64,000 nucleotides of DNA from Tupaia tana (lineage: Eukaryota; Chordata; Mammalia; Scandentia; Tupaiidae), in NCBI GenBank assembly GCA_026018925.1, contig JAKSZU010000004.1, forward strand, positions 112,868,989-112,932,988. Reading direction: 5' to 3'. The notes under the pieces are model-generated. The model was given only the letters and a program-made list of their open reading frames with translations, was not told the DNA's origin and did no database searches. Of this stretch, positions 1-64,000 are shown in pieces (position 1 is the stretch's first letter; each line of letters starts with the position of its first letter). A program made the translations under genes and the position numbers.

Positions 1-654
1 ATATATCCTTTCATTCAAGCCCCACAATGGCCTTGGGGAAAAGAAAACCACCTTGTGAGAGATGTTAGAAGTAATCCTGTTTCAATGAGGTTAATGGAAT
101 AATTTGCAAATATTTTCCAAAATCCTTACAAGTACGTATATTACCAAAACAAAATCATTAAATAGTTCAGTGTTAATAAGAATGAATAAGGACTGTCACA
201 CCAATTCAAAATTAAATGTTTATTTGAGCACTTTAACCTCGGTTCATCAAAACTCCATCAAATATTGTTTAAAGAATGTTAGTCTGTGAATTAGGTGGTG
301 AAACAGAGTCAATATGATGTGTAAATGTGTCAGTGGTTGTTATTTTCATAAGACATGAGGGACTATGAAGAATGCCATTGCCCAAAATAATCTTCCTCAC
401 CACATTGCCCATGACTAATAAATCTACTCTTTTTACAATAATAATTTAATAAATTAGTGTTATAATACTTAAATATGAATAAATGAGAGTTCTAAAAATA
501 AACCACAAATATATTTACTTATTAATTGATTAACACCTAGAACTTGCTAGTTTAACAGGAAACCTTTAGCCTGGGACTCAAACAATCAGTATTTTGTGAG
601 AGAAGAAAGTAAGAAAAGCTAAGGATAAAGATGGTGAGTCAGTATAACTGGATG
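1..654. other. Gene-free AT-rich DNA
   Basis: AT-rich sequence with stop codons in all frames. I recognise no gene, RNA or named repeat here. The 61-codon open frame at 104-289 has no protein-like composition and is probably chance. Confidence 0.6.
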
Positions 655-850
655 AGCAAGCAGCTGAGGATTTATAGTCTTGCCTGACACTTACTAGCTA
701 TGCAGATTTTTCTATACCTATTTCATCATCTGTAAATGGGGGAAATAATATTGCTTCCTTTATAGGGTTATATTATAGACACAAGAGAATGTGTCAAAGC
801 TCACAATACCTAGTAGATTGTCAACATTCAATGAACAGTACTAACTTGGT
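655..850 (-). repeat. MIR SINE fossil
   Basis: Diverged match to the reverse complement of the mammalian MIR core. Visible landmarks are an acttactagctatg block, then tttcatcatctgtaaatggg followed by ataatattgcttcctttatagggtt. Ancient and inactive. Confidence 0.6.
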
Positions 851-924
851 ATATTGTAATGTATCTCACGAAAATTCATGTGTTAAAATTTGGTGAGCTG
901 TTATAATGGTACTAAGAAGGAGGT

Positions 925-1307
925 GACTTACTCATAACATGGAATATTATTCTGTCCTAAAGAGGGATCAAATATTGAAAGATATTACAACGTGGGTGAA
1001 GCTTGAAAACATCATGATAAGTGAAAGAAATCAGTCACAAAAGACCACACATTATACAATCTCTTTCATAGGAACACAGGGAAACCTATACTTACTAAGA
1101 GAATGGGTTGTTTAGGACTGATCAGTAGCTGGGAGGTGGGAATATGAGGATACTGGCTTAAAAAGTATGAGATTTCTTTTTGAGGTGATAAAATGTTCTA
1201 AAATTGACTGTGATTGAACATATAGGTAAATGTGTTAAAAATTATAAAATGTGTACTTTATATGGATGAATATTAAGGTATATAGATTATATCTCAATAA
1301 AAATCTA
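925..1307 (+). repeat. Ancient L1 3' end (L1M-type)
   Basis: The order of words (cataacatggaatatt, cttgaaaacatcatgataagtgaaag, ttctttttgaggtgataaaatg, ending atctcaataaaaatct) is that of the 3' UTR of old mammalian L1M subfamilies. Heavily diverged, with no usable ORF. Confidence 0.65.
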
Positions 1308-1499
1308 GGGCATTGAATAGGGGGAGTTATCTGCCTATGAAAGCCCCACTAAATGTCTTTAAAACTATTATTGTTACTATTGCTATTGTTAATTTTATCT
1401 TGCAGTTGGAAACCTAAATCATAAAGATATGGATTTTAGGTTTAATCAAATTAGATTCAGCTTTGGCACATCACTGCCTAAAGAAAAGAAAATGCGTTC

Positions 1500-1622
1500 T
1501 TTTGAGGCTCAGCTGAGGTGACTCATGCTGCTGAGACACTGGTGCTCAGAAGCTCAGGTCATATGGGGTGCTCAGGTTTGGTAATCGGTCTAATCTAGGC
1601 AACAAGGGTGTAGTGATATGTG
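1500..1622 (+). repeat. Left half of an old SINE, split by the monomer array
   Basis: GC-richer block whose continuation lies at 7,696-7,795 beyond the array. Joining the flanks restores one SINE-like unit ending in an AAAT-rich tail. The words gtgtagtgatatgtgtcagtaatctt and then agctgggaggctgag resemble the 7SL-derived part of Alu-like SINEs, but the match is loose. Confidence 0.4.
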
Positions 1623-1633
1623 TCAGTAATCTT
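1623..1633. repeat. Left copy of the 11-bp flanking direct repeat
   Basis: tcagtaatctt, repeated exactly at 7,685-7,695 on the other side of the array. It is best read as a target-site duplication from insertion of the array. On the minus strand the empty site reads gtt/aagattactga, close to the L1 endonuclease preference TT/AAAA. Confidence 0.7.
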
Positions 1634-4600
1634 TTTTCAGTATCCCTTGCTGGCCAGAGGCTTGCAGGAGACGCTATTGCCTGCTGGCAGTCCAGGAAAG
1701 TCTGGGGGGAGAAGGAGGGCTAGGTGTTAACAAGGGAATGCAGGGAGTTCAAGAGAAAAGAAAAGAAAGAAAAAAAAAAAACCCGCCTCAAGGAGATCCT
1801 GGCTACCTACCTAGAAGGTGGAGTCTGGGGCCTGGGGGTCTGGAAGTGGGGTGGGGGTCAGAGGTGACCCTCCCTCAGTATCCCTTGCTGGCCAGAGGCT
1901 TTCAGGAGACGCTATTGCCTGCTGGCAGTCCAGGAAAGTCTAGAATGTGGAGTCTGGGGCCTGGGGGTCTGGAAGTGGGGTGGGGGTCAGAGGTGACCCT
2001 CCCTCAGTATCCCTTGCTGGCCAGAGGCTTGCAGGAGACGCTATTGCCTGCTGGCAGTCCAGGAAAGTCTAGAAGGTGGAGTCTGGGGCCTGGGGGTCTG
2101 GAAGTGGGGTGGGGGTCAGAGGTGACCCTCCCTCAGTATCCCTTGCTGGCCAGAGGCTTGCAGGAGACGCTATTGCCTCCTGGCAGTCCAGGAAAGTCTA
2201 GAAGGTGGAGTCTGGGGCCTGGGGGTCTGGAAGTGGGGTGGGGGTCAGAGGTGACCCTCCCTCAGTATCCCCTGCTGGCCAGAGGCTTGCAGGACACGCT
2301 ATTGCCTGCTGGCAGTCCAGGAAAGTCTAGAAGGTGGAGTCTGGGACCTGGGGGTCTGGAAGTGGGGTGGGGGTCAGAGGTGACCCTCCCTCAGTATCCC
2401 TTGCTGGCCAGAGGCTTGCAGAAGATGCTATTGCCTGCTGGCAGTCCAGGAAAGTCTAGAAGGTGGAGTCTGGGGCCTGGGGGTCTGGAAGTGGGGTGGG
2501 GGGTCAGAGGTGACCCTCCCTCAGTATCCCTTGCTGGCCAGAGGCTTGCAGGAGACGCTATTGCCTGCTGGCAGTCCAGGAAAGTCTAGAAGGTGGAGTC
2601 TGGGGCCTGGGGGTCTGGAAGTGGGGTGGGGGGTCAGAGGTGACCCTCCCTCAGTATCCCTTGCTGGCCAGAGGCTTGCAGGAGACGCTATTGCCTGCTG
2701 GCAGTTCAGGAAAGTCTGGGGGGAGAAGGAGGGCTAGGTGTTAACAAGGGAATGCAGGGAGTTCAAGAGAAAAGAAAAGAAAGAAAAAAAAAAAAACCCG
2801 CCTCAAGGAGATCCTGGCTACCTACCTAGAAGGTGGAGTCTGGGGCCTGGGGGTCTGGAAGTGGGGTGGGGGTCAGAGGTGACCCTCCCTCAGTATCCCT
2901 TGCTGGCCAGAGGCTTGCAGGAGACGCTATTGCCTGCTGGCAGTCCAGGAAAGTCTAGAAGGTGGAGTCTGGGGCCTGGGGGTCTGGAAGTGGGGTGGGG
3001 GTCAGAGGTGACCCTCCCTCAGTATCCCTTGCTGGCCAGAGGCTTGCAGGAGACGCTATTGCCTGCTGGCAGTCCAGGAAAGTCTAGAAGGTGGAGTCTG
3101 GGGCCTGGGGGTCTGGAAATGGGGTGGGGGTCAGAGGTGACCCTCCCTCAGTATCCCTTGCTGGCCAGAGGCTTGCAGGAGACGCTATTGCCTGCTGGCA
3201 GTCCAGGAAAGTCTAGAAGGTGGAGTCTGGGGCCTGGGGGTCTGGAAGTGGGGTGGGGGTCAGAGGTGACCCTCCCTCAGTATCCCTTGCTGGCCAGAGG
3301 CTTGCAGGAGACGCTATTGCCTGCTGGCAGTCCAGGAAAGTCTGGGGGGAGAAGGAGGGCTAGGTGTTAACAAGGGAATGCAGGGAGTTCAAGAGAAAAG
3401 AAAAGAAAGAAAAAAAAAAAAAACCCGCCTCAAGGAGATCCTGGCTACCTACCTAGAAGGTGGAGTCTGGGGCCTGGGGGTCTGGAAGTGGGGTGGGGGT
3501 CAGAGGTGACCCTCCCTCAGTATCCCTTGCTGGCCAGAGGCTTGCAGGAGACGCTATTGCCTGCTGGCAGTCCAGGAAAGTCTAGAATGTGGAGTCTGGG
3601 GCCTGGGGGTCTGGAAGTGGGGTGGGGGTCAGAGGTGACCCTCCCTCAGTATCCCTTGCTGGCCAGAGGCTTGCAGGAGACGCTATTGCCTGCTGGCAGT
3701 CCAGGAAAGTCTAGAAGGTGGAGTCTGGGGCCTGGGGGTCTGGAAGTGGGGTGGGGGTCAGAGGTGACCCTCCCTCAGTATCCCTTGCTGGCCAGAGGCT
3801 TGCAGGAGACGCTATTGCCTGCTGGCAGTCCAGGAAAGTCTAGAAGGTGGAGTCTGGGGCCTGGGGGTCTGGAAGTGGGGTGGGGGTCAGAGGTGACCCT
3901 CCCTCAGTATCCCATGCTGGCCAGAGGCTTGCAGGACACGCTATTGCCTGCTGGCAGTCCAGGAAAGTCTAGAAGGTGGAGTCTGGGGCCTGGGGGTCTG
4001 GAAGTGGGGTGGGGGGTCAGAGGTGACCCTCCCTCAGTATCCCTTGCTGGCCAGAGGCTTGCAGGAGACGCTATTGCCTGCTGGCAGTTCAGGAAAGTCT
4101 GGGGGGAGAAGGAGGGCTAGGTGTTAACAAGGGAATGCAGGGAGTTCAAGAGAAAAGAAAAGAAAGAAAAAAAAAAAACCCGCCTCAAGGAGATCCTGGC
4201 TACCTACCTAGAAGGTGGAGTCTGGGGCCTGGGGGTCTGGAAGTGGGGTGGGGGTCAGAGGTGACCCTCCCTCAGTATCCCTTGCTGGCCAGAGGCTTGC
4301 AGGAGACGCTATTGCCTGCTGGCAGTCCAGGAAAGTCTAGAAGGTGGAGTCTGGGGCCTGGGGGTCTGGAAGTGGGGTGGGGGTCAGAGGTGACCCTCCC
4401 TCAGTATCCCCAGGAAAGTCTAGAAGGTGGAGTCTGGGGCCTGGGGGTCTGGAAGTGGGGTGGGGGTCAGAGGTGACCCTCCCTCAGTATCCCTTGCTGG
4501 CCAGAGGCTTGCTGGAGACGCTATTGCCTGCTGGCAGTTCAGGAAAATCAGGGGGGAGAAGGAGGGCTAGGTGTTAACAAGGGAATGCAGGGAGTTCAAG

Positions 4601-7600
4601 AGAAAAGAAAAGAAAGAAAAAAAAAAAAAACCCGCCTCAAGGAGATCCTGGCTACCTACCTAGAAGGTGGAGTCTGGGGCCTGGGGGTCTGGAAGTGGGG
4701 TGGGGGTCAGAGGTGACCCTCCCTCAGTATCCCTTGCTGGCCAGAGGCTTGCAGGAGACGCTATTGCCTGCTGGCAGTTCAGGAAAGTCTGGGGGGAGAA
4801 GGAGGGCTAGGTGTTAACAAGGGAATGCAGGGAGTTCAAGAGAAAAGAAAAGAAAGAAAAAAAAAAAAAACCCGCCTCAAGGAGATCCTGGCTACCTACC
4901 TAGAAGGTGGAGTCTGGGGCTGGGGGTCTGGAAGTGGGGTGGGGGTCAGAGGTGACCCTCCCTCAGTATCCCTTGCTGGCCAGAGGCTTGCAGGAGACGC
5001 TATTGCCTGCTGGCAGTCCAGGAAAGTCTAGAAGGTGGAGTCTGGGGCCTGGGGGTCTGGAAGTGGGGTGGGGGTCAGAGGTGACCCTCCCTCAGTATCC
5101 CTTGCTGGCCAGAGGCTTGCAGGAGACGCTATTGCCTGCTGGCAGTCCAGGAAAGACTAGAAGGTGGAGTCTGGGGCCTGGGGGTCTGGAAGTGGGGTGG
5201 GGGTCAGAGGTGACCCTCCCTCAGTATCCCTTGCTGGCCAGAGGCTTGCAGGAGACGCTATTGCCTGCTGGCAGTCCAGGAAAGTCTAGAAGGTGGAGTC
5301 TGGGGCCTGGGGGTCTGGAAGTGGGGTGGGGGTCAGAGGTGACCCTCCCTCAGTATCCCTTGCTGGCCAGAGGCTTGCAGGAGATGCTATTGCCTGCTGG
5401 CAGTCCAGGAAAGTCTAGAAGGTGGAGTCTGGGGCCTGGGGGTCTGGAAGTGGGGTGGGGGTCAGAGGTGACCCTCCCTCAGTATCCCTTGCTGGCCAGA
5501 GGCTTGCAGGAGACGCTATTGCCTGCTGGCAGTTCAGGAAAGTCTGGGGGGAGAAGGAGGGCTAGGTGTTAACAAGGGAATGCAGGGAGTTCAAGAGAAA
5601 AGAAAAGAAAGAAAAAAAAAAAAAAAACCCGCCTCAAGGAGATCCTGGCTACCTACCTAGAAGGTGGAGTCTGGGGCCTGTGGGTCTGGAAGTGGGGTGG
5701 GGGTCAGAGGTGACCCTCCCTCAGTATCCCTTGCTGGCCAGAGGCTTGCAGGAGACGCTATTGCCTGCTGGCAGTCCAGGAAAGTCTAGAAGGTGGAGTC
5801 TGGGGCCTGGGGGTCTGGAAGTGGGGTGGGGGTCAGAGGTGACCCTCCCTCAGTATCCCTTGCTGGCCAGAGGCTTGCAGGAGACGCTATTGCCTGCTGG
5901 CAGTCCAGGAAAGTCTGGGGGGAGAAGGAGGGCTACAAGGGAATAGAAGGTGGAGTCTGGGGCCTGGGGTCTGGAAGTGGGGTGGGGGTCAGAGGTGACC
6001 CTCCCTCAGTATCCCTTGCTGGCCAGAGGCTTGCAGGAGACGCTATTGCCTGCTGGCAGTCCAGGAAAGTCTAGAAGGTGGAGTCTGGGGCCTGGGGGTC
6101 TGGAAGTGGGGTGGGGGTCAGAGGTGACCCTCCCTCAGTATCCCTTGCTGGCCAGAGGCTTGCAGGAGATGCTATTGCCTGCTGGCAGTCCAGGAAAGTC
6201 TAGAAGGTGGAGTCTGGGGCCTGGGGGTCTGGAAGTGGGGTGGGGGTCAGAGGTGACCCTCCCTCAGTATCCCTTGCTGGCCAGAGGCTTGCAGGAGACG
6301 CTATTGCCTCCTGGCAGTCCAGGAAAGTCTAGAAGGTGGAGTCAGGGGCCTAGGGGTCTGGAAGTGGGGTGGGGGTCAGAAGTGACCCTCCCTCAGTATC
6401 CCATGCTGGCCAGAGGCTTGCAGGACACGCTATTGCCTGCTGGCAGTCCAGGAAAGTCTAGAAGGTGGAGTCTGGGGCCTGGGGGTCTGGAAGTGGGGTG
6501 GGGGGTCAGAGGTGACCCTCCCTCAGTATCCCTTGCTGGCCAGAGGCTTGCAGGAGACGCTATTGCCTGCTGGCAGTCCAGGAAAGTCTGGGGGGAGAAG
6601 GAGGGCTAGGTGTTAACAAGGGAATGCAGGGAGTTCAAGAGAAAAGAAAAGAAAGAAAAAAAAAAAAAACCCACCTCAAGGAGATCCTGGCTACCTACCT
6701 AGAAGGTGGAGTCTGGGGCCTGGGGGTCTGGAAGTGGGGTGGGGGTCAGAGGTGACCCTCCCTCAGTATCCCTTGCTGGCCAGAGGCTTGCAGGAGACGC
6801 TATTGCCTGCTGGCAGTCCAGGAAAGTCTAGAAGGTGGAGTCTGGGGCCTGGGGGTCTGGAAGTGGGGTGGGGGTCAGAGGTGACCCTCCCTCAGTATCC
6901 CTTGCTGGCCAGAGGCTTGCAGGAGACGCTATTGCCTGCTGGCAGTCCAGGAAAGTCTAGAAGGTGGAGTCTGGGGCCTGGGGGTCTGGAAGTGGGGTGG
7001 GGTCAGAGGTGACCCTCCCTCAGTATCCCTTGCTGGCCAGAGGCTTGCAGGAGACGCTATTGCCTGCTGGCAGTCCAGGAAAGTCTGGGGGGAGAAGGAG
7101 GGCTAGGTGTTAACAAGGGAATGCAGGGAGTTCAAGAGAAAAGAAAAGAAAGAAAAAAAAAAAAAAAAAAACCCACCTCAAGGAGATCCTGGCTACCTAC
7201 CTAGAAGGTGGAGTCTGGGGCCTGGGGGTCTGGAAGTGGGGTGGGGGTCAGATGTGACCCTCCCTCAGTATCCCTTGCTGGCCAGAGGCTTGCAGGAGAC
7301 GCTATTGCCTGCTGGCAGTCGTCTGGAAGTGGGGTGGGGGTCAGAGGTGACCCTCCCTCAGTATCCCTTGCTGGCCAGAGGCTTGCAGGAGACGCTATTG
7401 CCTCCTGGCAGTCCAGGAAAGTCTAGAAGGTGGAGTCTGGGGCCTGGGGGTCTGGAAGTGGGGTGGGGGTCAGAGGTGACCCTCCCTCAGTATCCCTTGC
7501 TGGCCAGAGTCTTACAGGAGACGCTATTGCCTGCTGGCAGTCCAGGAAAGTCTAGAAGGTGGAGTCTGGGGCCTGGGGGTCTGGAAGTGGGGTGGGGGGT

Positions 7601-7684
7601 CAGAGGTGACCCTCCCTCAGTATCCCTTGCTGGCCAGAGGCTTGCAGGAGACGCTATTGCCTGCTGGCAGTCCAGGAAAGTCTC
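1634..7684 (-). repeat. Tandem array of L1 5'UTR monomers (about 40 x 129 bp plus about 115-bp spacers)
   Basis: The basic unit is 129 bp, running from ggtggagtctggggcc to aggaaagtctagaa, with copies nearly identical by eye. About ten blocks of 1-7 units are separated by an A-rich segment of about 115 bp. That segment carries gttaacaagggaatgcag, an (A)11-19 run and a gagatcctggctacc word. Spacers begin near 1,698, 2,716, 3,343, 4,100, 4,548, 4,790, 5,544, 6,588 and 7,086, with a shortened one near 5,915. The reverse complement of unit plus spacer matches, word by word, the 216-bp monomers upstream of the L1 at 31.7-39.4 kb (ctggccagcaagggatactg, ccaccttctaggtaggtag, cttgttaatacctagctc). The array is therefore L1 promoter DNA, sense on the minus strand, with no L1 body attached. 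The long open frames come from the unit length (129 = 43 codons), not from a gene. The 3' side has only a six-T run next to the flanking repeat. Confidence 0.9.
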
Positions 7685-7695
7685 TCAGTAATCTT
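7685..7695. repeat. Right copy of the 11-bp flanking direct repeat
   Basis: tcagtaatctt, identical to 1,623-1,633. It starts where the last monomer stops after aggaaagtct. Confidence 0.7.
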
Positions 7696-7795
7696 AACTA
7701 GCTGGGAGGCTGAGTCATGATGGCATGATGATACCCTGCCAAACATCAATCAATAAATCTCTGTCTCATAAATAATAAATAAATAAATAAAGCTC
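7696..7795 (+). repeat. Right half of the old SINE, with its tail
   Basis: Continues the SINE-like unit begun at about 1,500: agctgggaggctgag, then a gtctcataaataataaataaataaa tail. The tail gives the plus orientation. Confidence 0.4.
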
Positions 7796-7929
7796 AAAAA
7801 ACTTTTTTTTGAATAATAAAAGCAGCATGCATTCTCTCTACTGATTCCCTAGCCCTTAAATTTAACATACAATAGAAAACTGAATAGAATAGTGGTAGCT
7901 TCCTAAAATTAAGAATCAGTTAACAAAGC

Positions 7930-8048
7930 ATGTTGTTATTCCTCTCACTTTACAGAGAGGCAAAGTAAGGCCTAACTTGTCCACAACTCTCCCAAATTAA
8001 TGAAGAAGCTGAAATTCAGGTCTACTGACTGTTGCACCTATCAAGGGG
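7930..8048 (+). repeat. MIR SINE fossil
   Basis: The block actttacagagaggcaaagtaaggc, followed by tccacaactctccc and a cagg-tctactgact end, follows the order of the MIR consensus 3' half. Diverged. Confidence 0.55.
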
Positions 8049-8089
8049 ATGATGTCTTTCCACTGAAAGGCCTTTAAGAACTGACTAGA

Positions 8090-8495
8090 TGGGGGAAGTG
8101 AAGAGAAGAGGATAGAGAAAGATAATAAGTGAACAATAGAGAGGCAGGACATTAGTGAGAAACAGATATGGCTTATTAACTGTTGATGTTGACATGTATA
8201 GTATTCTCAACTGGATTTGTCTGAGAAGTATTTCATGATGGGCAAAGTATTTGTACAAGCAAAATGAGAAATAGCAATTGACTGTTTTAAAAAATAATTA
8301 GAATAATAATAATAATGATTGGGGAAAACCTAGAAAAGATATTGAATGTTGAAGTGGGGAGATTAATGTCTCTGTACTGACTGACATGCATGGCATTCCC
8401 TTTTGAAAAAGCAATGTAATACACTGTAAAGTTACATGTAATTCAATGTAATATAAAGAAGAATATGATGATAATAAAAAAATTAAAAAAATAAA
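8090..8495 (+). mobile_element. 5'-truncated L1 insertion (3' UTR only)
   Basis: L1 3' UTR tail ending in an impure A-tail. It is flanked by the 14-bp direct repeat aagaactgactaga at 8,076-8,089 and 8,496-8,509, so both ends are exact. It has no coding content. Confidence 0.8.
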
Positions 8496-8510
8496 AAGAA
8501 CTGACTAGAG

Positions 8511-8742
8511 AAGACGGGGGAGAGGGGTGGCACGGTAGTAAGGCAACTCTCCACAAGGTTGACCTACAAGGGAATGTTCCAGATTCATGCCCAACAATCT
8601 CCCTGAGCATGCCGGGCATGCAGGTGCCTATGATTCAGGGCTGCACAAGGCTGGAGGTGAATTGGAGCGCCAAGACCCCAGTTGGAGTATTCTCTCTCTC
8701 TCTTTATCACTCAATGAGAAGATAAATAATCTTTTAAAAACA
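8511..8742 (+). repeat. tRNA-derived SINE, diverged
   Basis: Begins with a tRNA-like part (ggtggcacggtagtaaggc as an A-box region), passes through a gagcatgccgggcatgc block and ends in a CT-rich stretch (tattctctctctctc) and an A/T tail. Same general layout as the common SINE of the window, but older. Confidence 0.6.
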
Positions 8743-9212
8743 AATAATGATGTTATCTATAAAGTCATTATTCACAAACCAGTGAGAAATCTTTTTATAT
8801 AAATCAGTAGTGCAAAATGACATCCTCCATGACCAAAGATAAGAGTCCAAAATCTTGTTCTTATTGAAGTATTTCACAAAAGAATTTGAGAGGGTGTTGT
8901 CTTTGCAGCACTGCATTTAATAGGCTTGAATTAGTCTTAAATTTTTTGTCCACGATTATACTAAGCCCAATTTTAGAAAGGTTAAACCTGGAGTTAAAAT
9001 GTTTCTGAAAGAATAGAGGTTAACGGGATTGGTAAGTATGTAGTGCCAAAAGAGGATCATGGAAGATTTTCTGCCGAGCGAGAGAAGTCTTTCCTGAGAC
9101 AATGCCAAAGGGAAGCATGAAGAATTTCTAGAAATTAATTTGGTAGAGGTGGAAAGGGAATGGGGAACTCAAATAGCAAGGCTGTAAATGTGAAATGAAG
9201 GTTACAGGCTAT
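8743..9212. other. Gene-free AT-rich DNA
   Basis: I see no gene, RNA or recognisable repeat here. Confidence 0.5.
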
Positions 9213-9545
9213 TGTTACAGTTCAGATGTCCTCTCCAAATTAATGTATTGGAACTTGATTGAATTGTAAAGGTGTTAAATGAAAACTTAATCCTTTCATG
9301 GTGTCCAAGGGTGGGGCCTTTGGGTGCGAAAAGGTCATTAGAGCAGGCAGAGCCCTTATGATTAAGTTATGGTGAGTTTATAAGCAAAGGAAATAAGACC
9401 AAAATGAGAGAGTTATATATGGATACAGACATGCTCTGTTTTGCTCAAAGTTCTGCCCTCCACCATTTTGTGATGCTTTTGAACTTTCAGCCAATAGAAT
9501 TGTTTTGTAATGAACCTCTATTCCCTTTATAAATCATCCAGTCTC
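9213..9545 (+). repeat. MaLR-like solitary LTR
   Basis: Contains the diagnostic run of MST/MLT-type LTRs: aacttaatcc, then a gtgggg-cctttggg block, then a ctctgttttgctcaaagttctgccctccaccat region, ending tttataaatcatccagtctcaaatattt. Old and without internal retroviral sequence. Confidence 0.55.
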
Positions 9546-10017
9546 AAATATTTATGCTAGCAATGCAAAATAACTGCTATGTCAAAGATTTGAGTTTTTC
9601 TCCTAAAAAATAATTTAAAAACAGTTTTAATGGAAAAAGATGTGATGTGGGTGAAATTATTCAGTAGGCTCCAGAGTAGTTTACACAGGACAAGATAAGA
9701 CCTTTGGCTAACATTGGTGGAAGGACATGGAGACAAGTGCATGGATTTGAGAGGTGTCAGGCAGACTGGATACTGTGGTAGATATAGGGGAAGAAGAAGC
9801 AGGTCTAAGGGATACTTCCCAGGGTACTACAAACATCTGTTGAATATCCCCCAAATGTCAGCCACTTTTCCAGATGCTAATACCACGGAAGAACAGAATT
9901 TAGGATTGGGTTAGTATGAAGATAATAGAAAAAGTGAACAGAATCATTGCTTAAATTATTTAAGAATGTTTGTATTTTTTCCTTCTTTTTAAAAAAAAAC
10001 CTTCTTTTGTTAAAAGC
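9546..10017. other. Gene-free DNA
   Basis: No feature recognised. The short open frame at 9,714-9,914 has no supporting evidence. Confidence 0.5.
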
Positions 10018-10457
10018 TAGCCATGAAAAAAAAAGAGACCCTGACATTTGATATAAAGTGAATGAATATGGAATATTTAATGCTAAGCAAAGTAAGCCAG
10101 AATATGAAATATAGGCATTGTATGTCCCTGCTTAGTATATACTGAATGTCTGCACTCTACAGAAGAAATGTTATTATTGGAAGGTATAATAGCAGAGAGC
10201 ACAGCTGTAGATACTAGAGATAGTATAGAAGGGAATAGGAAATAGAGGGCGAATATTAAGGGATGGGAAGGAGAGAATCAGGAAAAAAAAAACACTTTAT
10301 AGACACAAAAAAGAAAAGTTATCTGCTGATGATAATGTATATGCTAATGTCTTTGACTTGACTAATATGCACCACATTCATGCTGACAAAAACTATGTTG
10401 TACACTATAAAGATGTACAGTGATTAAATGTAAATTAAAAAAGAAATTTTAAAAAAT
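10018..10457 (+). mobile_element. 5'-truncated L1: end of ORF2 plus 3' UTR
   Basis: The first 100 bases align by eye with the last codons of ORF2 in the other L1s here (gctaagcaaagtaagccag, then attgtatgtccctgcttagtatatactgaatgtctgcactc). A purine-rich 3' UTR and an A-rich tail near 10,440 follow. No clear target-site duplication. Confidence 0.75.
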
Positions 10458-11464
10458 CTAGAAGTTTGAGGTTCAGACTTTCCTCCATAAAATTTGGGAT
10501 TCTTTGAACTTGTTGCTCCTCCAGGTGGGGCCTCTGTTCCCAACGTGCCCCAGCAGGGCCACTTCAGCTTTGGTTATTTTATGATTATTCCAGTCAACAA
10601 GAAAAGGAAAAGAAAGAAAAGTAAGGGACAAAGGATAAGGGAATGTCACAAAAGCAATCCCTTATGTCCATTTCAGAGAATTTATTTACTTGAACCAAAG
10701 AAGCTATAAGGGATGTTGGGAAAAGTAGTCTTTCTTTGAGGCAGCCATATGTCCAGATAGAAATTGTATTACTATGGAAGGAGGAAAGGATCCCTAAGGA
10801 TAACTCAGTTTCTACAGCAGATTTAGGCACAGGTGTTAAACAGCTTGAAGTCAATGGTTTTCATTTGATGAATCTTTTCATCTGTTGAACAAGAGATTTT
10901 TCTACCTGGTGACCTCTATGATTTCTTTTGGTTTTAGAGTACCTGGATTCTATCTAAACTTTGTTTACAATGAGGAACTTTATAACTGTTCATTTCTTAA
11001 AGTATTCATTATATTTAATTCGTTACAAATAAACACATTTCTTGAAGACATATAATACTCTTTCCCGCAATGATTTTCTTTGCTGAAGTTGAATTAACTG
11101 GAAAGTGATACCTTTACTGCCTTTTGATGTCTTTATGCATTTGTTTTGTATAAAATAAAATATTAATACAGTAGGAGAATGTAAAAAAAAGTAGAGGTTA
11201 GCTTATACTGCCTCTTTTTCAATTATAGAAACAGAAAAAGAGGGCAAACTTAAATATGCAAATTACGATCAACTTTATAAAAAGAAAAATTTCTAACCTC
11301 AGATTATAAAAAATTTTATTTATTAAACAAGCATTGAATAATATGCTAGGCCAGACACTGATTATACTATAGTTACTAATGTCATTTTAACTATTTCTCT
11401 AGTGAACAATGGATGAAAGTTATTTAAAGGAAGACAAAATCTTGTTTAATGGTAATATATCGCT
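10458..11464. other. Gene-free DNA
   Basis: Unassigned. A short stretch near 11,320-11,365 (tttattaaacaagcattgaataatatgctaggccagacactg) loosely recalls MIR. Nothing else supported. Confidence 0.45.
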
Positions 11465-11735
11465 ATGATTTGATTGTCCCCACAAAACTTTATGCCGAAA
11501 CTTAATTTCCATCAAAGTAATATTAAGAGGCATGACCTTTAAGAGGTGATTAGGTCATAGGTAATATTCTTTCATGGATAGATTAATACAGTAATCACAG
11601 GAGTAACTTACTGTGGGTATAGGCTACTGATAAGAATGAGTATCCATGATTTCTACTCTCTGTCTCAGGCACTTTCTTTCATCTTATTCCCTTCTGCTAA
11701 ATTTTCCAGCCTTCAGAATGTAAAAAAAATAAATA
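11465..11735 (+). repeat. MaLR-like LTR fragment
   Basis: tatgatttgattgtccccac near the start, ggtgattaggtcat in the middle and ccagccttcagaatgtaaa near the end keep the order seen in MST/MLT LTRs. It stops abruptly at the monomer block that follows. Confidence 0.5.
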
Positions 11736-11754
11736 AACTCCTGAGCAGAGCTCA

Positions 11755-12275
11755 TTCCCAACTCTAGCCCCCTGGCCAGTAAGGGACATTGAGGCAGGGC
11801 CCCAGCATCACTGGCCTTGGCCCCAATTCCAGCTCTGGCCCCAGCCCAGCTCCCCTAACCTCAGAGTCCTCCCCTGTCAGGAAGCTAGGCTGCTTTTTTA
11901 TTTTTCTCTTCTTTCTCTTGTTAATTTCCTACTTCTCCTTACTCCACAGGACAGTGCCCAGCTCTCCAGCAGAGCCCAGTTCCATCTCCGGCCTCCTGGC
12001 CAGTAAGGGATATTGATGCAAGGCCAGTCACTGGTCCCTGCCCCTTCCCAGCTCCAGCTCCAGACCCAGCTCAGCTCCCCCAACCCCAGAGCCTCCTCCC
12101 TGTCAGAAAGGACATCCCCCAGCTCTCCAGCAGAGCCCAGTTCCATCTTCAGAACGTTGACCGGTAATGGACACTGAGGTAGGACCAGTCACTGGCTCTG
12201 GCCCCAACTCCAGCTCCGGCCCCAGCCCAGCTCCCCCAATGCCAGAGCGCCCCTCTTGTCAGAAAGGATAGCCCC
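11755..12275 (+). repeat. Free-standing block of type-B L1 monomers
   Basis: Units of about 161 bp start at 11,950 and 12,111, with a partial unit before them. Each carries cagctctccagcagagcccagttcc, ctggccagtaagggaYaYtgag and a C-rich cagctcc series. The partial and first full units are separated by a T-rich spacer at 11,888-11,949 ending acttctccttactccaca. The same units and spacer sit upstream of an L1 body at 20.5-21.3 kb. Here no L1 body follows. The monomer core is related to type A through the shared words ctggccag and aagggata. Confidence 0.75.
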
Positions 12276-12714
12276 CATAAATTCATAATAATTTTTATGG
12301 TTCCACTGTATGAGGGAAAACTTAAAACACTGGTTTAACACATTCAGTATTTTTTGAGCATCAATCGAAGGTTATGTCTCATAAAATAGACACATAACTT
12401 GTTGCCTTTAACACTATGAAACACCTTCATTTATGGAGTTGATATGGGGACCAATAAAACAATAAACAAGGTTGAAACAATTTTCTTAGTCAGAGATTCT
12501 AAGGTACAAGGGACAATAGTCAAAAAATTCATGCTTGCTTATAAGAGTGGAAGTTATTTTAAGAAAATGGAAAATGGTTTTCAGAAATTATAACCAAACT
12601 TCAAAGCTAGTCTGTAAATCTGACTCTCCCACCAATTGCTATGTATATGTCCTGTGCTTTTTCTTTTCTGTATACTGTATATATCACCCATCCATTTCTC
12701 TGGAGGCAAGCTTT
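12276..12714. other. Gene-free DNA
   Basis: AT-rich with no recognisable content. Confidence 0.5.
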
Positions 12715-12730
12715 CCCTACAGCTCTCTTT

Positions 12731-13105
12731 TTTTTTTTTTTTTTTTTTTTTTTTGAGAGGTTTTTTCGCTATAGGGCGTGTGTGCTCACCAGACAGACAG
12801 AGAGAGACAGAAAGACAGAAAGCAAGAAATCACCCCCCAGGGGGGATGGTCATGCCGCAATCCCTTCTCCTCCATTCTCCTCTCGGGATCTTGGGCACGC
12901 ACGCACACGTGCCCGGCGTGAGTTTTAAGCCACCGGGTCCGGGACGCGAACCGCTGTCAACTACATGGGAGTCCAGTGACATAGCCATTACACTAACTGC
13001 TGGTTCCCTATACTTCATTAATTTGATATACAACAATTTTTCTCTTTACATTTGTTTCTTGTTTTACATATTTTTAAGCTTTATTTTGCTTTAACTGCTG
13101 GTTCC
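12731..13105 (-). repeat. tRNA-derived SINE (main family) with an 81-bp internal insert
   Basis: This is the reference description for the main SINE. In the sense direction it starts gggaaccagcagttagcg with a tRNA-like A box, then a B-box-like ggttcgNgtcc. Next come a gtggcttaaaactcacgcc word, a ggagaatggaggagaaggg word, a CT-rich tract, a gccctatagcaaaaacctctcc word and an A-tail. This copy has a tail of about 30 A (T on the plus strand) and is flanked by ccctacagYtctctt (12,715 and 13,106). Near its 5' end the word taactgctggttccc occurs twice, at about 12,995-13,009 and 13,092-13,106. The two copies enclose AT-rich DNA found in no other copy. Confidence 0.85.
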
Positions 13106-13120
13106 CCCTACAGTTCTCTT

Positions 13121-13764
13121 AATTGTGATCTCGTTTGTGCTTTGTTGTTACCATGGCCACTGTCTCTAGCCCACATATATCTTGATCTTATATCCCAAGT
13201 TGAAGTGTCTAATATTCTTACTAATTCAGTCTCTATGCCTAAAATACAAATTTCCCAGGGGAAAAAATATCAAATTGTCTGAGCTTGGGTCATAAGTTTG
13301 ATCCTGGTACAACCACCACAGCCAAACACAGAATCACATATTAAAGTCTATTCCTTTTGATATCTTACTCTGTCAAATAATCTATGAATGGGACATATGT
13401 AAAAATAAAATAATAGATATCACTAATATAATGGTTTAATTAGTACATGGAAATAACAGCTATACAAGCTATGTTTTTCCCCTTTCTCTAGGTTCAAATT
13501 GCAAGCATTTTCAATGCCATTAAATTAAGAGACAATTTTGACAAAAACTACCAAAAATTAAAGTTATATGTATAAGTATATATGTATTTAAATTATGTGT
13601 GTGCATGTCTATATATATGTGTGTGTTTGTGTGTGTGTGTATGTGCATATATGTATACCTTTGTGGGTGTAGGTGTGTTTTTCTTAGATAGTTTGTATTA
13701 GTTTTATCTATGTCTTAGAAACTATGAGGAAAATCTTCACAAAAACTGAACCTGATATTTGAAC
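13121..13764. other. Gene-free DNA with a TG-rich microsatellite
   Basis: AT-rich, with an irregular (TG)n/(TA)n tract at about 13,560-13,680. Nothing else recognised. Confidence 0.5.
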
Positions 13765-13778
13765 CAAAATGTAAATTT

Positions 13779-14044
13779 CTTTTTTTTTTTTTTTGGAGAG
13801 GTTTTCTCTATAGGGCGCGTGCACTCGCCAGACAGAGAGAGACATAGAGACAGAAAGCGAGAAATCACCCCCCAGGGAGGATGGTCACGCCGCAATCCCT
13901 TCTCCTCCATTCTCCTCTCAGGATCTTGGGCACGCACGCACATGTGCCCGGCATGAGTTTTAAGCCACCGGGTCTGGGACACAAACCGTGGTCAACTACG
14001 TGGGAGTCCAGCGACATAGCCATTACGCTAACTGCTGGTTCCCT
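13779..14044 (-). repeat. SINE, main family, young copy
   Basis: Full-length, close to the consensus formed by the other copies. Exact 14-bp target-site duplication caaaatgtaaattt at 13,765-13,778 and 14,045-14,058. Confidence 0.9.
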
Positions 14045-14243
14045 CAAAATGTAAATTTTGATTTCTTTATTTAGAAACAACCTTCACAAAATATGTGTCT
14101 GGCCTGACTACACATTTCTAATGTCTGATTATTAGCAGTCTCTTAAATGATTTATAACTTCATGTAGATATATTGCTTCTATCTTGCATTTATCTACATG
14201 TGGCTGAAATTGGTTTTAGAATTATTTATTTAATTTTATTTGC

Positions 14244-14390
14244 TATTATTATTATTATTATTATTATTAATTTTACCAGACAGAGAGAGAGGGAAAGGGA
14301 AACTGGGAAAGCAAACTGTAGGTCCAGGACTTATACCACAGTCGCCCACATGGGAGTCAAGCACCCAATCACCACACCACCTGCCGGCCC
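14244..14390 (-). repeat. Short tRNA-derived SINE (second family)
   Basis: Reference description for the short SINE. In the sense direction it starts gggccggcaggtgg, with a tRNA-like body of about 75 bp including gttcgagtcc-like B box. A gcttgctttc word, a short CT tract, tctggtcaaaatt and an AT tail follow. The tail here is a pure (ATT)n run at 14,244-14,270. It lacks the middle part of the main family. Confidence 0.75.
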
Positions 14391-14990
14391 GGTGTGACTG
14401 AATTTTCTGCAGACATACTGCTAGCAAATTTACAAAGGAGTATGGATGAACATGAATCAGAAATTCATGCTCTTTTAACACTATGGAAGACATATTGTTT
14501 GAAATCCCAAATAATAATTTATATTGAGTATACTAGTTTAGTGATGACCATAAAACAGTCAATAGGTTGTGGACTGTGTTTCAGGCTTTTCTTGGTCTTT
14601 GAGGAAGAAGAGGAGGTATTGATATAGTATCTTATGCTTCTTCCTACTCCTCTGCCAATTTCTTAGCCTGGAATTTCCACTGTGTTTCTTACGAAAGACC
14701 CATTATAAATTCAATTCTCTGATGAGCCTTGAGACAAATCCCTGCCTGCAGGTGTCTACCCCTATTATTTAAGGTAAGACTAATACCTCTTTTAATACTA
14801 GATCATATATATACTGTGTTTTGTTTCATGTGACTCTTTTTACTCCCATGATTTTTTAAGTTGTTTTAAATATGAAATCTCTCTTTTCCTCTCTCTTTCT
14901 CACACATCTGCCCATACACACGAACTTTCATACGTATTCTTTTCTAACTTTTAATTTTCTTCACCAAGAAGCTAATAATACTACTCACCA

Positions 14991-15069
14991 TTGAGCTGTC
15001 AGAAAAGTCATGGTGTACTTTTGCATAGAAAAACAGAAAAAGACACCATGACTTTTCCAACCAACCTAA
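14991..15069. mobile_element. Mariner-like MITE hairpin
   Basis: A near-palindrome of about 79 bp: gaaaagtcatggtgt on the left pairs with acaccatgacttttcc on the right, with loop word cttttgcatagaaaaacag. The right end, ccaaccaacctaa, resembles mariner-type termini. The left terminus is degraded. The copy at 51.4 kb shares the loop word and the stem core. Confidence 0.65.
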
Positions 15070-15140
15070 TATTTATGTGCTATGTGCCAGAAACTGTGCT
15101 TAGTGATTTATGTGCTTTATCACACAACATATGTTGAATA
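15070..15140 (+). repeat. MIR SINE fossil
   Basis: atttatgtgctatgtgccagaaactgtgcttagtgatttatgtgc follows the well-known MIR core order. Short and diverged. Confidence 0.55.
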
Positions 15141-15267
15141 AATACTTATCTAATTAAATTGAATTTAGTTGATGATGATGTTTAAAGTGTTTCCTTGAAA
15201 CATATAAAGTTCTCTTAATTATATGTTGTGAATTACTTGTGCACAACACTCAAATTCATAGATCGGC

Positions 15268-15610
15268 AGTTCTAACTCACAATGTGACTATATTTGAAGA
15301 TAGAAACTTTAAGGTAATTAAGGCTAAATGAGGAAATAAATGTGGGCCCCTAATCCAATAGGGATGATTTTAGTACAAGAAGAAAAAGAGACACCAAAAA
15401 TATATGAGCAGAGAAAAGAGATCATGTGAAGACATAAAGAAAAGGTGGCCCTCTATAAGACAAGGAGATAGACCTCTGGAGAAATCAAATCTGTTAACAC
15501 CTTGATCTGGGACTGCTAGCCTCCAGAGTGTAAGAAAATACATTTCTGTTGTTTAAACCACAGTCCTTGGTATTTTATTATGGCAACCCGTACAGAGGAG
15601 ACTAAGACAC
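15268..15610 (+). repeat. MLT-like solitary LTR
   Basis: Old LTR-like sequence with ordered landmarks: aatgtgactatatttgaagatag, gggcccctaatccaatag, a gaggaagagacacc-like block, tagcctccagagtgtaagaaaatac, ttctgttgtttaaaccac and a gtattttattatggcaaccc end. I assign it to MaLR/MLT-type repeats from memory of the family; the subfamily is not determined. Confidence 0.55.
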
Positions 15611-16917
15611 TACACTAAAGATAAATAATTACACAGAAAATTTAACTTTTTCTAACATTCTTAGGTAGGTGATATCTTATTTCTGCTGCAAGGTTATTTT
15701 AAGTTTTATTTAATATGGCTATTCTTAATGTTATTAGTTCAAGAAAGTACATTTGTAATGTCTACCTATCTCTGCAATATCTTCTTGTTGGCTGTATAAA
15801 AAGGAAAAATATTTGTTCATATTCAGTAGGAAAAAAATGAATACATGAACTGAATGATTGAGGCTTCTATATACATTTCTATTCAAGCCCAGGCACCAAA
15901 TAGTTTTATTGATAGATTTTCATATTCAGTCTGAAATATATGTTGAATAACATTAGGGTTGTAACACACAGCAACAATATAAGCCATTTCTACACTGCCT
16001 GAGGGAATCTCTGCCTGTCACTCTGCCGAACAATAAGCTTTTGGTCTGAACTGTTTACAACAGGGCATCCATGTTGACTTTTGAGTGTCTTTTTCAAGTA
16101 TCTACATTATTTAAAGGTATTATATGTTAATAAATTTATTTAGGAAAGCTCTCTATATATAAAAAAGAGGAAACATCTTGTAAAGTATATAGAGTTGATG
16201 GAAAAAGTATGGACACTTGAAATGTAAAAATTACTTATGTGTTTATTATATGCATGCATACATACGTACCCATAGTATGAGAATCACATGACTAATCACA
16301 CTGAACCACATAAATTCCATCGAGATTGACTATTATGACATAAATGATTTATCAGACAAGGAATTCAGCCAAATTACTGTATATGGAAAGAGGGAGAGAG
16401 AAAGTGAGAAAGAGAGAGGTAGAGAAAGAATGTAACAAGAGAAAGATTTTAATCTCATTCATTACTAAATTCAGTTGAAAGGCTGGAAGTGATGATATGT
16501 GTAGACATGACCTCTATGCAATAATTCGGGGGCTATTGTTTTTGCCCTTTAGTATGGATACAAAAATTATGCAGGTGTCATTCACCTCTTCACCAAGATA
16601 AGCATAACCTTGCCACTTTTCTGCTGACTTTCTAAGTTGAGGAAGTTATTTGGTGACGGTCACACCTCTTCTGAGGGGTGCTGCATTTGAAGATTGCATT
16701 GTCCTTCAACATGACTAAGAATATTGGACAGTGATTGAATGTCATCTAATGCTTATTAATATGCATGTTGTCATTTGTCATCTCAGTCATCACTGACACT
16801 TTGTCACTTATGTTACTGTAAGCATTATATTGACTCTGAGTTGTTAGATTTCAGACTCTTCTCTTGCTTGCAAACTCATCAAAAATACAGGCAACCATCT
16901 TCAAAAGCCTTGCTAAT
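15611..16917. other. Gene-free AT-rich DNA
   Basis: More than 1.3 kb with no gene, RNA or repeat that I can name. A short GA-rich tract lies near 16,387-16,430. Confidence 0.45.
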
Positions 16918-16933
16918 AAAAAGAGATGTGTTT

Positions 16934-17131
16934 GGGGCCGGCAGGTGGCATGGTGGTTGAGAGCGCTGGATTCCCATGTGGCCAACCGCGGTTTGAGTCC
17001 TGGATCTGGAGGCTTGCTTTCTCCCTTTCTCTCTCTCTCTGTTTCTCTCTGGTCAAAATTTAAAAATGATAATAACAACAAATGGAAATAAATAAATAAA
17101 TATTTAAAAAAGAGTTAAGAGCTATTATTAA
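16934..17131 (+). repeat. Short tRNA-derived SINE
   Basis: Sense copy starting ggggccggcaggtggcatgg with B box gtttgagtcc. AT tail to about 17,130. Flanked by aaaaagagatgtgttt at 16,918-16,933 and 17,132-17,147. Confidence 0.85.
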
Positions 17132-17339
17132 AAAAAGAGATGTGTTTAAGGTTGACTAATTTCATCCTTTAATACAGTACAGATGAGAACTACCAAAGTA
17201 TTTATGAAAAAAAATTATGAAATAAATTGTCCTCTGTCTTTTTAATGGATTTTGTCTAAGTGTACTGATTTCTACATGAAAAGGCTGAATCTCCTTTCTC
17301 AAAGGTAACTAAATATAATATTTTAAAATAATTTAGTAT

Positions 17340-17519
17340 GTCTATGTCAAAGAGCTTTCATATTTGTTGTTCCATTTTATCATCACAATGTCTATTTGAA
17401 TAATTACAGGCAGGTAATAGCATCCATATTTTGATAAGAAAACTGAGACTCATATAATTTTAATGACTTGCCTAGAAACATTTTTTAACCAAAGGACTGA
17501 CAATAGATCCAAATTCTCA
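17340..17519 (+). repeat. MIR SINE fossil
   Basis: Ordered MIR words: agctttcatatttgttgttcc, atcctcac-like block, gataagaaaactgagact and acttgcctag. A younger SINE interrupts its end at 17,537. Confidence 0.6.
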
Positions 17520-17537
17520 AATCACTCAATATTTCTT

Positions 17538-17547
17538 TTTATATATT

Positions 17548-17594
<47 letters not shown>

Positions 17595-17836
17595 GTGGAG
17601 GTTTTTGCTACAGGGTGCATGTGCTCACCAGAAAGACAGAGAGAAACAGAGAGACAGAAAGTGAGAAATCACTCCCCAGGGTGGATGGCCACTCTGCAAC
17701 CCCTTCTCCTCTTGGGATCTTAGGGCACACACGTACATACACCCAGTTTGAATTTAAGCCACCAGGTCTGGGGCTTGCACTGCAGTCGACTACATGGGAG
17801 TTCAGCAACATAGCCATTATGCTAACTGCTGGTCCC
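17538..17836 (-). repeat. SINE, main family, with (TAAA)n tail
   Basis: The A-tail has become a tetranucleotide microsatellite, (TTTA)n on the plus strand at about 17,545-17,594. Target-site duplication aatcactYRatatttctt at 17,520-17,537 and 17,837-17,854. Confidence 0.85.
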
Positions 17837-18179
17837 AATCACTTGATATTTCTTATCAGTATGTGTCTGTGTATCAGTTAAGTTTATTATTTCAAGGCAT
17901 TCTTCTTCTAAATTCTTAACGTTTAAGATGATGCTACAGACCTTGTATGTCTGCTCAATGTGTCATTATGTTTCTTCTTCATAAGAGAAGACTGAGCTTT
18001 ACAGTTATCCTCCCTCCAAGATATAATCATGTGTTTCAGAGGATGCTGACCTTATCTCTACCACCGAAGAGTGGGTAGAATTTAGTTCAATTCACTCATG
18101 ATAATTGCAACCTTCTTAACACTGGTTGAATCAAGAATATTTGTGTGGGAAAATGACATTAAGTGAAGTCTTCTAAAGA

Positions 18180-18478
18180 ACTTCTTGGAACTCTTACCTC
18201 ACTTTCCCTCTCTCTGTCTCTCTCTTTCTCTCTCCAGCAAGTGCACAAACTCTATGGGAAAAAAATGAACAACAAACAAAACAAAAAGGAGGGAGAAAAC
18301 ACCCCAGAGGGATGTGGTCATGCCACAGTCCTTCTCCTTACCATAGTTCTTCTCCATTTCTTTATTCTGTCTCTATTTTAGGCACACCCATGTGCACATA
18401 CATCTGGTGTGTGTTTCAAGCTGCCAGGACAAGGACTAGCCACGTGGAGTTTGGCTCCCTTAACCACTAGGCTACCAC
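18180..18478. repeat. Two opposed SINE fragments
   Basis: 18,180-18,275 is the CT-rich 3' end and A-tail of a main-family SINE on the plus strand (tctctctccagcaagtgcac, then an A-run). 18,300-18,478 is the 5' two-thirds of a SINE on the minus strand, ending in taaccactaggctacc. The pair could be two insertions or one copy with an inversion. Confidence 0.5.
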
Positions 18479-18644
18479 AAAATTAATATAATTTTATTTA
18501 TAAAAATGATAAATGTTCAACATTGAAATTTTGGAATGAATAGAGAGGAATGAGAAAGCCAAACAAAAGTCAAGCATAAACCTCCTCTCAGAGACAACTG
18601 TTTGTGTATACTACCTTAAAACTTTGGTGAATATCTTGCTTTTC

Positions 18645-18924
18645 TTTTCTTTTTTTTTTTTTTTTTTTTGAAGAGGTTTTTTTCTTTTGCTATAGGGCAT
18701 GTGCGCTCGCCAGACAGACAGAGACAGAGAGACAGAAAGAGAGAAATCACCCCCCAGGGGGGATGGCCACACTGCAATCCCTTCTCCTCCATTCTCCTCT
18801 TGGGATCTTGGGCATGCACACACATGTGCCCAGTGTGAGTTTTAAGCCACCGGGTCCAGGACGTGAACCCAGTCAACTACATGGGAGTCCAGTGACATAG
18901 CCATTATGCTAACTGCTGGTCCCA
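18645..18924 (-). repeat. SINE, main family
   Basis: Full-length with a T-run at its left end. Target-site duplication aatatcttgcttttc at 18,630-18,644 and 18,925-18,939. Confidence 0.9.
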
Positions 18925-18944
18925 AATATCTTGCTTTTCATCAA

Positions 18945-19216
18945 TTTATTTTTAATTTGCCAGAGGGTGCATGTGCTATATAAAGAGAGGGAAAGAGAGA
19001 ATAAAGAGAGAGAGAGAGAAAGACAAAGTGAGAAAGCACCCCCTATGAGGGGTGGTTGCACCATAGCCCTATCTCCTCCATATCTCTCTCCTTTGGGGAT
19101 TTTTGAGCATGCACGCACAGGTGTCTGGCATGTCTCTCAGGCTACCTAGACTTGAATCACATAGTTGGTCATGTGGGATACAGGAGTCTTAGCCACTGTT
19201 CCACTGGCTGGTCCAG
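18945..19216 (-). repeat. SINE, main family, old diverged copy
   Basis: Same layout, with GA-rich middle at 18,986-19,030 and end ccactggctggtcc, but many substitutions. Confidence 0.7.
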
Positions 19217-19224
19217 CATCTAGG

Positions 19225-19815
19225 TTTTTCGAAAAAAATTATTATAATTTCTGGCTTAGGTATATTTGATGTACAACTTTGTGGGATATGGTATGGTTTT
19301 GCCCAAAACATGCATACAGTATATACTAATCAAATCAGGGATATACACATATTCGTCTTCTTCAACATTGAACATTACATTACCTTCTACACATTTGATA
19401 ACAGTTCTACTGTTTAGGAAGGAAGTATGTTTTGATTTGTCCATATTTTTTACTCTGTTGTGGTTCATCATTTCATAGCTTCTTCCCCTAATTGAGGTGC
19501 ATTCTTGTGTACATTAAAAGTCTTCTTTTGAAATCCCTGCTCTCATGAAATTCCTGGCATCTGCCATCACTCTCTCTTCCTATGCTTCTGAGTCCTTTAG
19601 TTTCCTCTACAGAGTACAGATATTCATTTTATGTTAAGTGGGAAGAGATGTGTGCTCTCATAGGCTGCCTGTTACATTTACCATTATGTCATCTACATTC
19701 ATTCACTTGTGTCGTATGACAGGATTGTATTGTTTTTAGGCTGTGTATATTCCACAGTGTACATGTGCCACATTTTCTCAATACCTTCATTGGTTGTTGG
19801 CACTTAGATGGCAAA
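19225..19815 (-). mobile_element. Old L1 3' end
   Basis: Reverse-oriented L1 3' UTR and ORF2 tail. The word ctgtgtatattccacagtgtacatgtgccacattttctcaatacc is the antisense of the conserved ORF2 C-terminal region seen intact at 38.9-39.0 kb. Confidence 0.65.
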
Positions 19816-19903
19816 GAGTCAAGGAAATGCTTCAGATTCAGAAACATTGATACATTTCTAAAATGATTTCTGTGGGTTCTCCACTTTCATTGAGAGCACT
19901 TTA

Positions 19904-20178
19904 TATATTTATTTATTTTTAGGTTTTTGTTGTAGTGTGCATGTGCTTGCCAGAGAGAGAAAGATTGACAGAGACAGAGAGGTGACAGAGACAGAGAGAG
20001 ATAAAGTGAGACATCACCCCCCAGGGGAGATGGCCATGCTGTAGTACCTTCTCCATTCTTCTCTTAGGACTTTGGGCATGGATACACAGCCACCTGGTGT
20101 GATTTTCACCAGGATTTGAACTGCAGTTGGTCATGTGGGAATCTAGCACCTTAAGTACCACACCATCTGCTGGATCCA
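19904..20178 (-). repeat. SINE, main family
   Basis: Target-site duplication tgagagcacttta at 19,891-19,903 and 20,179-20,191. Confidence 0.85.
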
Positions 20179-20191
20179 TGAGAGCACTTTA

Positions 20192-20530
20192 TTTTTACTG
20201 TGTCTCTTATACAATAAGGAGGTGAGATGAGGAGGCCTTTACAGGCATGCACGTGGATCTCACTTGGGCATGTTTTAGTCAAATTGTTTTGGTCTCATTA
20301 GTGTTGTTCTACTGTTTAATTTCCTATGAATTCCTCACCATCCCTGACTAAGGTAGTAGAGGGAAGTAGAAGAAACACACATAGATTTTCTGTCTTTCTT
20401 AGGGAGGGAGGAACAAAGAGAAGGAGGGGAAGAGGATATATTCACTTGTCCCTGTTCCTTTTGCTTTCCTCTTCTCTTTATTCTGTAATGGGAAGGCAGA
20501 GGACCTAGAAAAACAATAACATTCAAAGAT
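20192..20530. other. Gene-free DNA
   Basis: Purine-rich patch at 20,400-20,435. No gene or repeat recognised. Confidence 0.5.
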
Positions 20531-20965
20531 TTTTCTAGTTCCAAGTTCCATGTGCAGCCTCCTGCCCATCAGGGACACTGAGGCAGGGCCTTTCATTGGC
20601 CCCAGCACCAGCTCCAGCTCCAGACCCAGCAAAGCTCTCCTAATCTCAGAGCGCCCTCCCTCCTGCCAGAAAGGGCAGCCCCCAGCTCTCCAGCAAAGCC
20701 CAGTTCCACCTGCAGCCCCCTGGCCCACGAGGGACACTGAGACATGGCCGTGCCACCTTTCACTGGCCCTGGACCCAGCTCTAGCTCCAGCCACAGCCCA
20801 GCTCTCTGAACCTCAGAGCCCACCTCTCCTGCCAGAAAGGAAGGCTGTTTTTTTTCTTCTTTCTTTTGTTAATTTCATACTTCTCCTTATTCCATAGGGC
20901 AGCCCCCAGCTCTCCAGCAGAGCCCAGTTCCATCTGCATCCCCATGGCAAAATTGCTTGCTGCAC
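20531..20965 (+). promoter_or_regulatory. Type-B L1 monomers (5'UTR) of a truncated L1
   Basis: About 2.5 units related to those at 11.76-12.27 kb, including the same T-rich spacer (20,842-20,898, ending acttctccttattccata). They are followed by a non-monomeric linker homologous to the linker of the type-A L1 at 33.95-34.3 kb. Tandem monomers act as RNA polymerase II promoters in rodent L1s; the same role here is inferred. Confidence 0.7.
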
Positions 20966-21333
20966 TAGCACGTGACACGTGATTTTTTTTATTTTTTCTT
21001 GTTCATACTCTTTTTTTCTTTGCCCTTATATTGTCATCTTCTCCTCATCCTCCACCAATTCAGAGGGACGAGACAGGTCTAGAATCATACTTTTCAAACA
21101 CCCTTGTATGATGAGTCTTCCTGAGATCCACTCTTTTACTGATCCACCAGCGAAAAAGGACAAACCACTCTTCAGTCACCTGAATAGAAGACTCCTCCTG
21201 TGGGGACAACATTACAAAACACAGAAAAAAAGAGACTTTGGCACACATCAATCCACAGCTAAAGGGAAGCAAACTTGTTCCCTGTGGCAGAAACATTCTC
21301 AAAAAAGGTATTCAAAAGTGAATATATCACCCG
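20966..21333 (+). other. Non-monomeric 5'UTR linker of the type-B L1
   Basis: Shares gacgagacaggtctag, ccaccagcgaaaaaggac and a tcaaaaaaggtattcaaaagtg end with the linker upstream of ORF1 at 34.3 kb. Ends at the ATG of ORF1. Confidence 0.7.
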
Positions 21334-21404
21334 ATGGCTAAAAGTAGGAAAAGAGCCTCAGGTTTGAAGAAATCAGGAAATATGCCTCCATTAAAAAAAC
21401 ACAA

Positions 21405-21660
21405 GGGAACCAGCAGTTAGCGTAATGGTTATGTCGCTGGACTCCCACGTAGTCGACCACGGTTCGCGTCCTGGACCTGGTGGCTTAAAACTCACGCCGG
21501 GCGTGTGTGCGTGCGTGCCCAAGATCCTGAGAGGAGAATGGAGGAGAAGGGATTGCAGTGTGGCCATCCCCCCTGGGGGATGATTTCTCGCTTTCTCTCT
21601 CTCTGTCTCTCTCTGTCTGTCTGGCGAGCGCACACGCCCTATAGCAAAAACCTCTCCAAA
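21405..21660 (+). repeat. SINE, main family, in L1 ORF1
   Basis: Near-consensus copy with B box ggttcgcgtcc. Flanked by A-rich acacaa / ccacaa ends. Confidence 0.9.
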
Positions 21661-21877
21661 AAAAAACCACAATAACTCTCCTCCAACTCTTTAAAAAACA
21701 GAAGAAGTAACCAAAATTTTAGAGAAAGAATTAAGAACATTCAAAGTGACAAAGTTCTATGAGTTGGAACAGAAAAGAGACAATGAACTCCAGGAGATGA
21801 GGAAGTCCTTCCATGATTTGAAAGAAGAAATGGACAGTATAAGAAAGAATCAGATGGAACTATTAAAGAAGAAATCT

Positions 21878-22121
21878 GGGGACCAGCAGATATTGTAATG
21901 GCTACATTGCTGGACTCTCATGTAGTCGACCGCAGTTAGAGTCCTAAACGCAGTGGCTTAAACTAGGGTGCGTGTGTACTCAAGATCCTTAGAGGAGAAT
22001 GGAGGAGAAGGAATTGCAGTATGACCATCCCTACTGGAGGGTGAGGGGGGTGATTTCTCACTTTCTGTCTCTTTGTCTCTCTCTGGCAAGCACAGGTGTA
22101 CTAAAGCAAATAAACAAAAAA
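21878..22121 (+). repeat. SINE, main family, in L1 ORF1
   Basis: More diverged than the neighbour at 21,405. Starts ggggaccagcagatattg and ends in an impure A-tail. Confidence 0.8.
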
Positions 22122-22851
22122 AGATGAAGTCTGTAATACAAGAAATCAAAAACTCTCTCAAAAGTATTAAAAGTCGATGAGACCATGCTGAAGATCAAAT
22201 CTCTAATATAGAAGGTAAAACCTCTTAGGAAAAAAACACCAAAAAGATAGAGAAAATACCAAAAAAATGAGAATAATATAAGAGAAATACTAGATTCCAT
22301 TAAACATCCAAACATCCAAATAATTTGTATCTGAGAAGGTGAAGAAATTAATTAGGTCATGGAAAATCTATTCCATGAAATCCTGGAAGAAAACTTCCCA
22401 AGTTAAGAGAAATACTCAACCATCCAGATCCAACAAATGCAAAGGACCCAAAATAGGTCAACCCAAGAACATCCTCCCTAAGTCACATCCTAGCCAGACT
22501 GGCCAAAACCAGAGATAAAGACAAGATACTAAAATTGGCAAGAGAGAAACGATAAGCGACTTACAAGGGTCATTCCATCAGGCTAACACGGGAACTTAAA
22601 TGGAAACAACGCAAGCAAAGAAAGAATGGGAAGACATATTGAAATGTTAAGAGAGAAACAATTAAAACCAAGATTATTATTTCCATCAAGATTATCCTTC
22701 ATATAGTACAAAAGATTAAAATCTTCTCAAACAAAACCTGAAAGAATTTGCCAACACCAGACCAGCTCTTCAAGAAACTGTATAGAGTCCTGCTCCAGGA
22801 AAACTAAAGAATGAACAGACAAAAATAAGGGAATAAAAGACAACCAAGACA

Positions 22852-23272
22852 ATGGCCAAGTTAAAGGTAAAGACAGTCCGGAAATATCGATAATAACATT
22901 GAATGTTAATGGATTAAATTCTCCAATCAAGAGACACAGACTGGCTGAATGGATAAGAAAACAGAAACTCACAATCTGTTTCCTACAAGATGCATCACAT
23001 GGATAAATATATACCTAGACTAAAAGTGAAGGGCTGGCAAAAGGTATTCCATGCAAATGGGAACCCAAAAGAAGCTGGAGTTGCAAGACTAATTTCTGAC
23101 AAAATAGGTGTTAAAACCAAAACTGTTTGTAGAGACAAAGAAGGGCATTATAATGTAGTAAAAGGGCTAATCCATCAAGAAGATACAATGCTTATAAATA
23201 TCTCTGTACTTAACTCAGGAGAGCCCAAATACATGAAGGGAAGACTGCTCGATCTAAAAAGAGAGATAGACA
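22852..23272 (+). pseudogene. L1 ORF2 fragment (endonuclease N-terminus)
   Basis: ORF2 begins about 45 bp after the ORF1 stop and encodes the start of the apurinic-type endonuclease domain (ITLNVNGLNSPIKRHRLAEW). The stretch at 22,990-23,272 keeps MHHMDKYIPRLKVKGWQKVF. The copy stops at 23,272 in mid-domain, where a SINE begins. No ORF2 remainder follows. Confidence 0.8.
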
Positions 23273-23530
23273 GGACCAGCAGTTAGCATAATGGCTATGT
23301 AGCTGGGCTCCCACGTAGTTGACTGTGGTTCAAGTCCCGGACCCGGTGGCTTAAACTCACGCCGGGCACGTGTGCGTGTGTGCCCAAGATCCTGAGAGGA
23401 GACTGGAGGAGAAGGGATTGCGGCATGGCCATACCCTCTGGGGGGTGATTTCTCGCTTTCTGTCTCTCTGTCTCTCTCTGTCTGTCTGGTGAGTGCAAGT
23501 GTCCTATAGCAAAAACCTCTCCAAAAAAAA
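23273..23530 (+). repeat. SINE at the junction of two different L1-type elements
   Basis: Main-family copy. Its left side is type-B L1 ORF2 and its right side is a type-C monomer. There is no direct repeat across it, unlike most SINEs in the window. Confidence 0.8.
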
Positions 23531-23702
23531 GGCACAAATGCAGGCCTATCTCCACATGGATCCTTAACTTCAGCTGTGAAATATTGCTTTCAGAGACAAA
23601 ATGAAGATTTTTTCTGCTGAGACTTCTTCACTTATTTCCCGTGGGTAGTGTACATATCTCTTTCTTTCCATTTCTCTCTGTCTCTCTGGGTCTTTCTTAG
23701 GC

Positions 23703-23974
23703 TTTTTTTTTTTTTTTTTTTTTTTTAGAGAGAGGTTTTGGTATGGGCACGTGTGCTTGCCAGAACACCAGAGAGAAACAGAAAATGAAAAGTCAATCTT
23801 TGGGGGGATGGGGATGGCCACACCGCAATCCCTTCTCCTCCATTCTCATTTAGGGATCTTGGGCACACACGCACACTTGCCCAGTGTGAGTTTAAGCCAC
23901 TAAGTCCTGGACTCAAACCACTGTCGACTACGAGACGATCCAGCGACACAGCCATTACACCAACTGCTGGTCCC
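23703..23974 (-). repeat. SINE inside a type-C monomer
   Basis: Diverged main-family copy. It lies between two copies of a monomer part of about 65 bp, at the same monomer position as the SINE at 25,111. Confidence 0.8.
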
Positions 23975-24329
23975 AACTGCCTCACTTACTTCTACTCAGT
24001 AGTATTACCTGTCTCTTTCTCTCCATTTCTCTGTGTCTCTCTGTGTCTCCCTGAGTCTTTTAATTTTTTTTTTAAGTTAAAGTATTCTGGGCTCTCAAGC
24101 ACCTTTATTTTGTTAATAAGTGTCTCTCCCCATTTTGTTAAGGAAAGGCACAAACCCAGGCTCATCTCCATGTGGATCCTGAACTTCAGCTGTGAAATAT
24201 TGCTTTCAAAGACTTAAAATGAAGATTTTCTGCTGAGACTTCTTCCTCACAGATTTCCAGTGTGTATTGTTACCTGTCTTTTTCTCTTCATTTCTGTCTA
24301 TGTGTCTCTCTGAGTTTTTAATTTTTTAA

Positions 24330-24592
24330 TTTTTTTTTTTTGGAGAGGTTTTCGCTATAGGGCACGTGCACTCACCAGACAGACAGAGAGAGACATAGAG
24401 ACAGAGAGTGAGAAATCACCCCCCGGGGGGATGGTCACGCCGCAATCCCTTCTCCTCCAGTCTCCTCTTGGGATCTTGGGCGCACACGCACACGCACCCG
24501 GCATGAGTTTTAAGCCACTGGGTCCAGGACACGACCTCGGTCAACTACATGGGAGTCCAGTGACATAGCCATTATGCTAACTGCTGGTTCCC
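24330..24592 (-). repeat. SINE inside a type-C monomer
   Basis: Younger main-family copy at a different monomer position (the T-rich part). Flanks are low-complexity, so the duplication is unclear. Confidence 0.85.
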
Positions 24593-25110
24593 ATAATTTT
24601 TTTTAAGGTGAAGTATTCTGGGCTCTCAAGCCCCATTATTGTGTTAATAGGTGTCTCTCCCCATTTTGATTAGGAAAGGCACAAAAAGGCCCCTGTCCAC
24701 CTGAATCCTGAACTTCAGCTGTGAAATATTGCTTTCAGAGACTTAAAATGAAGCATTTCTGCTAAGACTTCTTCCTCACTTACCTAGTGAGTAGTGTTAC
24801 TTGTCTCACATTCTCCATGTTTGTGTGTTTCTCTGTCTCCCTGAGTCTTTTAATTTTTGAGTTTTTTTTTTTTTAAGTTAAGTATTCTGGGTTCCCAAGC
24901 CTCATTATAATGTTAATAGGTGTCTCTCCCTATTCTGTTTAGGAAAGGAACAAACCCAGCCCATTGCCACATGGATCCTGAATTTCAGCTGGGAATTATT
25001 GCTTTCAGAGACTTAAAGATTTTTCTGTTGAGACTTATTCTTCACTTATTTCCAGTGGGCAGTGTACATGTCTCTTTCTATCCATTTCTCTCTATATCTC
25101 CCTTAGTCTT

Positions 25111-25368
25111 TTATTTATTTATTTATTTTGAGAGGTTTTTGCTGTAGGGTGTGTGCACTCACCAGAAAGACAGAGAAACAGAAAGTGAGAAGTCACCCTT
25201 CAGGGTGGATGGCCACACTGCTATCCCTTCTTCTCCATTCTCCTTTCAGGATTTTGTTCACGCACGCACAAGTGTCCAGCATGAGTTAAGCCACCGGGTC
25301 CAGGACTCGAACCATGGTCGACTACATGGGAATCCATAACCATAGCCAGTACTCCAACTGCTGGTTCC
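25111..25368 (-). repeat. SINE inside a type-C monomer
   Basis: Main-family copy at the equivalent site to the one at 23,703, again bracketed by the duplicated 65-bp monomer part. Confidence 0.8.
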
Positions 25369-26165
25369 AACTACCTCACTTATTTCTAGTGGGTAATATT
25401 ACCTGTCTCTTTCTCTCCATTTCTTCCTGTCTCCTTGTGTCTCCATGATTTAAAAAAATATTTTAAGGTAAAATATTCCGGGCTCTCAAACCTCTTTATT
25501 GTGTTAATAGGTGCCTCTCCCCATTCTGTTTAGGAAAGGCACCAACCCAGGCCCATCTCCACATGGATCCTGAACTTCAGCTGTGAAATATTGATTTCAG
25601 AGACTTAAAATGAAGATTTTCTGCTGAGACCTCTTCCTCGCTTACTTCTGGTGGGTAGCGTTATCTGTCTTTTTCTTCATTCCTTTCTGTCTCTCTGTGT
25701 CTCCTTGAGCCTGTTAATTTTTTAATGTTTTTTTAAGGTAAAATATTCTAGGCTCTCAAGGCCCTTTATTGTGTTGAGAGCTGCATCTTTCTATTCTGTA
25801 TAGGTGAGGCACAAATCCAGGTCCATCTCCACATCGATCCTGAATTTCAGCTTTGAAATATTGCTTTCAGAGATTAAAATGAAGACTTTTTGCTGAGACT
25901 TCTTCCTCACTTATTTCTAGTGATTAGTGTTACCTCTCTCTTTCTCTCCATTACTCTCTGTATCTCTGTGTCTACCTGAGTCTTTTCATTTTTTAACTTT
26001 ATTTTTAAGGTAAAATATTCCAGGCTGTCAAGCCCCTTTATTATGCTAATAGGTGCCTCTCCCCATTCTGTTTAGAAAAGGTAGAAATCCAGGTCCATCT
26101 CCACATGGATCCTGAACTTCAGCTGTGAAATAGACTTTCAGAGACAAAATAATTATTTTCTGCTG

Positions 26166-27150
26166 AGACTTCTTCCTTACTTATTTCTAGTAGTTTTCAA
26201 TTTTTACTTTTTAAAATTGGAATCTATTGTTTTTTGTTATCCTTTTTTTCTTTTCCTTTTATATTTTTTTATCTTTTTTTCTCTAATTCTTTTTCTTTTT
26301 CTTTACTCTTTGGCTTTTCAGCTCCTACACAGTAACTGTCTAGATATGTCTAAGGGAACAGGATCTAATCTTCCAAATACTATTAGGTCAGAATATTTCT
26401 CTATTTTCACTGATTCTGATGCACGAGAGTGAAAACAGAATGGAAAAGAGATTGCAGATCACCTCCTCCTGCATGCCTCTCAACACTCAGATTTAACTTG
26501 AGGAATTGGAAGAAATGCACCATCCATCAGATGAGTAGATTTCATCACAGTGTCACAAGAACTATGGAAAAACAAGAAAATTCCTCTCTTCCAGGGAAAA
26601 ATAATAACTCCTCTTCATCCTCAGACAGTATGATGAAATTAATAGAAATGTCACAAAAGAATTAAAAATTTTTATTGTGACAAAGCTCATAGAGTTTGAA
26701 GAGAAGCGAGAAAATGAACTGCCAAATAGGCAGGGGAAAGGAGCTGACTAGCTTCAGGTGGGGGGGGGGGGGATTCTTGCAAGATCTAAAAGAGGAAATT
26801 CACACTATAAAAAAGAATCTGCACTCTATGACTGAAACTAATTGTCTAAAGGATATAGAAATGCAGTATATAGATGTAAATACCAGATATAGTGTGTGTG
26901 AAAGAGGAGGGTCTGAGGAAGGACATTTGGGAGAGGGACAGGGAGGAAAAGCATCAATGGCACAAAGAGGTGTGGTATTATCTGTTGAAGATGTTTTGTG
27001 GTTTTATCGAGGGTGCTGGGAAGAGGTGTTCACCTGTTGAAATATCCATTTTGTAAGACAAATAATAATGTGATTGAATGTATGGAAGAAAATGAAATGA
27101 AAAAATATAAATAAATAAATAAATAAATAAATAAAGGTTAAGTGAGAAAA
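26166..27150 (+). mobile_element. Internally deleted L1/HAL1-like body: ORF1 start joined to an L1 3' UTR
   Basis: A T-rich linker leads to an ATG at 26,564 opening MEKQENSSLPGKNNNSSSSS, homologous to the HAL1-like ORF1 start at 43,537. The frame ends at 26,663-26,665. After a 14-G run at 26,760 and a leftover ILQDLKEEIHTIKK segment, the sequence jumps near 26,820 to ctgcactctatgactgaaac. That word is the end of ORF2/3' UTR of the autonomous L1 (39,142 onward). The tail is (AAAT)n at 27,110-27,137. The coiled-coil end, RRM, C-terminal domain and all of ORF2 are missing. Confidence 0.75.
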
Positions 27151-27204
27151 AAAAGAAGCAGCAGCGATTGATTTTGAATGCTCTCAGTTCTGTTTGCATT
27201 GATT

Positions 27205-27512
27205 ATTTTTTCAGTAACTATGGCTGCGTAACAAGCCATTCTAAAATGAGTGGTTTATGATCATTTATTTTTCTTTTGATCACATAGTAGTCCATTTTGG
27301 GAAGTCTTCTGGTCTCCCCTTCTGTCTGTAGTCAGCTGTGAGTCAACTGAAGGTGCTCTGCTGAGTTCTTCCACATTTGGAGGCTTTCTGGCTGTAGGCC
27401 AGGTATCCATTTTTGGACCAACTGGGCTCTGCTCCACATGGCATCTTATCTTGCAGCAGGGTAGCCTGGACTTGTTCTCCTGTCGGAGTTACAAGAGCAA
27501 ATTCTGAATTCT
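27205..27512 (+). repeat. Ancient repeat, possibly hAT-Charlie/MER type
   Basis: Contains gtaactatggctgcgtaacaagcc and later ctccacatggcatcttatcttgcag, words that recall a mammalian-wide MER DNA-transposon family. Family assignment is uncertain. Confidence 0.35.
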
Positions 27513-27523
27513 ATCATGCTCCA

Positions 27524-27568
27524 TTGTCTGTGTGTGTGTGTGTGCGTGTGCGTGTGTGTGTGTGTGTG

Positions 27569-27643
<75 letters not shown>

Positions 27644-27660
27644 GTATATATATATATATT
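27524..27660. repeat. (TG)n(TA)n microsatellite
   Basis: Alternating TG run followed by a long TA run with a few interruptions. Confidence 0.95.
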
Positions 27661-27698
27661 GCCGTTGGCTGGTTTGTTTTAAAATTGTATTTGTTTAA

Positions 27699-27946
27699 GG
27701 ATCAGCAGTGGCATAATGATTACACTGCTGGATTCCCACATAGCCAACTGTAGTTTCAGTCACGGATTCAGCAGCTTGAAACTCACACCAGGTTCATGTG
27801 TGTGCATGCCCAAAAGCAGGAGAGGAGAATGGAGAGGGGATTGTAGTGTGGCCATTCCACTGGGGGTGATTTCTCACTTTCTGTTTCTCTGTCTCTCTCT
27901 GTTTCTTCAGGAGTGCATATGCCCTATAGCAAAAATCTCTCTAAAA
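27699..27946 (+). repeat. SINE, main family
   Basis: Starts ggatcagcagtggcataatg; older copy with a weak tail. Confidence 0.8.
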
Positions 27947-27951
27947 GTTAT

Positions 27952-28512
27952 TTTTTACATATAATCATTGTACACTTTTACAACATGCAATATGGTTTTC
28001 AAAGCATGTATGGAGTGCATTTCAATCAAGTCAAAGGTATTACCATATATATTATTTTCAACAAATAACTTTACATTTTTGTATTTGTTAAATGCCCCAC
28101 CCCAAGATCTTCTCTTCCACCCCATACTATCCACCCTCTCCCATACTGTTTCTGGGATCTGTACTTGCTCTGCCTGCAATTATATCTTTTAATATTTCAA
28201 TTTCTGCCATCAAGTGTAGACATTTGGTATACATTTAGGGGGAAAGCAGTGTTTGTCTTTCATAGTCTGGCCTGCTTCTTTTAACATTGGGTGTTCTATG
28301 TTCATTCACTTTGTATCAGATGACAGGGTCTCATTGTTTTTTATTTTATTTTCATTGTTCTTGTTTTTTTTTTTTTTTATGGCTGAGTAGTGTTCCATGG
28401 TGTATATGTGCCACATTCTTTTCTTTCCAGTAATCCATTCTTGGGCATTTGGTTTGAATCCATTTCTTAACAATTGTGAATAATGCTGTAATAAACATGG
28501 ATATGCAAGTGT
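27952..28512 (-). mobile_element. L1 3' end, minus strand
   Basis: Antisense 3' UTR followed by the antisense ORF2 C-terminal block (atggctgagtagtgttccatggtgtatatgtgccacat). Its inner end, gaataatgctgtaataaacatgg, lies next to an A-run and a HAL1-like fragment in the opposite orientation. Confidence 0.75.
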
Positions 28513-28524
28513 AAAAAAAAAAAG

Positions 28525-29870
28525 AATAAAATAGACCTGTTAGAGATGAAGACTATAATACAGGAGGTCAAAACCTCCCTTGAAAGTATTCAAAGCAGAA
28601 TAGATCATACCAAAAATCAAATCTCAGATGTCGAAGATAGAATTGCTAGCCTAGAAAAATCCACCACAAAGACTGATAAAATTACCCAAAAATGAGAATA
28701 GTATCTGAGAAATACTAGATACCATCAAATGTACAAACATCCAGATAACTGGTATCCCAGAAGATGAAGAGTCCCACATGGCACTGGCAATCTATTCCAT
28801 TAAATCCTGCAAGAAAACTCGGAACCTAGAGAGGCATTCAAAGATCCAGTCCAAGAAATACAAAGGACCCCAATAGAATCAACCCAAGAATATCTTCTCC
28901 AAGACACATTATAGCCAGATTGAGCAAAACCACAGACAAAGACAACGTACTAAAATTGTCAAGAGAGAAATGTCAAGTTATCTACAAAGGATATCCTATC
29001 AGGCTGACAACAGATCTCTCATCAGAAACAATGCAAGCGAGGAAAGAATGAGAAAATATATTCAAAATGTTAAGGGAAAAGCAATTGCAACCAAGAATAC
29101 TGTACCTGGCAAGATTATCTTTCATATGGGAAGAAAAGACAATAATATTCTTAGGTAAACAAAACCTGAAAGAATTTACCAATACCAGACCAGATCAAGA
29201 AGTTCTCAAGGGAGTGCTGTACCAGGAAAATTACAGTAACACAGAAATAAGAGTTCAAAAAGTAAGAAAATGGCCAACTTAATCGTGGGGACAAATCTGG
29301 AGTTAAATATTATATCCCAGAATTTAATTGAGAAAATCAAGGCACAACAGAAGATAGATTAAGTACATGAGACTGAACTGGTGAAATAGCATTTTATGAC
29401 TTTTGACTAAAACATTGCTGATTTTCTTCTCCAGTTTTAAGGATTTTTGTCTTGTTTTGAGCTGCCTATAGGTTCATGTACCTACTATTTGAACAGAATC
29501 CCAACCTGTTTCCTGGATTTAAGTTTTAAGCATATTTCCTTAGCATTTCTTTGATTTATTAAAGCTAAATCTGCTGTTCTTGAAATTAAAAATATAGTAA
29601 AAAAATACATAATTAGTGACTGTAGTAAACGATATTGTATCAGGTAGGTGCTACCTTATAGTATATTCATTCTACTCAGAGTTTCATGCCTAAAGTCAAA
29701 CATGTATTCATAGATATGTTTATATCAGCAGCATAGATATGTATATATCAGCAGAGCTTGCTATTGAAAGTAGTTAGATTATTTAAGAAATTTTGTGAAT
29801 CAATAAAATGTGGGGCAAATAGGAATGAAAAGTAACTATGGACACATGAGAAATTGTGAAGAGAGAAATT
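28525..29870 (+). mobile_element. HAL1-like element, 5'-truncated (ORF1 remnant and 3' UTR)
   Basis: Homologous to the element at 43.05-45.07 kb from about residue 100 of its ORF1 onward, with several stops (for example at 28,695). The ORF1 end lies near 29,233. The 3' UTR then runs to about 29,870, with no ORF2. It is longer than in the 43-kb copy: it has about 100 bp extra near 29,375-29,465 and a further segment at 29,590-29,755. Both extras also occur in the minus-strand copy at 57.3-58.0 kb. Confidence 0.75.
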
Positions 29871-29879
29871 GTGAAGCCC

Positions 29880-31004
29880 AATTCAAACCCATTTAAAGCT
29901 GTGTGAGTGATTTGCCTTCCCACCAAAGGTAGATATGCCAGCTGTTTTTTTGTTGTTGTTGTTGCTGTCTCATTTTGTTTTTTAAGCTGGACTCCCTCCG
30001 CAACATAAACAGCTCCTTGTAGAGTCTGCAGTGTGTCCCTGGCAGGACAGATTAGACACCGCTGCCTCTCAGATCCTAAACCAGGTTTGCTGCTACAAAG
30101 TCTGCACTAAACGTAGACATATTTTCCAGTCACAGGCATTTCCTCTTCTATGCTCATAACTGCAGCATATCTGGATGAGAAGTTTTTTTCTGTTCCTGTC
30201 TCTAAATAGGGTATTTGAAAGACAGTTCAGTCTCATATGGTCCATCTGTCAGAATAAAGAACCAAATTATTAGGTACAGTCTGTGTATACACAGTATTGA
30301 CAAATGATAATTAAAGGCTCGGGTTTGCAGAAACATGTAGACATCATTGAGGAAGTTAGTTTTTAGCCAAGTTTCAGAGGTTATAACGAGTATTTATTGA
30401 TGGGTGAACTATGGAATCCTAAGAGCTAAAATGGATCTTAGAAACCCACCTAAGCCTGTGTTTTTGCCATCAAGAAAAAGGTGGCCTTAACGACTTACAA
30501 AATATCAGAGACAATAATGATGCATGAGTAAAAATGAAAACTCCATTTGTAAGCATATATTTGATGTCATAATTTTATGTAATAAAACAATACCATTTTA
30601 GTTGTGTGGTCTTCGCAGGTCTTATGATTTTTCTGGTTTGCATCTATGCAGTTTATTAGGTCTTCAAAATTTTTACTTTTCAACTGGTATAAGTGAAAGT
30701 GACATTGATCATTCTTGGAAAATGTAAGATTGCAAACAATTTTGTTTTTGGAGGAATATATTTAGTTTGTTAAATAAAAAGGTTTTTTAGAGTGGTACTT
30801 TTCACATTACAAAAATAAACCAAGATGAAGAAAAGGTCACTGGAAAATGATGGAAAAAGGATCTGTAGACTTGCTTTAGTATTTCAAATAGCCAACAATG
30901 CATGTCAAAAAAATGAATGCAAGATCACAACAGTCCTATATTTACTTTGTATTTGGAGAAGATAGTGAAATAAATGACCACATTCTATTTTCTCTCAATT
31001 GCTA
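29880..31004 (-). pseudogene. Probable 3' UTR of the INTS6 retrocopy
   Basis: AT-rich sequence directly downstream (minus strand) of the INTS6 stop region, containing no recognised repeat. I infer it is retrocopied 3' UTR from position only. The 3' boundary is not resolved: an A-rich stretch (T-rich on plus) at 29,946-29,990 could be the tail, but no matching target-site duplication was found at the other end. Confidence 0.45.
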
Positions 31005-31684
31005 TTAAATATGGTTGATCTGATTGGCTCTTCAATGAATTACATCCAAGAAGTTCTCCAGTTGTTCTATTAGCATTTGTTTTTTAAACCTTGATGCTTC
31101 TTTAATGACATTTTGTAAAAATATTAGTCTTGTTTGTAAACTGCCTTGCACATGCTTCAGTAAAGTGAAGATTCTTTCATATTTTCTTCCTGGCTTTTGT
31201 ATCTCTTCATTATTTGTGCCTTTAGTTCAGTATTGACCTCTTCATGGCTTCTACAATGCATCCATTCCTTTCCTTTATTGAGTGAGGATGCTGGTATAGT
31301 CTCTTCAGCACACTGTTCTTTATCTCTTGGCCCTTCATGATTTTATAAAAATCCACCAATATTGAGGTCATTAGTTCCTAAATGGTCATGACCAAGAGCC
31401 TCTGTGTGATTTGTTGGTCGTTCCAATAAATTGGCTGGAGAAGATGTTGAAAATTCAGTGTCCATAGAATTTGGTGTGATTTCTGATGAAAGTTGGTCTG
31501 CAACATGATTTTCAACTACGTCATCTACTATTGAATCGTTAGTGGCTTCTGAAATTTTATGAAGAAGAAGGGGCTTAATAAGATCTGGCTGTGCTTGAGT
31601 CATAGGTGTAGGTGGTCCTTTTCCTGCAATATGATTGTTTACAACAGGATTCTACTGTCTGCCTCTTAAGAGTAGAGACATACA
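31005..31684 (-). pseudogene. INTS6P: INTS6 processed pseudogene, C-terminal part
   Basis: Continues the INTS6 retrocopy on the far side of the L1. Translation in pieces gives the region after GIPKRRRCMS, through TQAQPDLIKP and TNHTEALGHDHLGTNDL, to EQLENFLDVIH near the C-terminus. Breaks are a TAG at 31,652-31,654, a TAA at 31,343-31,345, later frameshifts, and a stop within the last residues (31,005-31,007). There are no introns, although the parent gene is split into many exons, so it is a retrocopy. The first 17 bases at the high-coordinate end belong to the L1 target-site duplication. Confidence 0.9.
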
Positions 31685-33940
31685 CCGAATACCTAGCTCT
31701 GCTATTCTCTCCAGATTTTCCGTGCCTGCCAGAAGGCGAGAGGCCCTCCTACAAGCCTCTGGCCAGCATGGGATACTGAGGGAGGGTGACCTCTGACCCC
31801 CACCACACTTCCAGACTCCAAGACCTCAGTCTTGACCTTCCAGGTAGGTAGATAGGATCTCCCTGCAGCGGCTTTTTTTTGGAAACCCCTCCATTCTCTT
31901 CTTAATACCTAGCTCTGCTTCTCTCTCCAGACTTTCCGTGCCTGCCAGCAGGCGAAAGGCCCTCCTAGAAGTCTCTGGCCAGCAAGGGATACTGAGGGAG
32001 GGTCACCTCTGACCCTGACCCCACTTCCAGACTCTCAGACCCCAGACTCCACCTTCTAGTAGGTAGAGAGGATCTCCCTGCAGCGGCTTTTTTTGGGAAA
32101 CCCCTCCATTCTCTTGTTAATATCTAGCTCTGCTTCTCTCTCCAGACTCTCCGTGCCAGCCAGCAGGCGAAAGGCCCTCCTACAAGCCTCTGGCCAACAA
32201 GGGATATTGAGGGAGGGTAACCTCTGACCCCCACCACACTTCCAGACTCCAAGACCTCAGACTCCACTTTCCAGGTAGGTAGATAGGATCTCCCTGCAGC
32301 AGCTTTTTTTTTGGAAACCCCTCCATTCTCTTCTTAATACCTAGCTCTGCTTCTCTCTCCACACTTTCCGTGTCTGCCAGCAGGCAAAAGGCCCTCCTAG
32401 AAGTCTCTGGCCAGCAAGGGAAACTGAGGGAGGGTCACTTCTGATCCCCATCCCCCTCTCAGACTTCCAGACCCCAGACTCCACCTTATAGGTAGGTTGA
32501 TAGGATCTTTTTGCAATGGCTTTTTTTTTTTTTGAAACCCCTGCATTCTCTTGTTAATACCTAGCTCTGCTTCTCTCTCCAGACTTTCCTTGCCTGCCAG
32601 TAGGCAAAAGGCCCTCCTACAAACCTCTGGCCAGGAGGCATACTGAGGAAGGGTCACCTCTGACCCCCACCCCACTTCCAAACTCCCAGATGCCAGAATC
32701 CACCATCTTTGTAGGTAGATAGGATATCCCTCCAGTGGCTTTTTTTGGAAACCCCTCCTTTCTCTTGTTAATACCTAGCTCTGCTTCTCTCTCCTGATTT
32801 TCCGTGCCAGCCAGCAGGTGAAAACCCCTCCTACAAGCCTCTGGCCAGCAAGGGATACTGAGGGAGAGTCACCTCTGACTCCGACCCCACTTCCAGACTC
32901 CCAGACGCCAGACTCCACCTTCTAGGTAGGTAGAGAGGATCTCTTTGCAGGGGCTTTTTTTGGGAAACCCCTCCATTCTCTTGTTAATACCTAGCTCTGC
33001 TTCTCTCTCTAGACTCTCCGTGTCTGCCAGCAGGTAAAAGGCCCTCCTACAAGCCTCTGGCCAACAAGGGATATTGAGGGAGGGTCACTTCTGACCCCCA
33101 CCACACTTCCAGACCCCCAGACCCCAGACTCCACCTTCTAGGTAGGTACATAAGATCTCCCTGCAGCAGCTTTTTATTGGAAACCCCTCCATTCTCTTGT
33201 TAATACCTAGCTCTGCTTCTCTCTCCAGACTTTCTGTGCCTGCCAGCAGGCAAAAGGCCCTCCTAGAAGCCTCTGGCCAGCAAGGGATACTGAGGGAGGT
33301 TCACCTCTGACCTACACCCCACTTCCAGACTCCCAGTCCCCAGACTGTATGTAGATAGGATCTCCTTGCAGTGGTTTTTTTTTTTTTTTTTTTTTGAAAT
33401 CCCTGCATTCTCTTGTTAATACCTAGCTCTGCTTTTCTCTCCAGACTTTTCTTGCCTTCCAGCAGACAAAAGGCCCTCCTACAAGCCTCTGGCCAGCAAG
33501 GGATATGTAGAGAGGGTCACCTCTGACCCCCACCCCACTTCCAGACTCCCAGACCCCAGACTCCACCTTCTAGGTAGGTAGATAGGATCTCCCTGCAATG
33601 GCTTTTTTTTTTTGGAAACCCCTCCATTCTCTTGTTAATACCTAGCTCTGCTTCTCTCTCCAGACTTTCAGGCATGCCATCAGGCGAAAGGCCCTCCTAC
33701 AAGCCTCTGGCCAGCAAGGGATACTGAGGGAGGGTCACCTCTGACCCCCCACCCCACTTTCAGACTCCCAGACTCCAGACTCCACCTTCTATGTAGGTAG
33801 ATAGGATCTCCCTGCAGTGTCTTTTTTTTTTTTTTCAACCCCTCCATTCTCTTGTTAATACCTAGCTCTGCTTCTCTCTCCAGACTTTGTGTACTGGCCG
33901 GCAGGCGAAAGGCCCTCCCACTAGCCTCTGGCGAAATCGC
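31685..33940 (+). promoter_or_regulatory. Type-A L1 monomers (about 10 x 216 bp)
   Basis: The word taatacctagctctgctt recurs about every 216 bp from 31,689 to 33,854. Each unit also carries ctggccagcaagggatactg, a gacccccaccccacttccag block, ccaccttctaggtaggtag and a T-run of 7-19. Units differ by a few percent to over ten percent by eye. The last unit stops near 33,922, at ctctggcgaaatcgcgcgcc, where the linker starts. By analogy with mouse L1 monomers this is the promoter; activity is inferred. Confidence 0.85.
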
Positions 33941-34307
33941 GCGCCATGCTAATGCGCGGCTCGCTACTTTTTCTTTATTTTTCTCTGTTGTTTTTCTTTT
34001 CATTTCATATTGTCCTTGCCTCCTCCTCTTTTACCCTGCCAGACAGACTAGACAGGTCTAGTGTCATATATTTGAAATTTCCTAGTAAGGTAAGTGTCTC
34101 TGGGATCCTACCTAGTACTGTTCCACCTGTGAAAAAGAGATACTGCTTGTTAGACACTTCAGTAGAGTTCCCCTCCTGAGAGCACAGTGGTAAAAACAAC
34201 AGAAGAGAGACTTCAGCAAACATCTATTCCCATCAAAAAGAAAGACTCTTACTCCTAGTGGGAGAAACGTTCTCTCAAGAGGTCTTTAAAAGGGAATTAA
34301 TCTTCCA
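33941..34307 (+). other. Non-monomeric 5'UTR linker of the type-A L1
   Basis: Begins near the CpG-rich gcgcgccatgctaatgcgcgg and ends at the ORF1 ATG. Homologous to 20,966-21,333 although the two L1s carry different monomers. Confidence 0.75.
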
Positions 34308-35267
34308 ATGGCTAGAAGTAGAAAAAGAGCCTCAGGTCTGAATAAACAAAGAAATATGTCTCCAACAAAGGAAGACGCCCCTCCATGTCTCGTAAATATG
34401 GAGGACGTTACCAAAATGACAGACACAGAATTTCGAACATTCATGGTGACCAAATTCTGTGAATTGGAAAAGAAAAGAGACAACGAACTGCAGGAAATTA
34501 GGAAGTCCTTCCAGGATATGAAAGAAGAAATGGATACACTGAGAAAGAATCAGGTGGAACTATTAGAGATTAAGTCTATAATACAAGAAATCAAAAACTC
34601 TCTGGAAAGTATTAAGAGCCGATTAGACCATGCTGAAGATCGAATTTCTGATGTAGAAGATAAAACCTCTGATCTAGAAAAAAACAACAAAAAGATCGAG
34701 AAAATAACTAAAAAACACAAAGATAATATATGAGAAATACTAGACTCTATTAGATGCCCAAACATCAGAATAATTGGCATCCCAGAAGGTGAAGACACTA
34801 ATACCAGAATGGAAAATCTATTCCATGACATCCTGGAAGAAAATTTCCCAAGCCTAGAGAGGCACGGAACCATCCGGACCCAAGAAATACAAAGGACCCC
34901 AAATAGAATCAACCCCAGAAGATCTTCCCCAAGGCACATCTTAGCCAGGATGTCTAACATCACAGAAAAAGACATGATACTAAAACGGGCAAGAGAGAAA
35001 CGAGAAGTAACTTACAAAGGCCATCCCATCAGACTAACACCAGACCTCTCATAAGAAACAATGGAAGTAAGAAAAGAATGGGAAGACATACTGAAAGTGT
35101 TAAGAGAGAAACAGTTTCAGCCAAGACTATTATACCCTGCAAGATTATCCTTCATTTGAGAAAAAAAGATTAAAATCTTCTCAGACAAACAAAACCTGAA
35201 AGAATTCGCCAACACCAGACCAGCTCTTCAAGAAATCCTGAAGAAAGTACTGTTCCAGGAAAGCTAA
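34308..35267 (+). pseudogene. L1 ORF1 pseudogene
   Basis: Would encode an ORF1p of 319 residues: a basic N-terminus, coiled coil (about residues 50-140), RRM (about 145-240) and C-terminal domain. Translation stays in one frame, but TGA at 34,731-34,733 (apparent CGA to TGA), TAA at 35,052-35,054 and a TGA near 35,157 interrupt it. The natural stop TAA is at 35,265-35,267. RRM landmarks IIGIPEGE and RINPRRSSPRHI are intact. Confidence 0.9.
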
Positions 35268-35311
35268 AGAAGCAACAGCCAGAAACAAAGAAATAACAGG
35301 CAACTAAGACA

Positions 35312-38300
35312 ATGGCTAACTTAAATGTCAGTACAGATCCTGTAACATCGATAATAACATTGAATGTTAGTGGTTTAAATTCTCCAATCAAGGGACACAG
35401 ACTGGCTGAATGGATAAAAAACAGAAACCCTCTATCTTTTGCCTACAGGAAACCCACGTCATGGAGAAAAACATACACAGACTGAAAGTGAAGGGTTGGA
35501 AAAAGGTGTTCCATGCAACTGGGAACCAAAAAAGAGCTGGAGTTGCAATACTAATTTCTGACAAAATAGGCTTTAAAACAAAAACCGTTTGAAGAGACAA
35601 AGAAGGGCACTATATCGTAGTAAAAGGCTCTATAGATCGAGAAGATATAACGCTTACTAATATCTATGCTCCTAACACAGGAGCACCCAAATATGTGAAG
35701 GAAAGACTGCTAGATCTGAAAGGGGAGATAGACTGCAACACACTAATTGTTGGAGATCTCAACACCACATTATCCCCTCTGGACAGATCATCTAGGCAAA
35801 AAATAGGTAAAGAGATCAAGGATCTAAATGATACCATAAATCAATTGGACTTAACAGACATCTATAGAACTTTCCACCCAAAAACCACAAGATATAGTTT
35901 TTTCTCACCCCGACATGGAACTTTCTCAAAGATTGACCACATCATAGGACACAAAGCAAGCCTCTGCAGATTCAGAGGCATAGAAACTATTTCCAGCATC
36001 TTTTCTGACCATGATGGAATTAAATTTGAGTGTAATTTCAAGAGAAATCCTCAATACCTAAAATCATGGAAACTAAATAACCTACTCCTGAATGACTCCA
36101 CTATTACTGAAGAAATAAAGACTGAAATCAAAAGATTCATGGAAGCCAATGACAATGAAGACACGAGTTTCCATAATCTGTGGGACACAGCCAAAGCAGT
36201 CATAAGAGGGAAGTTCATAGCAATTAGTGCACATAAGAGGAAGACAGAGAGAAGGCTAATGGATCACCTAACATCGAGCCTCAGAGAATTGGAAAAGGAA
36301 CAGCAAAAAAATCCAAAAAATTCCAGGAGAAAGGAAATAATAAAGATCCGAGCAGAAATAAATGAAATAGAAAATAAACGTACTATACAGAAAATAAATG
36401 AAAGCAAAAGCTGGTTCTTTGAAAGGATAAACAAAATTGATACCCCACTAGCGAGACTTATTAAGAAGAAGAGAGAAAGGAACCAGGTGAATCAAATCTG
36501 CAATGAGGCTGGTAACATAACAACAGACATAGTAGAAATTCAAAACATCATTAGAGGATATTTTGAACATCTATATGCTAAGAAACAAGATAATCTGGAT
36601 GAGATGGACAAATTCCTGGACAAATATAATATACCAAGAATGAGCCAGGAAGAAATAGAAAGTCTGAATAGGCCCAGAACAAGCCAGGAGATTGAATCAG
36701 TAATAAATAACCTTCCAACAAAGAAAAGCCCTGGCCCCGATGGATTCACCTCTGAATTCTACAAAACTTTCGAAGAAGAGTTAACTCCCATTCTGCTCAA
36801 GTTATTTCTAAAGATCCAAAAGATCTCTCCCTAATTCATTCTATGAAGCCTCTGTCACCCTCATTCTTAAAACAGATAAGGACAGGACAAGGAAGGAAAA
36901 CTATAGACCAATATCTCTGATGAACATAGACTCAAAGATTCTCAACAAGATACTAGTGAATCGTATTCAACAACATATAAAGAAGATCATACACCATGAT
37001 CAGGTAGGCTTTATTCCAGGAATGCAAGGTTGGTTCAACATATGCAAAATCATAAATGTAATACACCATATTAATAGGAAGAAAGACAAATCCATATGGT
37101 CATATCGATTGATGCAGAAAAAGCATTTGATAAGATACAACATCCCTTCATGATCAAGACTCTCAGCAAAATCGGCATAGAAGGGTCATTTCTCAACACA
37201 ATAAAAGCCATCTATGAAAAACCCATAGTGAACATCATCCTGAATGGAGAAAAGCTGAAAGCTTTCCCACTAAACACAGAAACAAGACAAAGATGCCCAC
37301 TGTCTCCACTCTTTTTTAATATAGTACTGGAAGTCCTCGCCAACACAATCAGAAAAGTGGAAAAAATAAAGGGCATCCGAATAGGAAAAGAAGAAGTGAA
37401 ACTCTCTCTATTTGCAAACGACATGATTGTATACATAGAAGACCCAATGGTCTCCATGGAAAAATTACTGGAAGTAATACATGATTACAGTAAAGTTGTA
37501 AGATATAAAATTAATATACAGAAGTCCATAGCATTTCTATATACGAATAACAGGCAGACTGAGATAGAACTGAAAAAAGTTATTCCATTTACCATAGCCA
37601 CCAAAAGTATAAGATATTTAGGAATAAATCTAACCAAAGAAGTTAAAGACCTCCACAAGGAAAACTATGAGAAGCTAAAAAAAGAAATTGAAAATGACAC
37701 ACAAAAAAAATGGAAGGACATCCCATGTTCATGGATTGGAAGAATTAATATAATCAAAATGGCAATTCTACCCAAATTGCTCTACATATTTAATGCAATG
37801 CCAATCAAAGTACCAGACACATTCTTCACAGACCTAGAAAAGACAATCATAAAATTTGTCTGGAATCATAAAAGACCTCATATTGCCAAAGCAATTCTAC
37901 ACAAGAAGAATGGAGCGGGTGGGATCTCACTCCCCAACCCAAAAATATACTACAAAGCTGTGGTAATCAAAACAGTATGGTACTGGCACAGAAACAGACA
38001 GGAGGACCAATGGAACAGAATAGAGTCTCCAGAAATAAATACCCAAACATACAGTCAACTGATCTTTGACAAGGGGTACCAGTCAATCCAGTGGGAAAAT
38101 GAAAGCCTCTTCAGCAAGTGGTGCTGGAAAAACTGGATTTCCACTTGCAGAAAGATGAATCTGAACCCCTACCTTTCACCTTTGACAAAAATCAAGTCAA
38201 GGTGGATCACGGATCTAAATCTAAGACCTCAAACTATGGAGCTGCTCCTGGAAAACACTGGGGAAACTCTGGGAGACATTGGTGTAGGGAAAGACTTCTT

Positions 38301-39157
38301 AAATAAGACCTTCAAAGCACAGTTGATCATCCCCAAAATAGACAAGTGGGATTACATCAGACTAAGAAGTTTCTGCATGGCCAAAGACACAGTAATTAGT
38401 GTGAATCGACAGCCCTCAGAATGGGAAAATATTTTTGTAAATTTTGCATCAGATAAGGGACTGATAACCAGAATACACAAGGAACTAAAGAAGCTGTTTG
38501 GAAAAAAGATGATCAATCCCATTAAAAGATGGGAGAAGGAGTTGAATAAAATACTCTCTAAAGATGACATACAAATAGCCAAAAGGCATATGAAAAAATG
38601 TTCAACATCCCTCATCATAAGGGAAATGTAGATAAAAATGAGATACCACCTAACCCCAGTCAAAATGTCTAAGATTACAAAAACAAAAAATGATAAATGT
38701 TGGCAGGGGGTGTGGTGAAAGGGGAACTCTTTTACACTGCTGGTGGGAATGTAAATTGGTCCAACCACTGTGGAGAATAATTTGGAGATTCCTCAAAAAT
38801 CTGCAAATAGATCTACCATATGATCCAGTAATCTCATTCCTTGGTATCTACCCAAAGGACAGAAGAATTCTTCATTGGAAAGGTGCTTGCTCATCGATGT
38901 TTATTGCAGCACTATTCACGACTGCAAAGTCATGGAACCAACCCAAATGCCCTAGTATGAAGGAATGGATTGAAAAACTGTGGCACATATACTCTATGGA
39001 ATACTTCTCAGCCATAAAAACCAACAGAGCCCTGGCTTTTGACAGAAAGTGGAAGAATATGGAAGATGTTCTGCTGAGTGAGGCAAGCCAGGCTATGAAG
39101 GAGAGACATTGTATGTCCCCACTTAACATATACCGTCTGTCTGCATTCTATGTCTGA
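35312..39157 (+). pseudogene. L1 ORF2 pseudogene (endonuclease and reverse transcriptase)
   Basis: Starts ATG 44 bp after ORF1. Endonuclease landmarks are visible: QETH (35,448 region), [15 protein letters not shown] and SDHDGIKFE. The reverse transcriptase covers about 36,700-37,700, with [30 protein letters not shown] and [13 protein letters not shown]. The C-terminal cysteine-rich region lies near 38,690-39,157. Inactivating changes are a frameshift in the A-run near 35,415, TGA at 35,590-35,592, a frameshift near 36,835, one between 37,020 and 37,096, TAG at 38,629-38,631 and another frameshift before 38,690. The catalytic FADD box reads FAND, losing an aspartate needed for polymerisation. 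Confidence 0.92.
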
Positions 39158-39400
39158 AACTGATTGACTAACAGTTGAACAAACACAAGAGATGGGTGTG
39201 AATGTCAGATGAAGTGTATGTGGAGGAGTGGGGCCTAACGAAAGATATTTGGAGAAGGGATACAGAGGTACAGCATTGATGGGATGGGGAGGTGTGGTGT
39301 TATCTGTTGAAGATATGTCGATCAACGGGTCTGGGGAGAAATGTTCACATATCGAAATGGTCTCATTGTAAGCCAAACAGTATGATTGAAAGTATATACA

Positions 39401-39431
<31 letters not shown>

Positions 39432-39438
39432 TTAAAAA
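39158..39438 (+). other. L1 3' UTR and tail
   Basis: Purine-rich, with a ggagaagggatacagagg word, ending in (AAT)9-like tail plus A7 at 39,434-39,440. Its 3' UTR type also caps the deleted element at 26.8-27.1 kb. Confidence 0.8.
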
Positions 39439-41429
39439 AAGAGTAGAGACATACATCTACGTCTTTTAGGGATCCCTTGCATATTTGGTTCTCCAGGTTG
39501 TTTGTGTTTATTTTGAGGTTCAGCAACAAATTCATCTGCTTCATCTATCATCATACCCTTCTTATCCAGCTTGAAGGGGTTGCCAAATGTATGCAACCTT
39601 CGCGGCTGATCAGGATCAAGTTCTCTAAGTGGAGAAGGTACTTTCTTGAGGTATTCTTGGTAATTCCCCATTTGTGCTATAGGGACACTGTGCACTTGAT
39701 CTTCATCCTGTCCTTTAAGAAATCTGGGAGTGCTCTTCATAAGATTAGATCTCATTCTTGTTAAGTGATCCAAAAGATTCCATCTGGGTATGTCATAAGC
39801 ATTTCTAAATGCTTGTGGCTTCAAATCCTTATTCAACAAAGCAACTTGGAAAGCAGTATATTCCTTCATATTAAGGTCTAGCAGTCTATGAGGAACATCT
39901 TCTGAAATTCCCTGGAGCAGCTGTTAAAAATCCTTCCTGTAAGCCATTGATAAACCATGTGATCGGCTTCGGACTTTAATTCCGGCTTCCTGTACTACTT
40001 TTTTACCTACAGATCCAATGACTCGATCAGATTCTATTTTGGCCTGTTGGCTCAATTTCTTGAGGTATGAAATGACACTGTAACTAAGTCCATATTCCAT
40101 ACTATCTGCTATTAGGTTAGGTGCACCCATCATTCTAACAGCTTTCTTCAAAGGCCCGAGATAGTAAGGAGACATCGTCTTCAAATAACTTTCAAAGGAC
40201 TGTCTCCATTTCAATGTTGCTTTTACTTTATGCACTTTAAGTAAGTCATCTAAAAGGGGGAGGAGGAGCGGATAATTGTCAGGCATTGCAAATAAGTTGA
40301 CATAGTTCAGTGCTGTACTGGCTTTCAAGTACCCAGAAGGATGACCGAGTTCGCTGTAGTTTGCACTATTGCTCACATACACCTGCCAACATGTTTGAGG
40401 AGATTTCCTTTCCAGGATAAATTGAGTCAGTGGTGAAGGTTCCAACTCGTATTTGTCAAAAGGCAGTTTGTCAATGACCATCGGCTCACAGTCTGTACAG
40501 GAAAACTTCACTATGGGATGAGATGTACGAGGTGGTAGTGTTGGAGAATTCTGATCTGGCCAAAAAGATTCTGGAACAGGCCAATGACCTATGGGAACCC
40601 CAGTTTTAGGATTTGGTTTGACATAGATGAGTTTGTGACAGCTATGCCAAGGCTGAGATCCAAAAGGCCTTGATATATCTGACTGGCCATCTTCTACAGG
40701 GGAAGGATCTGGTCCTGCTTTTCCAAAGTTTATTATCACCCCGCTTTGTACTTTCTGCACCAAGGACTCCAGACACTGATGAAGCATTCTTGGAGAACAT
40801 ACATAGTATGAGTGGCCGCCTGTTACTTCACACATTGGTGTGATTGCAGGGTCATCTAAAGGAACACCTGTCAACTGTTCTGATTCTATTGACATGGTGC
40901 TAGGCAACCACAACACTAATGCAAAGAGTCTCTGATCCCAACCAAAAGGTTCCTTGGTCAATTCACTTCCAGACAAAGGAGAATTAAGAGGTAAATGAAG
41001 CTCATCCTGGATGTCACTGGTAGTTGTCAACTTACTCCCATCAGTAATTGTAATAATTATTGCTGGCTCCAAGAAAAAAGGATTTCTTCCCTGCCCATAG
41101 TTGTCTATGCCAGTTACTAATCTATTTAAATTTAATAAATCAAAAGCTGTCCTTAGGGATGGGCCAAGAGTCATTAGTCCTTCAGCCTGAAGGTTTTTCA
41201 ATTCATTCATAAACGTTGTATGGTTTTCTTTCCATCCAGCCTTGATAGCATAGGGCGGCTCTTCGAAAGTGACCAGTATATACCTGTCTCCTCGGCTCAC
41301 AGGGTCCCGGGCACGGAGCTTCATGAAGGTCTCTACCGCGCCTTTGGCCGTGTCCATGTAGGTGGTGCTCAGATGGCTGCGCTGGTTCATAGAGGCAGAC
41401 GTGTCTATCAGGAACAGTAAGATGGGCAT
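39439..41429 (-). pseudogene. INTS6P: INTS6 processed pseudogene, N-terminal and middle part
   Basis: INTS6 is a subunit of the Integrator complex, which processes snRNA 3' ends and attenuates transcription in the nucleus. The start codon is at 41,427-41,429 (minus strand): MPILLFLIDTSASMNQRS, which includes the von Willebrand A metal site DTSAS. The frame stays open for 501 codons to a TAA at 39,924-39,926, where a glutamine codon is expected (KDF, stop, QLLQG). It continues in the same frame to KRRRCMS, where the L1 breaks it. It has no introns. Neighbours do not support expression. The parent is about 887 residues in human, so the open part is just over half. Confidence 0.93.
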
Positions 41430-41930
41430 AGTGCTGGCCGGGGACACCGGGGCCCGAGGTGGTGGAGAAAGAGATGGTAGAGGTGGAGGCACCCGTAGAG
41501 GCGGCGGCTACCGCTGCTTCGCAGGGCGGGGGAGCGCGGCCCCCAGGAGGAAAACACCATCTGGGTCTTTCCTCTGGCTGCAGGGAGTTTCTCCCCCATA
41601 GTTAAGGGGAAACTCCTCAGACCCAGTCCTACCCCCGCCTCTGCCTCCTCCTGCTTGCCTGCCCGCTGGGGCAGGCGCTTGGCCCTCTGTCTGGAGGTCC
41701 GTCCCCCCTGCCTCGGGTCACGTCCCAGCTCCTGGCCCCTGTGTGTGTCACAGCAGGAAACGGGCCTGGCTCCCTACCCCACCCCCGGTGCAGGGAGTGG
41801 GGACCAGGGAGGTGGCAAAGAGGGGAGTGGGCTGAGGGGAGATTGGCCCTGGGGCTGTTGGGAGGTTTCAGGGACTCCCTCCGTACCCCGGCTGTGTCAC
41901 CACTTTCTCAGCCCCTCTCGCTACTCCAAA
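41430..41930 (-). pseudogene. Probable 5' UTR of the INTS6 retrocopy
   Basis: A GC-rich, CpG-containing block in AT-rich surroundings, ending abruptly near 41,930. Position and composition fit the GC-rich leader of a housekeeping mRNA. In-frame proline-rich codons upstream of the ATG (MPPPLPSLSPPP) are a chance extension. Confidence 0.55.
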
Positions 41931-42618
41931 CAATTTTTTATAATTTTTAATTTTAGAAGGAACTTCTGCTGGTGCAACTGCTATTTAGGTTTAGAGTGTT
42001 TTTAGTAGCCGTGACAACATTGGAATACATTTCCAATAAGTTATTTTAAGATACAGATTTCAGTACAACTAGAACTGATGACCTTTGGACATTTTTTCTA
42101 AACAGAACTAACTCTTCACACAAATTAATTTTATCTAAATATGAATAAATATTTTTAAAGTTTATTCCTTCAAATAGCAGAGATGAAAGAGAGAGGGTGA
42201 GAGAGAGAGAAATAGTATTCTCAACAGGGTCTTGACCCAGTGATGCATCAGTAACACATGCCGGCCTTCAGCCAGCCCCAGACCAGTGGCACATCTGTGC
42301 CTGGTGTGCTGAGGGAAGTTTTGAAACACACGCTGTTCCAATCACAGCCATCTAGCAGTCATTTCAAGGCTGTAGAAGCACAAAATGGTTGGGTATTTTT
42401 GAATAGAAATCATTTGTGTTATATACTCTCTTTTGGAGAAAGATGGAGAGAACAGATAGGAGCATTTTAAAAAGGAGAGTAATAGGCATATGTCAGAGCA
42501 CATGGCATATAGCAAAAAATCTCTCTCTAATAAATAAATAAATAAAGTTCCATTCTATCATGCATTGGGTTATTTAGCATATTTGTGTTTATTTTTTACT
42601 TTATGTTATTTTGCAATG
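41931..42618. other. Gene-free DNA with SINE-like scraps
   Basis: AT-rich. 42,140-42,330 has a GA-rich tract and a ggtcttgacccagtgatgc block that may be an old SINE. 42,485-42,547 resembles the SINE 3' end plus an (AAAT)n tail. Confidence 0.4.
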
Positions 42619-42866
42619 ATTTTTCACTATAGGGTGCGTGCGCTCGCCAGACAGACAGAGAGAGACATAGAGACAGAAAGCGAGAAATCACCCCCCAGGG
42701 GGGATGGTCACGCCACAATCCCTTCTCCTCCATTCTCCTCTTGGGATCTTGGGCATGCACGCACATGCGCCCGGCGTGAGTTTTAAGCCACCAGGTCCAG
42801 GACGTGAACCGCGGTTGACTACATGGGAGTCCAGTGATATAGCTATTATGCTAACTGCTGGTTCCC
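42619..42866 (-). repeat. SINE, main family
   Basis: Near-consensus, with end gctaactgctggttccc; the A-tail is degraded. Confidence 0.85.
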
Positions 42867-43015
42867 AGCACTAGTATTTTGACACAAAAAAATCTTGAAA
42901 TCAATAATAGCGTTTTTCATAATATGCATTTTTCACTAACTTTATGAAGAATTATTGTAGTTTCTTTTGTTTGTTTGTTTTCAAATATTTTGAATTGCCA
43001 GAAAGCATATGCTCA

Positions 43016-43044
43016 CAGAAATGTCAGTAAAAGAATTCAGAATG
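43016..43044 (+). mobile_element. Start of an older L1 ORF1 fragment, split by the HAL1-like element
   Basis: gaaatgtcagtaaaagaattcagaatg reads MSVKEFRM, the ORF1 segment that continues at 45,075 with FMVTK. The HAL1-like element lies between. The last 16 bases are the left target-site duplication. Confidence 0.75.
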
Positions 43045-43048
43045 TAGA

Positions 43049-43400
43049 GAAGATTCCACATGGATACTGGGAACTATATATTTCAGGGCAGAGGAGAAAT
43101 GAAGATTTTCTACTCATAATTCAGCCTCCAGCAAGCAAAGCTAGTGTGGCAGGAGAGTGGAGCCATTCTCTGAGAAGATTCCACATGGATACTGGGAACT
43201 AGATATTTCAGGGCACAGGAGAAATGAAGATTTTCTACTCATAATTCAGCCTCCAGCAAGCAAAGCTAGTGTGGCAGGAGAGTGGAGCCATTCTCTGAGA
43301 AGATTCCACATGGATACTGGGAACTAGATATTTCAGGGCACAGGAGAAATGAAGATTTTCTACTCATAATTCAGTCTCCAGCAAGCAAAGCTAGTGTGTG
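43049..43400 (+). promoter_or_regulatory. 5' tandem repeats of the HAL1-like element (2.8 x 125 bp)
   Basis: Units start gaagattccacatggatactgg at 43,049, 43,174 and 43,299; the third ends near 43,398. Units two and three are almost identical. Words ccacatggat, atttcag and aaatgaagattttct are shared in order with the 271-bp type-C monomers at 23.5-26.2 kb. Promoter role is inferred from position. Confidence 0.75.
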
Positions 43401-43503
43401 ATCACTACAGAATGGCAATCCGATTCTAGAACACCTCTGTCTGCTTGCTCCTGAACATTGAGGCTTAACTTCAAGAATTTGAAAGAAACACGCCATTCAT
43501 CAG

Positions 43504-44505
43504 ATGACAAGAAATCACCATCGGATCACGAGAAATATGGGAAAACGAGAAAATACCTCTCCTCCAATGGAAAAGAGTAACTCTCCTTCATCCACAAGCA
43601 GTTCGGTGAAAGTCATGGAAATGTCTGATAAGGAATTTAGAGCATTCATAATGTCGAAGCTAACAGAGATGGAAGAAAAGAGAGATAATGAACTGCTAAA
43701 GAGAAAGGAGAAAGAAGTTGCCGAGTTCCAGGAGATGAGGAAATTCTTGCAAGATCTAAAAGAGGAATTATACACTTTACAAAAGACTCAAACGGAACTG
43801 CTAGAGATGAAGTCTATAATACAAGAAGTCAAAATCTCCCTTGAAAGTATTAAAAGCAGACTAGATCATTCAGAAAATAGAATCTCAGATGTAGAAGAGA
43901 AAATGGCTGGCTTAGAAAAGTCCACCACGAAGACTGAGAAAATGGCTCAAAAATTTGAGAATGATATGCGAGAAGTACTGGATACCATCAAACGTCCAAA
44001 TATCTGGATAATTGGCATTCCAGAAGGTGAAGAGACCCATAAGGGCATTGATAATCTATTCCATGAAATCCTGCAAGAAAACTTTCCAAACCTAGAGAGG
44101 CATTCGAAGATCCAGTCCCAGGAAATACAAAGGACCCCAAATAGAATCAACCCAAGAAGATCTTCTCCAAGACACATTATAGCCAGGTTGACCAAAACCG
44201 CAGACAAAGACAAGATACTAAGATTGGCAAGAGAGAAACATCAAGTTACCTACAAAGGACATCCCATCAAGCTAACAGCAGATCTCTCATCGGAAACAAT
44301 GCGAGTGAGGAGAGAATGGGAAAATATATTCAAAGTGTTACGAGAGAAGCAGTTTCAGCCAAGAATACTGTACCCGGCAAGATTATCTTTCAGGTGGGAA
44401 GAAAAGACAAGAACATTCTCAGATAAACAAAACCTGAAAGAATTTACCAGCACCAGACCAGATCTCCAAGAAGTTCTCAAGGGTGTGCTGTATCAAGAAA
44501 ATTAA
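43504..44505 (+). CDS. HAL1-like ORF1 protein, intact, 333 aa
   Basis: Homologue of L1 ORF1p, a trimeric RNA-binding chaperone that coats its own transcript in cytoplasmic particles. A polar, serine-rich N-terminus (to about residue 45) is followed by a long coiled coil (about 50-160, rich in E, K, L with LEMKSIIQEVKISLESIKSR). The RRM region comes next (about 165-250: NIWIIGIPEGEE, RINPRRSSPRHI), then the C-terminal domain ending in EVLKGVLYQEN. The start is the first ATG at 43,504 (MTRNHHRITRN) or the next at 43,537 (MGKRENTSPP); related copies begin at the latter. It has no stop or frameshift, in contrast with every other ORF1 in the window. No ORF2 follows, so the protein could act only with RT supplied in trans. 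Expression is unknown. Confidence 0.88.
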   Translation: MTRNHHRITRNMGKRENTSPPMEKSNSPSSTSSSVKVMEMSDKEFRAFIMSKLTEMEEKRDNELLKRKEKEVAEFQEMRKFLQDLKEELYTLQKTQTELLEMKSIIQEVKISLESIKSRLDHSENRISDVEEKMAGLEKSTTKTEKMAQKFENDMREVLDTIKRPNIWIIGIPEGEETHKGIDNLFHEILQENFPNLERHSKIQSQEIQRTPNRINPRRSSPRHIIARLTKTADKDKILRLAREKHQVTYKGHPIKLTADLSSETMRVRREWENIFKVLREKQFQPRILYPARLSFRWEEKTRTFSDKQNLKEFTSTRPDLQEVLKGVLYQEN

Positions 44506-45074
44506 ACACAGACACAGGGAAATAAGAGTCCAAAAACTATGAAAGTGGCCATCTTAATCAGAGGGACAAGTCTGAATTTGAATATTATATCCCAGAATTT
44601 AATCAGGAAAATTGAACCAGAACAGAAGATAAAAGTACATGAGACTGATAGGTTCGTGCACCTTCCATTTGAACAGAATCCTAACTTGTTTCCTGGCTTT
44701 AAGCAAAGTTCCTTGGCATTTCTTTGAGTTAAGTTAAAACTGGTTTTCTTAGTAGTAATGAGTGAACTCACCATTGAAAGTAGTTAGATTATGTAGAAAA
44801 TTGTGTGATCAATGCAACGTGGGTGGGAAGGGAATGAAGGACAATTGTAGACACCGGAGGTGGTGTGAGAGGAGGGTGGGAAGGGACAGAGGGTCAGAAA
44901 GAGGGGCGGAAGTAATTCTAGGAACTAGTAATGGAAAATTTTTTGCAATGTGCATGATTGTATCATTATGCAGTGTGTACTGGATGGGAGATTGCATTTT
45001 GTATGCTGTGATGAAGCTTAGGGAAGGAATGTAAATTGAATTACAAAAAAAAAAGTTTCAGAAAGAAAAAAAAA
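44506..45074 (+). other. HAL1-like 3' UTR and A-tail
   Basis: Contains gaaagtagttagattatgtag and a purine-rich gagaggagggtgggaagggac tract, then tgtgatgaagcttagg and an A-rich tail. Compared with the copies at 29 kb and 57-58 kb it lacks about 100 bp after gtacatgagactga, marking a shorter subfamily. Confidence 0.8.
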
Positions 45075-46162
45075 AAAAGAATTCAGAATGTTCATGGTAA
45101 CAAAGAAGAGGAAGTTTTTCCAGAATTTGAAGGAAGAAATAGACACCATAAAAAAAGAACCAATCGGAATTTCTACAGTTGAAAACAATAATATGGGAAA
45201 TCAAGATCTCTTTTGAAAGTATTAATAGCAAATTAGCCTATGAGGAATATTAAATCTCTGAGATGGAAGACAAAACTTTTGACTTAGATAAAACCACAAA
45301 AAATAATAAGAAAATCATTTTTGAAAAACAAAGACTACAGGAAACACTAGACATTATTAAACACCTAAATATCTGAATAATAGGTATTCCAGGGGGTGAA
45401 GAATCTGACAAAGGCATAAAAGATGCCATAAAATACTTGCAGAAAACTTCCCAAAACTATGGGACCAGCAGTTAGTGTCATGGCTATGTCGCTGGATTCT
45501 CATGTAGTCAACTGCAGTTTGAGTTCCGGACCCAGTGGCTTAAACTCACACTGGGCACGTGTGCGTGTGTGCCCAAGATCCTGAGAGGAGAATGGAGGAG
45601 AAGGGATTGAGGCATGGCCATCCCCCTGGGGGGTGATTTCTTGCTTTCTGTCTCTCTGTCTCTCTGTCTTTCTGGCGAGCACATGCGCCCTATGCAAAAA
45701 CCTCTCCAAAAAAAAAAAAAAAAAAAAAAAAAAAAGAAAAAGAAAAAGAAAACTTCTCAAAACTAGAGAAGCATTCAGACATCCATACCCAAGAAATACA
45801 AAAGACCTCAAATGGAATCAACATAATAAGATCCTCTCCACAGCACATAATGATTAGTCAAAATCACAGACAAATACAAGATTGTAAAAATAGCAAGGGA
45901 GTAACATCAAGTTGCTTACAAAGGTTATCTTATTAGGCTAACATCAGACCTCAACCAAAAGAATGTATGAAAGGAAAGGATGGGAAGATATATTCAAAAT
46001 ACTAAGAGAAAAACAATATCAATCAAGAATACTATATCCAGCAAGATTATCCTTCAAATGGGAAGAACAAATAAAATCATTGGCAAACAAAAACTGAAAG
46101 AATTCACCAATCCTAGACAGCTCTTCAAGAAGTACTGAAGAGATTACCGTATCAGGAAAACT

Positions 46163-46164
<2 letters not shown>
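45075..46164 (+). pseudogene. Older L1 ORF1 remnant
   Basis: Follows the HAL1-like element and continues the ORF1 interrupted at 43,044. Coiled-coil and RRM codons can be followed with many stops and shifts. The end QEN, TAA is at 46,153-46,164. A SINE at 45,461 splits it. Confidence 0.8.
45461..45746 (+). repeat. SINE, main family, in old L1 ORF1
   Basis: Target-site duplication agaaaacttcYcaaaact at 45,441-45,458 and 45,747-45,764 (one mismatch). Tail of about 25 A. Confidence 0.92.

Positions 46165-46199
<35 letters not shown>
46165..46199. repeat. (GA)n microsatellite
   Basis: Pure GA run between ORF1 and ORF2 of the old L1. Confidence 0.95.
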
Positions 46200-46248
46200 A
46201 AAAGAGAAATAAGATTTTAAAAAAGTAACCAAGAAAATAGCTAACGAA

Positions 46249-49200
46249 ATGGCAGGGATGAATCCACAAATACTGATAATAACGTTGAATGTTAATGGAT
46301 TAAATTCTCCAGTCAAAAGATGGGGATTGGCTAAATGGAGGAAAAAAACCCAGAAATATTCTATTTGGTGCCTAAAACAAAAACACCTCATGGATAAAGA
46401 TACATATAGACTAAAAGTGAAGGGCTGGAAAAAGATATTCCCATGCAAATGTAAACCACAAAAAAGACTGGAGTTTCAATACTTATATCAAACCAAAATC
46501 TCTAAGAAGAAACAAAGAAGGATATTATATTGTACTAAAATAGATCATTGATCAACAAGATATAACACAAATATCTATGTACCCAATTAAGAAGCACCCA
46601 AATATGTGAAGGAAATGGAGAGATAGACTGCAACACACTAGTAATTAGAGATCTCAATACCTCATTATATCATTTGGACAGGTTATCTAGACAAAAAATA
46701 AGAGATACATACAGAATTGAAATGACACTATAAATAAAATGAACTTGACAGACATCTATAGAATCTTCCACCCAACAATAACAAAAATAACATTTTTCAC
46801 ACCACCTCATGGAAACTTTTTGAAGACTGACAACATGATAAGGCACAAAATAAGTCTTAAAAATAGAAAGAAATAGAAACTATATTCAGTATCTTCTCCT
46901 ACCATGATAGAATTAAACTTGAAATTAATTTCAGGAAAAAAAAAACACAAAAATACACAAACATGTAAAAACTAAAATACTTACTACTGAATAACTGCAC
47001 AACCACTGAAGAAATTAAGACTGAAATAAAAAGATTCATTGAAATCAATGACTGAATACATAAGTTTTCATAATCTATGGGACACAGTGAAAGCAGTCAT
47101 AAGAGGGAAGTTTATCGCAATTAGTTCACATAAGAAAAAGATGGAAAGGTGGCAAATAGACAACCTAACAACATACCTCAGGAAACTGAAAAATAACAAG
47201 GAAGAAAACCTTGAGAAAAGGAAAAAAAAAAAAAAAAGAGAAAAGAGATAAAGAATCAAGCAGAAATAAATGAAATAGAGAATAATCAAACTATATAGAA
47301 AATAAATGAAACCAAAAGCTGGTTCTTTGAGAAAATAAGCAAAATGTTGCACTGTTAGCTAGACTAATTAAGAAGAAAGAAACCAGGTAAATATCAAATT
47401 CACAATGAAACAGGCAACATTAAAACAAATATAGCAGAAATTAAAAAGATCATTAAAGAATGCTCTAAGTGACTATAGGCCAACAAATAAGGAAATCTAG
47501 ATGAGATGGACAAATTTCTGGACATATAATGTACCAAGACTGAATCAGAAAGGAATAGAAAGACTGAATAGAATGATAACAAGCAATAAAATTGAAACAG
47601 TGATAAATATCCTCTCAAAAAAGAAAAGCCCAGGTCTTGATAGTTTCACTTCTAAATTCTACAAAACTTTTAAAGCAAAGCTAACCTCCATTCTACTCAA
47701 ACTATTTTTGTTGTTGTTGTAGAGGATTTTGCTATAGGGCATGTGTGCTCACCAGAAAGACAGAGAGAGACAGAGAGACAGAAAGCGAGAAATCACCCCC
47801 CAGGGGGGATGGTCACACTGCAATCCCTTCTCCTCCATTCTCCTCTCAGGATCTTGGGCACGCACACACACGTGCCCGGCCTGAGTTTAAGCCACCGGGT
47901 CCAGGAGTCGAACCGTGGTCAACTACATGGGAGTCCAGCAACATAGCCATTACGCTAACTGCTGGCCCCTGCTCAAACTATTTCTAAAGATCCAAAAGGA
48001 AGGAACCCTTCAAAATTTATTCTATGTGTCCCTCATCATGCTCATCCCCCAAACAGACAATAACATAACAAAAAATAAAATTATAGGCCAATATTTCTGA
48101 TGAGTATAGATGCCCAAATTATCAACAAGATACTAGAAAATTGTATCTAATGCCACATTAAAAGAATTATACACCACAACCAGGTAAGCTTTTATTCCAA
48201 GGATGCAAGGATGTTTTAACTTATGCAAAACCATAAATGTACTACACCACATTAACAGAAAGAAGGATAAAAACAATATGATCATAACAAGCAATGAAGA
48301 AAAATTTTTTTTCCAAAATGCAACATCCCTCCATGAATAAAATATCAGCAAAATTTCTGTAGAAGGGACATTTTAAACACAATAAAAGCCATATATGAAA
48401 AACCCATAGCTACCATCATACTGAATGTGGAAAAGCTTTCAGCTCTTAAAAAGTGGAACAAGACAAAGCTGTCCACTTTCTCCACTCCTTTTTAGTATAG
48501 TACTGGAATTTCTAGCCAGTGCAGTCAGAACAGAGAATAAAAAGAAAAACATTAAAATAAGGAAAGAAGAAGTGAAATTATCTCTATTTGTAGATAGCAT
48601 GATTATGTACATACAGAATAGCAAAAGGCATACACAAAAGACCTCCTAGAAATGATAAATGAATGAGGTAAAGTGGCAGGAAATAAAATCAACATACAAA
48701 AATCTATAGAAATTATATATACAGACAAGGAGCAGACTGGGGTAGAATTGAAGAAAACAATCCCGTTTACAATAGCAACCAAAAGTATAAGATTCAAAGT
48801 CAAAGACTTCTTCAAGGAAAACTATGACAACTAAAAAAAAGAAAAAAAGAAGAAATTGAAAAGTGGAAAGACATCCCATGTTCTTGTATTGAAGGAATTA
48901 ATATATAAACAAAATGTCAATTCTACCCACATTAATCTACATATTTATGTAATCTCAGTCAAATTACTAGAGATATTCTTCACTGATACAGAAAATAACA
49001 ACCATAGAGTTTGGAAACATAAAAGACCCTGTATTACCAAAACAATTCTGTGCAAGAAGGGTGGAGTAGGAAACATCTCACTCCATGACCCCCCCCCCCC
49101 CAAAATTGCATAGCTTTGACAAACAAAACAGCATGATATTGGCACAAAAACAGGTCTGTCAACCAATGGAACAGAATAGAAACTCCAGAAATAAACCCCA

Positions 49201-50300
49201 AAACATATAACCAATTGATTTTTTTTTATGAAGGGCACCAGTCAATTCAGTGGGGAAAAGAAAATCTATGTAGTAAATGGAAAAACTGCATATCTACCTG
49301 CAGAAAGATGAAACTGGACCCCTATCTCTCACCATTAATAAAAGTCAACTCAAAATGGATCAAAGATCTAAACCTAAGATCTCAAACTGTAGAAATATCG
49401 GTGGATAACACAGGGGAAATTCTTGGAGACATTGGAGTAGGCAAAGATTTCTTAAATAAGACCCCCCCGCCAAAGAACAGTCAATAATCCCCAAAATAGA
49501 CAAATCAGACTACATCAGGTAAAAAAAAGCTTCTGCACAGAAAAAAAATCAATCAATAAATAAAGTGAATCATCATCCTTTGGAATGGGAGAATATATTT
49601 GCAAACTGTGCCTCAGATAAGGGACTGATAAGTAGAATATACAGGGAACTCAATTGACTTACCCCCCATAAAATAATCAACTCAGTAAAAATATGGACAA
49701 GTGAGCTGAACAGACAACTCTCTAAGAAAGACATATGAACAGTCAAAAAGCATATGAATAAATGCTCAACATCCTTTATCAAAAGGGAGATGCAAATCAT
49801 AATCACAATAGATGCCACCTAACCCCCATCAGAATGGCTAAGTTTAAAAATTTGAAGCATGATAAGTGCTGCAAGGCTGTGGTGAAAAGGCAACAATCCT
49901 ACGCTGTTGGTGGGAATGTAAATGAGTACAATCACTGTGGAGAACAATATGGAGGTTGCTCAAAGACCTACAAATAGAATTACCATATGATCCAGCAATT
50001 CCACTTCTGGATATCTACCCAAAGGATAGGAATACATCAGTCAGAAAAGTACTTTCCCATCCATATTTATTGTGGTATTATTCACAATTGCTAAGACATG
50101 AAACCAACTGGAGTAGGCAAAGTTCATGAACAATTGAATGGATTGGAAAGCTGTGCCACATATACATTATGGAATACTACTCAGCTGTAAAAAACCATGA
50201 AACCCTGTCATTTAATAGAAAGTGGGTAAATATGTAAGGTTTACTGCTAAGTGAAGCAAGCCAGACTATGAAAGAGAGGCATCATGTGTCCTCACTCAAT
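46249..50300 (+). pseudogene. Older L1 ORF2 pseudogene
   Basis: ATG at 46,249 opens MAGMNPQILIITLNVNGLN (endonuclease start). Homology to the ORF2 at 35.3-39.2 kb continues to about 50,300 through the RT (KKSPGLDSFTSKFYK near 47,620) and the C-terminal region. It is decayed throughout, with dozens of stops and frameshifts. The catalytic box reads FVDS near 48,590 instead of FADD. A SINE interrupts it at 47,708. Confidence 0.88.
47708..47971 (-). repeat. SINE, main family, in old L1 ORF2
   Basis: Target-site duplication ctcaaactattt at 47,696-47,707 and 47,972-47,983. The sequence is near consensus. Confidence 0.92.
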
Positions 50301-50590
50301 GTATACCGAATGTCTGCACTCTTGTGGCAGAAACTGAAAGAACAATTGTGAATATTACAGCATGGCAGACGGGTGGAAAATTGGGGAGAGTGAGAGGTAG
50401 GTAATCAAGGGGGGAAAAAGAAGCAAAACATTTAAGGAACACAAAAATGGGAACTTATCTGTTGATGATAACATGTATAATAATATCTTTAAGTGGACTA
50501 ATATACAATGTATTCAGGCTAGGAAAATTAATTTTTCTTGCTTTAATGATGTACAATGATTATATAAAAAATTAAACTATATATTTAAAA
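50301..50590 (+). other. 3' UTR of the older L1
   Basis: Purine-rich, with gtctgcactcttgtggcagaaac at the ORF2 end. Ends in tgtacaatgattatataaaaaattaaac, similar to the L1 tails at 10.4 kb and 28.0 kb. Confidence 0.7.
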
Positions 50591-51111
50591 ATACCATATC
50601 CCCATAATCAAACAGATATAGAAAATGGGTGTGTGTGTGGTATTTTAAATGAAATGTATTCAAATAAATAAATGTAATGTGTAAGTCCTGATTGGATCTC
50701 AATTCCAAGAATCAAATACAGGAGAATTTTTTGAATCAATTGTAGGAAATAAAATAAACTACATATTAGATGACATAATGGAATTATTTTTTTTCTTAGG
50801 TGTGATAATAATATTGAGGAACTAAAAAGGATTAATTTTATTCTTAGGATACCTATGCTAAAATATTCATGAAGAAAGAAAGTGAAAGTATGGCAAATGT
50901 GAGGGCAGCAGTAAGGCTTATGTTTTATTTCTTTAACCAAAAGCAGAAGGAGAGAATGAATCCCAGTAAATATATTTACCATGTGAGTTACTATTTTTTG
51001 TTATCTTTTATATTTTTAAGTTTAAATATTTTATTATTAAATAAACTTTATCTTAAAATGTCTAAAGGAAAAACATAGAATTGCTGAATATTTATTTTTT
51101 TATTTTTATTA
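50591..51111. other. Gene-free AT-rich DNA
   Basis: No gene or repeat recognised. Confidence 0.5.
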
Positions 51112-51355
51112 TTTTTTAGCTTTCTGCCATAGGGTGTATGTGTTCCCCAGAAAGAGACACAGAGGGGGAAAGTGAGAAATCCTCCTCAGGGGAATGGCTA
51201 TGCCATGACCCCTTCTCCTCCATTCACTTCTTGGAATTTTGGGCACTCATGCACATGCATGCAGCATGAATTTCAAGTCACTGGGTCTGAGACTTGAACC
51301 ATGGTCGACCATGTGGTAATCTAGCACTTTAACTGCCATGTCACCTGCAAGCCCC
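51112..51355 (-). repeat. SINE, main family, old copy
   Basis: Diverged; recognisable by ccccttctcctccattc, the antisense B-box region gacttgaaccatggtcgacc and the end aactgccatgtcacc. Confidence 0.75.
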
Positions 51356-51404
51356 TATTTTTATTTTTCCATGCCATGAATATGGTTAAATTTGACTGAT
51401 AAAA

Positions 51405-51487
51405 TATTGGGTCATCCCTAAAGTCATGACTCATTTTTGCATAGAAAATCATAGAAAAATACATCATGACTTTCCAATGACCCAATG
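51405..51487. mobile_element. Mariner-like MITE hairpin
   Basis: Terminal inverted repeat ttgggtcat (51,407) and atgacccaa (ending 51,485), with an inner stem aaagtcatga / tcatgacttt and the loop word tttttgcatagaaaatcatag. A TA precedes the left end; the right side has tg. No transposase. Confidence 0.7.
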
Positions 51488-51695
51488 ATTATGTAGACAT
51501 AAAAGAAAATATATAGAGAGATGATGGCAGGGGGTAGTGAATATAGATAAAATAATTATATACTAATTCAACCTGTCTGATAACTTCTTGAATTTTTAAT
51601 CTGAGTGAAAATCCATAGCCTGAGTTTATAGCATTTCATCATTACTACAAAAGTACTGCTGTACTCTGGGCATTTTCAAAATTTTACCATGTTGT

Positions 51696-51954
51696 GGGAA
51701 CCAGCAGTTAGCGTAATGGCTATGTCGCTGGACTCCCACGTAGTCGACTGCGGTTCGCATCCCGGACCCGGTGGCTTAAAACTCACGCTGGGCACGTGTG
51801 TGTGCATGCCCAAGATCCCTAGAGGAGAATGGAGGAGAAGGGATTGCAGCGTGACCATCCCCCCCGGGGGGTGATTTCTTGCTTTCTGTCTCTATGTCTC
51901 TCTCTATCTGTCTGGCGAGCGCACGCGCCCTATAGTGAAAACCTCTCAAAAAAA
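51696..51954 (+). repeat. SINE, main family, near-consensus
   Basis: Starts gggaaccagcagttagcg with B box ggttcgcatcc. Flanks ttttaccatgttgt and ttttatcatgttgt form an imperfect target-site duplication. Confidence 0.9.
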
Positions 51955-51959
51955 TTTTT

Positions 51960-53205
51960 TTTATCATGTTGTTAATGCTAAATTTTTTCATAATAAAGGA
52001 ACCATTCACATAATTTCATAATTTTTATATAAGTAGAGTCAAATTAGTTATATACAATGGTATGCCAGTTCTGGCTTGTGCTGGTTCAAGAAAATTAATT
52101 GTTTTCAGAGAACTGACTAGCATACCGCTGGTTATAAAGAAATTACCATGGTGTTCTGGTGAAAGTTTGACAACTAGCTCTCTTAGGGATAAAAGTTCTG
52201 ATTTATAGTAACTGCCAATTTCTATGATGTATATTCTCCTACGATGTCAATTTCAAGTTACCTATGTGACCTCAGTGAACATGGAACACAGTTGACTCTT
52301 ATTAGATGGTATGAGGTGGCTCTAGCACACTGTTGAAATGTACTCATCTAAAACCTTCTCTCTGACTCTGAAATGGATTTTAATGCTACATGAAAGAAAG
52401 GAAAAATAAATCTACTTTTCCCAATTGGTATGTCAGGGAAGGGAGAAGTAAGGGCAAGACAGCTTTGATCAATTTACTATATCTTTAATTCTTTACCCAA
52501 GAATGCTGGCCTATATATAATAAAACATCTACAGTATTTATTATATAGATAGTTAGATCATCATTTCAGTATGATAGGATAATCTTATTTCAATTCTTCT
52601 AGGATTTGGGATAGTGAACATTATTGAGAAATATAACATTGAGAATAGTTAATTATGTAGCTGAATATTTTAAAGTCAAATAGGTTTTGAACTTCAGTTA
52701 CTGTATCACAAAGCTGATCAGGATGGCAGGTGATTTCTTGTAAAAAGTAAGTTATTCTGCCAGCTTTTGTAACATTACCACAAAAGAAAGGTTAAAACAT
52801 CCTTCAAAACACACATGATTGGCTAATTAACAGAACATAGGTGCTGAAAGTAAAGTACATTGTGAAACAGGTCATTTCAATGTGATCTTCTTTAAGAATT
52901 GTCACCTAGAGGAAGAAAATGTCATGATTTCATGAGTACAAAATTATGCAATAAAACTTTAATAAGATACAATTGCATAATGTTTTTTCATACATGAATA
53001 TTTCAATTACCATTCTTATTACTAAAGATCTGGTGTTAAATGTATATTATTTGTGGGAAAATATGCCACAATTTATTTCAAACTACATGTATTCAAAATT
53101 GTTCATATATCACAAGTCAGTGGAAATAAGAGCAATAGTGTCTTAGTACATTATTGCATTGCTAACAGAAATACATGAGGCTGAGTGAGTTATTAAAAAA
53201 TAGCT
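51960..53205. other. Gene-free AT-rich DNA
   Basis: 1.2 kb with no recognised gene, RNA or repeat. Confidence 0.45.
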
Positions 53206-53207
53206 TT

Positions 53208-53467
53208 GAGATCAGCAGTTAGTGTAATGGCTATGTTGCTGGACTCCCATGTAGTCGACCGCGGTTCGCGTCCCGGACCCAGTGGCTTAAACTCACGCCA
53301 GGCATGTGTGCGTGTGTGCCCAAGATCCCGAGAGGTGAATGGAGGAGAAGGAATTACGGTATGGCCATCCCCCCTGGGGGGTGATTTCTCGCTTTCTGTC
53401 TCTCTGTCTCTCTCTCTGTCTGTCTGGTGAGCACATGCACCCTATAGCAAAAAACTCTCAAAAAAAA
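53208..53467 (+). repeat. SINE, main family
   Basis: Full-length with B box ggttcgcgtcc and CT tract. Short A-tail. Confidence 0.88.
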
Positions 53468-53900
53468 TTATAGAGATGTAATGGCCCTGCAGGGTTACCC
53501 TGAATAAAGTCAGAGACTTGAGCTTTTACACTTTCATCATTACATATTCATCACATACTGATGAATACTTTTATATGGACTGCCACAAGTAAGGGGTCTG
53601 TGGGTGAAACAGTTTCCTTCAGTTGAAGCAATCTCCAAAAAGGGCAGGCGGATGAGGGTCGAGATCAGAAAGAGTATGTTCAACATTAATGAAGAAGGTT
53701 TGAGTGAGTCATCACAACCTCCACCACACGGCTCTTTCGTGGAATACGAGAGTGGTCACCATACCAATGGATTCAAACACATACACGTATTTTCCTCAAC
53801 TATTTCAGAAAGTTATACATTGGAAATTTCATCTGCCAACACCCATTCATCTTCTATATTTTTCCTAGGTAAGTGTCATTTACTTAAATTAGATACTTTT
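53468..53900 (+). other. Unassigned segment with an open frame
   Basis: The frame from 53,604 reads 105 codons with a protein-like start (MKQFPSVEAISKKGRRMRVE). It holds several CpGs and a possible splice donor, tag/gtaagtg, at about 53,869. It runs into the next SINE, so the tail is not native. I do not recognise the product. It may be a decayed exon, an old viral or host fragment, or chance. Confidence 0.25.
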
Positions 53901-54165
53901 GGGGACCAGCAGATGATGTGATGGTTACATTGCTGGACTCCAACATAGTTGACTGTGGTTTGAGTTTCAGACCCAGAGGCTTAAAACTCACACCAGGCGT
54001 GTGTGCGTGCATGCCCAAAATCCTGAAAGGAAAATGGAGAAGAAGGGATTGTGGAGTGGCTATCCTCCCTAGGGGGTGATTTCTCGCTTTCTATCTCTCT
54101 ATTGCTCTGTGTCTCTCTGGTGAGTGCACATGCCCTATAGCAAAAGATATCGCTCCAAAAAATTT
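53901..54165 (+). repeat. SINE, main family
   Basis: Moderately diverged; ends in a tatagcaaaagatatcgctcc variant before an A-rich tail. Confidence 0.85.
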
Positions 54166-55082
54166 AAAAAATAATAGATTATATACCTTTAGGAAGAAAG
54201 TAATGACTCTTTGCTCTGAGCTGGATAATAAGTGGTAAATGTTATATGATGGCAAGGCAGTACTGATGTGATAAAAGTTAATTCAGATATTGAATTTCTA
54301 CTTTGTTTCCTGTACTCTGCATATGGCATTAACACAATATGCTGCATGTACATTTAATACTATTGAACATATATGTGTAAATATTGGCTTTTCTAACTAA
54401 ATCTACAAGATAAATAATAGTCTTCCTAAATATATTAGACCCAATAAGAAAAGTACACATCCTTAATATTTAAAAGTACTTACTTTTGATACAATGTTTA
54501 CATTTTCACTGCTTTTCATTCCTACAAAGCGCAACTTTTTTTCAATCATATTGCAAAGGGTAAACAAAGAGGACAGTATAACGTTATCAGAAGGCAATAT
54601 AGTAATCTGTAAAAATCTATATATACAAAATTATCTTTGCTCCTATCTTTAACCCAAAGACAGAGCAAGAGGGTACTGTAGCCATTGTAGGTATCCTGTT
54701 GTACCGGGATTGAGTGTCACTGTTGAAGAAAGCTCAGTGGGATAAGTTGGTGTGCAGTAAAACTTTGGCAGCCCTTTGACAAAATATGCTATATGAAATA
54801 TGGATATTTGTGAAGCAGTCCTGCTTCAATTACAGCCCAAACTTTCAGATCTTTCAATTTTGTTATTTTGAGGAAAAGATAAGACATGTTACATTTTGTT
54901 TGCTCATTTTTCCTCCTTACTTTGCATGCTACTCTTCTCTGATTTACACTTTAATTGCAATCTAAAGGAAGAGACAGGGTTCAGTATTAAACTGATAACC
55001 ACTAGTTCTTATCCAACAACTCTCAATATACTGTATCGTGTTTTAACTTCCTTCTCAATTTCAAAGACTTACCATCTTTTTA
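54166..55082. other. Gene-free AT-rich DNA
   Basis: No recognised features. The 73-codon frame at 54,896 is not supported. Confidence 0.45.
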
Positions 55083-55087
55083 AAAAA

Positions 55088-55255
55088 AGAATTATTTTAT
55101 TTATTTATTTATTTTAATTTGACCAGAGAGGGACAGAGCGAGAGAGACCAAGAGAGATGGAAAGTAAGAAAGCAAACCACCAGGTCTAGGACTCAAACTG
55201 CAGTAGGCCATGTGGGATCCCAGTGCCCTTAAACACCATGCTATTTGCTGGCCCC
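55088..55255 (-). repeat. Short tRNA-derived SINE
   Basis: (TTTA)n tail, then gaccagagagggacagagcg and the antisense tRNA-like end catgctatttgctggcccc. Confidence 0.8.
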
Positions 55256-55508
55256 TTTTTTTACCATCTTTTTATAAGAGAGTGTTTGATTCTATTTTTC
55301 CCAAGTGTCCAAGCCCCCATTATTCTCTATCTTTAAACTGGGCTTTATTTTAATTCATAGATAAATCCTAACAGTGTAAGATTTTCTTTGTTGTATTTAT
55401 TTATTTTTTGTTGTCTGTGATTCTAGTATAATTGAGCACTTAAAACAAGGACATTGTTCTTTGTTTCTTGCATTTATAGTTGCTTCTACAGTGCTGGTCA
55501 GTAGGATA
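55256..55508. other. Gene-free DNA
   Basis: Nothing recognised. Confidence 0.45.
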
Positions 55509-55620
55509 ACACAGATGATAGATAGATATAGATAGAAATAGATAGATGAATGGATTAATAGATACATAGCTATATAGATACATACATAAATAGATACATA
55601 GAAGGATAAAATAGATACAG
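55509..55620. repeat. (GATA)n-type microsatellite
   Basis: Imperfect gata/taga/tacata repeats. Confidence 0.9.
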
Positions 55621-55645
55621 ATTCAAAATTAAAATCACTTCAAGT

Positions 55646-55797
55646 AGGCTGGAAGGTAGCACAGTGATTAAGGCACTGGACTTCCACATGGCCTACTGTG
55701 GTTCGAGTCCTGGGCCTGGCAGTTTGCTTTCTCACTTTCCTTTTTGTTCTCTTTCTGGCCAAATTAAAAATAATAATAATAATAAATACATTTTTAA
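55646..55797 (+). repeat. Short tRNA-derived SINE
   Basis: Sense copy with A-box region tagcacagtgattaaggc and perfect B box ggttcgagtcc. Target-site duplication aaaatcacttcaagt at 55,631-55,645 and 55,798-55,812. Confidence 0.9.
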
Positions 55798-55812
55798 AAA
55801 ATCACTTCAAGT

Positions 55813-56284
55813 TAAGAAAAACTTTTCTGACATACAAAAAGTACAGATCACGATCCAGATGACTTCAGATCAACTGGTAAGATGCTCACCTTAAAGCACT
55901 GACAGCATAGTTTATACATAAAGGAAGATGTATTTCAATCTCTTTCACGAATGGCTATTATACATTTATATTTTTTAGGGAAAGCTGGGTTGTTTAAACT
56001 CATTTATCAATAGCTGATTTGTTTAATTTCACTGCATCATGATGACAAGAAGATAACGCTTATATTTTGTGTTTATAATTAGTAATAGAATTTGGAGAAA
56101 ATCAGGATGACTTTTTTGTTATGTGAGGGAGTAATTGGTGGATGGCCTTGGTATATATCTCAACTGTGGCCTTCGTTTTAATTTTTTTCACTAATAGATA
56201 AATTAATAGAATTTTAAATTTGTATACCTATATCTTAGTAATGCCATCAGATTTTCTTTAGCTTATTTATTTATTTTTACTATT
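55813..56284. other. Gene-free AT-rich DNA
   Basis: Nothing recognised. Confidence 0.45.
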
Positions 56285-56710
56285 TTTAAGTTCATATATT
56301 TATTCGATAAGCAAAAAAGAGAAAGAAAAGTGCGAACATGTTTAGCAGGGAGTAGGGTCTTTAAACTATGATCCATCCCCAGACTCAGCTAGCCCCATAG
56401 TATCAGGACTGACGTACTCAAGGAAGTCTCTAGAAACAAACCGGGAACTTTCTCCTGGAAGTCGACTTCACAAAGTGCTGTGTTTTACCACTGTGCCACT
56501 GCTTATATTTATTTGGGGAGAGAGCGGTATCCTTGACAGGGTCTTGCCTCACCTAAATCCCTCTCCCAGGCTTCCAATGAACCACTATCAAAGGCACAAC
56601 TCGCAAGTTCAGGTCGACCTGAGGTCTGAACCTAGAACCTCCCATGTGGCCCCAATATGGGGCAGAAGCACTGAACTGATGGAACCACTAGGACTGAGCT
56701 AATGGCAATC
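56285..56710 (-). repeat. Two old SINE-like units
   Basis: 56,285-56,500 and 56,501-56,710 each begin with a T/A-rich edge and a gagag block and end in antisense tRNA-like sequence (gctgtgttttaccactgtgcc and gcagaagcactgaactgatggaacc). They differ from the two SINE families above. Assignment is tentative. Confidence 0.4.
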
Positions 56711-56827
56711 TTAAAAACTCTCTTCTAGGCTTAGGGAATAATAATTTTATTGCCTTATGCTGTGGTCTACTCGCAGTCTTATTGTGTAGTATATATTTTA
56801 GCTGTTAACTCGCTTGTTTCGGTGTAT

Positions 56828-56856
56828 GCTATATATATAATACATATATACATATA

Positions 56857-56940
<84 letters not shown>
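56828..56940. repeat. (TG)n(TA)n microsatellite
   Basis: (TG) run at 56,862-56,889 followed by about 48 bp of pure TA. Confidence 0.95.
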
Positions 56941-56967
56941 CATGTTTGCATTAAGGCATTTTATTTT

Positions 56968-58076
56968 ATTTTTTCTCTTTAAATTTATTTATTTTTACAT
57001 TAATTCACTATACATCATTACAGCATACAAATGAATTTTCCATCCAAAATACACTGTGTATTGGCTCAATCAAGCACATCAACATACATGTTATCAGCAA
57101 ATAATTTTCCAATTCTTATGTCTTGTATACTTTGTTTTTTGTTTTGCCATCCTTGATTCCCTATCCCTCACCCTCTGTCATGTCTCACCCTCCTCCCACA
57201 TTGTCTCTGGTATCCATGGTTGCTTTCTATGCCTCCACCACCCCATTTAATTGATTTGCTAATGAACTTAATAAGTCTAAATATATCCAATAGCTAGCAC
57301 AGCTAGCTATACATGAACCCAAGTCTGACTTTAGGCATAAACCTCAGTGAGTAGAATGAACATATTATAAAGTAGTACCCAACTGGGGCTATATAGCTTA
57401 CTGCAGTCATCAAATACGCATTTTTTAAAATTTCGATACGAACAGTTTTACTGTTTTTTTTCCTCCTGCAACTTTTTAAAAAATTACTTAACATTCATTC
57501 CCTGAGCATCATCACAAAATACTAAATGTGGTTTCCCATCTAGAATAAACTGCATAATGGCTTAATCATGCATGTTATCATCAATAATATTCCATTTCTA
57601 CTTTCATACATATGTATATGTATATATGTGTTTTTTACACCATGTTTGACCCTCTGCCCTTTCCCACTCTCTTATTACACTATCTCTGCTATATACAGTT
57701 GTCTTCCATTCCTTTTCCCCCAACATTTTGTTGATCACACAATATCATAAGTAATCTAACTACTTTCAATAGCAAGTTCAGCTGGTAATTTCAAGAAGAG
57801 CAGTTTTGAACTGGTAATGATATTTCCTTGAAACTTAAAGCCTAGAAACAGGTTAGTATTCTGTTCAAATAGTAGGTACATGCACCTATCAACAGCTCAA
57901 GACAGGACAAAAATCCTTTAAAACTGGACAACAAAGCTTAGAAGAAAAGCAGCAATATTTTAGACAAGTCACAGAATGTTGTTTCATCAGTTCAGTCTCG
58001 TGTACTTAATCTTTCTTCTGTTGAGGTTCGATCTTCCAGATTGAATTCTGGGATATAATATTCATCTCCAGACATT
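56968..58076 (-). mobile_element. HAL1-like element, 3' UTR part, minus strand
   Basis: Antisense to the 3' UTRs at 29 kb and 44.5-45.0 kb. It contains two diverged versions of the terminal segment, at about 56,985-57,300 and 57,470-57,780. The segment between them (57,300-57,470) matches 29,590-29,755. The direct repeat aaggcattttatttt at 56,953-56,967 recurs at 63,658-63,672. The provirus begins at 58,081. Confidence 0.75.
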
Positions 58077-58080
58077 GTCC

Positions 58081-58548
58081 TGTTAGGCCAAGTTAGCTTA
58101 ATCACCACCATGTTAGGGAATGCTGGACCGAGTTAACTTAATTGCTACCCTGTTAAGTCTTCAAGGACGGAGCCCACTTTGTTAGGGCCTCAAGGACAGA
58201 AACCAGGAGTCTGGGAACTCTCAGATAAGTGGAAAACGGGAGGGCCCAGCACCTCTGAGGCAAGATCATCCAGACCCTTAGCTGAGAGCCCTTATCTAGA
58301 CCTGAGCAGGTGGTGATAGCTGGACCCTCGCTTCTCATGCCCCCTCCTTTGTATGTGTTACATTCTATGAAAAATCCTGACCTATAAAAGATCCCTTTAT
58401 CTTAGGCTCAGGGTCCTTGTTGAGGCCTACTGCACTGGGCAGAAACTTGGACCCCAGCTAGCTGGAAAGAATAAAAGCCTCTTTTGCAGTTGCATTGTCG
58501 TTGTCTCTCTGTGTCTCCATCAGTTAGACCGATCTCTGGACCCTTACA
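58081..58548 (+). repeat. 5' LTR
   Basis: 468 bp, TGTTAGG to CTTACA. It has a TATA-type box (tataaa, 58,383-58,388) and a polyadenylation signal (aataaa, 58,470-58,475), placing U3/R/U5 in the usual order. My hand alignment finds about 13 substitutions from the 3' LTR. Confidence 0.95.
58383..58388 (+). promoter_or_regulatory. LTR TATA box
   Basis: tataaa in the U3 part, about 87 bp before the aataaa signal. A second copy lies in the 3' LTR. Confidence 0.7.
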
Positions 58549-58549
58549 T

Positions 58550-58567
58550 TGGGGGCTTGTCCGGGAT
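58550..58567 (+). other. Primer binding site, tRNA-Pro type
   Basis: tgggggcttgtccgggat, one base after the LTR. It differs at one position from the tRNA-Pro site typical of murine-type gammaretroviruses. Confidence 0.9.
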
Positions 58568-59064
58568 AGGTCAACCTGGTGGCCACCAGATTAGACGCAA
58601 CAAAGGGAGACTCTGCATTTTGCCACGGAAGGAGGATTGATCACCTCCATCTGGGACTTGCAAGGGGCTAAAGAGCCTGTCTCAGACCTGTCTTGCTCTG
58701 GAAAGGAGAGTTGGCCGCCTCCGTTTGGGACTTGCAGGGGGCCTTGGAGCCTGTTCCCAAACCTGTCTGATTCTGGTAGAGAATTCTCCGTGGAGGAACC
58801 AGGTTAGCCACCCAGGAGGCTCCACCTGAAGTCAAGGGAGACGTCCCTGACACCCAGAAGATCAACGAGCATCTGCGTTGGATGTCGTTTGGTCTAGCAT
58901 TTGGTAAGGATCCTATACGGACTGGTGTGAATCCGGTGCATGTGGTGGAACTGACCGGCCGGTGCGTGTGGTTGTCGTGCATGTTTGCTGGGCTGCAGGG
59001 GTGATTGTAATTCTGTCTCTTTTTGTTGTGGCCTCTGTTCCTTCTGTTCCTTTTCTTTCCTGTC

Positions 59065-60085
59065 ATGGGCCAAACCCAAGTAACTCCTAAGAGTTTAATC
59101 TTAGATCACTTCTTGGCAGTCTGTGAGAAAGCTCACACCTATGGACTAGAGGTAAGGAAAGGTAAGTTTAATACCTTTTGTTCTTCAGAACTGCCAGCCT
59201 TTGATGTGGGCTGGCCACCACAGGGGACCTTTTCGCTGAAAGTCATCAAGTGGGTCTGAGAAATAATCACCCAGCCTGGCCTTCAGGGTCATCGGACCAG
59301 TATCCATATATTATAATGTGGCAAGATTTGGTAGAAAATCCCCCTTCTTGGCTTAAACCTTCATACCAGAAAAGGATGAAGATTCCCTGAAAATATTGAC
59401 TGTGGAGGGTACCCACCCCTCAGAGCTGGGGGAAACTACAAAGGATCTCAAAAAGCCAGTCCTCCAAGAGGACTCTGGGATTTATCCTTTCCTGGCAGAT
59501 TTAGATTCTGAAACTTATTCACCACCTGATGCTGCGGCTGCAGCTCCTCAGGCTCAGGTGGCAGCACTCCCCCAGCCAGAAATGGAACTCCCTCCACAGC
59601 CTGAGCAGTCGCCTCACCCTACCATGGGGCCCTCAGCACCTCTGGTGTTGACATAAGGACCTGGACCTGCTGCAGGACTTAGATCCAGGAGGATCCGGGA
59701 GGAAGAAGAGCCCTCATCCTCTGAGCGGGCTCCCATCCTTCCCGTCCGAGCCCTCAGGGGCACAGGTCCTCAAGGAGAGCACAGGTATCAGTACTGGCCC
59801 TTTTCTAGCAGCAATCTATATCATTGGAAAACTCAAAATCCTCCCTTCTCAGAGGATCCATGGGGACTCACCGATCTGTTTGAGTCTATTCTGTACACCC
59901 ACAGCCCCACTTGGGATGATTGCCAGCAGCTTCTCAAAACTTTATTCAATACTGAGGAACGGGAGCGAATCCTCACCAAAGCACAGAAAAATGTACCTGG
60001 AGAGGAAGGTCGTCCGACCACCTTACCAAACCTGATTGATGAGGGGTTTCCACTCACCAGGCAGCACCAGATATTAGGAAAAAAT
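59065..60085 (+). pseudogene. ERV gag pseudogene
   Basis: The ATG at 59,065 opens a matrix-like start with the MGQT myristoylation motif; TGA at 59,257-59,259 ends it after 64 codons. 59,396-59,656 is a proline-rich segment, and 59,765-60,060 holds capsid-like codons, including WDDCQQLL. Frameshifts separate the parts, and the capsid stops near 60,070. Nucleocapsid is not seen. Confidence 0.85.
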
Positions 60086-60109
60086 TGTATAAACTGGAGG
60101 ACCTGAAAG

Positions 60110-60400
60110 AGGACTGCTGTTACCAGCTCGGCAGGCCAATAACCCCCGAAGCCCTTGAACAAGTCATTATAGATCAGGTACACCAGATTACCTACCTGGG
60201 AAAAACAAAGCTTGCTAAGCTGGTTAAGAGAAAAATACTTCATGCCTAGTCTAGATAGCCTTGTCAATGGTGTTGTCTCAAAATATGTTGTTCATACACA
60301 GAGAAATCCTAAACCCTCAGGCAAGGCTCCCTTGGGAATCAAATTCCAGGGAAAAACAAAACAAAACAACTTAGGGAACATTGGGAAAATCTATAGTGTC
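60110..60400 (+). pseudogene. ERV pol remnant (integrase N-terminus)
   Basis: A short stretch resembles the zinc-binding start of integrase (DQVHQITYLGKTKL). It follows directly on capsid sequence, so protease, reverse transcriptase and RNase H have been deleted. A frameshift falls near 60,235. Confidence 0.6.
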
Positions 60401-62466
60401 TAATAGTTCAGCCTCTAGATGAAATAAAGCTAACTAATGTAAGACTAGCCTGTCTTTGCTTTTCTTTAAAAAGCCACCTTAAATAAATAATTAGATAAAA
60501 CTAAATAAATGTAAATGGAGTAAATGTTTATAATTAAACTTGTCTGTTGAATTAAGGCAATTTTAAATATTAAACTTGTAAAGATAAAAAGTTTAATCAA
60601 AACAGAACGAGCAGAAGAGGATTCTTTCTGCCGCGGATAAAGACTCTCCCCGGCTGTTAGAATTTCTCCCTCTGCTCCTCCCTTGCAGGAGAAGTTGATA
60701 AGAAATTTTCTCCCCCTCCCTGAATTAGAAGATGAGGAATTAACCCCTGAGAAGTTAGAACAGACTGAGTGAGAGGCAGTTCAGTATAATGTTAACAGAC
60801 ATCCTGTAGTAGCTCTGAGTCAGGAAAAGACGTCCTTCCCTATTTCACTGGAGCTATTGCAATTGCAGATAATCCCCTGGCTACAACTCGTACTGGAAAA
60901 GCTATTAAAAATGTTGTTGCTCATTGTTTAAAAGACCATAGAATGGGCCCGACCCTGTGTTGATATGGGGTCGAGGAGATGTTTGTGTTTTTTTCACAGG
61001 ACAATGATGAAACTTGATGGCTTCAAGAACACTTGGTGCGGTTTATGGACACCCAGAAAGACCAAGAGGATGTTGTGCCTATGGATCTGCCTAAAGATGG
61101 TGACACTCGCTGAAGCAGAAATCTACTGGACAGGACTATTTCCGGAGAGAATCAGACGATTCATATGATGGCTCCTCGATGAGAAAACATCTCTGTTAAT
61201 GCCACACAACCCCAGTATCTTCCCCTTTGTGCCAAAGAAAGTCATCGCCTGGACAATTGGACCTTATTCTGAGAAAATATATATATAGGTATGAAGATAT
61301 ATTTATGGTAAAAATGTTTTAAAAAATTTCAATATTGACAGAATTTTGTATGATAAAATTTTTGTCCTAAAGTAAGATGACTAGATTATTTTCAAAATGA
61401 AAAAAAAAGGAGGGCAAATAATCAAGGAATAAAACATGTTGCAAAAGGTTTGAGTTATGTTAAAGAGGGTCTGAGAGGAAATTGTAAAGAATTAAAAAGA
61501 TTTCATGAAAAGATGTATATATAACAGGTGGTATCTAAAGTGGCCATAAAACAATGGGTATGCTTGAAACTTAAAATTTACATCTGAGAAAATGGGTTAA
61601 TGGGTTAAATGTGCGTTCCTCTGTCCAATGTCACGCATTGTATCAATGAATTTGTGTCACCGCTAAAATCTATCATAAAAACCAACATAATAGGAAAAAG
61701 GTTATAAAACAATTATAAAGTGCCTGGCTTGGAGTCAATGAAGCAATAGATATTCTTACACTCCATCAAGAGATCTTAGAGATAGAGAAGTCACGTTCCT
61801 CTTCCTTTAATGCAGCACAGAAGGCAAATAAATTGCTGCAACAACTGTATGGTCTCCTACCACATTGGACCTCTTGGCAGCAATGGTTAATGCCTGCTGG
61901 TATGGCAGCAGATACTGATCTTGTGTTCCTTTGTTTACCCCCTGCCTTGTGCGAATACTCGGGTGCTCCTTTCTTGGAGTTTACTCCAAAATCCATTGGT
62001 TAAAACTTCAAGCCAAGGCATTAGATGCAGAGGCTGGTAGTCAATGAGGGGAAGATCCCTGGGATGTTTCTCATCCTAAGACAGGGGGTGCATACAAATA
62101 TGCATTACCCAATGACGGGTAAGAGAAAATGTCACCAAGGACAACTTAAGACAGGCACAGTTTACTGCCTGTCAGAAGTGGCAAATCATTTAATAAACAA
62201 AAAAGGGGGTCTATGTGTGGAGCCAAAGCAGAGCTGTGAGGAATGTGCAGGACGTGACCACCAGAATAAGAGCCTGGTCTTCATCTGGACATGGTCTTGG
62301 GTGGCTGAATTGTTATAAGCAAAATGTCTTGGGATTGTTTTAAACTAAATGTTCCAAAGTATTGTTATAACAATAGTAATATTCTTTAAATTCCTAACCT
62401 AGTGCTTCTCTGCTTCTGTAACTTGCTTGACAATAGTAATGAGAATGATTCCTCATTATATACAAC
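60401..62466 (+). pseudogene. ERV 3' internal region, env-like remnants
   Basis: AT-rich, with stops in all frames. A stretch at about 61,740-62,000 reads in pieces as hydrophobic-helical sequence (NKLLQQLYGLLPHWTSWQQW) and may be transmembrane-subunit env. I cannot delimit the domains and the assignment is weak. Confidence 0.4.
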
Positions 62467-62468
62467 TC

Positions 62469-62478
62469 AAGGGGGGAA
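62469..62478 (+). other. Polypurine tract
   Basis: aaggggggaa directly before the 3' LTR; primes plus-strand DNA synthesis in retroviruses. Confidence 0.85.
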
Positions 62479-62948
62479 TGTTAGGCCAAGTTAGCTTAAT
62501 CACCACCATGTTAGGGAATGCTGGGCCGAGTCAGCTTAATTGCTACTCTGTTAAGTCTTCAAGGATGGAGCCCACTTTGTTAGGGCCTCAAGGACAGAAA
62601 CCAGGAGTCTGGGAACTCTCAGGTAAGTGGGAAAATGGGAGGGCCCAGCACCTCTGAGGCAAGGCCATCCAGACCCTTAGCTGAGAGCCCTTATCTAGAC
62701 CTGAGCAGGTGGTGATAGCTGGACCCTCACTTCTCATGCCCCCTCCTTTGTATGTGTTACATTCTATGAAAAATCCTGACCTATAAAAGATCCCTTTATC
62801 TTAGGCTCAGGGTCCTTGTTGAGGCCTGCTGCACTGGGCAGAAACTTGGACCCCAGCTAGCTGGAAAGAATAAAAGCCTCTTTTGCAGTTGCATTGTCAT
62901 TGTCTCTCTGTGTCTCCATCAGTTAGACCAATCTCTGGACCCTTACAG
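62479..62948 (+). repeat. 3' LTR
   Basis: 470 bp, the same termini and motifs as the 5' LTR. Confidence 0.95.
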
Positions 62949-62952
62949 TCCC

Positions 62953-63093
62953 TACAATTAAGCTGCCCATTTTCTTAGTTTTTGAACCCTTATTTCTGTG
63001 TGTCTGCATTTAATTTTACTGACATAGCACTCCCTTAAGAACTTCTTGGAGATCTGGTCTGGTGCTGGTAAATTCTTTCAGGTTTTGTTTATC
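62953..63093 (-). mobile_element. HAL1-like element, ORF1 3' end, minus strand
   Basis: Continues the minus-strand HAL1-like 3' UTR across the provirus. It is antisense to the last codons of ORF1 (homologous to about 44,425-44,570). It ends at ttgtttatct, where the opposite-strand part begins. Confidence 0.85.
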
Positions 63094-63657
63094 TAGATTG
63101 TACAGAAAATAGAATCTCAGACATAGAAGAGAAAATTGCTAGCCTAGAAAAATCCACCATGAAGACTGAGAAAATGGCCCAAAAATTTGAGACTAATATA
63201 TGAGAAACACTAGATACCATCAAACATCCAAACATCCGGATAATAGGCATCCCAGAAGGTGAAGAGACTCATAAGGGCATTGATAATCTATTCCATGAGA
63301 TTCTGCAAGAAAACTTTCCAAACCTAGAGAGGCACTCAAAGATTCAGTCCCAAGAAATACAGAGGACCCCAAATAGAATCAACCCAAGAAGCTCTTCTCC
63401 AAGACAGATTATAGCCAGATTGACCAAAACAACAGACAAAGACAAGATACTAAGATTGGCAAGAGAAAAACGGCAAGTTACCTACAAGGGGTATTCCATC
63501 AGACTAACAGCAGATCTCTCATCGGAAACAATGCAAGCGAGGAAAGAATGGGAAAATATATTCAACGTGTTAAGGGAAAAGCAATTTCAACCGAGAATAC
63601 TGTACCCAGCAAGATTATCATTCACTTGGGAAGAAAAGACATGAACATTCCCAGATA
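63094..63657 (+). mobile_element. HAL1-like element, inverted 5' part (ORF1 middle)
   Basis: Sense ORF1 sequence matching about 43,860-44,425 of the intact copy, with TGA at 63,200-63,202. It ends at agataaa, the point where the minus-strand part starts. The two halves are therefore one element with its 5' part flipped, as twin priming produces. The right-hand direct repeat aaggcattttatttt follows at 63,658-63,672. Confidence 0.8.
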
Positions 63658-63672
63658 AAGGCATTTTATTTT

Positions 63673-63856
63673 TTTTTTTTTAGAAAAATTACAAACATAT
63701 ACAAGAAGTCTGCATATCCATGCAGCAAAAACAATTCTTTATTAATGTTCAATTTTGTTTCATCTATACATCAATATACTTCTACCCACACCTGGTTTAT
63801 TTTAATGTAAACGTTAGAGTATTTTCTAACAAAACTTCTAATGATGAAACGGATTT
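63673..63856. other. Gene-free DNA
   Basis: T-run, then AT-rich sequence with no recognised feature. Confidence 0.5.
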
Positions 63857-64000
63857 CTTTTATTTATTTACGTGTTTATTTATTTTTAGGTTTTTGCCAT
63901 TGAGTGCATGTGCTTACTGGAGACATAGAGAGACAGTGACAGAGAAAGTGAGAAATTACCCCCCCCCCCCCCCCAGGGAGAATGGCCAAATCACAATCCC
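63857..64000 (-). repeat. SINE, main family, cut by the window end
   Basis: T-rich tail region, ggtttttgccattgagtgcatgtgc, GA-rich middle and a 15-C run at about 63,959-63,974. It continues past the window. Confidence 0.8.

Follow-up and report, generated by a model that had tools for sequence, protein, structure and literature searches.

SVA elements, which combine a VNTR-like body with A's at the 3′ end, are mobilized by L1. In the mouse L1Md elements (A, Gf, and Tf), the promoter consists of tandem monomers lying 5′ of the L1 body in variable number, and one promoter with 50 monomers was ascribed to unequal crossing-over (PMC6454616). Human spliced integrated retrotransposed elements (SpIREs) have undergone exact splice-type loss within the 5′UTR and were reinserted with target-site duplications (TSDs) at L1-type sites (PMC5860796). 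L1-derived satellites, such as the common cetacean satellite and PROsat, are tandem DNA of L1 origin (PMC6947457); further background is given in PMC13174262 and PMC4053949.

We analyzed a 64,000-nucleotide stretch of Tupaia tana DNA (referred to as the window) that contains 6,051 bp of L1 5′UTR monomers (array 1; window 1634–7684, sense on the minus strand). Array 1 resembles the mouse L1Md promoters in being built of tandem units of the kind found 5′ of an L1 body. However, the sequence differs from that of the mouse monomers, the unit can carry a GT…AG segment, arrays of 85–185 kb sit on single bodies in this genome, and array 1 itself has no body. The exact GT–AG loss at many junctions of array 1 may correspond to that of SpIREs, although the segment before the body is kept in related L1s; unlike SpIREs, which end as L1 with poly(A), array 1 has no L1 3′ end. 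It differs from SVA in that no family was found, there is no separate 3′ module, and the monomers come from the L1 promoter itself, and the system differs from L1-derived satellites in that an L1 body still follows each of the three large arrays whose 3′ edge could be read. In a literature search conducted mostly without subscription papers, which makes for weak evidence of novelty, we came across neither a monomer-only array of L1 promoter units between TSDs nor an L1 promoter exceeding 50 monomers. Array 1, for which empty sites exist, is a clean example of L1 promoter DNA that moved without the rest of the element. Together with the giant arrays and the intron-like segment, it makes this one genome in which to test by what means L1 monomer arrays lengthen and whether satellite-like DNA can arise from L1 promoters.

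Array 1 is an insertion of L1 monomers without an L1 body

Unit parsing divided array 1 into 39 segments, one of which comprised two fused units, giving approximately 40 units. The basic unit is 129 bp long (ACTTTCCTGG…CCTTCTAG), and nine units are followed by an additional GT…AG segment of 109–116 bp (GTAGGTAG…CAG, with CTG in place of CAG in one of the nine). These segments, all on the minus strand, lie in the second-last unit (1702–1810) and at 2716–2825, 3342–3452, 4099–4207, 4549–4659, 4789–4899, 5544–5656, 6588–6698, and 7085–7200. In sense orientation, the array begins with GAGACTTTCC, in which an untemplated G and then AG precede ACTTTCC (7682–7684), and ends with …GGGATACTG, followed by six A's (1632–1637). 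The last monomer (1638–1701) stops after position 64 (GGATACTG), in agreement with the original prediction of a monomer broken off after ggatactg. As had also been predicted, array 1 lacks an L1 body, both by unit parsing and by BLAST with the body of an L1 elsewhere in the window.

The array is bounded by the exact 11-bp direct repeats noted earlier, TCAGTAATCTT on the plus strand, at 1623–1633 on the sense 3′ side and 7685–7695 on the sense 5′ side. To search for the empty site, the flanks were joined with one copy of the 11-mer, and this 209-bp query was compared with the 2.95-Gb genome. Eight matches were obtained, a count to be taken with caution because the search skips very common words: four half-matches from the array 1 locus and its inverted twin, two empty sites, and two weaker matches (69% over 5–187 and 81% over 4–65). 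The joined site was uninterrupted at C286:56273494–56273702 and C1197:25988176–25988384, with a 99% match, and approximately 600 bp from each empty site aligned full-length with the joined flanks at 3.2% divergence and with a single 11-mer. As the array is absent and the 11-mer is present once at both paralogous sites, array 1 is a clean insertion with a TSD, a feature of target-primed reverse transcription (TPRT).

The array had been thought to split one SINE. However, the flank is low-copy, as the eight genome matches indicate, nhmmer with the flank against the window and fetched loci returned only the twin and one match at E=0.78, and Rfam and tRNA scans of the flanks gave no match; a split SINE is therefore not supported.

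The empty site reads GTT/AAGATTACTGA (GTT/AAGATT), so that the opposite strand would have been nicked at TCTT/AA. This is one mismatch from a TTTT/A-type site, the target form of the L1-type endonuclease (PMC5860796), and bears out the predicted closeness to the L1 endonuclease preference. The tail of about six A's noted earlier held up only in part: the run of six is present at the minus-strand 3′ side, but two of the A's belong to the target repeat and one may be monomer position 65, so that only about three are untemplated. No AATAAA precedes the run. At the point where it breaks off, the monomer contains the same TACTGA as the target. A DNA fragment of a monomer array might have been captured at a staggered break, without RNA; the shared TACTGA, the tiny A-run, and the existence of large arrays of such DNA would suit this explanation. 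We consider it improbable, as the cut site, the A's on the sense 3′ side, the TSD, and the near-L1 5′ start would all have to be coincidence.

The monomers belong to an L1 family

A pattern search located 78 places in the genome at which an array-1-type unit is joined to the start of an L1 body; the monomers of array 1 belong to an L1 family. The window contains one complete-looking L1 (31685–39438, plus strand) with 10 monomers, each carrying the segment, a 49-nt partial monomer, and then the 5′UTR, ORF1, and ORF2 with stops. The element is flanked by AAGAGTAGAGACATACA at 31668–31684 and 39439–39455, a repeat read by eye. Its ten units are related to those of array 1 but more diverged. This L1 also breaks up a minus-strand reading frame (31640–41492), which we take to be INTS6-like and probably a processed copy.

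We then compared array 1 with 13 L1s read individually, three from the 78 places (L039–L041) and ten found via the 5′UTR of the window L1 (L029–L038, of which L029 is the window L1 itself and L030 its inverted twin). Their layout is units, a unit with the segment, a partial unit, and the body. The body joins the partial unit at 48–49 nt in 12 of the 13, and at 76 nt in L039 (near positions 1472–1549 of that locus). Array 1 shares this 3′ layout, yet its last unit reaches 64 nt and is followed by A's. One explanation of the shared layout is that the insertion was originally a complete L1, promoter monomers included, from which the stretch between a monomer and the tail was deleted later, and the bodies found on three large arrays are in keeping with it. 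However, a deletion would then be needed as a second event; it must have ended precisely at the A-run on one side and must predate an inverted duplication of the locus, because both arms share the junction; the last unit also extends to 64 nt rather than to the usual body join. We regard a later deletion as unlikely.

At the 5′ end, three of the 13 L1s (L032, L036, and L039) begin close to where array 1 starts (G followed by AGACTTTCC), with no more than about 15 nt ahead of ACTTTCC. The window L1 begins approximately 27 nt upstream of this motif, and most of the others start inside a unit.

Other monomers were observed in passing. A different, 125-bp monomer type (window 43047–43398) precedes another L1 ORF1 (43504–44505), and older units with weak similarity lie at 11894–12277. 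In two loci, L034 (upstream of 1187) and L111 (near 55–75), the monomers begin at the same point of an L1 3′-region sequence, TGTGGC[GA]CA; jumps or insertions may have occurred at this point in both.

The GT…AG segment reads like an intron

The segment is lost exactly, at one point, in 27 of the 38 junctions of array 1 and in 9 of the 12 junctions of the twin array. Among 855 junctions from 18 sampled loci, 470 showed exact loss, 252 kept the segment, and 133 were of other kinds, which look mostly like point variants. The splice sites of the segment ranked in the top 1.3–1.4% of the GT and AG sites of the window with a rough scoring matrix. Judged from its sequence, the 109–116-bp segment reads like an intron, and cryptic splice sites have been reported in mouse monomers (PMC9022269). 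At least one short junction was present in 11 of the 13 L1s read.

These results suggest splicing as the simplest cause, and somewhat more likely than not the origin, of the short monomers. One ancient deletion, carried from unit to unit by exchange, would likewise account for them. The segment ahead of the body was retained in all 13 L1s, and its donor GT is undamaged in the 11 inspected; this retention argues against splicing. The exactness of the loss in all three sets of junctions, the rank of the splice sites, and the mouse precedent argue for it.

A monomer-only RNA may have been the source of array 1

The original prediction proposed that the L1 machinery inserted an RNA made only of monomers. 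We favor this origin, followed by a change in length, and think it somewhat better than an even chance that an RNA from an L1 promoter was copied in by L1 proteins. The RNA would have started at or near the L1 start site, contained only promoter monomers, most without the GT…AG segment, and been cut short ahead of the L1 body, as suggested by the array's 3′ end 64 nt into a monomer. L1 proteins would then have copied it by TPRT at TCTT/AA, producing the 11-bp target duplication, and exchange or slippage between repeats would later have altered the number of units in place.

The insertion itself is secured by the exact TSD and the two single-copy paralogous empty sites. The L1-like cut site, the A's at the sense 3′ side, and the extra 5′ G point to the L1 enzyme, and the 5′ start near the ends of L032, L036, and L039 and the 78 monomer–body joins to an L1 promoter as the source. 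The 3′ end repeats the L1 layout of units, a unit with the segment, and a partial unit, and both junctions and some end-unit variants are common to both arms of the duplication. We infer the RNA step, the L1 enzyme, and the origin of the 3′ end from these features. Against this origin, only about three A's are untemplated and no AATAAA lies before them, the event is a single one, a start near the same point was found in just 3 of the 13 L1s, with the window L1 about 27 nt farther upstream, and the TACTGA in both target and monomer break could indicate a short-homology join.

The very short A-run directly adjoining the monomer, with no polyadenylation signal, also bears on another explanation, in which copying began on the poly(A) of a full RNA and, a few bases on, switched to monomers, either of that RNA or of a different L1 transcript; a monomer-only RNA would then never have existed. 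The other L1 hallmarks are complete, as such a template jump would leave them. The jump must, however, have skipped the whole body and left a junction without any mark, and we hold it to be an outside chance, if slightly ahead of DNA capture and later deletion.

The inverted twin shows a change in array length

The part of the window that contains array 1 (1–15426 and beyond) lies within a large inverted duplication centered near C642:112865227, with a spacer of approximately 6.6 kb. In the twin arm the insertion recurs with identical TSDs and with both junctions, but the twin array is 2,085 bp long with 14 units, compared with 6,051 bp and approximately 40 units in array 1. Next to the array the arms show 99.8% identity: about 7.7 kb on one side contains 3 mismatches and some gaps, and 2 kb on the opposite side a single mismatch. 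At the L1 5′UTR farther out they are 97% alike. Given such near-identical flanks, the length of the array must have changed after insertion, although its rate may be overestimated if gene conversion has kept the flanks similar. Growth after insertion had been put forward as an alternative to retrotransposition; a change in size is confirmed by the two arms, with its direction a matter of inference.

Both arrays carry C38T in the second unit and C123A in the third-last, and their interiors differ. This observation suggests that the inserted piece held several kinds of monomer, with and without the segment, and that the interior later grew, shrank, or was exchanged.

No family of bodiless arrays was found

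The original prediction compared array 1 to an SVA-like element. A 22-base monomer anchor with six A's within 30 bases, which covered A-runs starting at monomer positions ~65–95, matched only the array 1 locus and its twin in the genome; the stricter version with ten A's gave no match, nor did a second anchor, genome-wide, for A-runs at positions ~85–115. The exact-junction pattern with one mismatch allowed gave 26 matches, consisting of the locus and its twin (both exact) and 24 mismatched sites, which we treated as chance because a reversed-pattern control gave 34. At monomer positions ~65–115, the searches thus show one event, with no independent copies carrying their own TSDs and A-tails, and an SVA-like family is not supported. 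Array 1 looks like a single by-product rather than a new element family.

Giant monomer arrays are joined to single L1 bodies

The genome contains 1,573 exact copies of a 48-mer that spans the short junction, and all 18 sampled 10-kb loci (L011–L028) contain such units, including L011 with 5,000 N's and L017 with approximately 1.5 kb of other sequence. Three giant arrays were outlined by short probes, with continuity between the sampled places and correctness of the assembly assumed: 85 kb at C531:125778109–125863204 (L109 to L111; 16 of 16 sampled places monomeric), 185 kb at C1197:118292291–118477263 (L117 to L101; 17 of 17), and at least 132 kb on C1197 from 100767903 to at least 100900150 (L118 to L127; 11 of 11, one of which includes a retrovirus-like piece). 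All three large arrays with a readable 3′ edge run straight into a single L1 body, judged from 400 bp for the array of at least 132 kb. As L1 promoters, they greatly exceed the 50 monomers described for the mouse. A genome-wide satellite unconnected with L1 was therefore rejected for these three; the result does not extend to a fourth array, on C297, which has an N gap at that edge, to a second array on C531 (near 126.66 Mb), or to the small contigs made up of array alone. The 300 bases at the 3′ end of the giant-promoter L1 on C531 include a tail, but 8 bases at most are common to them and the 5′ flank; this element is not shown to be a simple insertion.

Transcription of a giant promoter would yield monomer-only RNAs, a natural source for array 1. 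More broadly, and only tentatively, L1 promoters of at least 100 kb with removable introns borne by their units might produce promoter-only RNAs that are copied elsewhere and seed bodiless arrays, which then expand or shrink. If true, this would be a route with an RNA step from a transposon promoter to satellite-like DNA.

At two places, near 1280–1750 of L086 (C297:70422251–70424000) and near 1–1460 of L017, the arrays adjoin retrovirus-like sequence, which we take to comprise a leader with a gag-like start and an LTR-like stretch.
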